Source: Paraescarpia echinospica | Taxonomy: Eukaryota; Annelida; Polychaeta; Sabellida; Siboglinidae | Length of the DNA stretch: 64,000 nt | Reading direction: 5' to 3' | NCBI GenBank assembly: GCA_020002185.1 | Contig: CM034534.1 | Coordinates: 30,771,851 to 30,835,850, forward strand | Part shown: in pieces, positions 1-64,000 of the stretch | Numbering within the stretch: the first letter of the stretch is position 1 | How the letters are laid out: every line of letters begins with the position of its first letter | Made by a program: the position numbers and the translations under genes | The notes under the pieces: generated by a model | The model's input: only the letters and a program-made list of their open reading frames with translations | The model's database searches: none | Told to the model about the DNA's origin: nothing

Positions 1-421
1 TCATTGGCAATGTGTGCTGATGAAGCACACATTTGTGTTGTCATGTGTTGATTGTTTTGTAATTTTCACGTGACGACAGCTCTAGGAAGACTGCGGGAAG
101 GATGCAGCAACTGGATCTGTTGGTGGCTGGGTGTTTCTTTTGTATTTTAATCATTTCTTAGATCTTTCTTCACCAGAAGTTGTTCTCTTTGGCGAACACT
201 ATGGCATCTTTGGCCATGATAGTATGGCCCTCGTTGACTCAGTGTTATTAGCTTGAGTAGATCCCTCATGTTGTCATACTTATTGAGCCTGATGAAGGGA
301 ACACTAAGATCACAAAATCTCTGGAGGATTCTGCGATGTAACTTTATACCTCAATTTCTATTATAGTATATTTTTCGATTTTATTGTTGACTGATTTGAA
401 GTAAAATCTTGCCCTATGTAG
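1..421. other. Unassigned stretch upstream of the first clear exon
   Basis: Positions 175-345 are open in short runs on plus (VVLFGEHYGIFGHDSMALVD, then in the next frame PHVVILIEPDEG) and also on minus. The two plus runs would need a frameshift near 258-265 and no donor fits, so I do not call an exon. It may hold a broken exon or a repeat. Confidence 0.3.
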
Positions 422-3400
422 AATCACCGTCCGACGCTGAAGGATTTCATGTGACTGACATCAAAACTTACCTCCAGAGAATGTCTAATCTTAGAGTGAG
501 TATACATAATATCGAACTGCTTGGTTATAAATTAAAGTGATATATCCTAGATTATGTAGGAAACTCTGTATTTCCGTTGACCGTTAGAATTTATGTCACA
601 TTAACTGCCGTCTTTTGTTTATGTAATATTTATCAAGTATTAAGTCACAAAGGCCTAACATGAACCAAACATATCCGTCTAGATCATGTCCCATCAATTT
701 TGTAATTTAGGAAGAAATACCCGCCTTATAGAGTCTCACCTTTCAATATCCAGTTTCTTTTTCTCGACAGATATTCCAAAATTAATAAAATACATGCATT
801 TTTGAACTCACAGATTAAATAACAATAGTAAATGTAGTAAAAATGACCTTGTTTTTCAACATGTCGGCTTTTTACAGTTTGTTTCCATTTTAGCAGTAAA
901 TCCAAAACTGCTGAAGATATTTCAGCAAATGAGATATCATTTTAAAACTTATGATTCGTGCAATCTAAAAAACATACAAAACTTCATTTCACAGTTTTGC
1001 AGCTTAATACCCACTTTGCTGAGCTGGTCACATATCTCCAGAGTCGTCAATTTAAATCAAAGTTGTAGCCTGGGGCGTGGTTGGGCCGGGACAAAACAAA
1101 CAAGTTACAGTGTTTGTTTGGTATGTAGAAGTAAGATAATAATAATAAGTTTATTTATATGCTAAAATCCAAAGTAAAACTCTGTTCAGTACTGTTTACA
1201 ATCAACTAAATGCTAAAATATCAACATAAATATTAAAAGTCACTAAAACTTGTAACTAATTACCTATTTAATTACAAATGAGTTTTGCATTGATGAAAAT
1301 ACCGTTTCCAGATACCATTCTTCTTTCAGTTTGAAGTGCCGGCGTTGTTTGTGCAGTTGGAGGCAGTCATTTCTTTGATAGAACACGCAACTGATGTAAG
1401 ACTGACAGAGGGCGCCACTGAAGCTCTTTCACTCTGGTCCAGATGTAATCCTTGCGGTCGAATAATTATTATTTGTGATGGCATTACCACCAGAGGGGGT
1501 AAGTGTTACTCGGTTTTAGTGTTAATATTGTTACAGAATTTGTTCAGCAAAACTGTTCATATTTGTGTATTGTTATTGTAAGTAATATCAGGGTGAGTGT
1601 GAAGTTGTGGAAAAAGGTCTTAGACTGGTCTTAAGTATTGATCTTAAACATGGTCAGCTTGAAGCCACATTCCCTAATGATATGCACATTCAACACCCAA
1701 AATTGGTGGTCAGTAGAACCTTTCACTTTGTAAAGTTGGTGGTCAGTAAGACCTTCAACTTTGTAAAGTTTGTGGTCAGTAAGACCTTCAACTTTGTAAA
1801 GTTTGTGGTCAGTAGAACCTTCAACTTTGTAAAGTTGGTGGTCAGTAGAACCTTCAACTTTGTAAAGTTGGTGGTCAGTAGAACCTTCAACTTTATAAAG
1901 TTGGTGGTCAGCAGGACCTTCAACTTTGTAAAGTTGGTGGTCTGTAGGAGGTTCAACTTTGTCAAGTTTGTGGTCAGCAGGACCTTCAACTTTGTAAAGT
2001 TGGTGGTCAGTAGAACCTTCAACTTTGTAAAGTTGGTGGTCAGTAGAACCTTCAACTTTGTAAAGTTGGTGGTCTGTAGGACCTTCAACTTTGTCAAGTT
2101 TGTGGTCAGCAGGACCTTCAACTTTGTAAAGTTGGTGGTCAGTAGAACCTTCAACTTTGTAAAGTTGGTGGTCAGTAGAACCTTCAACTTTGTAAAGTTG
2201 GTGGTCAGTAGAACCTTCAACTTTGTAAAGTTGGTGGTCAGTAGAACCTTCAACTTTGTAAAGTTGGTGGTCAGTAGAACCTTCAACTTTGTAAAGTTGG
2301 TGGTCTGTAGGAGGTTCAACTTTGTCAAGTTTGTGGTCAGCAGGACCTTCAACTTTGTCAAGTTTGTGGTCAGCAGGACCTTCAACTTTGTAAAGTTGGT
2401 GGTCAGTAAGACCTTCAACTTTGTAAAGTTTGTGGTCAGCAGGACCTTCAATTTTGTAAAGTTGGTGGTCAGTAGAACCTTCAACTTTGTAAAGTTGGTG
2501 GTCAGTAGAACCTTCAACTTTGTAAAGTTGGTGGTCTGTAGGAGGTTCAACTTTGTCAAGTTTGTGGTCAGCAGGACCTTCAACTTTGTAAAGTTGGTGG
2601 TCAGTAAGACCTTCAACTTTGTAAAGTTTGTGGTCAGTAGAACCTTCAACTTTGTAAAGTTGGTGGTCAGTAAGACCTTCAACTTTGTCAAGTTGGTGGT
2701 CAGTAGAACCTTCAACTTTGTAAAGTTGGTGGTCTGTAGGAGGTTCAACTTTGTCAAGTTTGTGGTCAGCAGGACCTTCAACTTTGTCAAGTTTGTGGTC
2801 AGCAGGACCTTCAACTTTGTCAAGTTTGTGGTCAGCAGGACCTTCAATTTTGTAAAGTTGGTGGTCAGTAGAACCTTCAACTTTGTAAAGTGGTCAAGTT
2901 TGTGGTCAGCAGGACCTTCAATTTTGTAAAGTTGGTGGTCAGTAGAACCTTCAACTTTGTAAAGTTGGTGGTCAGTAGAACCTTCAACTTTGTAAAGTTG
3001 GTGGTCAGTAGAACCTTCAACTTTGTAAAGTTGGTGGTCAGTAGAACCTTCAACTTTGTAAAGTTGGTGGTCAGTAGAACCTTCAACTTTGTAAAGTTGG
3101 TGGTCTGTAGGAGGTTCAACTTTGTCAAGTTTGTGGTCAGCAGGACCTTCAACTTTGTCAAGTTTGTGGTCAGCAGGACCTTCAACTTTGTCAAGTTTGT
3201 GGTCAGCAGGACCTTCAACTTTGTAAAGTTGGTGGTCAGTAAGACCTTCAACTTTGTAAAGTTTGTGGTCAGCAGGACCTTCAATTTTGTAAAGTTGGTG
3301 GTCAGTAAGACCTTCAACTTTGTAAAGTTTGTGGTCAGCAGGACCTTCAATTTTGTAAAGTTGGTGGTCAGTAAAACCTTCAACTTTGTAAAGTTGGTGG

Positions 3401-6400
3401 TCAGTAGAACCTTCAACTTTGTAAAGTTGGTGGTCAGTAGAACCTTCAACTTTGTAAAGTTGGTGGTCAGTAGAACCTTCAACTTTGTAAAGTTGGTGGT
3501 CAGTAGAACCTTCAACTTTGTAAAGTTGGTGGTCAGTAGAACCTTCAACTTTGTAAAGTTGGTGGTCAGTAGAACCTTCAACTTTGTAAAGTTGGTGGTC
3601 AGTAGAACCTTCAACTTTGTAAAGTTGGTGGTCAGTAGAACCTTCAACTTTGTAAAGTTGGTGGTCTGTAGGAGGTTCAACTTTGTCAAGTTTGTGGTCA
3701 GCAGGACCTTCAACTTTGTAAAGTTGGTGGTCAGTAAGACCTTCAACTTTGTAAAGTTTGTGGTCAGCAGGACCTTCAACTTTGTAAAGTTGGTGGTCAG
3801 TAAGACCTTCAACTTTGTAAAGTTTGTGGTCAGCAGGACCTTCAACTTTGTCAAGTTTGTGGTCAGCAGGACCTTCAACTTTGTAAAGTTGGTGGTCAGT
3901 AAGACCTTCAACTTTGTAAAGTTGGTGGTCAGCAGGACCTTCAATTTTGTAAAGTTGGTGGTCAGTAAAACCTTCAACTTTGTAAAGTTGGTGGTCAGTA
4001 AAACTTTCAACTTTGTAAAATCGGTGGTCAGTAGAATCTTCAACTTTGTAAAGTTGATGGCCAGATGGACCTTCAAAAGATAATGGTCTGGAGAACCTTC
4101 AAAAATTGGTGGTCCACATGTTAAGATAAAATGAAGATAAAATGTAAATAACATTTGCATTATCAGTTTTGTAAGTACAGATTTTGAAAGTTGCCAGGCT
4201 AACTGAAAAGTTCATAGGCTGGCTGTAGTTTCTAACATTGGACTGCCCCATATGATGTCAAACAGGTAGCTTGAGGCGGACATTGGCTGGAGTTACTGGA
4301 CATTTGACAGGCTGCCCGGTCTACATGATAGCCTCAGAGGGCATGGCCGGGGTGGGGGCATTTTCCCTGCCTCCACAACCCGGGATTCTGGCCTTCCTGG
4401 TCCATCTACATCATGTGGATATAGAGAACAGGGTAGGTTATATTAAACAATACAGATGGACTGGTTTTTGTTAGAAGTTATATAAAATGTCCCCTTGGAA
4501 GTTACATAAAACATCCCCGACCGCTTATGTAGCTCAGAACAATCACAGAAAACATTGTGAACAGACTATTATTGTTCATTTACCATTTGCTACGAACCCT
4601 GAAACTGGTAAGAACTCTTAACCAATGGGGAACTTTGAAAAACTAAAGACGTTACTTTACTTTTCTTTTGAGTGGTCGTAGCATGCATACACACATGCTA
4701 GCTCGAATATAGTTGTTGTTCTCCTCGTCGTTCCCTGTCTTCAGGGGTGAAGCTGGCTTGGATATGTCGTCATTATCTTTCTCTTCCTCTTGTTTCTCTC
4801 TCTTCATCCTCATTGCGTTTGCACTATTTTTATTTACCACCCTTCTCCATTCTCTTCAATCTTTTGCTCTTTTTTCTCCATTCCCCTTTTCACCCCTCCA
4901 GGTCTCTTCACGCAATCCTCCCACCTCAGTCTTGGTCACCCTCGTCTTCTTTTTCCTTCCACTCTCCAGGCATCTGCTTTCTTTGCCATCCATTCTTCTC
5001 TCATTCGCTCCACGTGTCATGCCCAGTTCAACCAACTTCTCACCAATTTCTTGAAACTTTCTTTCACACCAACATCCTCCCTCAGCTCTTCCACTCTTCG
5101 CATATCTATTCACTTTACCTCTGCAATTCTCCTGACCCAGTTGTTTTCACACACTTGTACCCTCTCCTTTTGTTTCTCTGTCATTGCTATAGTTTCTAGG
5201 CCATACCAGTAGACTGGTGTCACACATGTGCATAGTACCTTTCCCTTGAGTTTTTGCGATATGTGCCTGTCTCCCATCACACCTTCTACTTTCCTCCATG
5301 CGTTCGGCCCTGCTTGTATTCTCCTGCGAAGTTCTGTCTCTGAGGAGCCATCCCCACATACCGCTCTGCCCAGGTATACAAACATGTCTCTTTGTTTTAG
5401 TTTCTTCCCCTCCAGGTGTATTTCCAGCTCTGTTTTGTTGCCCAAACCACAGCACATCTGTCTTCTTCAGATTAACTTTCAGTCCGTGTTTGCTGAATAT
5501 ATCCTTCCACTCTATCAGTTGTTCCTGTAAATCCGCTTCTTCGTCCGTTACCACCGCTAGATCGTCTGCATGCAGTAGTTTTTGGAGAATATCTTTCGTA
5601 CTGGTCTTTCTACTTATCAGTTCCATCACTGAGATAAACAGTAGTGGGCTCAGGGCACTCCCCTGTCTCAAGCCAACATTCACTTTGAATTCTTCTGAAA
5701 TTCCAGGTCCACACACCACTCTGTCCTTCGTTTCTTCATATGTCCCTTCCACCATCCTGCCTGTGGGACCCCCATCCATCTCAGTGTCGCCATTGCCATC
5801 TCTCTCGGTACCGTGTCATAAGCTTTCACCAGGTCAATAAAACCCACAGCCATACTCTCCTGTCCCTCCAACTTCTTTTCGATCAGCTGTCTCAGCGCAA
5901 ACATTCCATCAGCTGTACCTCTTCCAAAGCCCTGTTGTTGTTCTCCGATTTCTCCTTCCACTATTGTTCTTATCCTTCCATCCAGTATTCTCTCCAACAT
6001 TTTCAGCATGTGGCTCAGCAATGTGATGCTTCTGAATATAGTTAGATATGAACTGTATGTCCTCACCGTAGCTGTGCTGTTTGTCGTAGCAAATAGCAGG
6101 ATTGTCACTTTATGGATAATATTTTATTAAATATTGTATATTTAGTAGATTCATGTAAGCTAACATAGAAATTAGGTAGTGTACTTATTAACTGTTGTTA
6201 TGTTTGGTATTCTTTATTGTCTTGAGTATTGTTTATTGTGTTGAGTATTGTTTATTGTCTTGAGTATTGTTTATTGTGTTGAGTATTGTTTATTGTGTTG
6301 AGTATTGTTTATTGTCTTGAGTATTGTTTATTGTGTTGAGTATTGTTTATTGTCTTGAGTATTGTTTATTGTCTTGAGTATTGTTTATTGTGTTGAGTAT

Positions 6401-9400
6401 TGTTTATTGTCTTGAGTATTGTTTATTGTCTTGAGTATTGTTTATTGTCTTGAGTATTGTTTATTGTCTTGAGTATTGTTTATTGTCTTGAGTATTGTTT
6501 ATTGTGTTGAGTATTGTTTATTGTGTTGAGTATTGTTTATTTTCTTGAGTATTGTTTATTGTCTTGAGTATTGTTTATTGTGTTGAGTATTTATTGTTTA
6601 TTGTGTTGAGTATTGTTTATTGTGTTGAGTATTGTTTATTGTGTTGAGTATTGTTTATTGTGTTGAGTATTCTTCATTGTGTTGAGTATTGTTTATTGTG
6701 TTGAGTATTGTTTATTGTGTTGAGTATTGTTTATTGTGTTGAGTATTGTTTATTGTGTTGAGTATTGTTTATTGTCTTGAGTATTGTTTATTGTGTTGAG
6801 TATTGTTTATTGTGTTGAGTATTGTTTATTGTGTTGAGTATTGTTTATTGTCTTGAGTATTGTTTATTGTGTTGAGTATTGTTTATTGTGTTGAGTATTG
6901 TTTATTGTCTTGAGTATTGTTTATTGTGTTGAGTATTGTTTATTGTGTTGAGTATTGTTTATTGTGTTGAGTATTGTTTATTGTGTTGAGTATTGTTTAT
7001 TGTGTTGAGTATTGTTTATTGTGTTGAGTATTGTTTATTGTGTTGAGTATTGTTTATTGTGTTGAGTATTGTTTATTGTGTTGAGTATTGTTTATTGTCT
7101 TGAGTATTGTTTATTGTGTTGAGTATTGTTTATTGTCTTGAGTATTGTTTATTGTGTTGAGTATTGTTTATTGTCTTGAGTATTGTTTATTGTCTTGAGT
7201 ATTGTTTATTGTCTTGAGTATTGTTTATTGTCTTGAGTATTGTTTATTGTCTTGAGTATTGTTTATTGTGTTGAGTATTGTTTATTGTGTTGAGTATTGT
7301 TTATTGTGTTGAGTATTGTTTATTGTGTTGAGTATTGTTTATTGTGTTGAGTATTGTTTATTGTGTTGAGTATTGTTTATTGTGTTGAGTATTGTTTATT
7401 GTGTTGAGTATTCTTTATTGTGTTGAGTATTGTTTATTGTGTTGAGTATTCTTTATTGTGTTGAGTATTCTTTATTGTGTTGAGTATTCTTTATTGTGTT
7501 GAGTATTCTTTATTGTGTTGAGTATTGTTTAACCTACTTAGACCATACATTTTGCATGCATAAAATATGACAGCTACCTTGAGAAGTTGTAACTTAGGGC
7601 TGATATGTAAATATGTATCAGTTGTTTCTTTTGTAGGCCACAAAGTACCTCTACAAAACAACCAGTCACATGACAATGGCTGCTAATGCAGGTGTGCGTT
7701 ATATCAAGGTAAATGCTCTGTGCCGAGGTGACAGTTAGATGACAAGACTTCAGATCGATATTTTACTTAACTGTTTTTTTAACAGGGCTTGTTAGTCTCT
7801 AACCACTGGTGTGATTTGTTGATTAAATTTAATGTATTTGAAATAGTAATAGTATTATATATTCATTATTGTCTTATTAGATAACTGAAGAAACTAATGG
7901 AATATGCATGCTGTGTAATATACGGTGTCACCCTGTTATGACTTAGTGGAAGTCCTCACCAGAGGCCACTACACTCGCCCCACCTCCCCCACCAACCAAA
8001 GGCCATGTTGCCAAGGTACAAATGTTGTTCATCCTTTGTGAAACGAAGAAGACCACATTTCATCATTGTCTATTGTTATTTTGTCGAGACTTTCTCTTGC
8101 TTCGAACTAATATGACACCCATCATCACCCTCTTGATGGGAGGCCAGTTCTCTTATGTGGCTACCATCTCTACAAAAGGGCTGGTCTTGTAGAGATATAG
8201 AGATAGACTTCTGGAGGTGATTTGCTTTGGGAAAGTGAATAAATGCTTGAATCTTGAGAACATACAAAACTATCTGATGCAGCAAGGATTTTTAGTCCTT
8301 TGGGCCAAAGGTCCAATGGACTTATGCCATCACTTTGCGTCCGCTATCTGTCATTAGCAGCCATATCTCAGAAACCATTCAGCAACTTTTTCTCTAATTT
8401 TGTATAGACATATCTTAGGGTACTGCCACTATGCATAAGAAATTTGTATTTGATTGAATCATACTAACCTCCCCAGGGCCCCACAAACTGGTAAATTTTC
8501 ACATTTTGCCTATTTTTTCAAAAACTCTTCAATAACTTTTCTCTGATTTTGCATAGACATTTCATGTGATACTGCCACTATACACAAGAAATCTATATTT
8601 GATTGAATCATTCTAAATGCACATCAAGGCCCCCCATAATGAGATGTTATGTAGTGTAGTGTGTTTGTCACACATTGGACTGGTTGCTAAAAGACAGTGT
8701 CCTTAAATTAAGAGACTGCAACCCTATAGACACTACATAGGCTGCATGCCATGGCACTGGCCAGATTAATGATGTGTCATTGAGGGGCACTGGATTCTGC
8801 CTTAGGGGGTTATGTGCTGTAGTAAACAAGGCTGTTGCAGAAATAAAGTAGCCCTGTGAACTAGTACCACTGTGTATGATACAGCGTTACGGCATAGCAA
8901 ATGACTACGTAACACTAATAGCAATGAATATTTTGTTATACCATGTTGAATTTTGTTTTCATGTGAATAATGACTCTCGACTTTAAAGTGGACTTTTCTC
9001 CATAACTAATTCTTGGCGGGTGCCCTGTTTAAATTCTTGTAACTTTGGTTATAGTGCAAAATATCACAGTAAGTTTTTCTCTGATTTTGCATAGACATTT
9101 CATGTGGTAGTGCCACTATACATAAGAAATATATATTTGATTGAATCATTCTACCCCAGGGCCCCCCAAACTCCAAAGAACTTCAGTTGCTCTTCAGTAG
9201 TAATTATTCCATAACCAAATATTGAACTGTTATTTTCTGTTTTTGTTTTTAGGCCTCACGGGTATTCGAGCATCCACATTTGGTATGTACAGTACATAGT
9301 GACAGTTCTAGTCTCGTCACCAGTAAATCTCTGTTACTTGCTACTTGTAAAACCATTAAGTGGTAGAGTGCATAGAACAATCTTCTCTGGAGACAAGCTG

Positions 9401-12400
9401 CAATCATTATAAATGTATGTGTTGTTATTGATCTTTTGAGGAATGTAATTTTCACACTTTCGAAACAACAGACAACATACGTCATTCTATCACTTAACTT
9501 ATCTGACTGTTGGCCTTCGAAAAATAATGAAGGCATAAACTAGTTGAGGAAGTAATGTTAGCCCTTTAGGCCCTACACCAATTTAGTGAAACGAATCCCC
9601 GCAGCAATCGCACAAAACAACCAAGATATGAGTCCGCCTAGTTTATGGCATTAACTTTTTTGTATTCAGTTTCCTAACATTGCAAGTACTACTTAACTTA
9701 AAGACAATTGAACTTTGCACAAGACAGCTCTAAATATACTAATTAACTCTAAATATACATGCAAAACGTGATATGCTGCATTTGGGTTTGCATAGACTGC
9801 TATATATTTTTATGAACTGTTGTCAGTTCATATCTCCAAACAGCGCTCATTCAAGAACTTCCAATACAAAATCATAAGACAAATACCCCAAGTGCATAAC
9901 AGATACACTGCAGAATCCAATGACACATATTACATAATTATTCAGTAGATGACCTCCGTGTCATCAAAGTTGTCAGACGGATACGGACAGTTGGCGAAGC
10001 AAGCAGATTGGATGTTTGCAGGTGGTTGAAGTCTAATGGTGAGAAATGTGTTTGTGTTCTCTCCTGCAACCTTAGGTGAAGACAGACCACTCAGCCACCA
10101 CGCCACCTGTGCCACCTGTTGTCACGGACATTCAGAGATCTGAAAAGTCTCCTACAGATGTAATGGTCTCAGTACCATCTGTACCACTTTATGAAGCCGG
10201 CATGGAGGCCTTTGACGGTATATGCCAAGTGAAGCTGGCATGTGGACATTCACTGTATCTTGGCTGCAAGGATAAAGCTCTCCTGCAAAGGTACACATAT
10301 AACATTACGGTAAACTTGCTTTACTCTCATCTCGCTAATACAGCCACCTCACAATTGAGGTCACCCTAGTACAGTTCAAAATAATGTCCTTATAGAATAA
10401 AGTAAGGGAAATTAGTCCCGCTAATAAGGTCACCTTGCTATTTAGGTCAATGTTGTCCAGTCCCAAGGCTGACCTTAATAGTGAGGTTCCACTGTCCATA
10501 ACTGTGCCGGTGCATGGCGACACATTGTGGCGGTGGATGATTGTGTGTACGTTTTCGATGATTGTTCTAATGTTTAAGTCTATATGTGTATATAAGTATG
10601 ATCGTGAAGATCTACTGAGAATCAGGGAATCCATGAACTGTGAGTACAAACCAAACTTCACCTTGGAGGACACTTTTTCTGTTGACAACACGGGTTATAC
10701 ACAACACAACGCCTCAAGCCGCACACGCAAGCGGGGTAGACGCGGGGGCGCACTCTGTAGATTTCGCCAGCGCAGCCTTCGACCACCACTCCCTGCTATC
10801 GTTCTAGCAAATGTGCGATCACTGAGGAACAAAACAGACAAACTTTTTTACCTGTTGACTTACAAACGAGAAATAAGAGACGCCTCTATACTGTTTTTTA
10901 CGGAAACGTGGTTAGAAGCAGTGACAACCCTTGGTCATGCTCTGTTTAGAACGGACCGATCGGGCGAACTGACGGAGAAGCAGCGGGGTGGTGGCGTGTA
11001 CTTTCTTGTGAATCAGTGGTGGGAAGTACCTTCTTCAAATTTGTGTGATTAAAGTCACCCAGAATGATGACTACGCTGTCAGGATAGGTCGATTCTGCTG
11101 CCACCACCTGAGTAGCCAACTGGCTGACTGCCTTGGTAGCACTGGCATCAGGGGGGATGAGACGCCATACAGGGAGGAAGTTCACAGAATGGTTGGCTGG
11201 TGAGAAATGTGTTTGTGTTTGCGGATAACAATCTCGAATTGAACGTTTCAAAGACTAAAGAAATGATTGTTGATTTTCGTAAAAAGTGAAGGGTGCATCT
11301 AGAAACATTGCCATCCATAGAATCTATTTACCATGCTCGCTGTGCGCGAAAATCCAAGAGCATTGTACGGGACACTACCCACCCAGCCAACCATCTCTTT
11401 GAACTTCTTCCCTCTGGCAAGCGCTATAGAAGTACCGGTATTAAGACAAGGTCCACTAGACTTAAAAATAGTTTTTATCCACAGGCTGTGAGTCACTTGA
11501 ACCGCGAGATGCCATGATACTGTTTTCAGTCGGTTTAGATTTTATGTCGCCATGCTAAATTATTTATTTATTATTTTTTTAGTTATTTATTTTTATTATT
11601 TATTTATTAACTTGACTACATGTATGTACATACTTTTTAACTGTCAGCTTAGTTTTTATATCGTCAGATAATTTATTTATACATTTATTTATTATTTAAT
11701 TAACTACATGTATACTTTTTAACTTTTTAGGTAATGTTCAGACGGTATTAATATTATGTTATCAAGTTCACTTTATGTCAATAGATGTACGACTGTCTTA
11801 AAATATGTTGGCAGTTGGCCTTGGTTTAAATTTATACTAGTTTTAGCATAGTTTCATAATGTTTCTGATTGTATATTTTGCATGTGCATGATGGGGGGCA
11901 GGGGAGACAAGCGTGCATGTATGTTGACGCCACAACGCCAATAATTCCTCGTACATTTTTTAAATGCTACTTGGTAATAAACAGTCTGAATCTGAATAAA
12001 ATATCAATAAATTCAAGCATGACGTACACATATTAAAGAGGAAACTGTTCCTCATTGATTTATATTAATTAATATAACGTATTGAAGACAAGAATAAATA
12101 CCTAGAAAATGTACTGTCTGACAACTTGCATGTAGTAAACCTGATTTTGAATGTTTAGTTTAGGTTTAACCACAACGTACCAGTATTGAAAAGTTAGTTC
12201 GGCTACTGAGTTATCCTAGCTAATGTCAACTAGTTATCCTAGCTAATGTCAACTAGTTATCCTAGCTAATGTCAACTAATTATCCTGGCTAATGTCAACT
12301 ACTTATCCTAGCTAATGTCAACTAGTTATCCTAGCTAATGTCAACTAGTTATCCTGGCTAATGTCAACTAGTTATCCTAACTAATGTCAACTAGTTATCC

Positions 12401-15400
12401 TAGCTAATGTCAACTAGTTATCCTAGCTAATGTCAGCTAGTTATCCTAGCTAATGTCAACTAGATGTCCTAGCTAATGTCAACTAGTTATCCTAGCTAAT
12501 GTCAACTAGTTGTCCTAGCTAATGTCAACTAGTTATCCTAGCTAATGTCAACTAGTTATCCTAGCTAATGTCAACTAGTTGTCCTAGCTAATGTCAACTA
12601 GTTATCCTAGGTAATGTCAACTAGTTATCCTAGCTAATGTCAACTAGTTATCCTAGCTAATGTCAACTAGTTATCCTAGCTAATGTCAACTAGATGTCCT
12701 AGCTAATGTCAACTAGTTATCCTAGCTAATGTCAACTAGTTGTCCTAGCTAATGTCAACTAGGTGTCCTAGCTAATGTCAACTAGTTGTCCTAGCTAATG
12801 TCAACTAGTTGTCCTAGCTAATGTCAGCTAGATGTCCTAGCTAATGTCAACTAGTTATCCTAGCTAATGTCAACTAGTTGTCCTAGCTAATGTCAACTAG
12901 CTATCCTAGCTAATGCTAGATGTCCTAGCTAATGTCAACTAGTTGTCCTAGCTAATGTCAGCTAGATGTCCTAGCTAATGTCAACTAGTTATCCTAGCTA
13001 ATGTCAACTAGTTGTCCTAGCTAATGTCAACTAGTTATCCTAGCTAATGTCAGCTAGATGTCCTAGCTAATGTCAACTAGTTATCCTAGCTAATGTCAAC
13101 TAGATGTCCTAGCTAGATGTCCTAGCTAATGTCAACTAGATGTCCTAGCTAATGTCAACTAGATGTCCTAGCTAATGTCAACTAGTTATCCTAGCTAATG
13201 TCAACTAGTTATCCTAGCTAATGTCAACTAGTTATCCTAGCTAATGTCAACTAGTTATCCTAGCTAATGTCAACTAGTTATCCTAGCTAATGTCAACTAG
13301 TTATCCTAGCTAATGTCAACTAGTTATCCTAGCTAATGTCAACTAGTTATCCTAGCTAGACAATTGTTGGTGGAGCCAATTACATTGTTTAATTTTTTTA
13401 GCAACATTTTGTCTTAGTGAATCCTCATTCCTTCCTTCACTCTTTGTTTGAAGGGGGTATCAGAAACCAATACTGGGACTGTATCTAGAAGCTGGCATAG
13501 ATCATGAAGTACTCAACATAACATGTCAAATGGCAACTATACGCTCAACATTTGTTGGCCAACCATTGGGGTGTGTCTTAGTATGTCAGCCGTCAGAAAC
13601 TATGAGATTTCATGAGAATTTATCACTTTGAAAACACGTTCTGAGTAAACCACAGGATGCTTGATATTGTTGATTGTAGTTGCAATTGATTAGATGATTA
13701 GGCCAAAAACCTATGTGTCACTTTAGATGTTGTTTTAAATGTCAAATTGGTGCAGGGTCACTGTCTAGATTGGTGAAGGGTCACTGTCTAGATTGGTGCA
13801 GGATCACTGTCTAGACTGGGGCAGGGTCACTGTCTAGATTGGTGCAGGGTCACTGTCTAGATTGGTGCAGGGTCACTCTCTAGATTGATTCGATGCCTCT
13901 GTTGAGGCTCCATTTTAACACTGATGTTTATATAATGTAGCTTTCAATCTTGAACAGTACCTTGCATGTTGTACCCCCACATGAACATTGACACCCAAAC
14001 GTGAAGCAACAAACCACTCGCTTATGATGGAGCTATCTAGAGAACTAATCACCACTCGATTCACTCACATAACAAAAAGGCACTGCAGAGAAGCAAACAT
14101 ATCCGAAATATGTAAGTAAATAATTCTAACTAACTTCAGTTGTGTTTTCTGACATGCGTCGTTAGTTGGTAGTTCAGAAGCCAACGGTCCAGGGAAATGA
14201 ATCAACATAGGGGAGAGTGGACCTCAGTGCTTTGGAAGAGATACACTAACAATGCTCCAAAGTTGGTGTATTCAAACACACATACGCAATGTGATTCAGG
14301 TACAATGATCGCTACCAAAATGTTGCCTCGGGTCGCAATGTGCCTGTCAGTCCATCCACTGCTCAGACCCACGATACATCTGTGTCAACGAACAGTGATG
14401 TTTCACTAGCTTCAAGGAACCGTAACCTGCCATCATGGATGTTGACAAAAGGCAACAAGAAGTCTTCGCAAAAGAAGGATATGGTGCTTCAGTGGTAATG
14501 TGTTATTGCCGCCTTGATTTAGTGGTCCATCTAGGGATCATAAGTATATCGTAACTATATAACATAATACTAACATAACTATACAGTGACTTGCATAACT
14601 ATAACTGGACAGTTAGTGTGTGTGCGTGCATGTGTGTAGGTGTGCGTGCAGGTGTGTGGGTGTGTGTGTGGGTATGTCAATGTTTTTCTCCTAAATGGCT
14701 TGCATCTTTTGTGTCTGTGTGAATCTAGCACCATCTGCAGAATGGGCAATTTTGCTAGGAGCTATAACTAAACAGTAAGCAATAAATAAACAATGCCTTG
14801 TCCCTCCCCCCACAGTGCTGATGTGACAGTCTCCAGCCCTAGCGGCAATGGGAATGCAAACACCATCTATGTGATGAGTGAAGAGGAACTGCTCAGTGCC
14901 GCCAGAGACCTGCTCCAACAGGTCAGTTGGACCAGCACTACAAGACATCTGCCTTACCTGTGATAGACTATCCACAGTGACAGACTCAGTCCACGGTGAG
15001 ACTCTATCCGCGGTGACAGAGTGTCTATGGTGACAGACTGTCCACAGTGACAGACTCTGTCCATGGTGAGAGACTGTCCATGGTGACAGACTCTGTCCAC
15101 AGTGATAGACTGTCCATGGTGACAGACTCTGTCCACAGTGATAGACTGTCCACAGGGGCAGACTATGTTCACAGTGATAGACTGTCCATGGTGACAGACT
15201 CTGATCATGGTGGCAGGCTGTCCATGGTGACAGACTCTGTCCACAGTGACAGACTGACCATGGTGACAGACTGTCCATGGTGACAGAGTCTGTCCACTGT
15301 GACCGACTTTGTCCGTGGTGACAGACCATGTCCCTGGTGACAAACTGCCACAGACTATCCATCTTTAGAATACTCATTCTTCCTACAGGTTGGGACTCGC

Positions 15401-16952
15401 AGTGAAGAGACACCAGAGACACCTGGTGTACAGAGCACAAACCCACACACAAGCAAGGTTGGAGTAGCGGCCAACGAGGTCATACATCAAGAGGGTCAGA
15501 GGTCAGCGACCGGAGCACAATCGATCACTGCAGAGTCAAGTGTTCCCGCCAGTCAGCCGACACTGGACAGTGAGACTGACCATCATGTGGACACAACTCT
15601 GATGATCCTGGATGATCTGTTTGAAGCTGACCACGGCCGTCAAAAGAAACCCCCAGCTAGACTCAAGTATGACGTTAAACTACAAGCTTGATGATTTAAA
15701 ATTGTTGAATCATGCCAAATTGAGCTTTTCGTATTACACAATGAAGTCTTTTACCTAGTTCTACTTACTAACTTACTAACTTATACTCACTCCTGCAGCA
15801 ATAACCACAGTTGTCACAATTGTGGTGGCAACATCTGGAGATCACCTCTCAATTCTCTCAGACAGGAGAAATACCCTCTAGAAAGGCAGAGTGTATAAAG
15901 ACATCTGAGTAAATAATTATCATTGTGTGGTCTTTTCTACATCGCCAGATAGATCACAGACCAACGGTCCTAGCAAGTGAATGAACTAGGGTAGAAGTGA
16001 ATGGACCATGGCAGTTGATAGATCACAGACCAACGGTCCTAGCAAGTGAATGAACTAGGGTAGAAGTGAATGGACCATGGCAGTTGATAGATCACAGACC
16101 AACGGTCCTAGCAAGTGAATGAACAGAGATAGAAGTGAATGGACCATGGCAGAGATGCACATATAATATTGCAAAATTAGCATATTAATATATAGATTAA
16201 CAATAATCCTCTGGGTGGTGTTACATTTACTCCCACAAGCAGTGGATTCTTTCTCAAAGTATCCATATTGGACGTTTATCGTAGATGATGTCATTTGAAC
16301 AATTGTTCACACCATTACGCGTGGTCTCTGTGATTAAACTGGCCACTGGTCAGTTGTGATTTCTATAAATTGTAGAAAACACACATTACATTGCGAACAA
16401 TCACTTTTAGCCTTGGCTTAATCAGAGCAACAGTGACACCTCATTACAGAGTTGAGGCTATCAACTTACTGTCCTAACATGTCTCACAACATAACCCGTC
16501 CATCTGTTCTCATTTACAGGAGACATCCTGACGCCTTTGACGCGGTGCTGAATGACGATGACGCCGCCAGGACAGTGGATGACACAGGACAGACATCGCC
16601 AGGTCACAGTGTCATCACAACCTCGGTTGACACAGGACACACTGTGTCACCAGTACACTGTGTCACCACATGTGACGGTGACATGTCACCAACGTCAGCA
16701 GCAACATTACAATTACTACAAGACACAGTGATCTTACCAACAACAGAAATAAACATGACATCTCTGAAGCAGCTATCAGTGAACCGTGAACGAGAAAAAG
16801 ACATGAGTGGGATGAGGGTAGGGAGTGAGGGTTCGGCAGACACTGTGAGCGTGTCACCAACCAATGACGTCAAGTTGACAGACAGAGCAAAGAGGAGACG
16901 ATTGTCCTGTAGCAAATCTCCAGATATGTCCATCTTGGATGATCTCATTTAA
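422..16952 (+). CDS. CYREN-like (MRI) protein with an unassigned N-terminal domain, 3' part of a multi-exon gene
   Basis: Exons that join in frame with GT/AG borders: 422-495, 1330-1498, 4266-4432, 7637-7708, 9253-9282, 10076-10290, 13454-13570, 14300-14494, 14816-14921, 15389-15666, 16520-16952 (stop TAA). From 1330 they encode 593 residues; the gene continues left of the window or into 1-421. The C-terminal half has RNRNLPSWML, matching the APLF-type Ku-binding motif, then a block NTIYVMSEEELLSAARDLLQ that resembles the conserved second block of CYREN/MRI, a small vertebrate protein that binds Ku and modulates non-homologous end joining. Further on are two acidic motifs, ILDDLF and a terminal ILDDLI, and a basic RAKRRRL stretch. 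The first ~300 residues contain strand-like RIIIICDGI and CPVYMIAS, a pattern that might be von Willebrand A-like; I cannot name this domain. The 13570 donor (GGG|GTGTGT) is the weakest junction. The role in Ku-dependent end joining is inferred from motifs only. Confidence 0.72.
1138..1170 (+). repeat. ATA/TTA tail of a dispersed repeat
   Basis: Short (AATA)n followed by a TTTATTTATATGCTAAAATCC-like end, similar to the repeat tails at 36655 and 49045-49105. Too short to classify. Confidence 0.3.
1702..4110. repeat. 33-bp minisatellite, about 72 copies
   Basis: The unit begins TTGGTGGTCAGTAGAACC and ends TTTGTAAAG. Because 33 is divisible by 3 it is open in long frames on both strands (11-residue repeat LVVSRTFNFVK on plus). 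A variant with GGAGGTTCAAC recurs at about 1950, 2310, 2540, 2735, 3115 and 3670, spaced by near multiples of 33, so there is higher-order structure. A partial unit near 2890 shifts the frame. It lies in the intron 1499-4265 and decays at its right end. Confidence 0.97.
4690..6110 (-). mobile_element. LINE relic A: reverse transcriptase to C-terminus, 5'-truncated, frameshifted
   Basis: Minus-strand pieces in three or more frames read as one RT. 6108-5680 has GFGRGTADGMFALRQLI and GFIDLVKAYDTVPRE (RT domains 2-3). 5779-5400 has VGLRQGSALSPLLF and LLHADDLAVV, the YxDD-type catalytic box. 5457-5110 has FVYLGRAVCGDG and a WYGLETIAM thumb region, then a Lys/Glu-rich tail to about 4690. At least two frameshifts make it inactive. 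It lies in the intron 4433-7636 of the CYREN-like gene, antisense to it. Confidence 0.85.
6205..7532. repeat. 19-bp minisatellite, about 69 copies
   Basis: The unit is TTGAGTATTGTTTATTGTG, with a second version ending GTC; the two alternate in blocks. Copies near the right end gain TTCTTTATTG. It lies in the same intron, about 100 bp before the exon at 7637. Confidence 0.97.
8340..9175. repeat. Three dispersed copies of a ~110-bp repeat
   Basis: Copies at about 8360-8480, 8520-8635 and 9065-9172 share TCTCTGATTTTGCATAGACA, GCCACTATACATAAGAAAT and GATTGAATCATTCTA, followed by AGGGCCCCCCA. Spacing is irregular, so this is not a tandem array. Classification unknown. Confidence 0.7.
9545..9965. 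repeat. Dispersed repeat, copy 1 (partner at 47280-47690)
   Basis: Shares an ordered series of blocks with 47280-47690 in the same orientation: TTTCCTAACATTGCA, AAGACAATTGAA, GCACAAGACAG then CTAAATAT, GGTTTGCATAGA and AATCCAATGACACA. About 70% alike by eye. No coding capacity or clear terminal repeats seen, so it is probably a non-autonomous transposon. Confidence 0.75.
10435..12000 (+). mobile_element. LINE relic B (CR1/L2-like) with internal deletion and an inverted segment
   Basis: 10690-11035 plus encodes the start of an apurinic endonuclease (IVLANVRSLRNKTDKLFYLL, FFTETWLE). 11251-10985 minus encodes a later endonuclease part (VVIILGDFNHTNLKKVLP). 11225-11517 plus encodes the C-terminal end (LELNVSKTKEMIVDFRKK, THPANHLFELLPSGKRYRS). 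The middle, including the RT palm, is missing. An AT-rich 3' UTR runs to the AATAAA-like tail near 12000. It lies in the intron 10291-13453. Confidence 0.85.
12211..13359. repeat. 23-bp minisatellite, about 50 copies
   Basis: The unit is CTAGTTATCCTAGC then TAATGTCAA, with GTTGTCC and GATGTCC variants clustered at 12460-13160. It ends 95 bp before the exon at 13454. No similarity to that exon's acceptor. Confidence 0.97.
13752..13892. repeat. 23-bp short tandem array, about 6 copies
   Basis: The unit is GGTGCAGGGTCACTGTCTAG plus ATT, in the intron 13571-14299. The last copy is degenerate. Confidence 0.9.
14164..14222. repeat. Dispersed single copy of the 69-bp repeat at 15948-16155
   Basis: The block CCAACGGTCC, then AATGAATCAACATAGGGGAG and TGGACC, matches the tandem copies 1.8 kb downstream in the same orientation, about 75% alike by eye. 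It is unlikely to be an exon. Confidence 0.55.
14300..14494 (+). CDS. Exon with APLF-type Ku-binding motif (CYREN-like gene)
   Basis: Acceptor AG at 14298-14299 and donor GTAATG at 14495. The exon is Ser/Thr/Asn-rich and apparently disordered, then gives ASRNRNLPSWMLTKGNKKS. The basic-x-x-LPSWM core is the established A-KBM pattern of APLF, WRN and CYREN, which contacts the Ku80 vWA domain. Lysines follow directly, as in other Ku-binding peptides. Binding itself is not shown by sequence. Confidence 0.75.
14816..14921 (+). CDS. Exon with CYREN second conserved block
   Basis: Acceptor CACAG at 14811-14815 follows a C-rich tract; donor GTCAGT at 14922. It encodes a short Ser/Gly linker and then NTIYVMSEEELLSAARDLLQ, a predicted amphipathic helix. 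From memory the human CYREN block has the same layout (Thr-Val/Ile-Tyr, Met, acidic, Glu, hydrophobic helix) after its LPSW motif. Order and spacing of the two blocks are what support the family call. Confidence 0.65.
14955..15350. repeat. 36-bp minisatellite (two 18-bp halves), about 10 copies
   Basis: Alternating halves TGACAGACTGTCCATGG and TGACAGACTCTGTCCAC fill the intron 14922-15388. The unit is divisible by 3, which explains the long open frames on both strands here. Confidence 0.95.
15948..16155. repeat. 69-bp tandem repeat, three copies
   Basis: GATCACAGACCAACGGTCCT recurs at 15952, 16021 and 16090. The first two copies are nearly identical; the third diverges after ATGAAC. In the intron 15667-16519. 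Confidence 0.95.
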
Positions 16953-18424
16953 GGACTAAGTGAAATTAAATTTCAATTTCTTTTAAACTATGTTAAAGTA
17001 TACTCTTGTCAAGTATTGTGCCAAATATGGAGTATGTTGGTTGCAAACTCATGTCACTAAACTTGCTCAAACACTGTCATTCACAAAACAGCCAGCTCGT
17101 CATATGTTAGTGACATCAAGGCCCGCAGAAATTACGGCAGGAATTCAGCAGTGCATATCAATACAATTATTCATTATGTGCAATCCATTCAACAGGTGGC
17201 AGCACGATACAGTCTCGACTAGACTACAACTGTTCATTAGCTCAAACTCGTTCGTACGGTGGCAGCACGTTATGGTCGCCGCTAAACCGTCTCTCAGGAA
17301 AACAACGATTGTAACACTGACTACCACATTAAAGGGACGTAGTCTGTTCGTCTACTCGTAATTAGCGAGCATAGTAATTTATAAATGGAAGTTGTCTGCT
17401 GTGTTGACCGTGGGAAAGCGAGTATCGTTGAACATCAAAGGGTATAGAAGTTAACTCAGCCCGACTTGGCCGTATTGCTTTCGTCATCAAGTTTTCGTGA
17501 ATGCGTCCACTTTCCTGTGATCTTCCGTGGATGACCCAGCTTCATCGGTGTCACTTTCCTGGAATGTTTCCCGGTACCTATCTATATGTCGCCTTGACTA
17601 TTGCAACTCATTGCTAAACAACATTGTTAAAAGGGACTTAATTAGCTAAACTTCAATGTGTGCACAATTGTCTAGCACGTATTGTATCATATTTAATAGT
17701 TAGCATGATATATTTTGATGAAAACTTGGTGCTGTGCTGTATAGATGTATAGGCACTGGGACTGCAGTGACTTATTGCCGTACAGCAGCATGGCTGTCAT
17801 CGGCCCACGCAGCCGTCACTGTATCATGTGGCAACTGGTAGCGGCTTAGCGATCTTGTTCAACTAGCATGTTCTATTTATATCTATGAAATAACCTCATT
17901 GAAATAGGTGGGGCGAGATCCTTGTGGGTGGACATCGACGCGGTAAAGCATAAAAACAAGTAAACATCCGGGTAACATTTTATTTATTTATAAATACTAT
18001 ATTCACACTTACATACCCCCACCCCCACGCCAACTCAGCTACCCAATTAACAACTACATAAGTGGACCGAGATCGACGGGCCGAAATCGACGTGGGCCGA
18101 GATCGACGAGAGTCAAGCGCGCTACCAAACGTACTAATCTTGCAACATTGATAACCGCAGTGCCACCAGACGACTATTTCGGAACTACGCATGAATGACT
18201 CGAGCTGTCTTTTCTGTTCTGGATCCAGCCTTAGGGTCAAATGTTTACATGCACATCAACCAAATAATCGAGATATTGTAGGGGACACTATGATTAACGT
18301 GGCTGCCTATGGATGGTGTAGCAATCTGATTAGTTTGTGAACAACTGACGTCTCAGGAAAACGTTTGCTCGGCATGGATATATTTGTTTATGGGTTGTTT
18401 TGTACGGTTGTCATGTAGCGAAAA
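16953..18424. other. Intergenic space between the CYREN-like gene and RAB28
   Basis: No supported gene. A polyadenylation signal for the upstream gene is not obvious. 17980-18240 minus is open for 86 codons just upstream of RAB28, the position of a possible divergent first exon, but I recognise nothing in it. Confidence 0.4.
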
Positions 18425-18433
18425 ATGGCGTGA
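18425..18433 (+). promoter_or_regulatory. Possible minimal uORF upstream of RAB28
   Basis: An ATG-GCG-TGA triplet run lies 66 nt upstream of the RAB28 start, with purine at -3 and G at +4. It would act as a two-codon uORF only if transcription starts to its left, which the sequence cannot show. Confidence 0.25.
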
Positions 18434-18490
18434 TTGCCTGTGTAAGAATATCGTAAAGCGATTCGATTGTAGCGATTTTGAATACATAAA

Positions 18491-18565
18491 ATGTCTGACT
18501 CGGAAGACGAAAATCCCGACAGGCAACTAAAGATAATTATCATGGGAGACGGTGCATCAGGAAAG
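18491..18565 (+). CDS. RAB28: RAB28 exon 1
   Basis: The ATG at 18491 opens [20 protein letters not shown], nearly the human RAB28 start, so this start is secure. The exon ends inside the P-loop (GASGK) at a GTAAGT donor. Confidence 0.95.
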
Positions 18566-21500
18566 GTAAGTCGGTCATAGCCAGTCTATGTAGGCACTTC
18601 AACAAAAAATTAATATGCTAGAACACTGGGAATGGGCTTAAATTAAAGGTAATAGGTTAAGGATCACATAACTGTTTATTTTATTAAGATACCTTTAATA
18701 GATCAAAAGATATTGCGATTTTAAGACGGAAAAACAGCATAATTTTTGTGTATCTTACAATGGCAAAATGGACTCATTTTTGTGTTTTCTATAGGTAAAT
18801 ATTTGCTTTAAAATGTAATAACTTTTTTATTTATACAGATATTTAAATACTGTCTTCAGGGTTTTCAAACACATTGACAAGAATAATAAATTATATATTT
18901 TTAGTACTAATTATAACCAAATTAATGCAATTAATTAGTTAATTTTAGTTATGTAGCATGCAAAACTCAACAGACCAAAATGCTCCAATTAAAGGCCATA
19001 ATGTCCATGACTATGAAGATATTTATACATATTATGCAATGTGTATAACCACATTAATAATGGTAATAAATATACATTAACAAATAATTTAATAATTGAT
19101 TTAATTAGTCAATATTGGCTAATTAGTGCGCAACCTCAACAAACCGACACATTTCAGTAAAAGGCCATAATGTCCATGATTATGAAGATATTTGTATAAT
19201 TTATGAAAGCAGTAAACCACATTAATTATAGTAATAAATATACATTAACCAGTCATTTCACATTAACTTATTTAATAAGTTAATATTGGCTAATATTAGC
19301 ACGCTAACGACTGACCACTACATTTCTATAAAAGGCTGGAATGTCCATAATTATGAAGACAGTTATCTAATTTATGCAATGTTTACCACCACATTAAACA
19401 TTATAATAAATATACATTAACCAGTCATATATCATTAACAATAACTTTATTAATAAGTAAATATTGGCTAAATAGCACACAAACTCAACAGATCAATACA
19501 GTAGTCATACTTCACTGTGTCTATGTGTGACTGTGTCATGACAGGTTGGATGAATGCTGCAGGCTCTGTACAGACCAGTACTCAATTGTCACTGCTTCAT
19601 AATGTAATGTTCTGCATTTCAACATGAACTTGATGAAGTAATGTTCATAAATTGTTCACAGTATTCCATCGCTGGACCCAAATGCGCCAAATGCAAGACT
19701 GCTTTCTGCGTTACTCCCCATGGGAGTCAAGTCATGAAGAAGAAGAAGTCTGGTGTGCTCACAATACAGTCTTTTTGAAATATTGGCAGTTGATTTTCTC
19801 ATAGTTTAATGCCAGTAGACTGCAAGATCTGTGCAGCTAGGTTCATATTTCAGTATCTTGTACGACTCTGTGGCTCGGTACCTTCACAGTCAGACACAGA
19901 TCAGCGTAAGATCAGTGTCACAGCATGTAATTGCGAACAATATCTGAAATAAAATGGCCATCGTGTATCATATTTTGATAACTGTTTTGATTCTGCATGC
20001 AAATCTTGTGAAATAATTTTCATATCCCTGCAACTGTTACTCAAGAGAGCAGAGTGAAATTCTATAATAATGCATCATGTCGGTTGTCACACAATGAAAC
20101 GAATTATGTTACATCTGACCAAGGCATTTATGGTTTATATGACATGTTTTACAAAATGTTGTGCAGTGACTGTTTATCATGAAACACTTTTTAAAACAAG
20201 TTAAGTCGGATAATTTACGTATTTGATGTCAAAAACAATTTTTCTAACAAATTGTTGGTTTAATAGGTAACAACAATTAATTAAAATTATTGCATAATGA
20301 AATTTATATTCTAAGTCTAAATAAAAGCATAACCATAAATAATGGCATAATGATAAGCCATGCCAAACCCAAGAGCCAAGGCAAGAGTAAGCAGTAACCA
20401 ACCCTTTCCTAGGCTAAGCCTAAGGCTACTGCCTAGGCCAGGGCTAGGACTAGCCTGGACTGGAGTAGCGGAAATATGTCGGAATTGGTTTGACCCGTAT
20501 ATTAATTTAATCAGTGATTAACAAACAAATTATATCTAAAAGATAAAACAGGTAGTGTTCACTGTTGTTTTTGTAGGGATTTAAATTAAGATAAACAAGA
20601 TATGATTATGATCTGATAGACTCCTGTGACGCGCTCTCGGTCTGACAGAGCCAGATCGGCCAAAACAGTCACATTTTGAACAGCGTAAAATCTATATGGC
20701 GGAATCTGTCGGAACAACAACATTTTCAACACTGAATGAATAAAACCTATAGATGTGAATAGACACAAAATAATTTGTGGCAGTTTGTGCCAAAACTGTA
20801 AAACTTGCAAATGAATCACAGCTATGTCGTCTAATTGACAACAGTTCACTTAATTTTGGTCAAATTGTAAAAAGAAATTGACGCAAATAAACTTCAACTT
20901 ACCGTCTACAAGAATCCCGCAATGAATGACGTATACGACCATTAAAAGCGTGCGAAACGACGGGTTGAAACAAAACGCTACCAAGAAGCCGAGTAAACGG
21001 CACAGCGCAATTGCAACAGAAAATGACGCACACGAAAAAACGGCGCAAGCAGAATTTGTTGAAGTGCCTAGTCTATGTCTGTAACTAAAAAATGTCCACT
21101 GAATTAGCCCTGTAACTAATAATATAAGTTATATTACTAGTCAATATTCGTCTTCCATTTTATTTTTAATGCCAACAATCATCAAGATTCAAGTTGATTA
21201 TTTTGGCATTATTACAATAATAAGTTAGTGACGTGACACTGGCAGTCAGCAGACGACTGTACCGCTAGTTGTAGTACTAATATAGTAGTAATGGCAGCTA
21301 GTCGCGACTGTCATTGCATGTTGACACTGTCAGTGACAGTCACAGGGTTAATTAACCCCATCTATATTTTAAAGCTAAATGCGAGCAAAGTGATGCAGAG
21401 AGTCATCTTGAACAGATTGAAACCACAACTAGAAGAGATCATCACCGAAGAACAGGCAGGCTTTCGCAGTGGAAGAAGCACCACGGAACAAATATTCAAT

Positions 21501-24500
21501 CTTCGTGTCCTGGGTGAGAAATACATGCAACATCAACAGGAATTATTCCATGTCTTCATTGATTTCAAGAAGGCATTTGACAAGGTGTGGCATGCCGCAC
21601 CATGGGCAACAATGAAGAACTACAATATTGGACGAAAACTAATACACACCATCGAACAGTTATACGCTAATGCTAGCAGCACAGTACTGGTGCAAGGCGC
21701 TGTAGGTGAATGGTTCCACACATCAGTCAAGGATGCCTCTTGTCACCTACATTATTCAACATTTTCCTGGAACGAATAATGACAGATGCCCTGGAAGATC
21801 ACACTGGCACAGTCAACATTGGAGGACGCATCATCACCAACCTACGGTTCGCTGATGACATTGACGGGTTGGCTGGGAGTGAAGTGGAACTTGCTAACCT
21901 TGTGAACCGACTGGACGAAATATCAGCCAGATATGGAATGGAAATTAGCACAGAAAAAAACAATCTGATGACAAACAGCAAAAATGCAAAGAGGTCCCGA
22001 ATAACTGCCAATGGACACGAACTGGAAACAGTAAGTCAATTCAAGTACCTCGGAGCTATCATCAATGACGAGGGTTCAAGGAGCAAAATCCTTGCAAGAT
22101 CTGCGCAAACATTAGCAGCACTGGTGAAATTGAAACCAGTTTGGAGAGACAAAAACATTGCACTGAAATCTAAACTTAAACTAGTACGTACACTGGGCCT
22201 TTCCATCTTTCTGTATGCATGCGAATCATGGACCCTCACAGCGGAACTGCAAAGAAGAATTGCTGCATTGGAAATGAAATGCTACCGAAGAATCCTCGGT
22301 ATTTCCTACACTGACCACATCACAAACGATGAAATAAGAAAATCATCTCTCAACATGTGGTACATTACGAAGACCTGCTAACCACAGTAATAAAGAGAAA
22401 ACTGAGATGGTTTGGTTATGTAACACGATCAAGCGGGCTCACAAAAACAATACTACACCTATACAAGGAACAGTGCCGGGGAAAAGAAGACGGGGAAGAC
22501 AGAGGAAGAGATGGTCAGACAATATTGCAGAATGGACTGGGAAGACCTTTGCAGAAACTCGGACATTAGCACACAACCGCGAAGACTGGCGTCGACTGGT
22601 GAAACATTCAGCAATGCAGAACCCTCTGACCCAGGCGGGTTACGGGAGCAGTAAAAAAATATTTTAAAGAGCTCCTTTGACCTGCCTGTCTCACATGTAC
22701 ATAACATATTATAATCCGACTATGATATACCTTACATTTGACAGGCAGACCAGATAATGTAGTAATGTGATAATAACATACATATTACGCTATCTATACA
22801 ACTATGTAGGACTCCATATAGACATTACTCAAACCAAGCTGCGCCTTCGTGAAATGTCACCGGACATCTGACCTGACTGGTCACAGACGCAGATCTCCTG
22901 TTGCGCAAGCCAACAGTTTTTTTTTACCAAATACTGACCTCATAAAAGCTATTCATCTCTTGTAACCCATTTCAGGTATGCCACTAGGCAGTATTCTAAA
23001 AATATTCACATGAAAACTTGACACATAATGCGAGTTATGACATACATAAAATATTTGTTTGGATTATCACTTAGGCTCTGTGCTGAAGTGCCACTGTTTG
23101 GTACCTGTATGCGACCACCATTCCGCTGTAACCATACTTGACTGTGGACTAGTAGCAGAGTAATCCTTGTCTTATTGCACATGTTGCTATGGCATCATCT
23201 CGTACAATTATTGCTGCAGGCAATTCACATAGGTGCCGTTTGAAATCACTGTTGTTATAGTTTTGTGGTGTCTTCTGTTTGTCAGACCTCCCTTGCCACA
23301 CGTTACTCGCAGGAACATTTTGGCAAACAATACAAACAGACGATCGGTCTTGACTTCTTCCTCAAACACATCACCTTGCCAGGTAAGACAAAGGCTTATG
23401 TGTTTGCAAGTATGTGTCCATGTTAGTTCACTTTAATTGTCTCTCTGTCTTCACATGCATGTGCGTGTCTCATGATGTGTGTGTCTGACTGTCTGTGTGT
23501 GCATGTGTGTGTGTCTGTATAGCTATCGGACTGTGTGTTTTCTATACATGTGTGTATGTGTGAAAGCGTGCGTGCATGTGTGTATATATACATGTGTTGA
23601 TCTGTGTGTGTCGCTGTGTCTGTTTGCCTGTCGGTCTCTGTTGGTCCATCCGTCTGCACGCCTGTCTGTCTATGTGTCATCTGTGACACTGTCATTGTTT
23701 CTCTTCTCTCTAGGTGACACCCATGTGACGTTACAAGTGTGGGACATCGGGGGGCAGACGCTTGGTGGGAAGATGCTGGACAAATATGTGTATGGGAGCC
23801 AGGTAGGTTGTGTAGGAGCCAGGTAGGTTGTAGAGTGGAACAAAATGAGGCAAATATAACCTCTAGAGGCTGCATTGGGAAGATTGTGTAAAGAGAAATT
23901 TTGAGGGATTGGACAAGGTATGGTTGAAAGTGAGTGTAAGATAAAGGGGTGTGGAGATAATTGATGAAGATAGCAGTGCAAAAACAGTGAGGGGGAAGAA
24001 AAAGAAAAAAGAGAAATCGAGGACAGCATCACCCCAGACATAGAGAGAAAGAGGAGAAAAAGAATAGAATTCACCTGACCAATTCAACAGTTGCTTTGCC
24101 TGCAGCTTACTTTTCCATTGATTTTGTTTTGCATTGCCTACATGAGATATCATGATTATAATTTGGGTATAAAATTTATGGTAATTTGACTGGCAGAATT
24201 CCCACCCGTCATACTGAGGGGGGTATGGGGGTGGTTTGAAAAAGTACTGAACATTATACATATTTGGGTCTGACCGCTCATGTTATTATGTAGCATAGTG
24301 TTAGAACGTCGAACACAATCAAGAGATTCCAATCCTCTTGTAGCCATTTTGAAGTGCAGACAATTTGGTTCTCTCCATGTTGTCTTAGTTTACTCATCTC
24401 TATAAATGAGTACCTTGACAGTGGTGAACATATTTGTATTCCATTCATGAATAGACTTCACACAGTAATTACTGCATGGCTGAATACTTCCCAGAGAAGT

Positions 24501-26176
24501 CAAGATGCTGAACAGGTCTGCCAGGGAGTGAGTGAAATGTAAAATGCTTTGAGCAATTGTAAAGACTGTATACTACTACACTGTGGTATATAAGACCTGA
24601 GGCAACCCCTAAAATGAAACATTTGGCTGGAGACAGATTAGGCTTATAGATTAATGAAGAGGCCATCATCCAGTATACTAGAGTGGTTATAAAATTAAAT
24701 AACGTGAAAATAGTTACATGTATTGAACTTTGTTTTAGGGTATTCTGATGGTCTATGACATCACAAATTATGCGAGCTTCGAGAACTTGGAGGATTGGTA
24801 CACGGCCATCAAGAAGGTGTTTGAATCTGAAGGAAAGTTGCCACACATAGCCTTAGTGGGAAACAAAAGTGAGTTCACTGGCACAATGTGTGAATATTAT
24901 TTTATGGTTAATAAAATAGCCATTAGAATCATTCAGGCCTGTCAGTTACGTGCCTATCTTTTAAAATTAATACTTGAATATGTCATTTTTCCTTTGTTTT
25001 TAATGATCAGTTTTGTCTTTATATCAATTGTAATGTTCTTTTACTTTCTATGTGCAATAATATTTATATTGATCTTTCTTATAAAGGTCTTATTTTGAGG
25101 CTAAAAGTACTATTTATATGCTAAAAAACTATTTATTTAAAAAAATAAGCATTCCGGAAGTGAAAATTTGCTCATATTTTTGAACAAAATTCTCACGATA
25201 CTATAAGCATGATAGCCTTGGTATTTGGTGGTGGTTAAATACACCACAATAGCTGACTTTTGTACCTCACACACACACGCACACAGGTGATGACCTATGA
25301 CCCAACAGTGGCCAGGAAGAATGGTCCATTCATGACCTATGACCCAGGTTGTACTTTTCTCTTTTCCCACTGTTAATCTTATGCTATTATTGTCAGTAGG
25401 GGGCAGCACAGGACATTAGTAATATGTTAGTCACTAGATGCCAGTACCTGACACCACAAAGGGCAGTTTTTGGTGGATGTTGGGATACATGACGAGTTTG
25501 TGAAATTCTTGCTTTTGGGTCATATCTATGCTGATCTAAAGGTTCAGTGTGATAGATTTGAACATCCTAATTACCCATTAAATCACAAAACTACAGTTAT
25601 ATTTTAACCTTAAACAAGACATGGAATAATATTGAACTGGTGCACTGTGACTATGAGTAGCTCATTATTTGAAAACTGAATAGGGCTGTACGACAAGCTT
25701 GAGTTTGGTGGTGTTACCCACACAGTACCCACCTGTTTGATGGTCGGTATCTAAAATATTGAAATAGTGAAAACTGCACAAAAATATTAACAGCATCAGA
25801 AAATTCAGCCATTTTTCTATCAGAAAAGTTACATAAGAATTTTTCAGATTTTTCGAAAAAATTCAGCTAGTAGTGCGGCCTTAAGTAATTTAAAAGGCAT
25901 CTGAGAGCTTTTTTTTTAAGTGCATTCACATGCTCTATAAATATAATTTCAAATTATTATACGTATCTATGGGTGTTAATTTTGTCCTCCCAGATGGTTT
26001 GCATATATATTTATCACTTAATGTCCATGCTGCAGTGAACGCCTCAATGATTTGTGGATTGTTTACGTGCAGTTGACCTTGAACACATGCGGACAGTGAA
26101 GCTGGACAAACATCAACGGTTTGCGCAAGAGCACGGCATGAGTTCACATTTTGTCTCTGCCAAGACAGGCGATTCA
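18491..26176 (+). CDS. RAB28: RAB28 small GTPase, exons 1-5, C-terminus missing
   Basis: Exons 18491-18565, 23286-23382, 23714-23802, 24739-24868 and 26073-26176 join in frame to a protein of about 165 residues, close to human RAB28 throughout. All nucleotide-binding motifs are present: P-loop GDGASGKT across the exon 1/2 junction, switch [11 protein letters not shown], switch II WDIGGQ (the RAB28-typical form of WDTAGQ), GNKID and [12 protein letters not shown]28 is a divergent, normally prenylated Rab linked to cilia and BBSome/IFT trafficking and to cone-rod dystrophy in people. The last ~55 residues, including the prenylation CaaX box, should follow the 26176 donor (GTGAGT) but no matching exon is visible to the right before or inside the convergent MLH1 exons. 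Intron 1 (about 4.7 kb) holds a ~175-bp repeat and a LINE relic. Confidence 0.95.
18960..19490. repeat. ~175-bp tandem repeat, three copies, in RAB28 intron 1
   Basis: The block AAAGGCCATAATGTCCATGA, then TATGAAGATATTT and AATAAATATACATTAAC, recurs at about 18993, 19163 and 19333 (third copy AAAGGCTGGAATGTCC). AT-rich and moderately diverged. Confidence 0.85.
21330..22680 (+). mobile_element. LINE relic C in RAB28 intron 1, 5'-truncated with frameshifts
   Basis: Reads [20 protein letters not shown] then [12 protein letters not shown] (RT domains 1-2) and [15 protein letters not shown] (domain 3). After a frameshift near 21735 it continues with [26 protein letters not shown] (the catalytic FADD box) and [11 protein letters not shown] second frameshift near 22360 leads into [16 protein letters not shown] and the C-terminal [12 protein letters not shown] end. 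Same strand as RAB28. Non-LTR type; endonuclease part absent. Confidence 0.9.
23286..23382 (+). CDS. RAB28: RAB28 exon 2 (switch I)
   Basis: Starts with the Thr-Ser that completes the P-loop GKTS and carries [16 protein letters not shown], the switch I/effector region. Donor GTAAGA at 23383, phase 1. Confidence 0.95.
23470..23640. repeat. TG-rich microsatellite
   Basis: Imperfect (TG)n with TGTGTCTG variants in RAB28 intron 2. It is the source of spurious open frames on both strands. Confidence 0.85.
23714..23802 (+). CDS. RAB28: RAB28 exon 3 (switch II) with duplicated donor
   Basis: Encodes [20 protein letters not shown] and on to YVYGSQ, the G3/switch II region. The donor GTAGGT at 23803 sits in a 20-bp tandem duplication, so a second identical donor lies 20 nt downstream. 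Confidence 0.95.
23795..23834 (+). repeat. 20-bp tandem duplication of the RAB28 exon 3 donor site
   Basis: GGAGCCAGGTAGGTTGTGTA is followed at once by GGAGCCAGGTAGGTTGTAGA. Each copy has the identical donor CCAG|GTAGGT, at 23803 and 23823. Use of the second would add 20 nt and shift the frame. Confidence 0.95.
24739..24868 (+). CDS. RAB28: RAB28 exon 4 (G4 motif)
   Basis: Encodes [20 protein letters not shown] and ends in VGNK plus one base of the Ile codon. Joined to exon 5 this gives GNKIDLEHMRT, identical in this stretch to human RAB28 as I recall it. Confidence 0.95.
26073..26176 (+). CDS. RAB28: RAB28 exon 5 (G5 motif)
   Basis: Encodes [17 protein letters not shown] (the first base of the Ile codon comes from exon 4) and [12 protein letters not shown], the SAK guanine-base motif. 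Donor GTGAGT at 26177, phase 0. This is the last RAB28 exon I can find. Confidence 0.93.
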
Positions 26177-26399
26177 GTGAGTGGCTTCTTGTGCACAGTT
26201 ATCCTGGGGGACTTAACTACAGACACTTGTTGGTTAAATATCTACCCGAGTTGTATACCACTTTACTGTTTATTCTAGTTGCTTGTATGTATGATTTATA
26301 TACAATTCAAAAAATAAACTATCTATCTATTATTTTACCCTTTGAGAAATTACCCATCGAAGATTGTTCACAATACTGAATTTATGTTTAAAATTAAGA

Positions 26400-29300
26400 G
26401 TTGCATCCACTGCTTCTTTCAACCTCTAATATCACTCTGTTCAACACTTTTCCCGGGATTGATAGTAACATTATTCCTCTATAGTTCTTGCATTCTCTGA
26501 GATCTCTCTTCTTGGGGAGCTTGACTACGAGTCCCTCTCCATTCCTCTGGAACTCTTTCGTCTTCCCAGCCTTTCTCGAAGATGCTGTGCAGTATTTCCG
26601 TGGATGTGTTAATATCTGCCTTTATCACCTCTGCTGGTATTTCATCTGGCCCTGCTGCCTTTCCGTTTTTCAGTTTCTTGATAGTGTTCTTGATTTCTGT
26701 TCTGCTTAGTATATCACAGTTTATTGGTAGAACTGTCTCTGCTGGGGGGATAACTGGGGGATCTTCTGGAGTGTGTCGGTTTAATATTTCTGTGAAGTGC
26801 TCCACCCATCTCTTTAGTTGGTCGTCTACCGTGGTGAAGGCTTTGCCTTGCTTGTCTTTAATTGGTTTGTCCTTTGGTTGGTACTTGCCAGCCAGCTTCT
26901 TTGTTATGTTATATAGATCTTTCCTGTTTCTTTTTGCTGCTGCCTCCTCTGCCTGTGTTGCTACTTACCAGGTTGTCCACCAAGCTTCTCTTGTCTCTTC
27001 TGATGCTCTTCTTTACCTCCTTCTCAGCTTGTGTGTACTGTGCTTGGCCTTCTGCCTGTGTTGCCAGGTTGTCCACCAGGTTGTCCACCAAGCTTCTCTT
27101 GTCTCTTCTGATGCTCTTCTTTACCTCCTTCTCAGCTTGTGTGTACTGTGCTTGGCCTTCTGCCTGTGTTGTCAGGTTGTCCACCAGGTTGTCCACCAAG
27201 CTTCTCTTGTCTCTTCTGATGCTCTTCTTTACCTCCTTCTCAGCTTGTGTGTACTGTGCTTGGGCTTCTGCCTATGTTGGCAGGTTGTCCACCAGGTTGT
27301 CCACCAAGCTTCTCTTGTCTCTTCTGATGCTCTTCTTTACCTCCTTCTCAGCTTGTGTGTACTGTGCTTGGGCTTCTGCCTGTGTTGTCAGGTTGTCCTC
27401 CAGGTTGTCCACCAAGCTTCTCTTGTCTCTTCTGATGCTCTTCTTTACCTCCTTCTCAGCTTGTGTGTACTGTGCTTGGCCTTCTGCCTGTGTTGTCAGG
27501 TTGTCCTCCAGGTTGTCCACCAAGCTTCTCTTGTCTCTTCTGATGCTCTTCTTTACCTCCTTCTCAGCTTGTGTGTACTGTGCTTGGGCTTCTGCCTATG
27601 TTGTCAGGTTGTCCTCCAGGTTGTCCACCAAGCTTCTCTTGTCTCTTCTGATGCTCTTCTTTACCTCCTTCTCAGCTTGTGTGTACTGTGCTTGGGCTTC
27701 TGCCTGTGTTGTCAGGTTGTCCTCCAGGTTGTCCACCAAGCTTCTCTTGTCTCTTCTGATGCTCTTCTTTACCTCCTTCTCAGCTTGTGTGTACTGTGCT
27801 TGGGCTTCTGCCTGTGTTGTCAGGTTGTCCACCAGGTTGTCCACCAAGCTTCTCTTGTCTCTTCTGATGCTCTTCTTTACCTCCTTCTCAGCTTGTGTGT
27901 ACTGTGCTTGGGCTTCTGCCTATGTTGGCAGGTTGTCCACCAGGTTGTCCACCAAGCTTCTCTTGTCTCTTCTGATGCTCTTCTTTACCTCCTTCTCAGC
28001 TTGTGTGTACTGTGCTTGGGCTTCTGCCTATGTTGTCAGGTTGTCCTCCAGGTTGTCCACCAAGCTTCTCTTGTCTCTTCTGATGCTCTTCTTTACCTCC
28101 TTCTCAGCTTGTGTGTACTGTGCTTGGGCTTCTGCCTGTGTTGTCAGGTTGTCCTCCAGGTTGTCCACCAAGCTTCTCTTGTCTCTTCTGATGCTCTTCT
28201 TTACCTCCTTCTCAGCTTGTGTGTACTGTGCTTGGCCTTCTGCCTGTGTTGCCAGGTTGTCCTCCAGGTTGTCCACCAAGCTTCTCTTGTCTCTTCTGAT
28301 GCTCTTCTTTACCTCCTTCTCAGCTTGTGTGTACTGTGCTTGGCCTTCTACCTGTGTTGCCAGGTTGTCCTCCAAGCTTCTCTTGTCCCTTCTGAGGCTC
28401 TTCTTTACCTCCTTCTCAGCTTGTGTGTACTGTGCTTGGCCTTCTACCTGTGTTGCCAGGTTGTCCTCCAGGTTGTCCACCAAGCTTCTCTTGTCCCTTC
28501 TGATGCTCTTCTTTACCTCCTACTGAGCTTGTGTGTACTGTGCTTGGGCTTCTGCCTGTGTTGCCAGGTTGTCCTCCAGGTTGTCCACCAAGCTTCTCTT
28601 GTCTCTTCTGATGCTCTTCTTTACCTCCTTCTCAGCTTGTGTGTACTGTGCTTGGGCTTCTGCCTGTGTTGCCAGGTTGTCCTCCAGGTTGTCCACCAAG
28701 CTTCTCTTGTCTCTTCTGAGGCTCTTCTTTACCTCCTTCTCAGCTTGTGTGTACTGTGCTTGGCCTTCTGCCTGTGTTGCCAGGTTGTCCTCCAGGTTGT
28801 CCACCAAGCTTCTCTTGTCTCTTCTGGTGCTCTTCTTTACCTCCTTCTCAGCTTGTGTGTACTGTGCTTGGCCTTCTGCCTGTGTTGCCAGGTTGTCCTC
28901 CAGGTTGTCCACCAAGCTTCTCTTGTCCCTTCTGATGCTCTTCTTTACCTCCTTCTCAGCTTGTGTGTACTGTGCTTGGCCTTCTGCCTGTGTTGCCAGG
29001 TTGTCCTCCAGGTTGTCCACCAAGCTTCTCTTGTCTCTTCTGGTGCTCTTATTTACCTCCTTCTGAGCTTATGTGTACTGTGCTTGGCTTTCTGCCTGTG
29101 TTGCCTGGTTGTCCTCCAGGTTGTCCACCAAGCTTATCTTGTCTCTTCTGAGGCTCTTCTTTACCTCCATCTGAGCTTGTGTGTGCTGTGCTTGGGCTTC
29201 GGCTTTCGTTGCTCTAGTTTTTCTGCTGTTCAGTATCGCCTTCTTTTCCTTTCACACTTGTAGCTTGAGTAATGTGTCAGTTGTCATCCAGTCTTTGTGC

Positions 29301-29620
29301 TGTGTTTTCTTTCTGCCTACTGTCTCTTCACAAACACCAGTCCACATCTGCTTGGCTTGTTGCCACTTCGGTTCTAGTTCAGTGTTGCTATCGTATAGTT
29401 CTTGCAGCACCTGGTATCTGTTCGAGAAGCTAATCCGGTACTTTTCTGTCGTTCCCTTGTCCTTCAGTAGATCTATGTTGTAACATGTTCTTGTGCTGCT
29501 GCCCTGTGCTATGAGCCTCTTCAGATGGAGCTAGAGTGTTGCCACCACCAGGTGGTGATCAGAAGCAGCATCAGCCCCTCTCTTCACTCTCACATCCTGC
29601 AGCAACCTTCTTTATCAGCT
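26400..29620 (-). mobile_element. LINE relic D with a 108-bp array inside its ORF
   Basis: Reading minus from right: 29600-29215 carries the end of an endonuclease domain (RRGADAASDHHLVVATLQL) and a linker with KDWMTTDTLLKLQV. 29210-26945 is the tandem array. Then comes VEHFTEILNRHTPEDPP, IKKLKNGKAAGPDEIPAEVI and WEDERVPEEWR, the classic RT domain 0-1 of CR1/RTE-like elements, ending around KNYRGIMLLS at about 26440. The catalytic YxDD part is missing, so the copy is truncated at both ends. It lies between the last RAB28 exon and the last MLH1 exon. Confidence 0.88.
26945..29210 (-). repeat. 108-bp minisatellite, about 21 copies, in frame within the LINE ORF
   Basis: Each unit encodes 36 residues on the LINE strand (QAQYTQAEKEVKKSIRRDKR plus SLVDNLEDNLATQAEG). 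The flanking LINE reading frame is kept. Stops occur on the minus strand only in the copies with CCTATGTT. One copy near 28360 is 18 bp short. The 893-codon plus-strand ORF here is the antisense shadow. Confidence 0.95.
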
Positions 29621-29999
29621 CATATAAGTGAAATATTGTGTTATAATATTCTAATTATTTAATTATTCAAAGAGAGTTATATTCAATGAGATTTACCTAC
29701 TAAAATTATAGTTACTAATAAAGTGTTACTGGAGCAATTCACAAGCCAGATAAGATGTGTATTAGTATGATGAGATCTACACTAATCTGCTAATCATATC
29801 TATGAGAATCACTGATAAATTACCGCTTTATTGCACTAAATGTGCACAAATGTTATTTATGAGCCCATATAATAAAAACCTTATTGAACGATACTCAGTT
29901 TTATGCACTGAGTGCTTCATAGTGATGTACTGGGTTCATACGTTCTCCCAACACATACTTCTCACAGTGCACAACAACCACCATTCAACATGTGTACAA

Positions 30000-30255
30000 C
30001 ATCTGTGAGTCAACATGTGTACAACATCTGTGAGTCAACGTTTGTACATCTGTGAGTCAACATTTGTACATCTGTGAGCCAACATGTGTACAACATATGT
30101 GAGTCAACATCTGTGAGTCAACATTTGTACAACATATGTGAGTCAACATTTGTACATCTGTGAGCCAACATGTGTACATATGTGAGTCAACATCTGTGAG
30201 TCAACATGTGTACAACATCTGTGAGTCAACATGTGTACAACATGTGTGAGTCAAC
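30000..30255. repeat. ~25-bp irregular tandem repeat
   Basis: Units of TGTGTACAACATCTGTGAG plus TCAACA, some shortened by loss of the ACAAC block. It lies between LINE D and the last MLH1 exon. Confidence 0.92.
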
Positions 30256-30534
30256 ACTGGCAACTTTGTTAAACCACGAATGAAACAATCAAGACCATTT
30301 TAAAATTGCACTGTATATTATGACCATTAAAAGTTTACCAGGTGCTAGCCAATACATGTTTTTTGTCAGAGCCCTTCTCTATGGGTGAAATAATTTCCTG
30401 TGCTAACAATTAATAATCTCAATAAAACTACAAACTTTACAGGTTTCAGAATAATTCTACTGCTTGATATGTTCATTCATTCATTTTGTATATCAAATTA
30501 ATTTAAAGATCAAATTTAATCAATAGTGACATAC

Positions 30535-30653
30535 CTTTGTGTGTTTGGTCTTCAATTTTGCGTCTTAAATCCAATACACTTTTTAGGCGAATTGTTCGTT
30601 TTGACAACCCTGCAGCTGTGTCGTCTGCTTCCTCCGTAAGTGGCCGCTTCTTA
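30535..30653 (-). CDS. MLH1: MLH1 exon 13 equivalent, last MLH1 exon seen
   Basis: Encodes [15 protein letters not shown], then [20 protein letters not shown], aligned with [20 protein letters not shown] of human MLH1. Donor GTATGT on the minus strand at 30534, phase 1. The next exon (HEVLREMLHNH region) is not found at lower coordinates. Confidence 0.85.
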
Positions 30654-33600
30654 CTAACATATAAGATTTTAAATATTACAAAGTAATTGTCGTAAATAGC
30701 AGACTGTCATTAACAAAAAACTTACGAAGATGTGAAAATAAGATCAACATAATATAACAAAACACATTTTGTGACATCAGTGAAGTATCCAATTTAACTA
30801 CTCAGCATGTAGCAAGAAGCACATAAAATACAATATTTGAGATGATGACACCACAAGATTGTATTCTTAATGAGTTATTTTAAATAACATGAAACTGGGC
30901 TCTTAACTTTGTTTTTAAAGGACTACATTTATTACAAACAAAACCTTCAAAGTTGTCTGACGACTGTGCCAATGATTGAAAAAAGCAGCATTACACATGT
31001 CGAGTGCTTAGCTTAAATGGAGTAAAAATGTTATCACCAAACCTGGAAGTTTCCCGAGCTGATGTAGCTCCACCAACAGGGTTGTCGTCTGTAGTTGTCT
31101 CCATGTTTGTTTCATCTCTTGACCGCTGACTGGTGACAGAGGGTCCTCGCTGGAGAAAGGCATCCAGCTTCTGAGTGCGGCTGTCAGTGCGTACCATGTT
31201 GTGGGCGTACACTTTACTTGCGTCTAAAATGTTAGAAAAGTTACATCACATTTAGCCATCTTTAAAGGTAGTATTACAAACGACTGCTTTCTTGTTTTGT
31301 TGTTTTACTTAACTTAATTTTTAGGCAGTTTGAAAATTGAAACTGTCTGAAATAGTCAAATAATATAGTGTGACCTTAAACAACCATACACCAGTGTATC
31401 TGTAATATCTACAACAACTTGTTTAGTTTAATTATATGTTATTAAAGTTTACAACTGAGCCTGATGATAAAATGTATGACATACATAATATACGAGGAAA
31501 ATATAGTTCATCAAAAAGTTTATTATGGTTTCCCTCTAATAGCTGTCCTGGTTGAAGACTAGAAAAGTTGTTCCTGTTTGAAGTCTTTGGGAGCACTAAC
31601 ATTTCACTGCACAGTTCATTCAGCGGTATAGACGACCAATACGTCAATTCTACAATATGCTTCGGTGGAATTATGTAATAAATTACGGATAATACTCTCT
31701 TCTTGGTTCCAATGATATGCATGCATGCAAAACATGCATGTACCCATCCATTCATTAATGCATGGATGTATTTATGCAGGCATCACATACATATGTATAC
31801 ATCTAAGCATTTTAAGATCACATCTATAAGCTGTGTTTCTCCAAACTTATTTTGAGTAGTTAAATGTATTACGGTGGTTCCTCATTTATATATTGCTCTA
31901 AATACTAGAATACATATGTTGAGGCTACACTGCTAGCCAAACTCTTTAATATGTCCATATTTGCTATTTGAAAGTTCCACCCCCAAAATGATAAACAAAC
32001 ATTCATAAGCACCCAGTATTGGTACCTATTGCTTTGCACTCACTGGGTCGAAGACAAGTGATACAGTGAGCTTCCTGTGAATAATTGGCTGGTTCCGCTT
32101 AACGCAACAGGCAATGTACGTTTTATACCAAAACAGATACAAGATGACAGAGATGTTGACAGCAACAACATACCACTGGTTGTCAACTTTGTGTCATTGT
32201 CGTTCGGCGTCAGATTGGCTCCAGGCAACAGGGCCTGCAACATGAAAACTACAGTTGGCTCCAGACAACAGGGCCTGTAACAAGAACACTACAGTTGGCT
32301 CCAGACAACAAGGCCTCCAACAAGAACACTACAGTTGGCTCCATACAACAAGGCCTCCAACAAGAACACTACAGTTGGTTCCAGACAACAAGGCCTCCAA
32401 CAAGAACACTACAGTTGGCTCCAGACAACAAGGCCTCCAACAAGAACACTACAGTTGGCTCCAGACAACAGGGCCTCCAACAAGAACACTACAGTTGGTT
32501 CCAGACAACAGGGCCTACAACATGAACACTACTGTTGGCTCCAGACAACAGGGCCTCCAACAAGAACACTACAATTGGTTCCAGGCAACAGGGCCTGCAA
32601 CAAGAATACTACAGTTGGTTCCAGGCAACAGGGCCTGCAACAAGAACACTACAGTTGGCTCCAGACAACAGGGCCTGCAACAAGAACACTACAGTTGGCT
32701 CCAGACAACAGGGCCTCCAACAAGAACACTACAGTTGGCTCCAGACAACAGGGCCTCCAACAAGAACACTACAGTTGGTTCCAGGCAACAGGGCCTGCAA
32801 CAAGAACACTACAGTTGGCTCCAGACAACAGGGCCTCCAACAAGAACACTACAGTTGGCTCCAGACAACAGGGCCTGCAACATGAACACTACCGTTGGCT
32901 CCAGACAACAGGGCCTGTAACAAGAACACTACAGTTGGCTCCAGACAACAGGGCCTGCAACAAGAACACTACAGTTGGCTCCAAACAAGGTCAACAACAT
33001 GAACACTACAGTGGGCTACAGACAACAGGGCCTGCAACACGAACACTACAGTTGGTTCCAGACAACAAGGCCTGCAACAAGAACACTACAGTTGGCTCCA
33101 GACAACAAGGCCTGCAACAAGAACACTACAGTTGGCTCCAAACAAGATCAACAACATGAACACCACAGTGGGCTACAGAAAACAGGGCCTGCAACATGAA
33201 CACTACAGTTGGTTCCAGACAACAAGGCCTGAAACAAGAACACTACAGTTGGCTCCAGACAACAGGGCCTGTAACAAGAACACTACAGTTGGTTCCAGAC
33301 AACAGTGCCTGTAACAAGAACACTACAGTTGGTTCCAGACAACAGGGCCTGCAACAAGAACACTACAGTTGGTTCCAGACAAGAAGGCCTGCAACAAGAA
33401 CACTACAGTTGGTTCCAGACAACAAGGCCTGCAACATGAATACTACAGTTGGCTCCAGACAACAGGGCCTGTAACAAGAACACTACAGTTGGCTCCAAAC
33501 AAGGTCAACAACATGAACACTACAGTGGGCTACAGACAACAGGGCCTGCAACAAGAACACTACAGTTGGTTCCAGACAACAAGGCCTGCAACAAGAACAC

Positions 33601-36600
33601 TACAGTTGGCTCCAAACAAGGTCAACAACATGAACACTACAGTTGGCTCCAGACAACAAGGCCTACAACATGAACACTACAGTTGGCTCCAGACAACAGG
33701 GCCTGTAACAAGAACACTACAGTTGGCTATAGACAACAGGGCCTGTAACATGAACACTACAGTTGGTTCCAGACAACAGGGCCTGCAACAAGTACACTAC
33801 AGTTGCCTCCAGACAACAAGGCCTACAACATGAACACTATAGTTGGCTCCAGACAACAGGGCCTCCAACAAGAACCCCACAGTTGGCTCCAGACAACAGG
33901 GCCTGTAACAAAAACACTACAGTTGGCTCCAGACAACAGGGCCTGTAACAAGAACACTACAGTTGACTCCAGACAACAGGGCCTCCAACAAGAAGATTAC
34001 AGTTGGCTCCAGACAACAAGGCCTACAACATGAACACTACAGTTGGCTCCAGACAACAGGACCTCCAACAAGAACACTACCATTGGCTCCAGACAACATG
34101 GCCTGTAACAAGAACACTATAGTTGGCTCCAGACAACAGGGCCTGCAACAAGAACACCACGGTTGGCTCCAGACAACAGGACCTGTAACAAGAACACTAC
34201 AGTTGGCTCCAGACAATAGGGCCTTCAACAAGAACACTACAGTTGGCTCCAGACAACAGGGCCTCCAACAGGAACACTACAGTTGGCTCCAGACAACAGG
34301 GCCTGCAACAAGAACACTACAGTTGACTTCAAGCAAGGTTAATGGATTATGGTCCAGCAAAATTCAAAAAAGTAACTGAAACTTGGACTACCGGTACTAT
34401 TTTTATTCTTGTCTTCCTAGAAATGGAAAACAATGATAACCACAGTTTAAATGTAAGCAACACCATTCATAGAATTTGCATATTAATTGATATGTGAATC
34501 GCAGTGTTGAGTCCGAAGTAAACATATTGATTGACTGAATATGAATTATAACAAGTTTGACCCATTGTTTTGTTTCTGTATGCATAAACAAACCCACCAT
34601 GCAGCATCTACACAACATTGTGGAGACAAGAACAATTCTTTAATTTATCCATTTACTTTATTAATTTTTTGTATTAATATCACTTGACCAGCTATTTCTA
34701 TAATTAGTACATTGCCTAAAAATCTTTAATTTGCACAACACTAGTAACAAGTTGTTTTAACAAATCTTACAAAGAGAGAAAACATAGTTATAAAAGGGAA
34801 AGAGGAAACAACTGGACACGGGTCATTACAAGTACACAGAACAACTTCATAGAAACTTGCAGAATGATGATCTCTGCCAAGATTAATGAAAAATAAGCAC
34901 AATACATCATTAATACAACCAACGTGACCAGCCTGTGTTCATTGGACAACGTAAGTTCGCTGTGAACTGAAGCTAAATGCTATTATGGCTCTTTGCAGCC
35001 ATCAATAATTTACTTACTCTTTCTATGAAAAACATTAATCCCTAAGTGGCGTCTGCACAGAAGGAAAGATAAATATTACACCGTGTCAAACCAGTACAAT
35101 GTCTGTTGTTGATTTTCCCCAAAAGCTAACAAGTTGCCGGTTGCATCATTAGAGGAACAGTGTCCCATCTGGGAGGGGGCAATAATGAAATAGTTGGTGC
35201 ATAAAGGATCCGTGAATTGAGGCTAATTGAAAAATGTCATCTCAAGTGTCAGCACCAAGACAGAACACATGAATACAACTAGATCGAGGTACATTTATTT
35301 TGTTACTTAACTTGAATATTTTACTTTACTTGAGTAATGAAGTACATATTTATGTGTACTTTTACTTAGTAATTTCTGTCTATAATAATAATCTAATTGA
35401 AACAAATGCCTTCTTGTGCCATGCTAGCACAACAAGCAGTTGTATTTTTAAATTAGCGGTTTCATTAGCAAGAATTTGCAAGATAATCAGGTGTCTGTGT
35501 GTGCAACTTCTCACCATATGTAAGTATTGGTGTTGGCCACTTTATATACACACACACATGTGCACGCATGCACACACGCACGTATGCACACACGCACGCA
35601 TGCATGCACACACGCATGCACACACGCATGCATGCACGCACGCACACACGCATGCATGCACATATATAAGTAAATTACTTTTATGTTTACTTCAAGTGGA
35701 ATTGTTTACATTTGTTCTGTACATCAGGTACATTGTTAAACAACATTTTCAGTTCTACTTGAGTATCTTTTTCCAGTTTCCAAGTACTTTCACTAAGTAC
35801 AAAATAAATCTATTTCTGCCACTTCTGTGAACGAGCGAAGTGACAATATCCGAGGCTGCTGAATGGAATTCTGTAATTACTAGTTCAACTTTTCTCTATT
35901 AAAAAGTATAGATCCATCTTTTTCTGTTTCTTTATCACGAATACTATTTACACATCTAACTAAGCCAATCAGCAGCCGTTTGCTTAAAATTCAAATTGCT
36001 AAATGTAACAAGTGGTTAAAAAATTTGCTCATTTAAACTTACGTGTTTCTTCATGTTGCATGTAGCATCACCTTATAAAAGTTTACCCAGAGCAACTAAA
36101 GCACCCTGTGTTGACAAGAAACATGCCCAGGAATACAGTCTACCTGAGTGAAGTATGTCCGGGACACGTTGGAGCCCAGAAGTTTGGCCTCAACTGTCTT
36201 CTGTAAACTCTCTATGATGGCTTCTTCATGGAGGAAATGCACCTCATGTTTGGTGGGGTGGACATTGACATCAACATTCTGAGGGCTGATCTCAAGACTG
36301 AAACACAACCAATCAACATTCTGAGGGTGACAGCAAGACTGAGACACAGCCAGACAACATAAGGAGGGGTGATCTCAAGAATGAAACACAAAAAGACAAC
36401 AGTCTGAGGGATGATCTCAAGACTGAAACACAACCAGACAACATTCTGAGGGGTGATCTCAAGACTGAAACACAACCAGACAACATTCTGAGGGGTGATC
36501 TCAAGACTGAAACACAGCCAAATATCCTGATGGGTGATCTCAAGACTGACATTTTTTGTTGGCAACTACGTGACGGTTTTGTGCACATGCACACACACAT

Positions 36601-38683
36601 ATGCACGCATGTACACACCCGCCCACACGCATAGGTGACTTAGGTGTACGTATTTAATAATAATAATAATAGTAAGATAACTTCTATTGCGCCTAAATCC
36701 TTGGAAACCAAGCTCAGAGGCGCATCAAAACAAAAGGACTGGTCAATCTCAAAATCCATAAGTAGTATTCCAGTTGTCAACAGATGGGTCAAGGCGCTAG
36801 GGAGCTATGGTGGATAAGCAAAGTTGTAAAGATAAGTTTTTAAATGACGACAGAATTTTTTAATATTTTCAACTGATCTAACACTAAGAGGGAGCATATT
36901 CCAGAGTTGGTGCAGCAACAGAAAAAGCCCTAGTTCCAATGTTAGTGTTGACTCCAGGAACAAAAATTAGGTCAGAACTAGATGATCGAAGCTGGATAGG
37001 TTTTCTTACAGGAGTAAGCAATGAATGCAAATAAGATGGTTGCTTACTGGACTGTAAATAAAGACAAGGTGAACATGCAACCTTTCTTTATTACTATTTT
37101 ATATGAGTAACTTAGGTTCACAGAGAACTTTTTGTAATCACCCGGTAGAGGTATGGAGAATTTCTTGCTAAATCGATTAGAAGAAAAAATGTTATTTGCA
37201 GACTTTGTATATAGTAAAAAAAGTAACTAGTTTCACCAACCTGAGGTAGATGAAAGGATGAGTGTTTTTCGGCAGGTATGCTGCATACACAACGTCAATG
37301 GCTTTCTTCAATGTCGACGACTCAACAAGGCGATCTACAAATGGAAAAAGAAATGCCTTTAATCCGCTGTTTTCATATAAAACTCTTTCATCTGAACGAG
37401 TTCGTCATGGATCAGGTTCATCGTGTTCATACCTGTAGTGAGGGAATACTTGAAGTAAAGTGCCCACTAGGTTTAACAAGACAGCATATTTTGGTTGACT
37501 GGTCAAAAATCACTGAATTAATCTACTTTGATCTTTACATGATGTAACTTGTGAAGTACCAAGTCATAAGTCATAGTTTACAGTCAGACCCCCTGGAGCT
37601 ATATGATGACCCCCCAGGGTAGAGCCCCTTGCAAATACACAACAATCCCCAAAGCCCCCTGAAGCTACACGACAATCCCCAGGGATAGACACCCCTGCTG
37701 CTACAAGACAACCCCGACTAGTGGTCCCCGGTTTTTTATTTAGGAATCGCAGCCTTTCATAACACACGAACATGACAAGAACGGAACATGTTACACAAGA
37801 AAGGAACATGTTACACAATAATAATTCAAAATTAATCTATGCACCATCCTGGATCTGGCTGAACGTGTCAGTCACTGATTCAATATATGCAGTAATTGTC
37901 TCGGCATAATTGATAACTGACGTAACAGTGGATCAGTGGTCCCATGTAACAGACAGTGCCACATATTGCCGTGGGTGTGGGAGGTGCAACAATGCACAAT
38001 ACTCCAGTCAATGTGTAACCTCTTTAATGTATTGATGCGATGCACCGAGAAAGCGTCCGTCTGCCAATAAAGCTGGTCTGGTCCGTGGCATGCTTCACAA
38101 TTTGCTGGCATGAATGTGCAAAAAAAGAATTGATTCCCGACATCCGTATCACTTCATCAGTGATTGTGTGCTTGATAAACTCGTTGGCCAGATTCCAGAA
38201 ACTTCTGTGCACACATGACTGGCCACAATGGTACTGACAGCAAGGTACAGTTAAAAAACTGACAAAAAGACAAAATACATTCACAGGGGTGAAAGAATCT
38301 ATTTTTATTTCTGTGTTTGATACAATAAAATGCATTCATGTATGCTGTTAATATGGATACCCGTACATGTTATGTTTGTACTGGGGGAAATGCTTAAAAG
38401 TATTACTTTGCAGAAGAAATATATTTTCTATTTAAAAAGAAATATATTTTCCATTGAAAAAATGTGTTGTTATTTTATCATAGTATTCTATATTGTTTTT
38501 TGATGGAAGTAAAGTATTGATTGATTGTTCCTGTAGTTTGTCCTGTAGGTGGGGCCACTTAGACACTTACGGTTGATGAAGAGTAACAAGACACCTTTCT
38601 TGCTTGAATAGTTCGCATTGGTGATGAAGCCTTTGAGACAGAAACCAAGACGGTCGTCAGAACCCTCAACTTCTAACAGCTCC
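30535..38683 (-). CDS. MLH1: MLH1 mismatch-repair protein, internal exons 9-13 equivalents only
   Basis: Minus-strand exons 38571-38683, 37241-37334, 36144-36297, 32174-32234, 31043-31223 and 30535-30653 join in frame with GT/AG borders. The protein follows human MLH1 from the end of the ATPase domain (ELLEVEG) into the linker ([12 protein letters not shown]). Exon sizes 113, 94 and 154 bp equal what I recall for human exons 9-11; human exon 12 is split here into 61 and 181 bp. MLH1 pairs with PMS2/PMS1/MLH3 as MutL and acts after MutS recognition; these exons cover the transducer part of the GHKL ATPase and the disordered linker. The N-terminal ATP-binding motifs (human exons 1-8) and the C-terminal dimerisation domain (exons 14-19) are not visible anywhere in the window. 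The exons are open and conserved, so this is not an old pseudogene. Three exons are preceded by minisatellites made of their own acceptor. Confidence 0.92.
31043..31223 (-). CDS. MLH1: MLH1 exon 12 region, main linker exon
   Basis: Encodes [20 protein letters not shown] and then DAFLQ, the diagnostic MLH1 VYAHQMVRTDSREQKLDAF match, followed by a polar disordered linker. 181 bp, phase 2 exit. Confidence 0.95.
32174..32234 (-). CDS. MLH1: MLH1 short exon at start of exon 12 region, with array at acceptor
   Basis: 61 bp, encodes [20 protein letters not shown], aligned with the human TLLPGLAGPSGE region. Phase 0 entry after FTQ and phase 1 exit (AGTG|GTATGT) fit both neighbours exactly. Its acceptor TTGCAG and first 18 exon bases form the unit of the 40-bp array that follows. 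Confidence 0.85.
32216..34335 (-). repeat. 40-bp minisatellite made of an MLH1 3' splice site, about 53 copies
   Basis: On the minus strand each unit reads GTGTTCTTGTTGCAG|GCCCT followed by GTTGTCTGGAGCC. It is the end of the intron (22 nt, pyrimidine-rich, ending CAG) plus the first 18 nt of the exon at 32174-32234. The true junction at 32234/32235 is simply the leftmost unit, about 36 of 40 bases like the consensus. Some units are shortened variants with AAACAAGGTCAACAAC. In the MLH1 intron 32235-36143. Confidence 0.95.
34400..35540. other. MLH1 intron, no feature seen
   Basis: AT-rich sequence without open frames, tandem structure or recognisable transposon ends. Confidence 0.5.
35550..35665. 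repeat. (CACACGCATG)n microsatellite
   Basis: Alternating CA/CG-rich runs with CACGCATGCA blocks. Purine-pyrimidine alternation throughout. Confidence 0.9.
36144..36297 (-). CDS. MLH1: MLH1 exon 11 equivalent with tandemly copied acceptor
   Basis: Encodes [20 protein letters not shown], the conserved MutL motif, and ends [13 protein letters not shown]. 154 bp. The acceptor and first 25 exon bases are repeated upstream (36298-36545). Confidence 0.95.
36298..36545 (-). repeat. 42-bp tandem copies of an MLH1 acceptor and exon head, about 6
   Basis: The minus-strand unit is 17 nt of intron end (GTTGTGTTTCAG) plus the first 25 nt of the exon 36144-36297. Each copy encodes [14 protein letters not shown] (14 residues; 42 is divisible by 3), an echo of the true LEISPQNV. 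The copy next to the exon is slightly shorter, which shifts the frame between the exon and the outer copies. Confidence 0.93.
36655..37080. repeat. Dispersed repeat with (ATA)n end
   Basis: Begins with (AATA)n, then GCGCCTAAATCCTTGGAAAC and CAAGCTCAGAGGCGC. The same block occurs inverted at 49045-49105 (about 85% alike by eye). Downstream sequence such as GGGAGCATATTCCAGAGTTG extends it to about 37080. Probably a SINE or LINE 3' end. Confidence 0.65.
37241..37334 (-). CDS. MLH1: MLH1 exon 10 equivalent
   Basis: Encodes [20 protein letters not shown] then [10 protein letters not shown], nearly the human sequence. 94 bp, acceptor TTGTAG, donor GTTGGT. This exon has no array at its acceptor. 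Confidence 0.95.
38571..38683 (-). CDS. MLH1: MLH1 exon 9 equivalent
   Basis: Encodes [20 protein letters not shown] then [18 protein letters not shown], matching the NGYISNANYS region of human MLH1. 113 bp. Its acceptor (TTTTAG, minus strand) is the first unit of the 33-bp array at 38690-41965. Confidence 0.92.
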
Positions 38684-38689
38684 CTAAAA

Positions 38690-39594
38690 CATAAACACCA
38701 AAATCTCTACAAGTTCCCAGAAAAACAAACACAATCTCTATAAGTTCCAAGAAACACGAACACCACAATCTCTACAAGTTCCTAGAAATATAAACATCAC
38801 AGTATCTACATGTTCCCTGAAACACAAACACTACAATATCTACAAGTCCCTAGAAATATAAACATCGCAGTATCTACATGTTCCCAGAAACACAAACACT
38901 ACAATATCTAAAGTTCCTAGAAATATAAACATCGCAGTATCTATATGTTCCCAGAAACACAAACACAAGTTTTTCCAGAAATACAAATAACACAATCTCA
39001 GAAAGTTCACACAAACACATATAACACAATCTCTACAAGTTCCTAAAAACACAAACACCACAATCTCTACAAATTCCCAGAAACACAAACACCACAATCT
39101 CTACAAGTTCCTAGAAACACAAACACCATGATCCCTACAATTTCCTAGAAATACAAACAACACAAACTCTGCAAGTTCCAGAAACACAAATGACACAATC
39201 TTTGCATGTTTCCAGAAACACAAACAACAGTTACAAAAAAAACACCACAATCTCTGCATGTTACCAAAATTTCAAACACCACAATCTCTACAAGTTCCTA
39301 GAAACACAAATACTACAATCTCTAGCCACTTTCACAAAAACACAAGTCACAATCTGTACCAGTTCTTACAAACACATGTTACACAATCTAGCGTCTGTCA
39401 CAAACACATAATCTCTAGCAGATTTTACAAATGCTCACTACACAATCTCTAGCAGCTCCAACGAACACATCATTTCTAGCAGCTCCAACAAACACATCAT
39501 TTCTAGCAGCTCCAACAAACACATCATTTCTAGCAGCTCCAACAAACACATAATAAATTACATCTCTCACAAACACAATACACTATCCTGAGCA
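38690..39594 (-). repeat. 33-bp minisatellite next to MLH1 exon 9 equivalent, proximal block
   Basis: The plus-strand unit is ACAATCTCTACAAGTTCC then TAGAAACACAAACAC. It starts at the exon's acceptor: the exon/intron border (TTCTAACAGCTCC|CTAAAACATAAACACC) aligns to the unit at about 23 of 32 positions. Each copy keeps a minus-strand TTTCTAG, a possible 3' splice site. The last copies (39440-39560) change to TAGCAGCTCCAAC. Confidence 0.85.
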
Positions 39595-40289
39595 CAGTGG
39601 TTCTTAAACAGTTTTTACTGCGATCCAAATTCCGGTCGTGGGTCAAATTAACATTTGATAAATGATAACATAAATACGACAAAATAAATATATGTATACA
39701 AAAATGATCAAAGAGAACATTGATTAAACTTGCTCGCTGAACACAGAGGAAATACCAAGTCAGCACTGTACGGGTAGGGTGGATTCAAGAAGATTGAATG
39801 ATTTTGACACTGTTTACAAAATATTACGCTAATTTACTTCATACTGGTGATAGTAAGGATGTAGACAAACCAACAGAGAATAATACATCAATATGATATA
39901 TCTGGACATGCTGACTAAAGCAATGTTTGTCTGTGAAAGTCTACTTTGAAAGCTTTGATATGGACTATGGCAGACATGAATAGAAAAAAGCACTGATTTT
40001 AGCACAGTGCTTGTGCACCAACACCAAACAGATTAGAAACTGCCCACACCAACTGAATGCAAGACAAATACTTTACGCCAAATGTTGCATAAATTTGTAT
40101 TGTTTTGTGATTTTATGTCACATGATATATCAAATTTTGCAAACATGGCGTAAATTGTTTGTTTCGCAGTACCTGATATGGGTAAGTGGAACAATAAGGG
40201 AAAGTCATTCACTGGAGTCTCTTGGCAACCTACTCAAAACAGTTCAGCAACCCAATATTGGGTTGTGACCCAGAGGTGCAGAACCACTG
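39595..40289. mobile_element. hAT-like non-autonomous element (MITE)
   Basis: The left end is CAGTGGTTCTTAAACAG; the right end read inverted is CAGTGGTTCTGCACCTCTG. CAGTGGTTCT ends are typical of Charlie-type hAT elements. 695 bp, no coding capacity. No 8-bp target duplication is recognisable. It interrupts the 33-bp array, so it is younger than the array. Confidence 0.75.
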
Positions 40290-41965
40290 CCCTAGTTACT
40301 TTCACGAACACATAAAATACAATCTCTAGCAGCTCTTACAAACACATAAAATCTCATTCTCTAACAGCTCTAATAAACACATCAAACACAATCTCTAGCA
40401 CTCTCACAAACACATAAAACACAATCTCCAGCACTCTCACAAACACATAAAACACAATCTCTACCACTCACAAACACATAAAACACTATCTCCAGCACTC
40501 TCACAAACACATAAAACACAATATCTAGCACTCTCACAAACACATATAACACAATCTCCAGCACTCTCACAAACACATAAAACACACTCTAGCACTCTCA
40601 CAAACACATAAAACACACTCTCTAGCACTCTCAAACACACATAAAACACAATCTCCAGCACTCTCACACACACATAAAACACAATCTCCAGCACTCACAA
40701 ACACTTAAAACACTATCTCCAGCACTCTCACAAACACATAAAACACACTCTCTAGCACTCTCACAAACACACAAAATACACTCTCACACACACATAAAAC
40801 ACAATCTCCAGCACTCTCACACACACATAAAACACAATCTCCAGCACTCACAAACACATAAAACACTATCTCCAGCACTCTCACACACATAAAACACAAT
40901 CTCCAGCACTCTCACAAACACATAAAACACAATCTCTAGCACTGTCACAAACACATAAAACACAATCTCTAGCACTCTCACAAACTAACATTAAAACACA
41001 ATCTCTAGCACTCTCACAAACACAACACACTTTCTAACAGCTCTCACAAACGCATAAAACACAATCTCTAGCGCTCTCACAAACACATAAAACACAATCT
41101 CCAGTATTCTCACAAACACATAAAACACAATCTCTAGCACTCTCACAAACATAATCTCTAGCACTCTCACAAACACACAAAACACTTTCTAACAGCTCTC
41201 ACAAACACGTAAAACACCATCTCCACACTCTCACAAACACATACAGTGTAAAACACAATCTCCAGCAATCTCATAAACCCATAAAACACAATCTCCAGCA
41301 CTCTCACAAACACATAAAACACAATCTCCAGCACTCTCACAAACACATAAAACACAATCTCCAGCACTCTCACAAACACATAAAACACAATAACACTTTC
41401 TAACAGCTCTCACAAACACATAAAACACTATCTCCAGCACTCTCACAAACACGTACAGTGTAAAACACAATCTCCAGCACTCTCACAAACACATAAAACA
41501 CAATCTCTAGCACTCTCACAAACACATAAAACACAATCTTTAGCACTCTCACAAACACATAAAACACAATATATAGCACTCTCACAAACACACAAAACAC
41601 TTTCTAACAGCTATCACAAATACATAAAATTCATTCTCCAGCAGCTTTCACAAACACATAAAACACGATATCCAGCATTCTGAAGAACACATAAAACACA
41701 ATCTCTAGCACTCTCATGAACACATAAAACACAACCTCCAGCATTCTCACGAACACATAAAACACAATCTCTAGCACTCTCACAAACCCATAAAACACAA
41801 TCTCTACCACTCTCACAAACACATAAAACACAATCTCTAGCACTCTCAAAAACACATAAAATACAATCTCTAACACTCTCACAAACACACAAAACACTTT
41901 CTAACAGCTTTCACAAACACATAAAACACATTGATAACACAATCTCCAGCAGCTTTCAGAAATAC
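40290..41965 (-). repeat. 33-bp minisatellite, distal block
   Basis: The plus-strand unit is CACAATCTCTAGCACTCTC then ACAAACACATAAAA, about 50 copies with frequent small indels. The AGCAGCTC variants show its kinship to the proximal block and to the MLH1 exon head AACAGCTCC. Confidence 0.93.
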
Positions 41966-43680
41966 ATGTCACAATCTCAAGATGTGATTTATGTTTTGGC
42001 ATGGACATCTGTTATGGTCTCACCCCAGTGAATTGCGGGTAACCACCTTCACAACCTCCATTTACTGCCCCACCCCTGAGGCTTGCAGCTGAAATGAAAC
42101 ATCTCTCTCAAGACTTATGTGGTGAAATTGCAGCCACTTAATTATTTTGTGGCAATCTGTCTGCTATTGGCTAATACTTAGGATCTTATATTACAAACTC
42201 CATAGAGTCGATATATTTTTAATCAAAATGTATAAATATAGACATGACTCTCTAGTATTAATATTGTTTTCTCAATTACAGTTCACACAAGCAGGTGTGC
42301 ACTGTGCACGCACTTATACATGCACGCACATACCCTGTGGGGCCAGCCGTCTGCACTTCACTAATTCCACATATAATACAGAGAACTGCCAAAAAAGCAT
42401 AAAGGTTTTTATGCTAACATTTCCATCTAGCCAACAGGGAACTACCATTAGTGATTGGACACAGATGTCGCAATATCATTATTACAGCTGGGAAATACAG
42501 CATCATCCATGAGCAAGAATGACTGACTATAGACCATTCGTTCAAGAAAGAATGATACCACACCACTGACTGACAAATGATTGCCTCAGAGTTTGTGTAC
42601 GGTAAATAATACTGTATCTATACACTGTGTAGAAAATGTGTTGGAAATATGGCATTTAATAATAAATTATTATTATATTTTTGCCACGAAAAGTAGCTAA
42701 TAACAGATTTCAAATAAAAGGTATGTTGGCAGGTGTTTTTATTTAGTATTAGTTCAGGTTATGAATGAAATTGTTCCATACCCTTGTATCTCACAAACGG
42801 AACACACACCTTTGTTCTTCATTGATCAACTATTATAATTTAGTCATTTGTTACAATGATAGGATGGGATGCATTCAATATTAATTAGACATATCTTTGT
42901 TCTCGTACCGACAGACAAATGTGTTGTAGGATTTTAAATTCAAGTAAACTGTTTGCTTCATATATAATGAGGCACAAATATCACAAAAATTTAATCTCCC
43001 CTAAAAGAGAAGCCCAAAAACTATTATCTATCACATATATATAATTTATCTTTTTGCATATTTCAGTCAAATTTGCCTTCTTTTCAGTTATGTTTCTGCA
43101 GCTTTCAGGTGTCTTCCACTGATAGATAACTGTCAGATGACGACATCTATTTTACAACTTGCACTGAAAGTTGCCAAAACATAACTGAAGAAACAATATC
43201 AATTTGACTATGAAATATGAAAACGATAAATTATTAGAAATCACCGAACCTCTTCACACAGTGGAGTTTTCAGTTTCATGGGAAACATGTAATGTCAATA
43301 TCACTTGCTATGATGATACTAAGTTAAAACCCCATTCAGCCTCCAGGTGATTGTGCTCCAGTCATTAATAATAACCATAAAAACATATGTAGCACCTAAT
43401 CGTCCGTAACTCGAGCTCAACAAACCAGTGTCCCTCATTGATCTCATGAATAACTGATCGCATTCCACAAATAGAGCAGTTGACCTGTTCAAAAATCAAT
43501 TCACCCATTAAACAGCACCGGCAATTAATCACTCAGGTAGATGGAAGCTGATCACCAGACAGACACAACACAAGGTAAACACCCTGCCACAAATACATGC
43601 ACTTCACTGTGTGTAGGTAGTAACAGACAGCATGTATTACCATAATAGATATATTGAACTGTATGTATGTAAGATATATA
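41966..43680. other. No feature recognised
   Basis: AT-rich sequence. I looked here on the minus strand for MLH1 exons 1-8 (GFRGEAL, ERFTTSK, DNGTGI) and found none. Confidence 0.5.
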
Positions 43681-43689
43681 AAATAATAA

Positions 43690-43980
43690 TTATATATTGA
43701 ACTATATGTATGTACTTATATACATATGTATGTATAATATATATATAATTATATATATATTTATCTGTATATATATATATGTACTTACACACATTAACTT
43801 TACATACATATTTCATTATATATATTTATATATTATATATATATATATATATAAGTATATATTGTACTGTGTGCATATACTTACACACATAAGTATGTAC
43901 AATATATATAATTATATATCTAAATGTACGAATGTAATTAAATAGATATATATATATATATACATATATATATATTTGTG
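43690..43980. repeat. (AT)n / (GTAT)n microsatellite
   Basis: Imperfect TATATA with GTATGTA inserts. Low complexity on both strands. Confidence 0.92.
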
Positions 43981-44939
43981 CCCTTTCAGAAGCGCCAGAC
44001 CTGTCAACCACCCACCCACCCAGACAAGGCCGTAGCGTCACAGCCATAGATGTGACATCGCTGTCCAGACAGGACAATTCCTGAAGCTGTGGAGCAGTAG
44101 AAACACTTGGCAGTCTGCCAGAGATGGTCAGAGACAAGACACAATCTTCACACGGCCTTCCTGGAACCATTGTCATATGACTGCCAACACCGTTCGACGC
44201 AAGAGTGTGACATTGACAAAATGAGAGGCTCAAGAATGCGCTGTCCAGCATACATAGACATGCACAGGTAAATTTACTTTTGTTAATATGAGTCTCCCTG
44301 AGTCTGGTATCAACGCTCATGCTTAATAACACACTCTTTAGCAACGTAAATGATGTCAGGTAGACATTTATAGGGTTGAGTGAATTATGACATGGATGAT
44401 TGATACTAGTTAGCTACGCACCTGACATGAGACGATGTGTTGCAACATTCACCGCGGTAGAGTGGGTGAAAGAACCACTGACACAAGTGCTACTATCACA
44501 CTACAACTATATGTCAAAGTGGACTTCAATCCAAAAAAATCCTTGGCGCCTCTCATACTTAATATGACACTAATACAAAACAAAGATTCTCATGTAGTAA
44601 TCACCAAATATGTATAACACAAAGTTTTGTACTTTAAATTAGAGTCAAAACAATTATGTATCCACAACAGTGAACAGAATGCAAATTGTTCATGAATTAT
44701 CGGTTCAATAAAGTATAGCATTGTATGGGAGATATTGTTCATGGCGCCAAGATTAATTTAATAGCAAGAATTAAACTTACATTGGAGGTACAGTTGAAGA
44801 TAAGATAAGATAAGGCGGAGAGGATTTCAGTTTGTTGGGTAGCACAGTACTTTCTCTACAGAGAGAGATGTTAGTAGACACACGGCCCTGGCATCAGCCG
44901 TTTATGGTAACCTAGGACACGTTATATCTTTGAACTGAG

Positions 44940-45340
44940 ACATGGAACCCTTACATGTCAATAGCAATCAATGGGGCAGAACCGTGGATGCTAGGATCAC
45001 AAGAAACATGTGTTGCCTGCAGGTTATCAGTGGTGTTACCAGGACAGACAGATTACAAAATAACCTGATCAGAGAGAAGTTCAACCCTGAATCTCTCTCA
45101 GATGTCACGAGACATAGAAGACCCTGGTGGTTTGGGCATGATTGTCATGTACCTCGTTAACTTAACTTTCAAGCAAGACTTTAAGGCCAAAAAGATAAGG
45201 GCCACGGAAGAGGTGGAGCGTATGAATTAAACATGACACTGGACTACCACTATACACAGCAGAGTGGTGTGCTCTAGACAGGACAAGATGGAGAGGTGTG
45301 ACATCAAGGAAGATAGCGAGAGGTGAAACTGGCCTAGGCA
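44940..45340 (+). mobile_element. LINE relic E, C-terminal tail
   Basis: Reads VISGVTRTDRLQNNLIREKF, then VTRHRRPWWFGHDCHV, the RT thumb/C-terminal pattern GVTRxDRIRN...RLRWFGHV. Several stops follow, with further remnants such as MERCDIKE up to about 45340. Only the 3' end is left. Confidence 0.7.
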
Positions 45341-45361
45341 ATAGTAGGCATTTCAGTCAAG

Positions 45362-46278
45362 TACCTAAATTTCCGGGTATAATACACATTTTTTTCCTTC
45401 ATTTTTTACTCCAAAGTTGGGGGGTGCATATTATACATGGCGCTAAGGCTAACAAAAAATTCTCTTACCAATTTATCAATGTTTGCAGACCAGGATAACG
45501 CTGCTGGAAAACTAGTAAACCAGGATAACGCTGCTGGAAAACTAGTAATATTATCTAAGTCAGCATGATGTCACAATCACGTAAACCACCGCAGCAATGC
45601 AGACGAAAGGCAAGAATCGCAATCCCATAACTGCCTCTCTAGCCCTAAACTAGCAGCGAGAAATAACAAAGGCAGACTCTGGATGTCTGACATCGCGAAT
45701 AACACCAATGAGCAGAAAAGGTACAAGACCGGGAAGCGCAGCCCGGGAAGCGTCCCGCTATGATAATTATTGGCGTTCCTGAATCATGTGAATGATGCCT
45801 GCATCACGGGTCGAGTGTCAACAAGTGTGACATCATGTTTAAAGTTGTGAATGCAAGTGTTGTGAATGTAAATAAAGACGAATGTAAATAAACACAAATG
45901 TTGTGCAAGTATGCTTCGCAGTTGAAAGTACCAGGTTTGCATGTAGCATTTCAGAATAGAACTTGGTGTTAATTTAAAAGTGAAATCAGAACGACACAAT
46001 GTAAGTTCTAGCAAGCGCTGATTTAATCAGTTGTGCAATCGTCAAGCTACAACACAAGTTATGTAGTGCTTACACACTAGTCACTGTCGACATGTAGGTG
46101 ACATGTTTACGATTATGAGATGGGTTCAAGCAAAATATTAGATGCGGGGAAATCGTGGATTGATGTAAAAAGTTGGGGTGCGTATTATATATGGTGATAC
46201 AGAAATTCTATCAACATTTAGCAAAAGTCGGGGTGCGTATTATACATGGGGGCATATTATACACGGAAATTTACGGTA
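45362..46278. mobile_element. Pogo/Tigger-like non-autonomous element
   Basis: The left end TACCTAAATTTCCGGGTATA and the right end, inverted, TACCGTAAATTTCCGTGTAT form ~25-bp terminal inverted repeats bordered by TA. Inner motifs GGGGTGCGTATTATACATG recur near both ends. This GTATTATAC signature is typical of pogo-like elements. About 917 bp; no transposase seen. It contains a 2x32-bp duplication at about 45488-45549. Confidence 0.8.
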
Positions 46279-47279
46279 AGTAAAGTGATTCATAACCATA
46301 ACCAATTCACCTAGTTCTGCACTTTGATGACAATTTGTATTGTCATAGTTTCCAAAAGAACAAGTGAAACATAAGACTGCATCTCATGGCAGGTGTTTCA
46401 CAAACATACTGGGGCAGGTTCTCTTGTACAGTAATTGCATAAAACATTTCACTCCATTATCCATGTATATTTACTAATATTCATTAATCAGTTAAGATAT
46501 ATATTCATTACGTTATATACTGATGTACTATCTATATGTTTGTTGATTTTGAGTTTGAAAAATATTATAAAAATCTCTCCAATTATCTATACTCTCTCAA
46601 TGACCCGAACCTGGCAAAACAATTGCATTAATTCCACTAAGACCCTTTCTAATAATGAGCAGTCACTGCATATGTGATTTTTATTATAAAACACTTTAGT
46701 TGCCTCTACCTTCCAGTCACTGCAATTAACCTTTTTGAAGCAGTCATTATAAATTTATTTCTTAATTAATGTAATTGACCTTTAATGAAGTACAGTAATT
46801 GTGCTTCTGTGATGCTGTGTAGTTGTAATTGACCATTATAAATGACCCAAACATTTGACAGTACAACTGTGTCATCAGTCATGGTCTGCTGTTTATAGCG
46901 CACATCTGTCCACTTATTGTGATATCAGAGATTGTCTGGAGCAAGGCCAGGCCATGGAATGTATTTATTTCTACTTGAGTGTTGGTGTAAGACACTGGTC
47001 TCCTCAGTAGGCCTGCAGTCAGGGATCTCCCTATAAAAAGGCACATCCAAAAATGGCACATACTTCTGAAAAAAGGCCAAAGTAATTTGGATTTAGGTTA
47101 AGTCGCTGTGGTCTTCTCTGCTCATGATTTTCTTGATACACTGGTTACTATGGTTACCAATATACAAATGTGTTTAACTTTATAATTTAGTTTCATACAA
47201 ATAACATGTTGACATCTGGTACCCAGGATGATCATTCGTTGCATGGCCCCTCCGATTTGACATAATTCCAATCAGTCTT

Positions 47280-47690
47280 AACTTATTAACCTTTTACACC
47301 CGCATCATTTTATGAAATGCTCTCTGAATACCAACATCGCGTGCACCAGATCACCAAGGTGTGGGTGCACTTAGTGTTTTGCATTTACCTTTTTTGTACG
47401 TCGTTTCCTAACATTGCATGTTTCCTTATCTTAAAGATAATTGAATTCCGCACAAGACAGTGCTAAATATGCTAATCAACTTTTTAATCAAATGTGTGAA
47501 ATGCGATACGCTCTGTCTGGGTGTTTGCATAGAATACTACATATTTCTACAAATTTCTTGTCAGCTGATATTTTCATTCTGCACACATTCAAAGATACCC
47601 CTAATACACAGCCGGTACACAGCCGGTACACAAACGAATCCAGTGACACAAGTTACATAAATATCCAGAAGATGACGCCACCTCCACACA
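47280..47690. repeat. Dispersed repeat, copy 2 (partner at 9545-9965)
   Basis: Same block order as the first copy: TTTCCTAACATTGCATG, AAGATAATTGAATTC, GCACAAGACAG then TGCTAAATAT, GTGTTTGCATAGA, AATCCAGTGACACA. A short direct duplication ACACAGCCGGT lies at about 47606-47628. Confidence 0.75.
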
Positions 47691-48439
47691 TTGTCAAAAC
47701 TAAAAGACGCTTTCGGTGCTTGAGGATGTGGGCGCCTGGATGCTTTCGGGCGCTCATGGTGTAAAGCAACAGTATTTAACCTTTTTGGCATTGTTACCCC
47801 TCAAGCTACCCAATGAAACCGTAATTACCCTTACATAAAAAACAGGAGAAACTCAAGAGTCAATTTGAAAGAACATTTATTAACTTAATTGCCATATTTG
47901 TTATTAAAATATATAACTTCGCCAAAAATGAATGAATGTTCCACCATTGCTTCACTTGCCCACCTGATATGCTTGTCGGGAATATGTTTTGCTTCTTCTC
48001 AATAAGCGATGTAATGAGTAAATATCTAGCTAACTTTCCCTGATAGAGCACACTGCACTGATCATAAGAAAGATCCAGTACATTCATTGCCTTCAGTTTA
48101 ATGATGATCAATGTAGAAATGTAATCCCTCACCACCAATACATAGTGATTAACGGGATGAAGACTGCTCTGTCTGCGATGATTGCTTTCCTACCACCAGC
48201 TTTTTGTCAGAAATTTACTTGGTAAGGATCCTGATAGCTGGCTTTAAGCATGCTATCTTCTCGCGGTACAAGGAATTTGACCATCCCCCATCACTTCTGA
48301 TGACTCCTACCTCCACTAAATGTGTCTCACATCCATTCATCCTACTTATCATGTTCCAGACAGGTTGGCAATTCAGTGAACAGACAATTCTCGTTTACAT
48401 ATTCATCTATCACAGACAAGCAATTGTGCCTAAGAGACT

Positions 48440-48890
48440 TACGTAATCCTCTTCGCCCCGATTAGCGCTCTGGGCCAAAATGAAACTTTTCCATCATACC
48501 TTTCTTTATTTTGTTCCAGATGGTATCAGTCTTCATTAATTCATCGATCGTTGATCTTCTCCTTTTGGGGGCGGCCTGTTTTTTCCTTGTGGATTCCATC
48601 CTAGGGCATACCTTGTTACTATTGTAGTGTCTTTTCAGAGTGTATGTCCGATCCATGTTCTTTTTCTTGTTTTGTATTTCTGTCTGCTTGTTTGGTCTGT
48701 CCTGTTCATCAGTTTGGTGTTAGTGACTTTGTCTTGCCATTTGGTTGTTAGGATGTTTGGTTGTTTGAGTTGATGCTTTCGTAACCCTCCATGTGTCAGA
48801 GCTACAGAGCTGCACACAGCATCAGAGACATCTGCTAATTTATCCAACATGTCAGTGTTGCTATAAAACAGCCTCACATGAGATAACATT
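48440..48890 (-). mobile_element. LINE relic F, C-terminal tail
   Basis: The minus strand gives DKVTNTKLMNRTDQTSRQKY, then RTWIGHTLKRHYNSNKVC, the pattern DKISNxELWxRTxQ...WxWIGHTLRK of a widespread invertebrate LINE, followed by a Lys-rich remnant. The frame is broken near 48650. Confidence 0.75.
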
Positions 48891-49044
48891 GCTCATCTCA
48901 GTGATTCAGTTTTTCACAGTGGTATCCAAAAGTGTTATATATTTCACTACTCTCCCTGGTTCCTCGCCAAGGACAAGCTTCAGTGTTGTTTCAACTAGAC
49001 ATGGCTCAATGTGATCCTTCAATGTGGCCTGCTAAATTTTGTAT

Positions 49045-49106
49045 TGGTGCGCCTCTGAGCTTGGTTTCCGAGGATTTAGATGCAAAAGAAATTACTTTAT
49101 TATTAT
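49045..49106 (-). repeat. Dispersed repeat end, inverted copy of 36655-36730
   Basis: GCGCCTCTGAGCTTGG, then GAGGATTTAGATGC and an (ATT)n tail. The 32-bp array starts directly at this tail. Confidence 0.7.
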
Positions 49107-50992
49107 TACTACAAGCATAGTCGTGATGAGTTAATTATTACTACAAGCATAGTCGTGATGAGTTAATTATTACTGCAAGCATAGTCGTGATGAGTTAATT
49201 ATTACTACAAGCATAGTCGTGATGAGTTAATTATTACTACAAGCATAGTCGTGACGAGTTAATTATTACTACAAGCATAGTCGTGATGAGTTAATTATTA
49301 CTACAAGCATAGTCGTGATGAGTTAATTATTACTACAAGCATAGTCGTGATGAGTTAATTATTACTACAAGCATAGTCGTGATGAGTTAATTATTACTAC
49401 AAGCATAGTCGTGATGAGTTAATTATTACTACAAGCATAGTCGTGACGAGTTAATTATTACTACAAGCAAAGTCGTGACGAGTTAATTATTACTACAAGC
49501 ATAGTCGTGACGAGTTAATTATTACTACAAGCATAGTCGTGACGAGTTAATTATTACTACAAGCATAGTCGTGACGAGTTAATTATTACTACAAGCATAG
49601 TCGTGACGAGTTAATTATTACTGCATAGTCTTGACGAGTTAATTATTACTACAAGCATAGTCGTGATGAGTTAATTATTACTACAAGCATAGTCGTGATG
49701 AGTTAATTATTACTACAAGCATAGTCGTGATGAGTTAATTATTACTACAAGCATAGTCGTGATGAGTTAATTATTACTACAAGCATAGTCGTGATGAGTT
49801 AATTATTACTACAAGCATAGTCGTGATGAGTTAATTATTACTACAAGCATAGTCGTGATGAGTTAATTATTACTACAAGCATAGTCGTGACGAGTTAATT
49901 ATTACTACAAGCATAGTCGTGACGAGTTAATTATTACTACAAGCATAGTCGTGACGAGTTAATTATTACTACAAGCATAGTCGTGACGAGTTAATTATTA
50001 CTGCAAGCATAGTCTTGACGAGTTAATTATTACTACAAGCATAGTCGTGATGAGTTAATTATTACTACAAGCATAGTCGTGATGAGTTAATTATTACTAC
50101 AAGCAAAGTCGTGACGAGTTAATTATTACTACAAGCATAGTCGTGACGAGTTAATTATTACTACAAGCATAGTCGTGACGAGTTAATTATTACTACAAGC
50201 ATAGTCGTGACGAGTTAATTATTACTACAAGCATAGTCGTGACGAGTTAATTATTACTACAAGCATAGTCGTGACGAGTTAATTATTACTACAAGCATAG
50301 TCGTGATGAGTTAATTATTACTACAAGCATAGTCGTGATGAGTTAATTATTACTACAAGCATAGTCGTGATGAGTTAATTATTACTACAAGCATAGTCGT
50401 GATGAGTTAATTATTACTACAAGCATAGTCGTGATGAGTTAATTATTACTACAAGCATAGTCGTGATGAGTTAATTATTACTACAAGCATAGTCGTGATG
50501 AGTTAATTATTACTACAAGCATAGTCGTGATGAGTTAATTATTACTACAAGCATAGTCGTGATGAGTTAATTATTACTACAAGCATAGTCGTGATGAGTT
50601 AATTATTACTACAAGCATAGTCGTGATGAGTTAATTATTACTACAAGCATAGTCGTGATGAGTTAATTATTACTACAAGCATAGTCGTGATGAGTTAATT
50701 ATTACTACAAGCATAGTCGTGATGAGTTAATTATTACTACAAGCATAGTCGTGATGAGTTAATTATTACTACAAGCATAGTCGTGATGAGTTAATTATTA
50801 CTACAAGCATAGTCGTGATGAGTTAATTATTACTACAAGCATAGTCGTGATGAGTTAATTATTACTACAAGCATAGTCGTGATGAGTTAATTATTACTAC
50901 AAGCATAGTCGTGATGAGTTAATTATTCCTACAAGCATAGTCGTGACGAGTTAATTATTACTACAAGCATAGTCGTGATGAGTTAATTACTA
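49107..50992. repeat. 32-bp minisatellite, about 59 copies
   Basis: The unit is TTATTACTACAAGCATAG then TCGTGATGAGTTAA. GTGATG and GTGACG versions occur in long homogeneous runs, and a GCAAAGTC version appears at about 49467 and 50103, with the two stretches around them alike, suggesting duplication of ~640-bp blocks. Confidence 0.97.
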
Positions 50993-53454
50993 AAATATCT
51001 GTTTTTAAAAAGCTTGTACCACCCCCAAAAAAATGAATTACACCCAAGGGGGGATTATCCCCAGGTTAAATATCACTGGTTTAAAGGGTTGAATTTTACT
51101 TGAGTTTTACCAACAGCAAATACTTTGCACCACCTGTTGATAGTGATTCAAAGCACACAAAATCTGAGATATGTAATGCATGACTACTGATTACAGTACT
51201 ACAAACAGAAATTAATTTAACAAAGCTAATTCAATAAAAACAAAATATTCATTGAATTACAAATTGTTTAATTTTTTATGATTAGAAATATTTTTCTTCA
51301 CCAGTTTATGTTAGTGATAACACAATATTAACAAAGGTTTACACACAGCCATTAAAAATAACACAAGAAAAATGGAATAGAAAAACAACATATTAATGCA
51401 AATTTAAATTCAACCGATACAAACTTTGTATTTTACCTTGAAATGGATAACATCACCTGGATGGATTTGCCCTGAATTATAACCAACACTACTAGAAGTG
51501 AGTCATCATTATAGGGTAACATGTGCAGGTCTTGTAGACTACCATATAGAGTACCACCTTTCAAAAATTCTGCAATGCATACAACATATTATCTTCCATA
51601 CACAGGGAATACTAACATTCCGTAATGGGCCATATGGTCATGATATCATAATAACAGTTAGCAAGAAAATCAATGATGGATCCCTGCGAGGAACTGTTCC
51701 CGACAGTCGACTCACTGACTGGCACGTGTGGGTCGATTACACTCAATGACAGGAGCATTGTCTTTGTCAACCTGCAAGGTTCATCGCCATGAAATATGTA
51801 GACTCGTTAATTCATCTATTTGTTAGAGAAGGTCAACTATAGAAAGCACGGTAAGTCAGTTGCAGTGCTCTGATTTCGCAACTGGTTGGAGTCATGCAGT
51901 AAACTTGTACAATTTAGTAGGCAGATTTTTATCAGTTATTCTGCATAATAGTTCAACTTGATCTTGCAATAGTAATCTATAAAAACATACTGCTTTTAAA
52001 TTATAATATTGTAAAAAAAGATTTTCAGAATCACAATAAACTACCCAAAATTCACAGCTAAACGCAAATAAATTGTGAACATTTCATTGAGAAACAGAAT
52101 TTTTTTTAATGAAAAATAATTGAATAACAATGGTCATGGTTTCTTTCAAATGTTGAATGCCACAAAATAAAAAGCTATAAATTTAGTATAGACATATTTA
52201 TATCACAATGACAAAATCTACTGTACCATTATTGGCAACAATTAACTTCAATTCAAAATATAATTTGGTTGTTTTAAAAGCCTATAAATTAAAAATCAGA
52301 CTAGTAATTTTGTTATGGACAATTGCACGAAAAGTGAAACGAATGCCAAGATTTTAATGAAGGTAGTAGATAAAATGGGAAACAAGGAGGTTTTCACTGA
52401 GAAAATCTGTAATTTCTGTACTATTAACTATCACTTTCATATTAGCAACAGGCATGTCTACATTCACTGCTCATTGGTGCTAGAAAGCCTAGACGGCTTT
52501 GGCTAGCAACTTCTAAAAATACTTTTTGTTCCAAGAGTTGAAACAAATACAGGAGCCTGGATTTACTCGGTTGCTAAGCAACTCTTTGGAAGCCATTGTC
52601 TCAGTCTCTGCTAGTGTGAAATGATGTAGAAGACAACGTACGACATCTCATTGGTTAACATCTGAAGACATTATTTAACTGTGCACACACTCCTTTGGCT
52701 CCCTAACAAACATACATTCACCCATCTGTTGACAATGTTAACATTGTTACATACCAATTCTAAGACTGCCTGGCATGTTTGTTTTGATAAAAGGGTTTCT
52801 GAGTGTTTTGACTTGCTAGAAGAGTCACAAGAATTATTAGGATGCTGAAGATGGATATCTAAACTGTCTTCTTTGTCACAGTTCAAGTGTCAACAGTGTG
52901 TTGTAAAAGTTGTTTTAACTAGGGCAATCAGTAGTGCTGGGATTAAATTGATTCATTTAATCTAAATATATCTACCAACTGTTGATGAGCTGTCATATTC
53001 CGAACATGTTCACTTTATTAATCTTCTTCTACAACATTTGGAACATTCTGATCAATTGTCAATTATGTGCAAATTCATATGTAAATTTTTACAAAGCAAA
53101 CTGTGATTTCGTTATATCCAGCACTACCAAAGTTGATCAATACTTCAAATTATTGATAAATGAAACACTTGTCACCGGAACTGATGTTCAGCCAACTGTG
53201 GTCTCTAGATTAGGATATAAAAACAGTTCACATATTGAATTAAAAAAGGTTAATTTCCTTGACTAAATGACATGTACTTCTTTTTTTAGGAACAGTAGAT
53301 CGCATTTATATATAAAGAATGACTAGAAATTACTGGATAGAAATACAGCGTCCTGCCACAGCAAATTGGGTACAAAGTTGCAAAATTGTGAAATGGACTG
53401 TTGTACTTTTTTGGATTCCAGATTATAAGCTTTAAAATGATACCTTGTTTGTTG
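50993..53454. other. No gene recognised
   Basis: AT-rich. 51590-51749 plus is open (LTFRNGPYGHDIIITVSKKI) and 52982-53266 plus is open, but neither resembles a known protein or has clear splice borders. Confidence 0.45.
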
Positions 53455-53660
53455 AGATTTCTCCAGTAGTTTGTTATTTATTGTCGAGATATCTTCAGTA
53501 GTTTGTTATTTATTGTCGAGATATCTTCAGTAGTTTGTTATTTATTGTCGATATATATTCAGTAGTTTGTTATTTATTGTTGAGATATCTTCAGTTGTTT
53601 GTTATTTATTGTCGAGATATCTTCAGTAGTTTGTTATTTATTGTCGAGATATCTTCAGCA
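53455..53660. repeat. 32-bp tandem repeat, about 6 copies
   Basis: The unit is TTCAGTAGTTTGTTATTTAT then TGTCGAGATATC, 400 bp upstream of the GPCR start. Confidence 0.95.
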
Positions 53661-54063
53661 GACTTTAACAAAGCGACGTAGGCAAAATGGGTTTAAAAAT
53701 CGGGTAGAGTGAAAAACCAGTGCCCACAGCAACCACTATTTCATTAGTTTTGGATTATCTGTCAAGGAAAATTAACCAGACATTGAAATGTGAAACTATA
53801 AGGTGTGCGTATCTACCAAAACTACAAAACTGACGGGACATGACCTACACAGCTATTTGGCCAGTTTGCTGTGGCGGCTCATATTTCATTATCTAATATT
53901 TATTATTATAAATTAATATAATTTTACCTTTTCAGTGACCAGGATGAATTGGCCTAGTAGGATAAACAACAGAGTCTGAGTTTGTTTCTTCTGAACCAGA
54001 ATATAACATCACAAAGAATTAGCAACAAACAACGAACTACAGCCAGTCATAGGGCCCATAGAA

Positions 54064-57000
54064 ATGAGGCAGTCATCGAACGTTTTGGCCGCCATGTACA
54101 ACTTGAGCGAGCTGTTTGTGGGCAATGAGAGTGCAGACTACATCTACGACGTGTTCCCGAGCAGCGACATCAAGCACCGGGCCGAGGCGATCCTGTCTCA
54201 ACCAGACACAATGATCGCCCTCATCCTTGGCTTCCTTGCGATCTCGGCCAACATGCTGTCTCTACTGGCCCTCGTCAACCTGAGCACGGGGATCCCTCAT
54301 GCCCGCCTCATTATGAGTCTCGCTGCCTCAGACATGCTCATTGCCATCAGTCTTGTCTTCCATGTCATCAACAAGATCCTCAACCCCCTTGACTACTTGG
54401 GGGCAGGGCCGGCTGACGTCCGACTGCGTTCCCATTGCCTCCACATGGTCATCAAGGCACTCAACACGACGGCACTCAATGTGACACTTCTCAACCTCCT
54501 CGGCATGGCTCTCGACCACCACATCGCAATCATGAAGCCGCTCCACTACCACATGTTGATGAATCGTCGCCGCTCCATCGTCATGATCCTGCTCTTCTGG
54601 GTCATCGCGACCGTGTGTGGCTTTTCGGACGTCATCGTGTCTGCGCTCAACCCAAAGTATGCACTCGTTGAACAACTCAACTTCTGCGAGTTCGTCTACG
54701 TGACCCGATACCAGGAGGAATACACCGTCATTGCGATCACCTTTGCATGCTTCGTTGCCATGGCGTTTGTGTACATTGGGATCTGTGTCACTGTTTGCAA
54801 ACTGCACGACAAGCAGTCATCGGCTGGTGGCAACTTTCGACAGAATAAGAAGGCGCTGTGTACGACGTTCTTCATCCTAGGAACGTTTGTCCTGTGCTGG
54901 ATCCCCATCTGCACCTTCCAACTCATCATGATTGTGCAGGTAATCCAGTAAATTATATTATTCAAAATAAATTGAAATTTAAGTTTCACTCCTAATTTAA
55001 ATTTCACTAAATAAAAACACACTTTAAGTTAGAACACACATACTATCCATTACATTGCAATGCTTCAAAATTAACACATTAATTTATTTACTACTGATAA
55101 ATAATTAAATTTTAGTGATATAAACTTGTCCTTATGTGACAGAGTAATTACTCTATAAGTGTGTATTTAATTACATATTTGGGAATATACCCTGTAATTA
55201 GTTTGTCAAGATTTTTCAAGTTTTAGTTTTACAAATTTTTGTGAAATTCTATATTGCAGATTAATTCCACGTAAATGATCCTTCTCCTGTTGTGTTCCTA
55301 CATTGACTACTTGTTACTTGGCTAGTTACAGAGCAAGTAAGTCCAGCATACATGTACCTCCCTTCCACTGACAACTAGTTACAGGGCAAGTAAGTCCAGC
55401 ATACATGTACCTCCCTTCCACTGACAACTAGTTACAGGGCAAGTAAGTCCAGCATACATGTACCTCCCTTCCACTGACAACTAGTTACAGGGCAAGTAAG
55501 TCCAGCATACATGTACCTCCCTTCCACTGACAACTAGTTGCAGGGCAAGTAAGTCCAACATACATGTACCTCTCTTCCACTGACAACTAGTTGCACTGAC
55601 AGCTCATTACTTGGCTAGTCATAGGGCAAGTAAGTCCAGCATACATGTACCTCCCTTCCACTGACAACTAGTTACAGGGCAAGTAAGTCCAGCATACATG
55701 TACCTCCCTTCCACTGACAACTAGTTACAGGGCAAGTAAGTCCAGCATACATGTACCTCCCTTCCACTGACAACTAGTTGCAGGGCAAGTAAGTCCAGCA
55801 TACATGTACCTCCCTTCCACTGACAATAGCATACATGTACCTCCCTTCCACTGACAACTAGTTACAGGGCAAGTAAGTCCAGCATACATGTACCTCCCTT
55901 CCACTGACAACTAGTTACAGGGCAAGTAAGTCCAGCATACATGTACCTCCCTTCCACTGACAACTAGTTGCAGGGCAAGTAAGTCCAACATACATGTACC
56001 TCTCTTCCACTGACAACTAGTTGCACTGACAGCTCATTACTTGGCTAGTCATAGGGCAAGTAAGTCCAGCATACATGTACCTCCCTTCCACTGACAATTA
56101 GTTGCAGGGCAAGTAAGTCCAGCATACATGTACCTCCCTTCCACTGACAACTAGTTACAGGGCAAGTAAGTCCAGCATACATGTACCTCCCTTCCACTGA
56201 CAACTAGTTGCAGGGCAAGTAAGTCCAACATACATGTACCTCTCTTCCACTGACAACTAGTTGCACTGACAGCTCATTACTTGGCTAGTCATAGGGCAAG
56301 TAAGTCCAGCATACATGTACCTCCCTTCCACTGACAATTAGTTGCAGGGCAAGTAAGTCCAGCATACATGTACCTCCCTTCCACTGACAATTAGTTGCAG
56401 GGCAAGTAAGTTCAGTATACATGTACCTCCCTTCCACTGACAACTAGTTACAGGGCAAATAAGTCCAGCATACATGTACCTCCCTTCCACTGACAACTAG
56501 TTACAGGGCAAGTAAGTCCAGCATACACGTACCTCCCTTCCACTGACAACTAGTTACAGGGCAAGTAAGTCCAGCATACATGTACCTCCCTTCCACTGAC
56601 AACTAGTTACAGGGCAAGTAAGTCCAGCATACATGTACCTCCCTTCCATTGACAACTAGTTACAGGGCAAGTAAGTCCAGCATACACGTACCTCCCTTCC
56701 ACTGACAACTAGTTACAGGGCAAGTAAGTCCAGCATACACGTACCTCCCTTCCACTGACAACTAGTTGCACTGACAGCTCATTGGTAGTAATAGTCCATG
56801 AGATATGTGGTCTTCAGTACTACCTAGGGGGACCAACATCTCTGATTCAATTCATCAGTCTAAGAGCAATCAGTGACTAGAAGTCGGTTCGTGTATGCCA
56901 GGCTTCAGGAGAGATGTTTTAAACAAGGCCCAAAGTTTAACACAGTGTGTGTGTGCAGTATTCACTGTTTTACAATATTTACGGTTGCATAGATAAAGAT

Positions 57001-57713
57001 TCTATTGTCATGTAACCATATTTTGCTCCAAGAAACCAGACATTCAAAATGACATACATGTGTATTTTATAAAGATGATAATTACTCATAGGAACAGGAT
57101 AATAATACTAATAGTTAGTTTTATTCTGCTAAAGGAACCTAGTGGAGATGAATACCGGACAAGCTGTGATTGAAAAGTGAAATGTACACTAGTGCCCTCA
57201 TCAGAGCAATCAGACAAATGAGTTATTTTTGCAGATCTACTCTTGTATGACTGTGCGGGGATCGATATCTGGGACCATTAATTTATTTGTAGGGTTTCCT
57301 ATCTAGCGATGACCTGTACTTGCTGTATCCGTAACATTGTGGTCTGCCCTCAGGTGAAGGTCAACCCTGAGATGGTTCAGCGGTGGATGTACGTCCTCGG
57401 TCAAGTCGACAGCTACATGTATAACTTGCTGCTCGTGAATGCACTCTGTGACCCCGTCATCTACGCCATGCGCATGCGTGAGATGCGACAGAGCTACATC
57501 AGTCTCTTCAAGAGCCAGTGTAAGCTGCACCACAAACGCAGGTTGTCACGGCAACAGAGCCAGCGCAAGAGAAGTACCAGCAGCATGTACGACCGCAAGT
57601 TCTCCAAAGTCTCCCTGCTGAGTTCTCGCTCCGGCGAACAGACACAAACGTCACAGATCTCACAAAAATCACAACAGTCACAGCCACTTTGTCAGACGGA
57701 GAGTGCAGTATGA
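54064..57713 (+). CDS. Orphan class A (rhodopsin-like) GPCR, two exons
   Basis: Exons 54064-54939 and 57354-57713 (phase 0 junction, CAG|GTAATC and CCTCAG|GTG) give 411 residues. Seven hydrophobic segments are visible. TM1 has ISANMLSLL (N1.50), TM2 AASDML (D2.50), TM3 begins after Cys in SHCLHM, TM4 LLFWVI (W4.50), TM6 LCWIPICTF (CWxP) and TM7 NALCDPVIYAM (DPxxY). The DRY box is replaced by DHH in ALDHHIAI. Position 3.32 appears to be Lys, so an aminergic ligand is unlikely. Two N-glycosylation sequons (NLS, NES) lie in the short N-terminus; the tail is basic then Ser/Gln-rich. The start ATG has A at -3. The exons are clearly more GC-rich than the flanks. The intron holds a 53-bp array and the stop codon lies at the head of a 67-bp array. 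Ligand unknown. Confidence 0.93.
55322..56775. repeat. 53-bp minisatellite in the GPCR intron, about 27 copies
   Basis: The unit is AACTAGTTACAGGGCAAGTA, AGTCCAGCATACATGTACCT, CCCTTCCACTGAC. A longer insert TTGCACTGACAGCTCATTAC recurs at about 55590, 56020, 56260 and 56765, giving higher-order structure. Each unit has the donor-like GGGCAA|GTAAGTCCAG. Confidence 0.96.
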
Positions 57714-57796
57714 ATCACGCAGTACTACAATAGAGGGTGAATCAAACTCTACAGTGTTGTGGTATGATGTGAACGAACTGAACCAGGATTGCCAGA
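57711..57796. repeat. Head of the 67-bp array, overlapping the GPCR stop codon
   Basis: TGAATCACGCAGTACTAC (its TGA is the GPCR stop) matches array blocks GAATCATGCAGTACTGC at 59227, and GGTGAATCAAACTCTACAGT matches TGTGAATCAAACCATGCAGT at about 59190. The array continues at 59051 after the inserted element. Confidence 0.7.
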
Positions 57797-59050
57797 CAGT
57801 AGGGGAGGTGGGGAACCCATGAGCCATTTTTTCACGTTTTCAGCGAGAAACAAAAAATAATAGTTTTTAACATTAAAATTGCACTATCGTGTAAATATGT
57901 AGGCCCTCTAACGGGGTCATGAACTTTGTTAGGCTGGGATACATCAATTTCTAAATACATGCAAATTAGTGGAGGCATGTGAAGTGGCTCAAGAGACCCA
58001 ATTGGTCCCTTGAGCCACAACAACACTTTTACTTTTAAAATAGATCAGTGAGTTCAACATGACATTTCTATTACACTAAACATCTGGTATAATTGCTACA
58101 TGTTATTCATCATAACTAAAATTAAGATTTTATATTCAGGCTTTAAAATACCTCTTTTGCATAAATGTCAGTTACGTAAAACTAAATTACCCCACAGTCT
58201 ATTTAATGTTTATTATAATTTTTATATATCTACATACATGATGTTGGTGCGTTCCTTGTTTACAACAACCTTTTAATTACTGTTGTCCTCTCATATCGCT
58301 CACTAACCGGTTTGGAAGCAACTATAGCTTAACAACCGATTCTGACGCAATAGATGCCCTAAGCAACCGGCTTTTCACATACATGTATTACTCGTCCTTT
58401 TATGTTAATTACCAAGCTATTTTACAGCTTTTCCATTGTTTATTACACACTTCGTCACACTTGATACTGTAGCATTCCACGTTTACAGGAAACTTTTATT
58501 TATGATATTCTAACGTTAACGGATCGTAATATATAAATATATGAACACTACCAGCATGCCCTATTGAATGCAAACAACTGTACTTGGGAGGTTGCACCAG
58601 TCAATTTTGGCATTCATGAACCGGCTCATCGGACTCCGCACTGACTGGTTCATGGGCTCATGGGTGCCTGATCACAAATTTACATGCAAAACGAGTTTAA
58701 TCAAAAATTATAAAAGCATATGTCAAAAACAGTTTCACGCATTGACAGAACATGTATCCCTTATTATAAGTATACCACTAACAACAACATTGCATTACTT
58801 ATGCTATATGTATAAAGAAAAGAACAAAACACAAAATATTTACTCACAAATAGTTTCCCGTTAAAAATGCATACAATCATGATTTTGCACGCCATTAGTC
58901 ATCCGTAATAATTCAAATGGCTGTGAAGTTGTCAGTAGCATGACCTGCTTCTACAGAATTCAGAAAATTAAACATATGATAAGTATTAACAAAGTACAGG
59001 GGATGACTCAAAGCTCCCCTGTGATCATGGGTCCCAACCTTCCCCTACTG
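57797..59050. mobile_element. Non-autonomous inverted-repeat DNA transposon, 1254 bp
   Basis: The left end CAGTAGGGGAGGTGGGGAAC then CCATGAG, and the right end inverted CAGTAGGGGAAGGTTGGGAC then CCATGAT, form ~27-bp terminal inverted repeats. No transposase; no clear target duplication. The CAG... ends are hAT-like. It splits the GPCR-end array. Confidence 0.8.
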
Positions 59051-59765
59051 TGGTGTAATGTACAGCACTAACAAGCAAGACAGAGTACTGTATGAACCGG
59101 GCAGTACTGTGATATGCTGTGAATCCTTCTGCACCACCAAGCAATTCTGCTTGACTGAGTACTGTATGAACTATGCAGTACTGTGAAACATTGTGAATCA
59201 AACCATGCAGTGCTGTGATAGGTTGTGAATCATGCAGTACTGCTAAGTAACTCTAAGTGACAGAGTACTGTATGAACTGGGCAGTACTGTGATGTTGTGA
59301 ATCGTGCAGCACTGCTAAGTAATTCTGTGATGTACTGCATGAACTGGGCAGTACTGTGATGTTGTGAATCGTGCAGCACTGCTAAGTAATTCTGTGATGT
59401 ACTACATGAACTGGGCAGTACTGTGATGTTGTGAATCATGCAGCACTGCTAAGTAATTCTGTGATGTACTGCATGAACTGGGCAGTACTGTGATGTTGTG
59501 AATCATGCAGCACTGCTAAGTAATTCTGTGATGTACTGCATGAACTGGGCAGTACTGTGATGTTGTGAATCGTGCAGCACTGCTAAGTAATTCTGTGATG
59601 TACTACATGAACTGGGCAGTACTGTGATGTTGTGAATCGTGCAGCACTGCTAAGTAATTCTGTGATGTACTGCATGAACTGGGCAGTACTGTGATGTTGT
59701 GAATCGTGCAGCACTGCTAAGTAATTCTGTGATGTACTACATGAACTGGGCAGTACTGTGATGCA
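59051..59765. repeat. 67-bp minisatellite, main block
   Basis: The unit contains CTGTGATGTTGTGAATCGTG, CAGCACTGCTAAGTAATTCT and GTGATGTACTGCATGAACTG. Copies are nearly identical from 59250 to 59760 (period 67 measured at 59281 and 59348) and degenerate at both edges. Confidence 0.95.
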
Positions 59766-60149
59766 ACGTGAATGAGTACTTTTTATATGAATGCTATTTG
59801 AAACATGCGGTACTATGAATCATCTGTGATGCAGAGTAAATGGGTACTTTTTAGCACAAGTACTTTTTAAACCATGCAGTACTGTGATGTAACATGAATG
59901 GGGATTGTTTTTCTTGAAAATCTGTTGAACAATGCTGTTTTTTCAGTTCAACTAAAGTTATATAATTTATTATTTGTTTGTGAATTTAGCATCAATTTAT
60001 TTCTGTCATAGCCACAATATATAAATGTATGTTGTTTTAGTGCGATGATGCCGTTACTAACCAAATAACATTTAAAGATGTAAAAGTGATGTTAAGGGTT
60101 TTAAAACGTATCATATTTCATAATAAAAATGACTTGTCAAATCTTACAT

Positions 60150-60520
60150 AATGGTCCACATTGACGTATGGTGCAGAAACAGACGATTTTCAAAAGAAAT
60201 CAACAGTATTCAAGATGTGGTGTCTCACGAGAATGTTACACATCACCTGGACTGATCATGTCACGAACAGAGAAATTCTAATGAGGACTTAAATTCAAGA
60301 AAAGTGTTCAGCAAAATACTGAAAAACAAACTATTGTTTTGCGAGATCTTCAGACAAGAAGGTAGTCAATGGGAAATAAACAGGAGTGAATATTTGACAG
60401 TACAGAGACAGTCTGTGAGCCAATAGACAGACTACCGCAGGGCGTGGATGATGATCTAGTATAAATGATATAAGAAAGGAGTAAAGATAGGTTCTTCTAT
60501 GGTGCGGTGTCCAGTACTTA
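60150..60520 (+). mobile_element. LINE relic G, C-terminal tail
   Basis: TLTYGAETDDFQKKSTVFKM, then RMLHITWTDHVTNREILMR, is the RT thumb pattern YGxETW...RRILxISWxDHVTNxE of the LINE C family. Later remnants in other frames run to about 60520. Heavily decayed. Confidence 0.7.
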
Positions 60521-60736
60521 GGACTGCCCAAAGAGCTTTACTCCCAACTCCCTGGCAGACCTGTTAATTTCAACACCATTTCAACTTATGTGGGAAGCAT
60601 TAAGCTATGCTGCAATTAATTCTATTCAGTCACAAACACCCACCCCTGTCAAAGTGCTACATACCCATTTATACTGCTAAATGAACTAATGCAACATGGA
60701 CTGAACAGAATTGCCCAAGCTTCAATAGAGCAGTGA

Positions 60737-60830
60737 GACGAGTGAAACCTGGACTCGCTCAATAGAGAGTTTCCAAGTCTAATGTTCTACCGACTGCGCC
60801 ACCAGAAGAATCAACAAAACCACGCCAGCC
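60737..60830 (-). repeat. tRNA-like SINE head (degenerate)
   Basis: The minus strand reads TGGCGCAGTCGGTAGAACAT, a good A-box, then TTAGACTTGGAAACTCT and a B-box-like CAGGTTTCACTCG about 55 nt later. The arms do not pair well enough for a working tRNA, so a tRNA-derived SINE remnant is more likely. Confidence 0.5.
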
Positions 60831-61439
60831 ACACATGTCATCTGATATGGCTCCACCTGATGATAATTGTTTAATACGTGCAGATTGGTATCACCTTGCC
60901 AGACTGTCTGCGAATCAGGCCTGACTGCCAGGGGGTGAACTCACATTGACACGAGGGTCAACACCAGGTGCCTGGGGTCATTTATCATGCATGACCACCC
61001 ACTGCCACAGATTGCAGTCTCCTCCTTGTTTCATCCACAGCTCCAAGCAATGGCAGTAACAACTGCAGAAATGCACCTAACAAAATCACAGACTTCCACA
61101 GCATGCAATGGAACATAACTGGTCTGAGTAGGCATTTGGCAAACAACAGTATGCTTAATAAATAAACAATTAACACTCTGGTAAACAGGTTTGGCACGTT
61201 TTTGTAGCGTGTTGGTGGTAAAAGCTGGCTTTCGTTGCCATAAAAACTATAAAAACAGCGAAATAAGGTTTTTGTTGTCGGAAGTGGTAAAACCAACAAA
61301 AACACACTGCACTATTTATATTGCTACTTTGTGTTGTTTTTCTCATTACATAATAAAAATACGAAGGAAATGCTAAACAAATAGATACTGCAAATATGAC
61401 TTACAAAGAAAACATTGACAAAATAAATTTAAAGTTAAG

Positions 61440-61546
61440 TGAGTCAAAAAACAATAAAACCAAACTATAGGATATGTATAGACTGTTATGCTACTTGTTC
61501 CCATAATATAAACAAACACCAAACTGTAGGATATGTATAGACTGTT
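61440..61546. repeat. 59-bp minisatellite, left remnant
   Basis: Two copies of AACACCAAACTATAGGATAT then GTATAGACTGTTATGCTAC, cut in the middle of a unit (after GACTGTT) by the hAT element. Confidence 0.9.
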
Positions 61547-62954
61547 CAAGGCTGCGAAATAAGGCCGGTCTGATCGTCCCGGACGAGTAGTTTCAGAGCT
61601 CGGACTAGTCCAGTTTTACAAGAGCAGTCCCGTCGGACTAGCTGTAATGACGTGAAAGAATGTATACTGTGTGTGTGAAAGTGAAGAGGTGTGATGAAAT
61701 AAAGCAAAACAATAAGATAACATTTTGTCAGTCGGCTAAATTTTGCATCTGACCATCTCATCCAGTACCGGGATTATGGGAATTGAAAATGGCCGCTGTT
61801 TACATCAGTAAGTGGTGCCTCCTAGCGACCATGAGTGTGGAACCACATGACCAAAATACTCGGTTCGCAGACAGCATCGCGTTCATATTATTGTTCGACC
61901 ATGTCGCAGTGGCGAATCAGTGATTATTTTAGCAAGCTAACAAACTCCAACAAAGGCACTGGAACATATGTTGTTGCCTTCGTGGAGACGAGATTTCAGT
62001 TTCTGAAACAGTCACCCTTCTCCAACTTCCAGGTGTTTGATTACCGCGACCATCCCACCACAAGTGAAGAGGATTTCGCTAGCTTTGGTAATGCTGATAT
62101 CGTTGCTCTCTGTCAGCATTTCGAGGGCATTCTTGGAAGAAACGCAGATAACATCATTGGACAGTGGCCAGAACTGAAGGTGTTGTTATCAAGAAAGCGA
62201 AGGTGCTGCCCAATTGACATGTACACCAGCCTGATGGCTGACACACCAGAGAGGTTGGCAAACATAATGTTGTTGGTGCGACTGATGTTCACCATGTCGC
62301 CATCAACAGCAGCATGTGAACGTACATGGCTTCAGTGCTATGAATGCAATCAAGAACATTCGCAGAATGCAAATGTCAGGTGAAACACTTTCCACCTTGA
62401 TCGCATCAGTGCTATGTCACAAACCCTGAAGGAGTTTGACCCAACCCCAGCCGTCAAGAAGTGGCTCAACAGCACTAAGAACCCTCGATTGTTGGCTCGG
62501 CAATGACCTGGACATGATTCGTTAATGAAGAAGGAACATTAATTCACAAATAACATTCTACATAACCAGTGGATGGACATTTAATTAAAGACGAACATCA
62601 AAGTAGAAAGCGTGTCATCAGACATTTGCACTGTTCGTATTTTCTTAATTAAACACTATCATTGCTAACAAGCGGATGAACATTTAATTATGGACGAGCA
62701 TTGCTAACAAGTTGATGGACATTTAATTATGGACAAACATTGCTAACAAGTTGATGGACATGTGGACAAACATTGGGAACAAGTAGTGGACATTTAATTG
62801 AGGATGAACACTGTTAACAAGCAACAATGTACCCATCAACTGTGAATGATAATTCCTTCTATAAAATGTTACTTGAAGAGAGAATCGATTTGTCACCTTC
62901 TCGAATAAAAGCACTAAATAATTTTAGTCAAACGAAAAGCCAACATGATAGAGC

Positions 62955-62985
<31 letters not shown>

Positions 62986-63112
62986 ATATATATATACATA
63001 TAATGACATCACTAGGTACATTTAAGGACTAGCAAAAAAATGTCAGGACTAGTTGTTTGTGAGTCAGCCAGTCCAACGGACTACCAGCCAACTAAAAGTA
63101 TCGTGCACCCTG
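61547..63112 (+). mobile_element. Broken hAT element inserted in the 59-bp array
   Basis: The left end is CAAGGCTGCGAAATAAGGCC and the right end inverted is CAGGGTGCACGATACTTTTA, imperfect inverted repeats of hAT type. The array unit reads ...GACTGTTATG...; the left flank ends CTGTT and the right flank starts CTGTTATG, so CTGTT is duplicated (5 bp; hAT usually gives 8). It holds the transposase remnant, a ~40-bp repeat (62640-62800, ...GATGGACATTTAATTATGGA...) and an (AT)n tract at 62957-62996. Confidence 0.82.
61901..62506 (+). pseudogene. hAT transposase remnant (N-terminal start joined to C-terminal dimerisation domain)
   Basis: An ATG at 61901 opens MSQWRISDYFSKL and leads to DIVALCQHFEGILG and LMLLVRL-type text: ERLANIMLLVRLMFTMSPST, then AACER, the hallmark of the hAT C-terminal dimerisation (ED) domain. 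The frame breaks near 62322 (the expected FSAMNAIKNIRRMQMSGETL continues in another frame) and again near 62435, after which KEFDPTPAVKKWLNSTKNP follows to a stop near 62506. The BED finger and RNase H-like catalytic core are missing, so it is inactive. Confidence 0.88.
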
Positions 63113-64000
63113 CTGTTATGCTACTTGTTCCCGTAATATAAACAAACACCAAACTATAGGATATGTATAGACTGTTATGCTACTTGTTCCCATAATATAA
63201 ACAAACACCAAACTATAGGATATGTATAGGCTGTTATGCTACTTGTTCCCATAATATAAACAAACACCAAACTATAGGATATGTGTAGACTGTTATGCTA
63301 CTTGTTCCCGTAATATAAACAAACACCAAACTGTAGGATGTGTATAGACTGTTATACTACTTGTTCCCGTAATATAAACAAACACCAAACTATAGGATGT
63401 GTATAGACTGTTATATTACTTGTTCCCATAATATAAACAAACACCAAACTATAGGATATGTATAGACTGTTATACTACTTGTTCCCGTAATATAAACAAA
63501 CACCAAACTATAGGATGTGTATAGACTGTTATGCTACTTGTTCCCGTAATATAAACAAACACCAAACTATAGGATGTGTATAAACAAACACCAAACTATA
63601 GGATGTGTATAGACTGTTATGCTACTTGTTCCCATAATATAGACAAACACCAAACTATAGGATGTGTATAGACTGTTATGCTATTTGTTCCCATAATATA
63701 GACAAACACCAAACTATAGGATGTGTATAGACTGTTATGCTACTTGTTCCCATAATATAGACAAACACCAAACTATAGGATGTGTATAGACTGTTATGCT
63801 ACTTGTTCCCGTAATATAAACAAACACCAAACTATAGGATATGTATAGACTGTTATACTACTTGTTCCCGTAATATAAACAAACACCAAACTATAGGATG
63901 TGTATAGACTGTTATGCTACTTGTTCCCGTAATATAGACAAACACCAAACTATAGGATGTGTATAAACTGTTATGCTACTTGTTCCCATAATATAGACAA
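63113..64000. repeat. 59-bp minisatellite, right part, runs off the window
   Basis: About 15 copies of the same 59-bp unit with TATAAACA/TATAGACA and CCCGTAA/CCCATAA variants. Period 59 measured between 63151 and 63210. One short copy at about 63565-63600. Confidence 0.97.

What the first reader, a model, noticed from the sequence alone, without database searches (positions are those of the whole stretch)
32174..34335. About 53 tandem copies of an MLH1 3' splice site
The 40-bp minisatellite is not arbitrary intronic sequence: every unit is the intron end (pyrimidine-rich, CAG) plus the first 18 nt of the 61-bp MLH1 exon. The true acceptor is the last unit in transcript order, so the spliceosome meets about 50 near-identical acceptors before the real one. 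Using an upstream unit would add n x 40 nt, in frame only for multiples of three and usually running into a TAG present in each unit in one frame. Copy-number change could therefore alter MLH1 splicing and mismatch repair. I know of no description of such a splice-acceptor array.
Basis: partly seen in the sequence, partly recalled or inferred. Interest (0 to 1): 0.88.

Follow-up and report, generated by a model that had tools for sequence, protein, structure and literature searches.

The report
Tubeworm MLH1 splice-acceptor minisatellite mirage
In the mismatch-repair gene MLH1 of what is likely a deep-sea tubeworm, the junction between an intron and a 61-base exon is repeated 53 times in a row; this is likely a case, in another animal phylum, of the 'mirage' repeats known from amphioxus, and splicing is predicted to use only the last copy, because each of the 48 other copies that still has a splice signal would put an early stop into the message.

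Summary
A 40-bp minisatellite (32215-34325) has 53 units, each carrying an intron end plus the first 20 nt of a 61-bp MLH1 exon (32174-32234, minus strand). The exon is supported by homology and frame. The exon-proximal unit is the true acceptor; 48 of 52 upstream units keep an AG, and 23 of these 48 score at least as well on a rough acceptor matrix. None of the 48 gives an open message, multiples of three included.

Two more MLH1 acceptors in the window carry arrays (exon 11: clear; exon 9: degenerate, weaker case), and a RAB28 donor is duplicated in tandem. The source is probably a siboglinid annelid.

New here, within my searches, are the phylum and three arrays in one gene. An effect on MLH1 splicing or mismatch repair is untested: no RNA was available.

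The parts
32215..34331 (-). Array 1: 53 units of 40 bp (four of them 37 bp), each an acceptor junction of MLH1 exon 12a (20 intronic + 20 exonic nt)
   Evidence: TRF 32215-34325; unit parse 34331-32211 incl. partial ends; 0 of 2000 shuffles
32174..32234 (-). MLH1 exon 12a, 61 nt; its acceptor (AG at 32235-32236) is the last unit in transcript order
   Evidence: frame and AG/GT boundaries; same junction in L. satsuma P0076
36144..36297 (-). MLH1 exon 11 (154 nt)
   Evidence: PDB 4p7a Mlh1 E 4.1e-23; boundaries
36272..36549 (-). Array 2: 42-bp units spanning the exon 11 acceptor; true unit plus 6 upstream (one partial), 5 of 6 keep AG
   Evidence: TRF, unit parse, 25 of 26 exonic nt shared, 0 of 2000 shuffles
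38571..38683 (-). MLH1 exon 9 (113 nt), first MLH1 exon found in the window
   Evidence: tblastn and boundaries
38661..39469 (-). Array 3: degenerate 34-bp units running into the exon 9 acceptor
   Evidence: TRF, parse; 14 of 20 exonic nt in fixed register, 11 of 20000 shuffles; free alignment to the exon alone not significant, 577 of 2000
37241..37334 (-). MLH1 exon 10 (94 nt), no array at its acceptor
31043..31223 (-). MLH1 exon 12b (181 nt), no array at its acceptor
30535..30653 (-). MLH1 exon 13 (119 nt), no array at its acceptor; last MLH1 exon found in the window

Best explanation
The 2.1-kb array is a minisatellite whose 40-bp unit is a copy of the acceptor junction of a 61-bp MLH1 exon, likely grown by slippage or unequal exchange (a 'mirage'), and splicing is predicted to use only the copy next to the exon. 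Shown: units span the intron-exon boundary; the exon-proximal unit is the true acceptor; 48 of 52 upstream units keep an AG; each of those 48, used alone, meets a stop 60-183 nt into the extended exon; a second acceptor of the same gene has a clear array and a third a degenerate one. Inferred: a short segment straddling the acceptor was duplicated by chance, then expanded and homogenised, while the true copy stayed under coding selection (ALLPGA) and the upstream copies drifted (ALLSGA in 25 of 48). Inferred: correct splicing persists because pairing with the nearby donor favours the exon-proximal acceptor, and because misspliced messages carry a stop ahead of further exon junctions and would be removed by nonsense-mediated decay. 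The array most likely has no dedicated function; it is a tolerated load.
For: Unit and exon share 19 of 20 exonic nt, 0 of 2000 shuffles. Six exons join in one open frame; L. satsuma MLH1 P0076 reads YFTQALLPGANLTP across the junction, without array units. 48 of 48 upstream acceptors give a stop. Array 2 at exon 11 repeats the pattern (25 of 26 nt). A tandem copy of the RAB28 exon 3 donor, and 3 of 20 tested splice sites with a local copy of 17 of 20 or better against 0.7% of 2000 control positions. Amphioxus mirages have the same anatomy and, by RT-PCR in the cited work, do not disturb splicing (PMC3087553, PMC3902484, passages).
Against: No RNA was seen, so use of the last unit is inferred. 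23 of 48 decoys score as high as the true site or higher, and the nearest upstream unit (ACAG) is a strong one, so some missplicing is expected. For array 3 the link to exon 9 is weak: free alignment 577 of 2000 shuffles, local-copy test 13 of 20, reached by 15% of controls. No donor of MLH1 or the GPCR has an array (0 of 7), although mirages in amphioxus affect both ends.
Confidence: 0.82

Rival explanations
1. The array works as a poison-acceptor bank: a share of transcripts uses upstream units, which destroys the message and sets the MLH1 level, depending on copy number.
For: 48 intact decoys, all leading to a stop. The weak GAG form is over-represented in the 8 upstream units nearest the exon, 6 of 8 against 7 of 40, Fisher p 0.003, label permutation 0.028, as if strong near decoys were selected against.
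Against: With neighbouring units moving together the GAG cluster is not clear: 3 of 48 circular shifts do as well, and the cut at 8 was chosen after viewing. Amphioxus mirages reportedly do not yield aberrant mRNA. Similar arrays at other exons suggest a general mutational process rather than MLH1 control.
Confidence: 0.08
2. The window holds a dead or partial MLH1 copy, so the array has no splicing meaning.
For: Exons 1-8 and 14-19 were not found in the 64-kb window with human MLH1, five animal MLH1 proteins, three N-terminal pieces and the P0076 C-terminus.
Against: Six exons with AG/GT boundaries and one open frame, 76% identical to L. satsuma MLH1 over 240 residues. L. satsuma MLH1 is annotated in two pieces broken at the same place (P0315 ends DSVAR, P0076 starts at exon 9), both listed with longest contig 204,205, like its GPCR P0001; Ridgeia P0197 ends at the same residues. 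A very long intron 8 fits better.
Confidence: 0.06
3. Recursive splicing: the units are stepping stones that remove the long intron piecewise.
For: Serial acceptors in one intron.
Against: A recursive site needs AG|GT; only 2 of 48 upstream acceptors have it, both AG|GTCCTG, a poor donor.
Confidence: 0.01

Closest known systems
Amphioxus 'mirages' (Adh3; globins BflGb6, BflGb9; troponin C; PGBD5): PMC3087553 and PMC3902484, passages seen; Canestro 2002 known only through citation
   Same: Minisatellite-like tandem duplication of an exon-intron boundary inside a gene; BflGb6 copies the 3' end of an intron plus the start of the exon; Adh3 units are 10-72 bp, as here 34-42 bp; units keep AG signals.
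   Different: Likely an annelid, not a cephalochordate; 53 units against 6 and 3 in the two BflGb6 haplotypes (copy numbers for Adh3 not seen); three acceptors of one gene; no RNA or polymorphism data here.
[quoted passage not shown] seen only as a reference title in PMC2572611)
   Same: A minisatellite made of a splice site inside a transcript.
   Different: Donors, not acceptors; details recalled, paper not held.
Intron gain by tandem duplication of splice signals (discussed in PMC3087553, passages)
   Same: Tandem duplication that copies splice signals; mirages are proposed there as raw material for new introns.
   Different: No new intron seen: the exon 11/12a junction lies at YFTQ/LLPG, the human junction (exon 11 end matched; human intron position recalled).

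Membership tests
Mirage (boundary minisatellite) | Tandem units span an exon-intron boundary of a gene | tested here: met
   Arrays 1 and 2: 19 of 20 and 25 of 26 exonic nt, 0 of 2000 shuffles each
Mirage (boundary minisatellite) | Same for array 3 at exon 9 | tested here: inconclusive
   Fixed register 14 of 20 (11 of 20000 shuffles), register chosen after viewing; free alignment 577 of 2000
Mirage (boundary minisatellite) | Unit length in the reported range (Adh3 10-72 bp; globins about 150-160 bp) | tested here: met
   40, 42 and 34 bp; range from PMC3087553
Mirage (boundary minisatellite) | Regular splicing undisturbed in RNA | not testable with these tools
   No RNA; L. satsuma gene model has the normal junction, presence of an array there unknown
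Mirage (boundary minisatellite) | Length instability between haplotypes or cells | not testable with these tools
   One sequence only
Splice-donor minisatellite (IFI6 type) | Unit carries a donor site | tested here: not met
   Units carry acceptors; AG|GT in 2 of 48
Recursive splice sites | Acceptor followed directly by a donor (AG|GT) | tested here: not met
   2 of 48
Intron gain by tandem duplication | The intron is new at this position | tested here: not met
   Junction at the conserved YFTQ/LLPG place (human intron position recalled)

The most novel reading that the evidence does not exclude
MLH1 message level in this tubeworm is set by a bank of 48 poison acceptors tuned by selection: the decoys nearest the exon, which would compete best, have been weakened to GAG. 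Since mismatch repair limits recombination between diverged repeats (recalled), copy number and MLH1 output would feed back on each other.
Probability: 0.08. Interest if true: 0.8.

Novelty: new member of a known kind. Interest (0 to 1): 0.42.

Why it matters
It likely takes boundary minisatellites out of amphioxus into annelids, and gives 48 near-identical natural acceptors in one pre-mRNA: a ready test of how the spliceosome picks one 3' splice site among equals, and of whether nonsense-mediated decay lets such arrays accumulate. That it sits in MLH1 matters only if missplicing proves measurable.

Tried and rejected
Chance resemblance of unit and exon: rejected for arrays 1 and 2. Recursive splicing: rejected (2 of 48 AG|GT). 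In-frame protein variants through upstream units: rejected (0 of 48 open). Amphioxus as the source: expected from the mirage literature, but the GPCR at 54007-57713 matches Lamellibrachia satsuma at 83 and 81% and an unnamed protein P0003 at 92% over 71% of the query (87% over residues 11-329 by tblastn). A siboglinid annelid is likely; the species is not known.

Missing MLH1 exons: only weak hits from human MLH1 (E up to 50), five animal MLH1 proteins (E up to 1; hits inside array 1 not printed), three N-terminal pieces and the P0076 C-terminus (E up to 5). The best of these is a 13-residue match at 18063-18101 on the other strand (E 0.15), not taken as an exon.

Selection for weak near decoys: Fisher p 0.003, label permutation 0.028, but 3 of 48 circular shifts, and the cut was chosen after viewing. 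Kept only as an idea. Pfam on 10 ORFs: 4 had matches (GPCR, Ras type, two reverse-transcriptase pieces), 6 had none. I did not annotate the other ORFs (509 of at least 38 codons outside arrays).

The acceptor matrix is a rough human-like consensus from recall, not a published model; it puts the exon 13 acceptor at -1.15, below many background AGs (median -1.13 of 325), a sign of its limits.

Literature: searches. No title listed or passage opened there reports boundary arrays in an annelid; the library holds open-licence papers only. PMC12783039 (passages) describes intron-1 minisatellites in earthworm metallothionein genes; PMC9921365 (passages) has no mention of MLH1. Canestro 2002 and Turri 1995 are not held.

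Full report
Observation. Tandem Repeats Finder reports a 40-bp array at 32215-34325 with 53.1 copies and 89% matches. Read on the minus strand, parsing gives 53 full units CTGTAGTGTTCTTGTTGCAG|GCCCTGTTGTCTGGAGCCAA. The bar marks an acceptor; the right half is the start of an exon at 32174-32234, 61 nt, encoding ALLPGANLTPNDNDTKLTTS.

The exon is supported by homology. Six exons on the minus strand (38571-38683, 37241-37334, 36144-36297, 32174-32234, 31043-31223, 30535-30653) have AG/GT boundaries and join into one open frame of 240 residues. The exon upstream of the array matches Mlh1 in the PDB (4p7a, E 4.1e-23) and ends at the same residues YFTQ. The annotated L. satsuma MLH1 (P0076) reads SRTYFTQALLPGANLTP across the junction. 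The first three exon lengths, 113, 94 and 154, equal those of human exons 9-11 (human lengths recalled).

Array anatomy. The exonic half of the consensus matches the exon at 19 of 20; 0 of 2000 dinucleotide shuffles of the exon reach the alignment score. The unit next to the exon is the true acceptor. Of 52 upstream units, 48 keep AG and 4 lost it. The base at -3 is C in 30, G in 13, T in 4 and A in 1 of the 48. On a rough matrix written from recall the true site scores 9.52 and 23 of 48 upstream sites score as high or higher; the other five acceptors of the gene score -1.15 to 9.68.

Consequence of using a decoy. For each of the 48 upstream acceptors I joined exons 9-11, the extended exon and exons 12b-13. 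All 48 meet a stop 60-183 nt into the extended exon; only the true acceptor leaves the frame open. This includes the steps that keep the frame. Further exon junctions lie downstream, so these messages would be targets of nonsense-mediated decay (inference from the established junction rule).

Coding selection. The true exon keeps ALLPGA, as in the L. satsuma, Owenia, Mactra, Haliotis and Lineus proteins fetched. Of the 48 ungapped upstream units 25 read ALLSGA and none ALLPGA. Against the true exon the units show 70 nonsynonymous and 16 synonymous differences, where 36 and 18 single changes are possible: no sign of coding selection on the units. Units share ancestry, so this is a description, not a test.

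More arrays in the same gene. The 42-bp array at 36272-36549 spans the acceptor of exon 11, with 25 of 26 exonic nt shared, 0 of 2000 shuffles, and 5 of 6 upstream units keeping AG, one of the six partial. A degenerate 34-bp array, 38661-39469, runs into the acceptor of exon 9. Its link to the exon is weaker. For it: 14 of 20 exonic nt match in the register set by the acceptor (11 of 20000 shuffles; 0 of 607 other exonic 20-mers), and 5 of 9 pieces found by a pattern read ELVEI in the exon's frame, where L. satsuma MLH1 has ELVEV. Against it: a free alignment to the exon alone is not significant (577 of 2000 shuffles), the local-copy test gives 13 of 20, reached by 15% of controls, and the register was chosen after viewing. 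In all, 3 of 7 examined acceptors and 0 of 7 donors lie within 30 nt of an array edge; 36 of 20000 circular shifts of a hand-merged list of 21 arrays give 3 or more acceptors.

A neighbour. A RAB28 gene on the plus strand (PDB 2hxs, E 3.2e-15; exons by a recalled human probe) has the donor of its third exon duplicated in tandem, GGAGCCAG|GTAGGTTG twice, 20 nt apart. Of 20 splice sites tested for a local copy of the 20 nt around the boundary, 3 reach 17 of 20 or more (MLH1 exon 11 and 12a acceptors, RAB28 exon 3 donor), against 0.7% of 2000 control positions outside arrays. Two of the RAB28 donors in that list were placed one base off.

Source. The GPCR gene at 54007-57713 has its best named relatives in Lamellibrachia satsuma (83 and 81%) and an unnamed one at 92% over 71% of the query. 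L. satsuma is a siboglinid annelid. The window is therefore likely from a siboglinid tubeworm. Tandem arrays fill about 30% of it by the hand-merged list.

The rest of MLH1. Exons 1-8 and 14-19 were not found in the window. L. satsuma has MLH1 in two models broken at the same point, 181 aa (P0315) and 478 aa (P0076), both listed with a longest contig of 204,205, like its GPCR P0001; Ridgeia piscesae P0197, 225 aa, ends at the same residues. A very long intron 8 is the simplest reading (inference), with the GPCR and RAB28 genes possibly inside MLH1 introns.

Known kind. [quoted passage not shown] it cites the like in Adh3, with units of 10-72 bp and somatic instability. PMC3902484 (passages) adds troponin C and PGBD5 in lancelets. 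Arrays 1 and 2 meet the defining anatomy; array 3 is inconclusive. RNA, polymorphism and somatic change could not be tested.

Verdict. A genuine, large acceptor minisatellite, most likely a tolerated mirage in an annelid. The claim that it alters MLH1 splicing or mismatch repair is open and not favoured.

Noticed in passing
23714-23840 (+): RAB28 exon 3 donor duplicated in tandem (GGAGCCAG|GTAGGTTG twice, 20 nt apart): a two-copy donor-side boundary repeat.
   Followed up: partly
18491-26200 (+) and 54007-57713 (+): RAB28 and a rhodopsin-type GPCR lie on the strand opposite MLH1, possibly inside its introns 13 and 8, if MLH1 continues beyond both window ends.
   Followed up: partly
P0076, P0315 (L. 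satsuma), P0197 (Ridgeia): MLH1 models are split at the exon 8/9 border: P0315 and P0197 end at DSVAR, P0076 starts at exon 9; a very long intron 8 may break gene models.
   Followed up: partly
26479-29530 (-): 108-bp array, 20.8 copies at 96% (26968-29200), within what looks by eye like a retroelement-type reading frame; Pfam gave no match for 26479-26961.
   Followed up: no
1699-4104: 33-bp array, 71.8 copies, open in several frames on both strands (up to 791 codons), as a multiple of three allows.
   Followed up: no
55322-56770 (+): 53-bp array in the GPCR intron whose unit holds a donor-like CAAGTAAGT and an acceptor-like TTACAG; not at an exon border (nearest GPCR splice site 383 nt away).
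   Followed up: no
32281-33159 (+): The plus strand of array 1 is stop-free over long stretches (292 codons), probably because the unit lacks stops on that strand.
   Followed up: no
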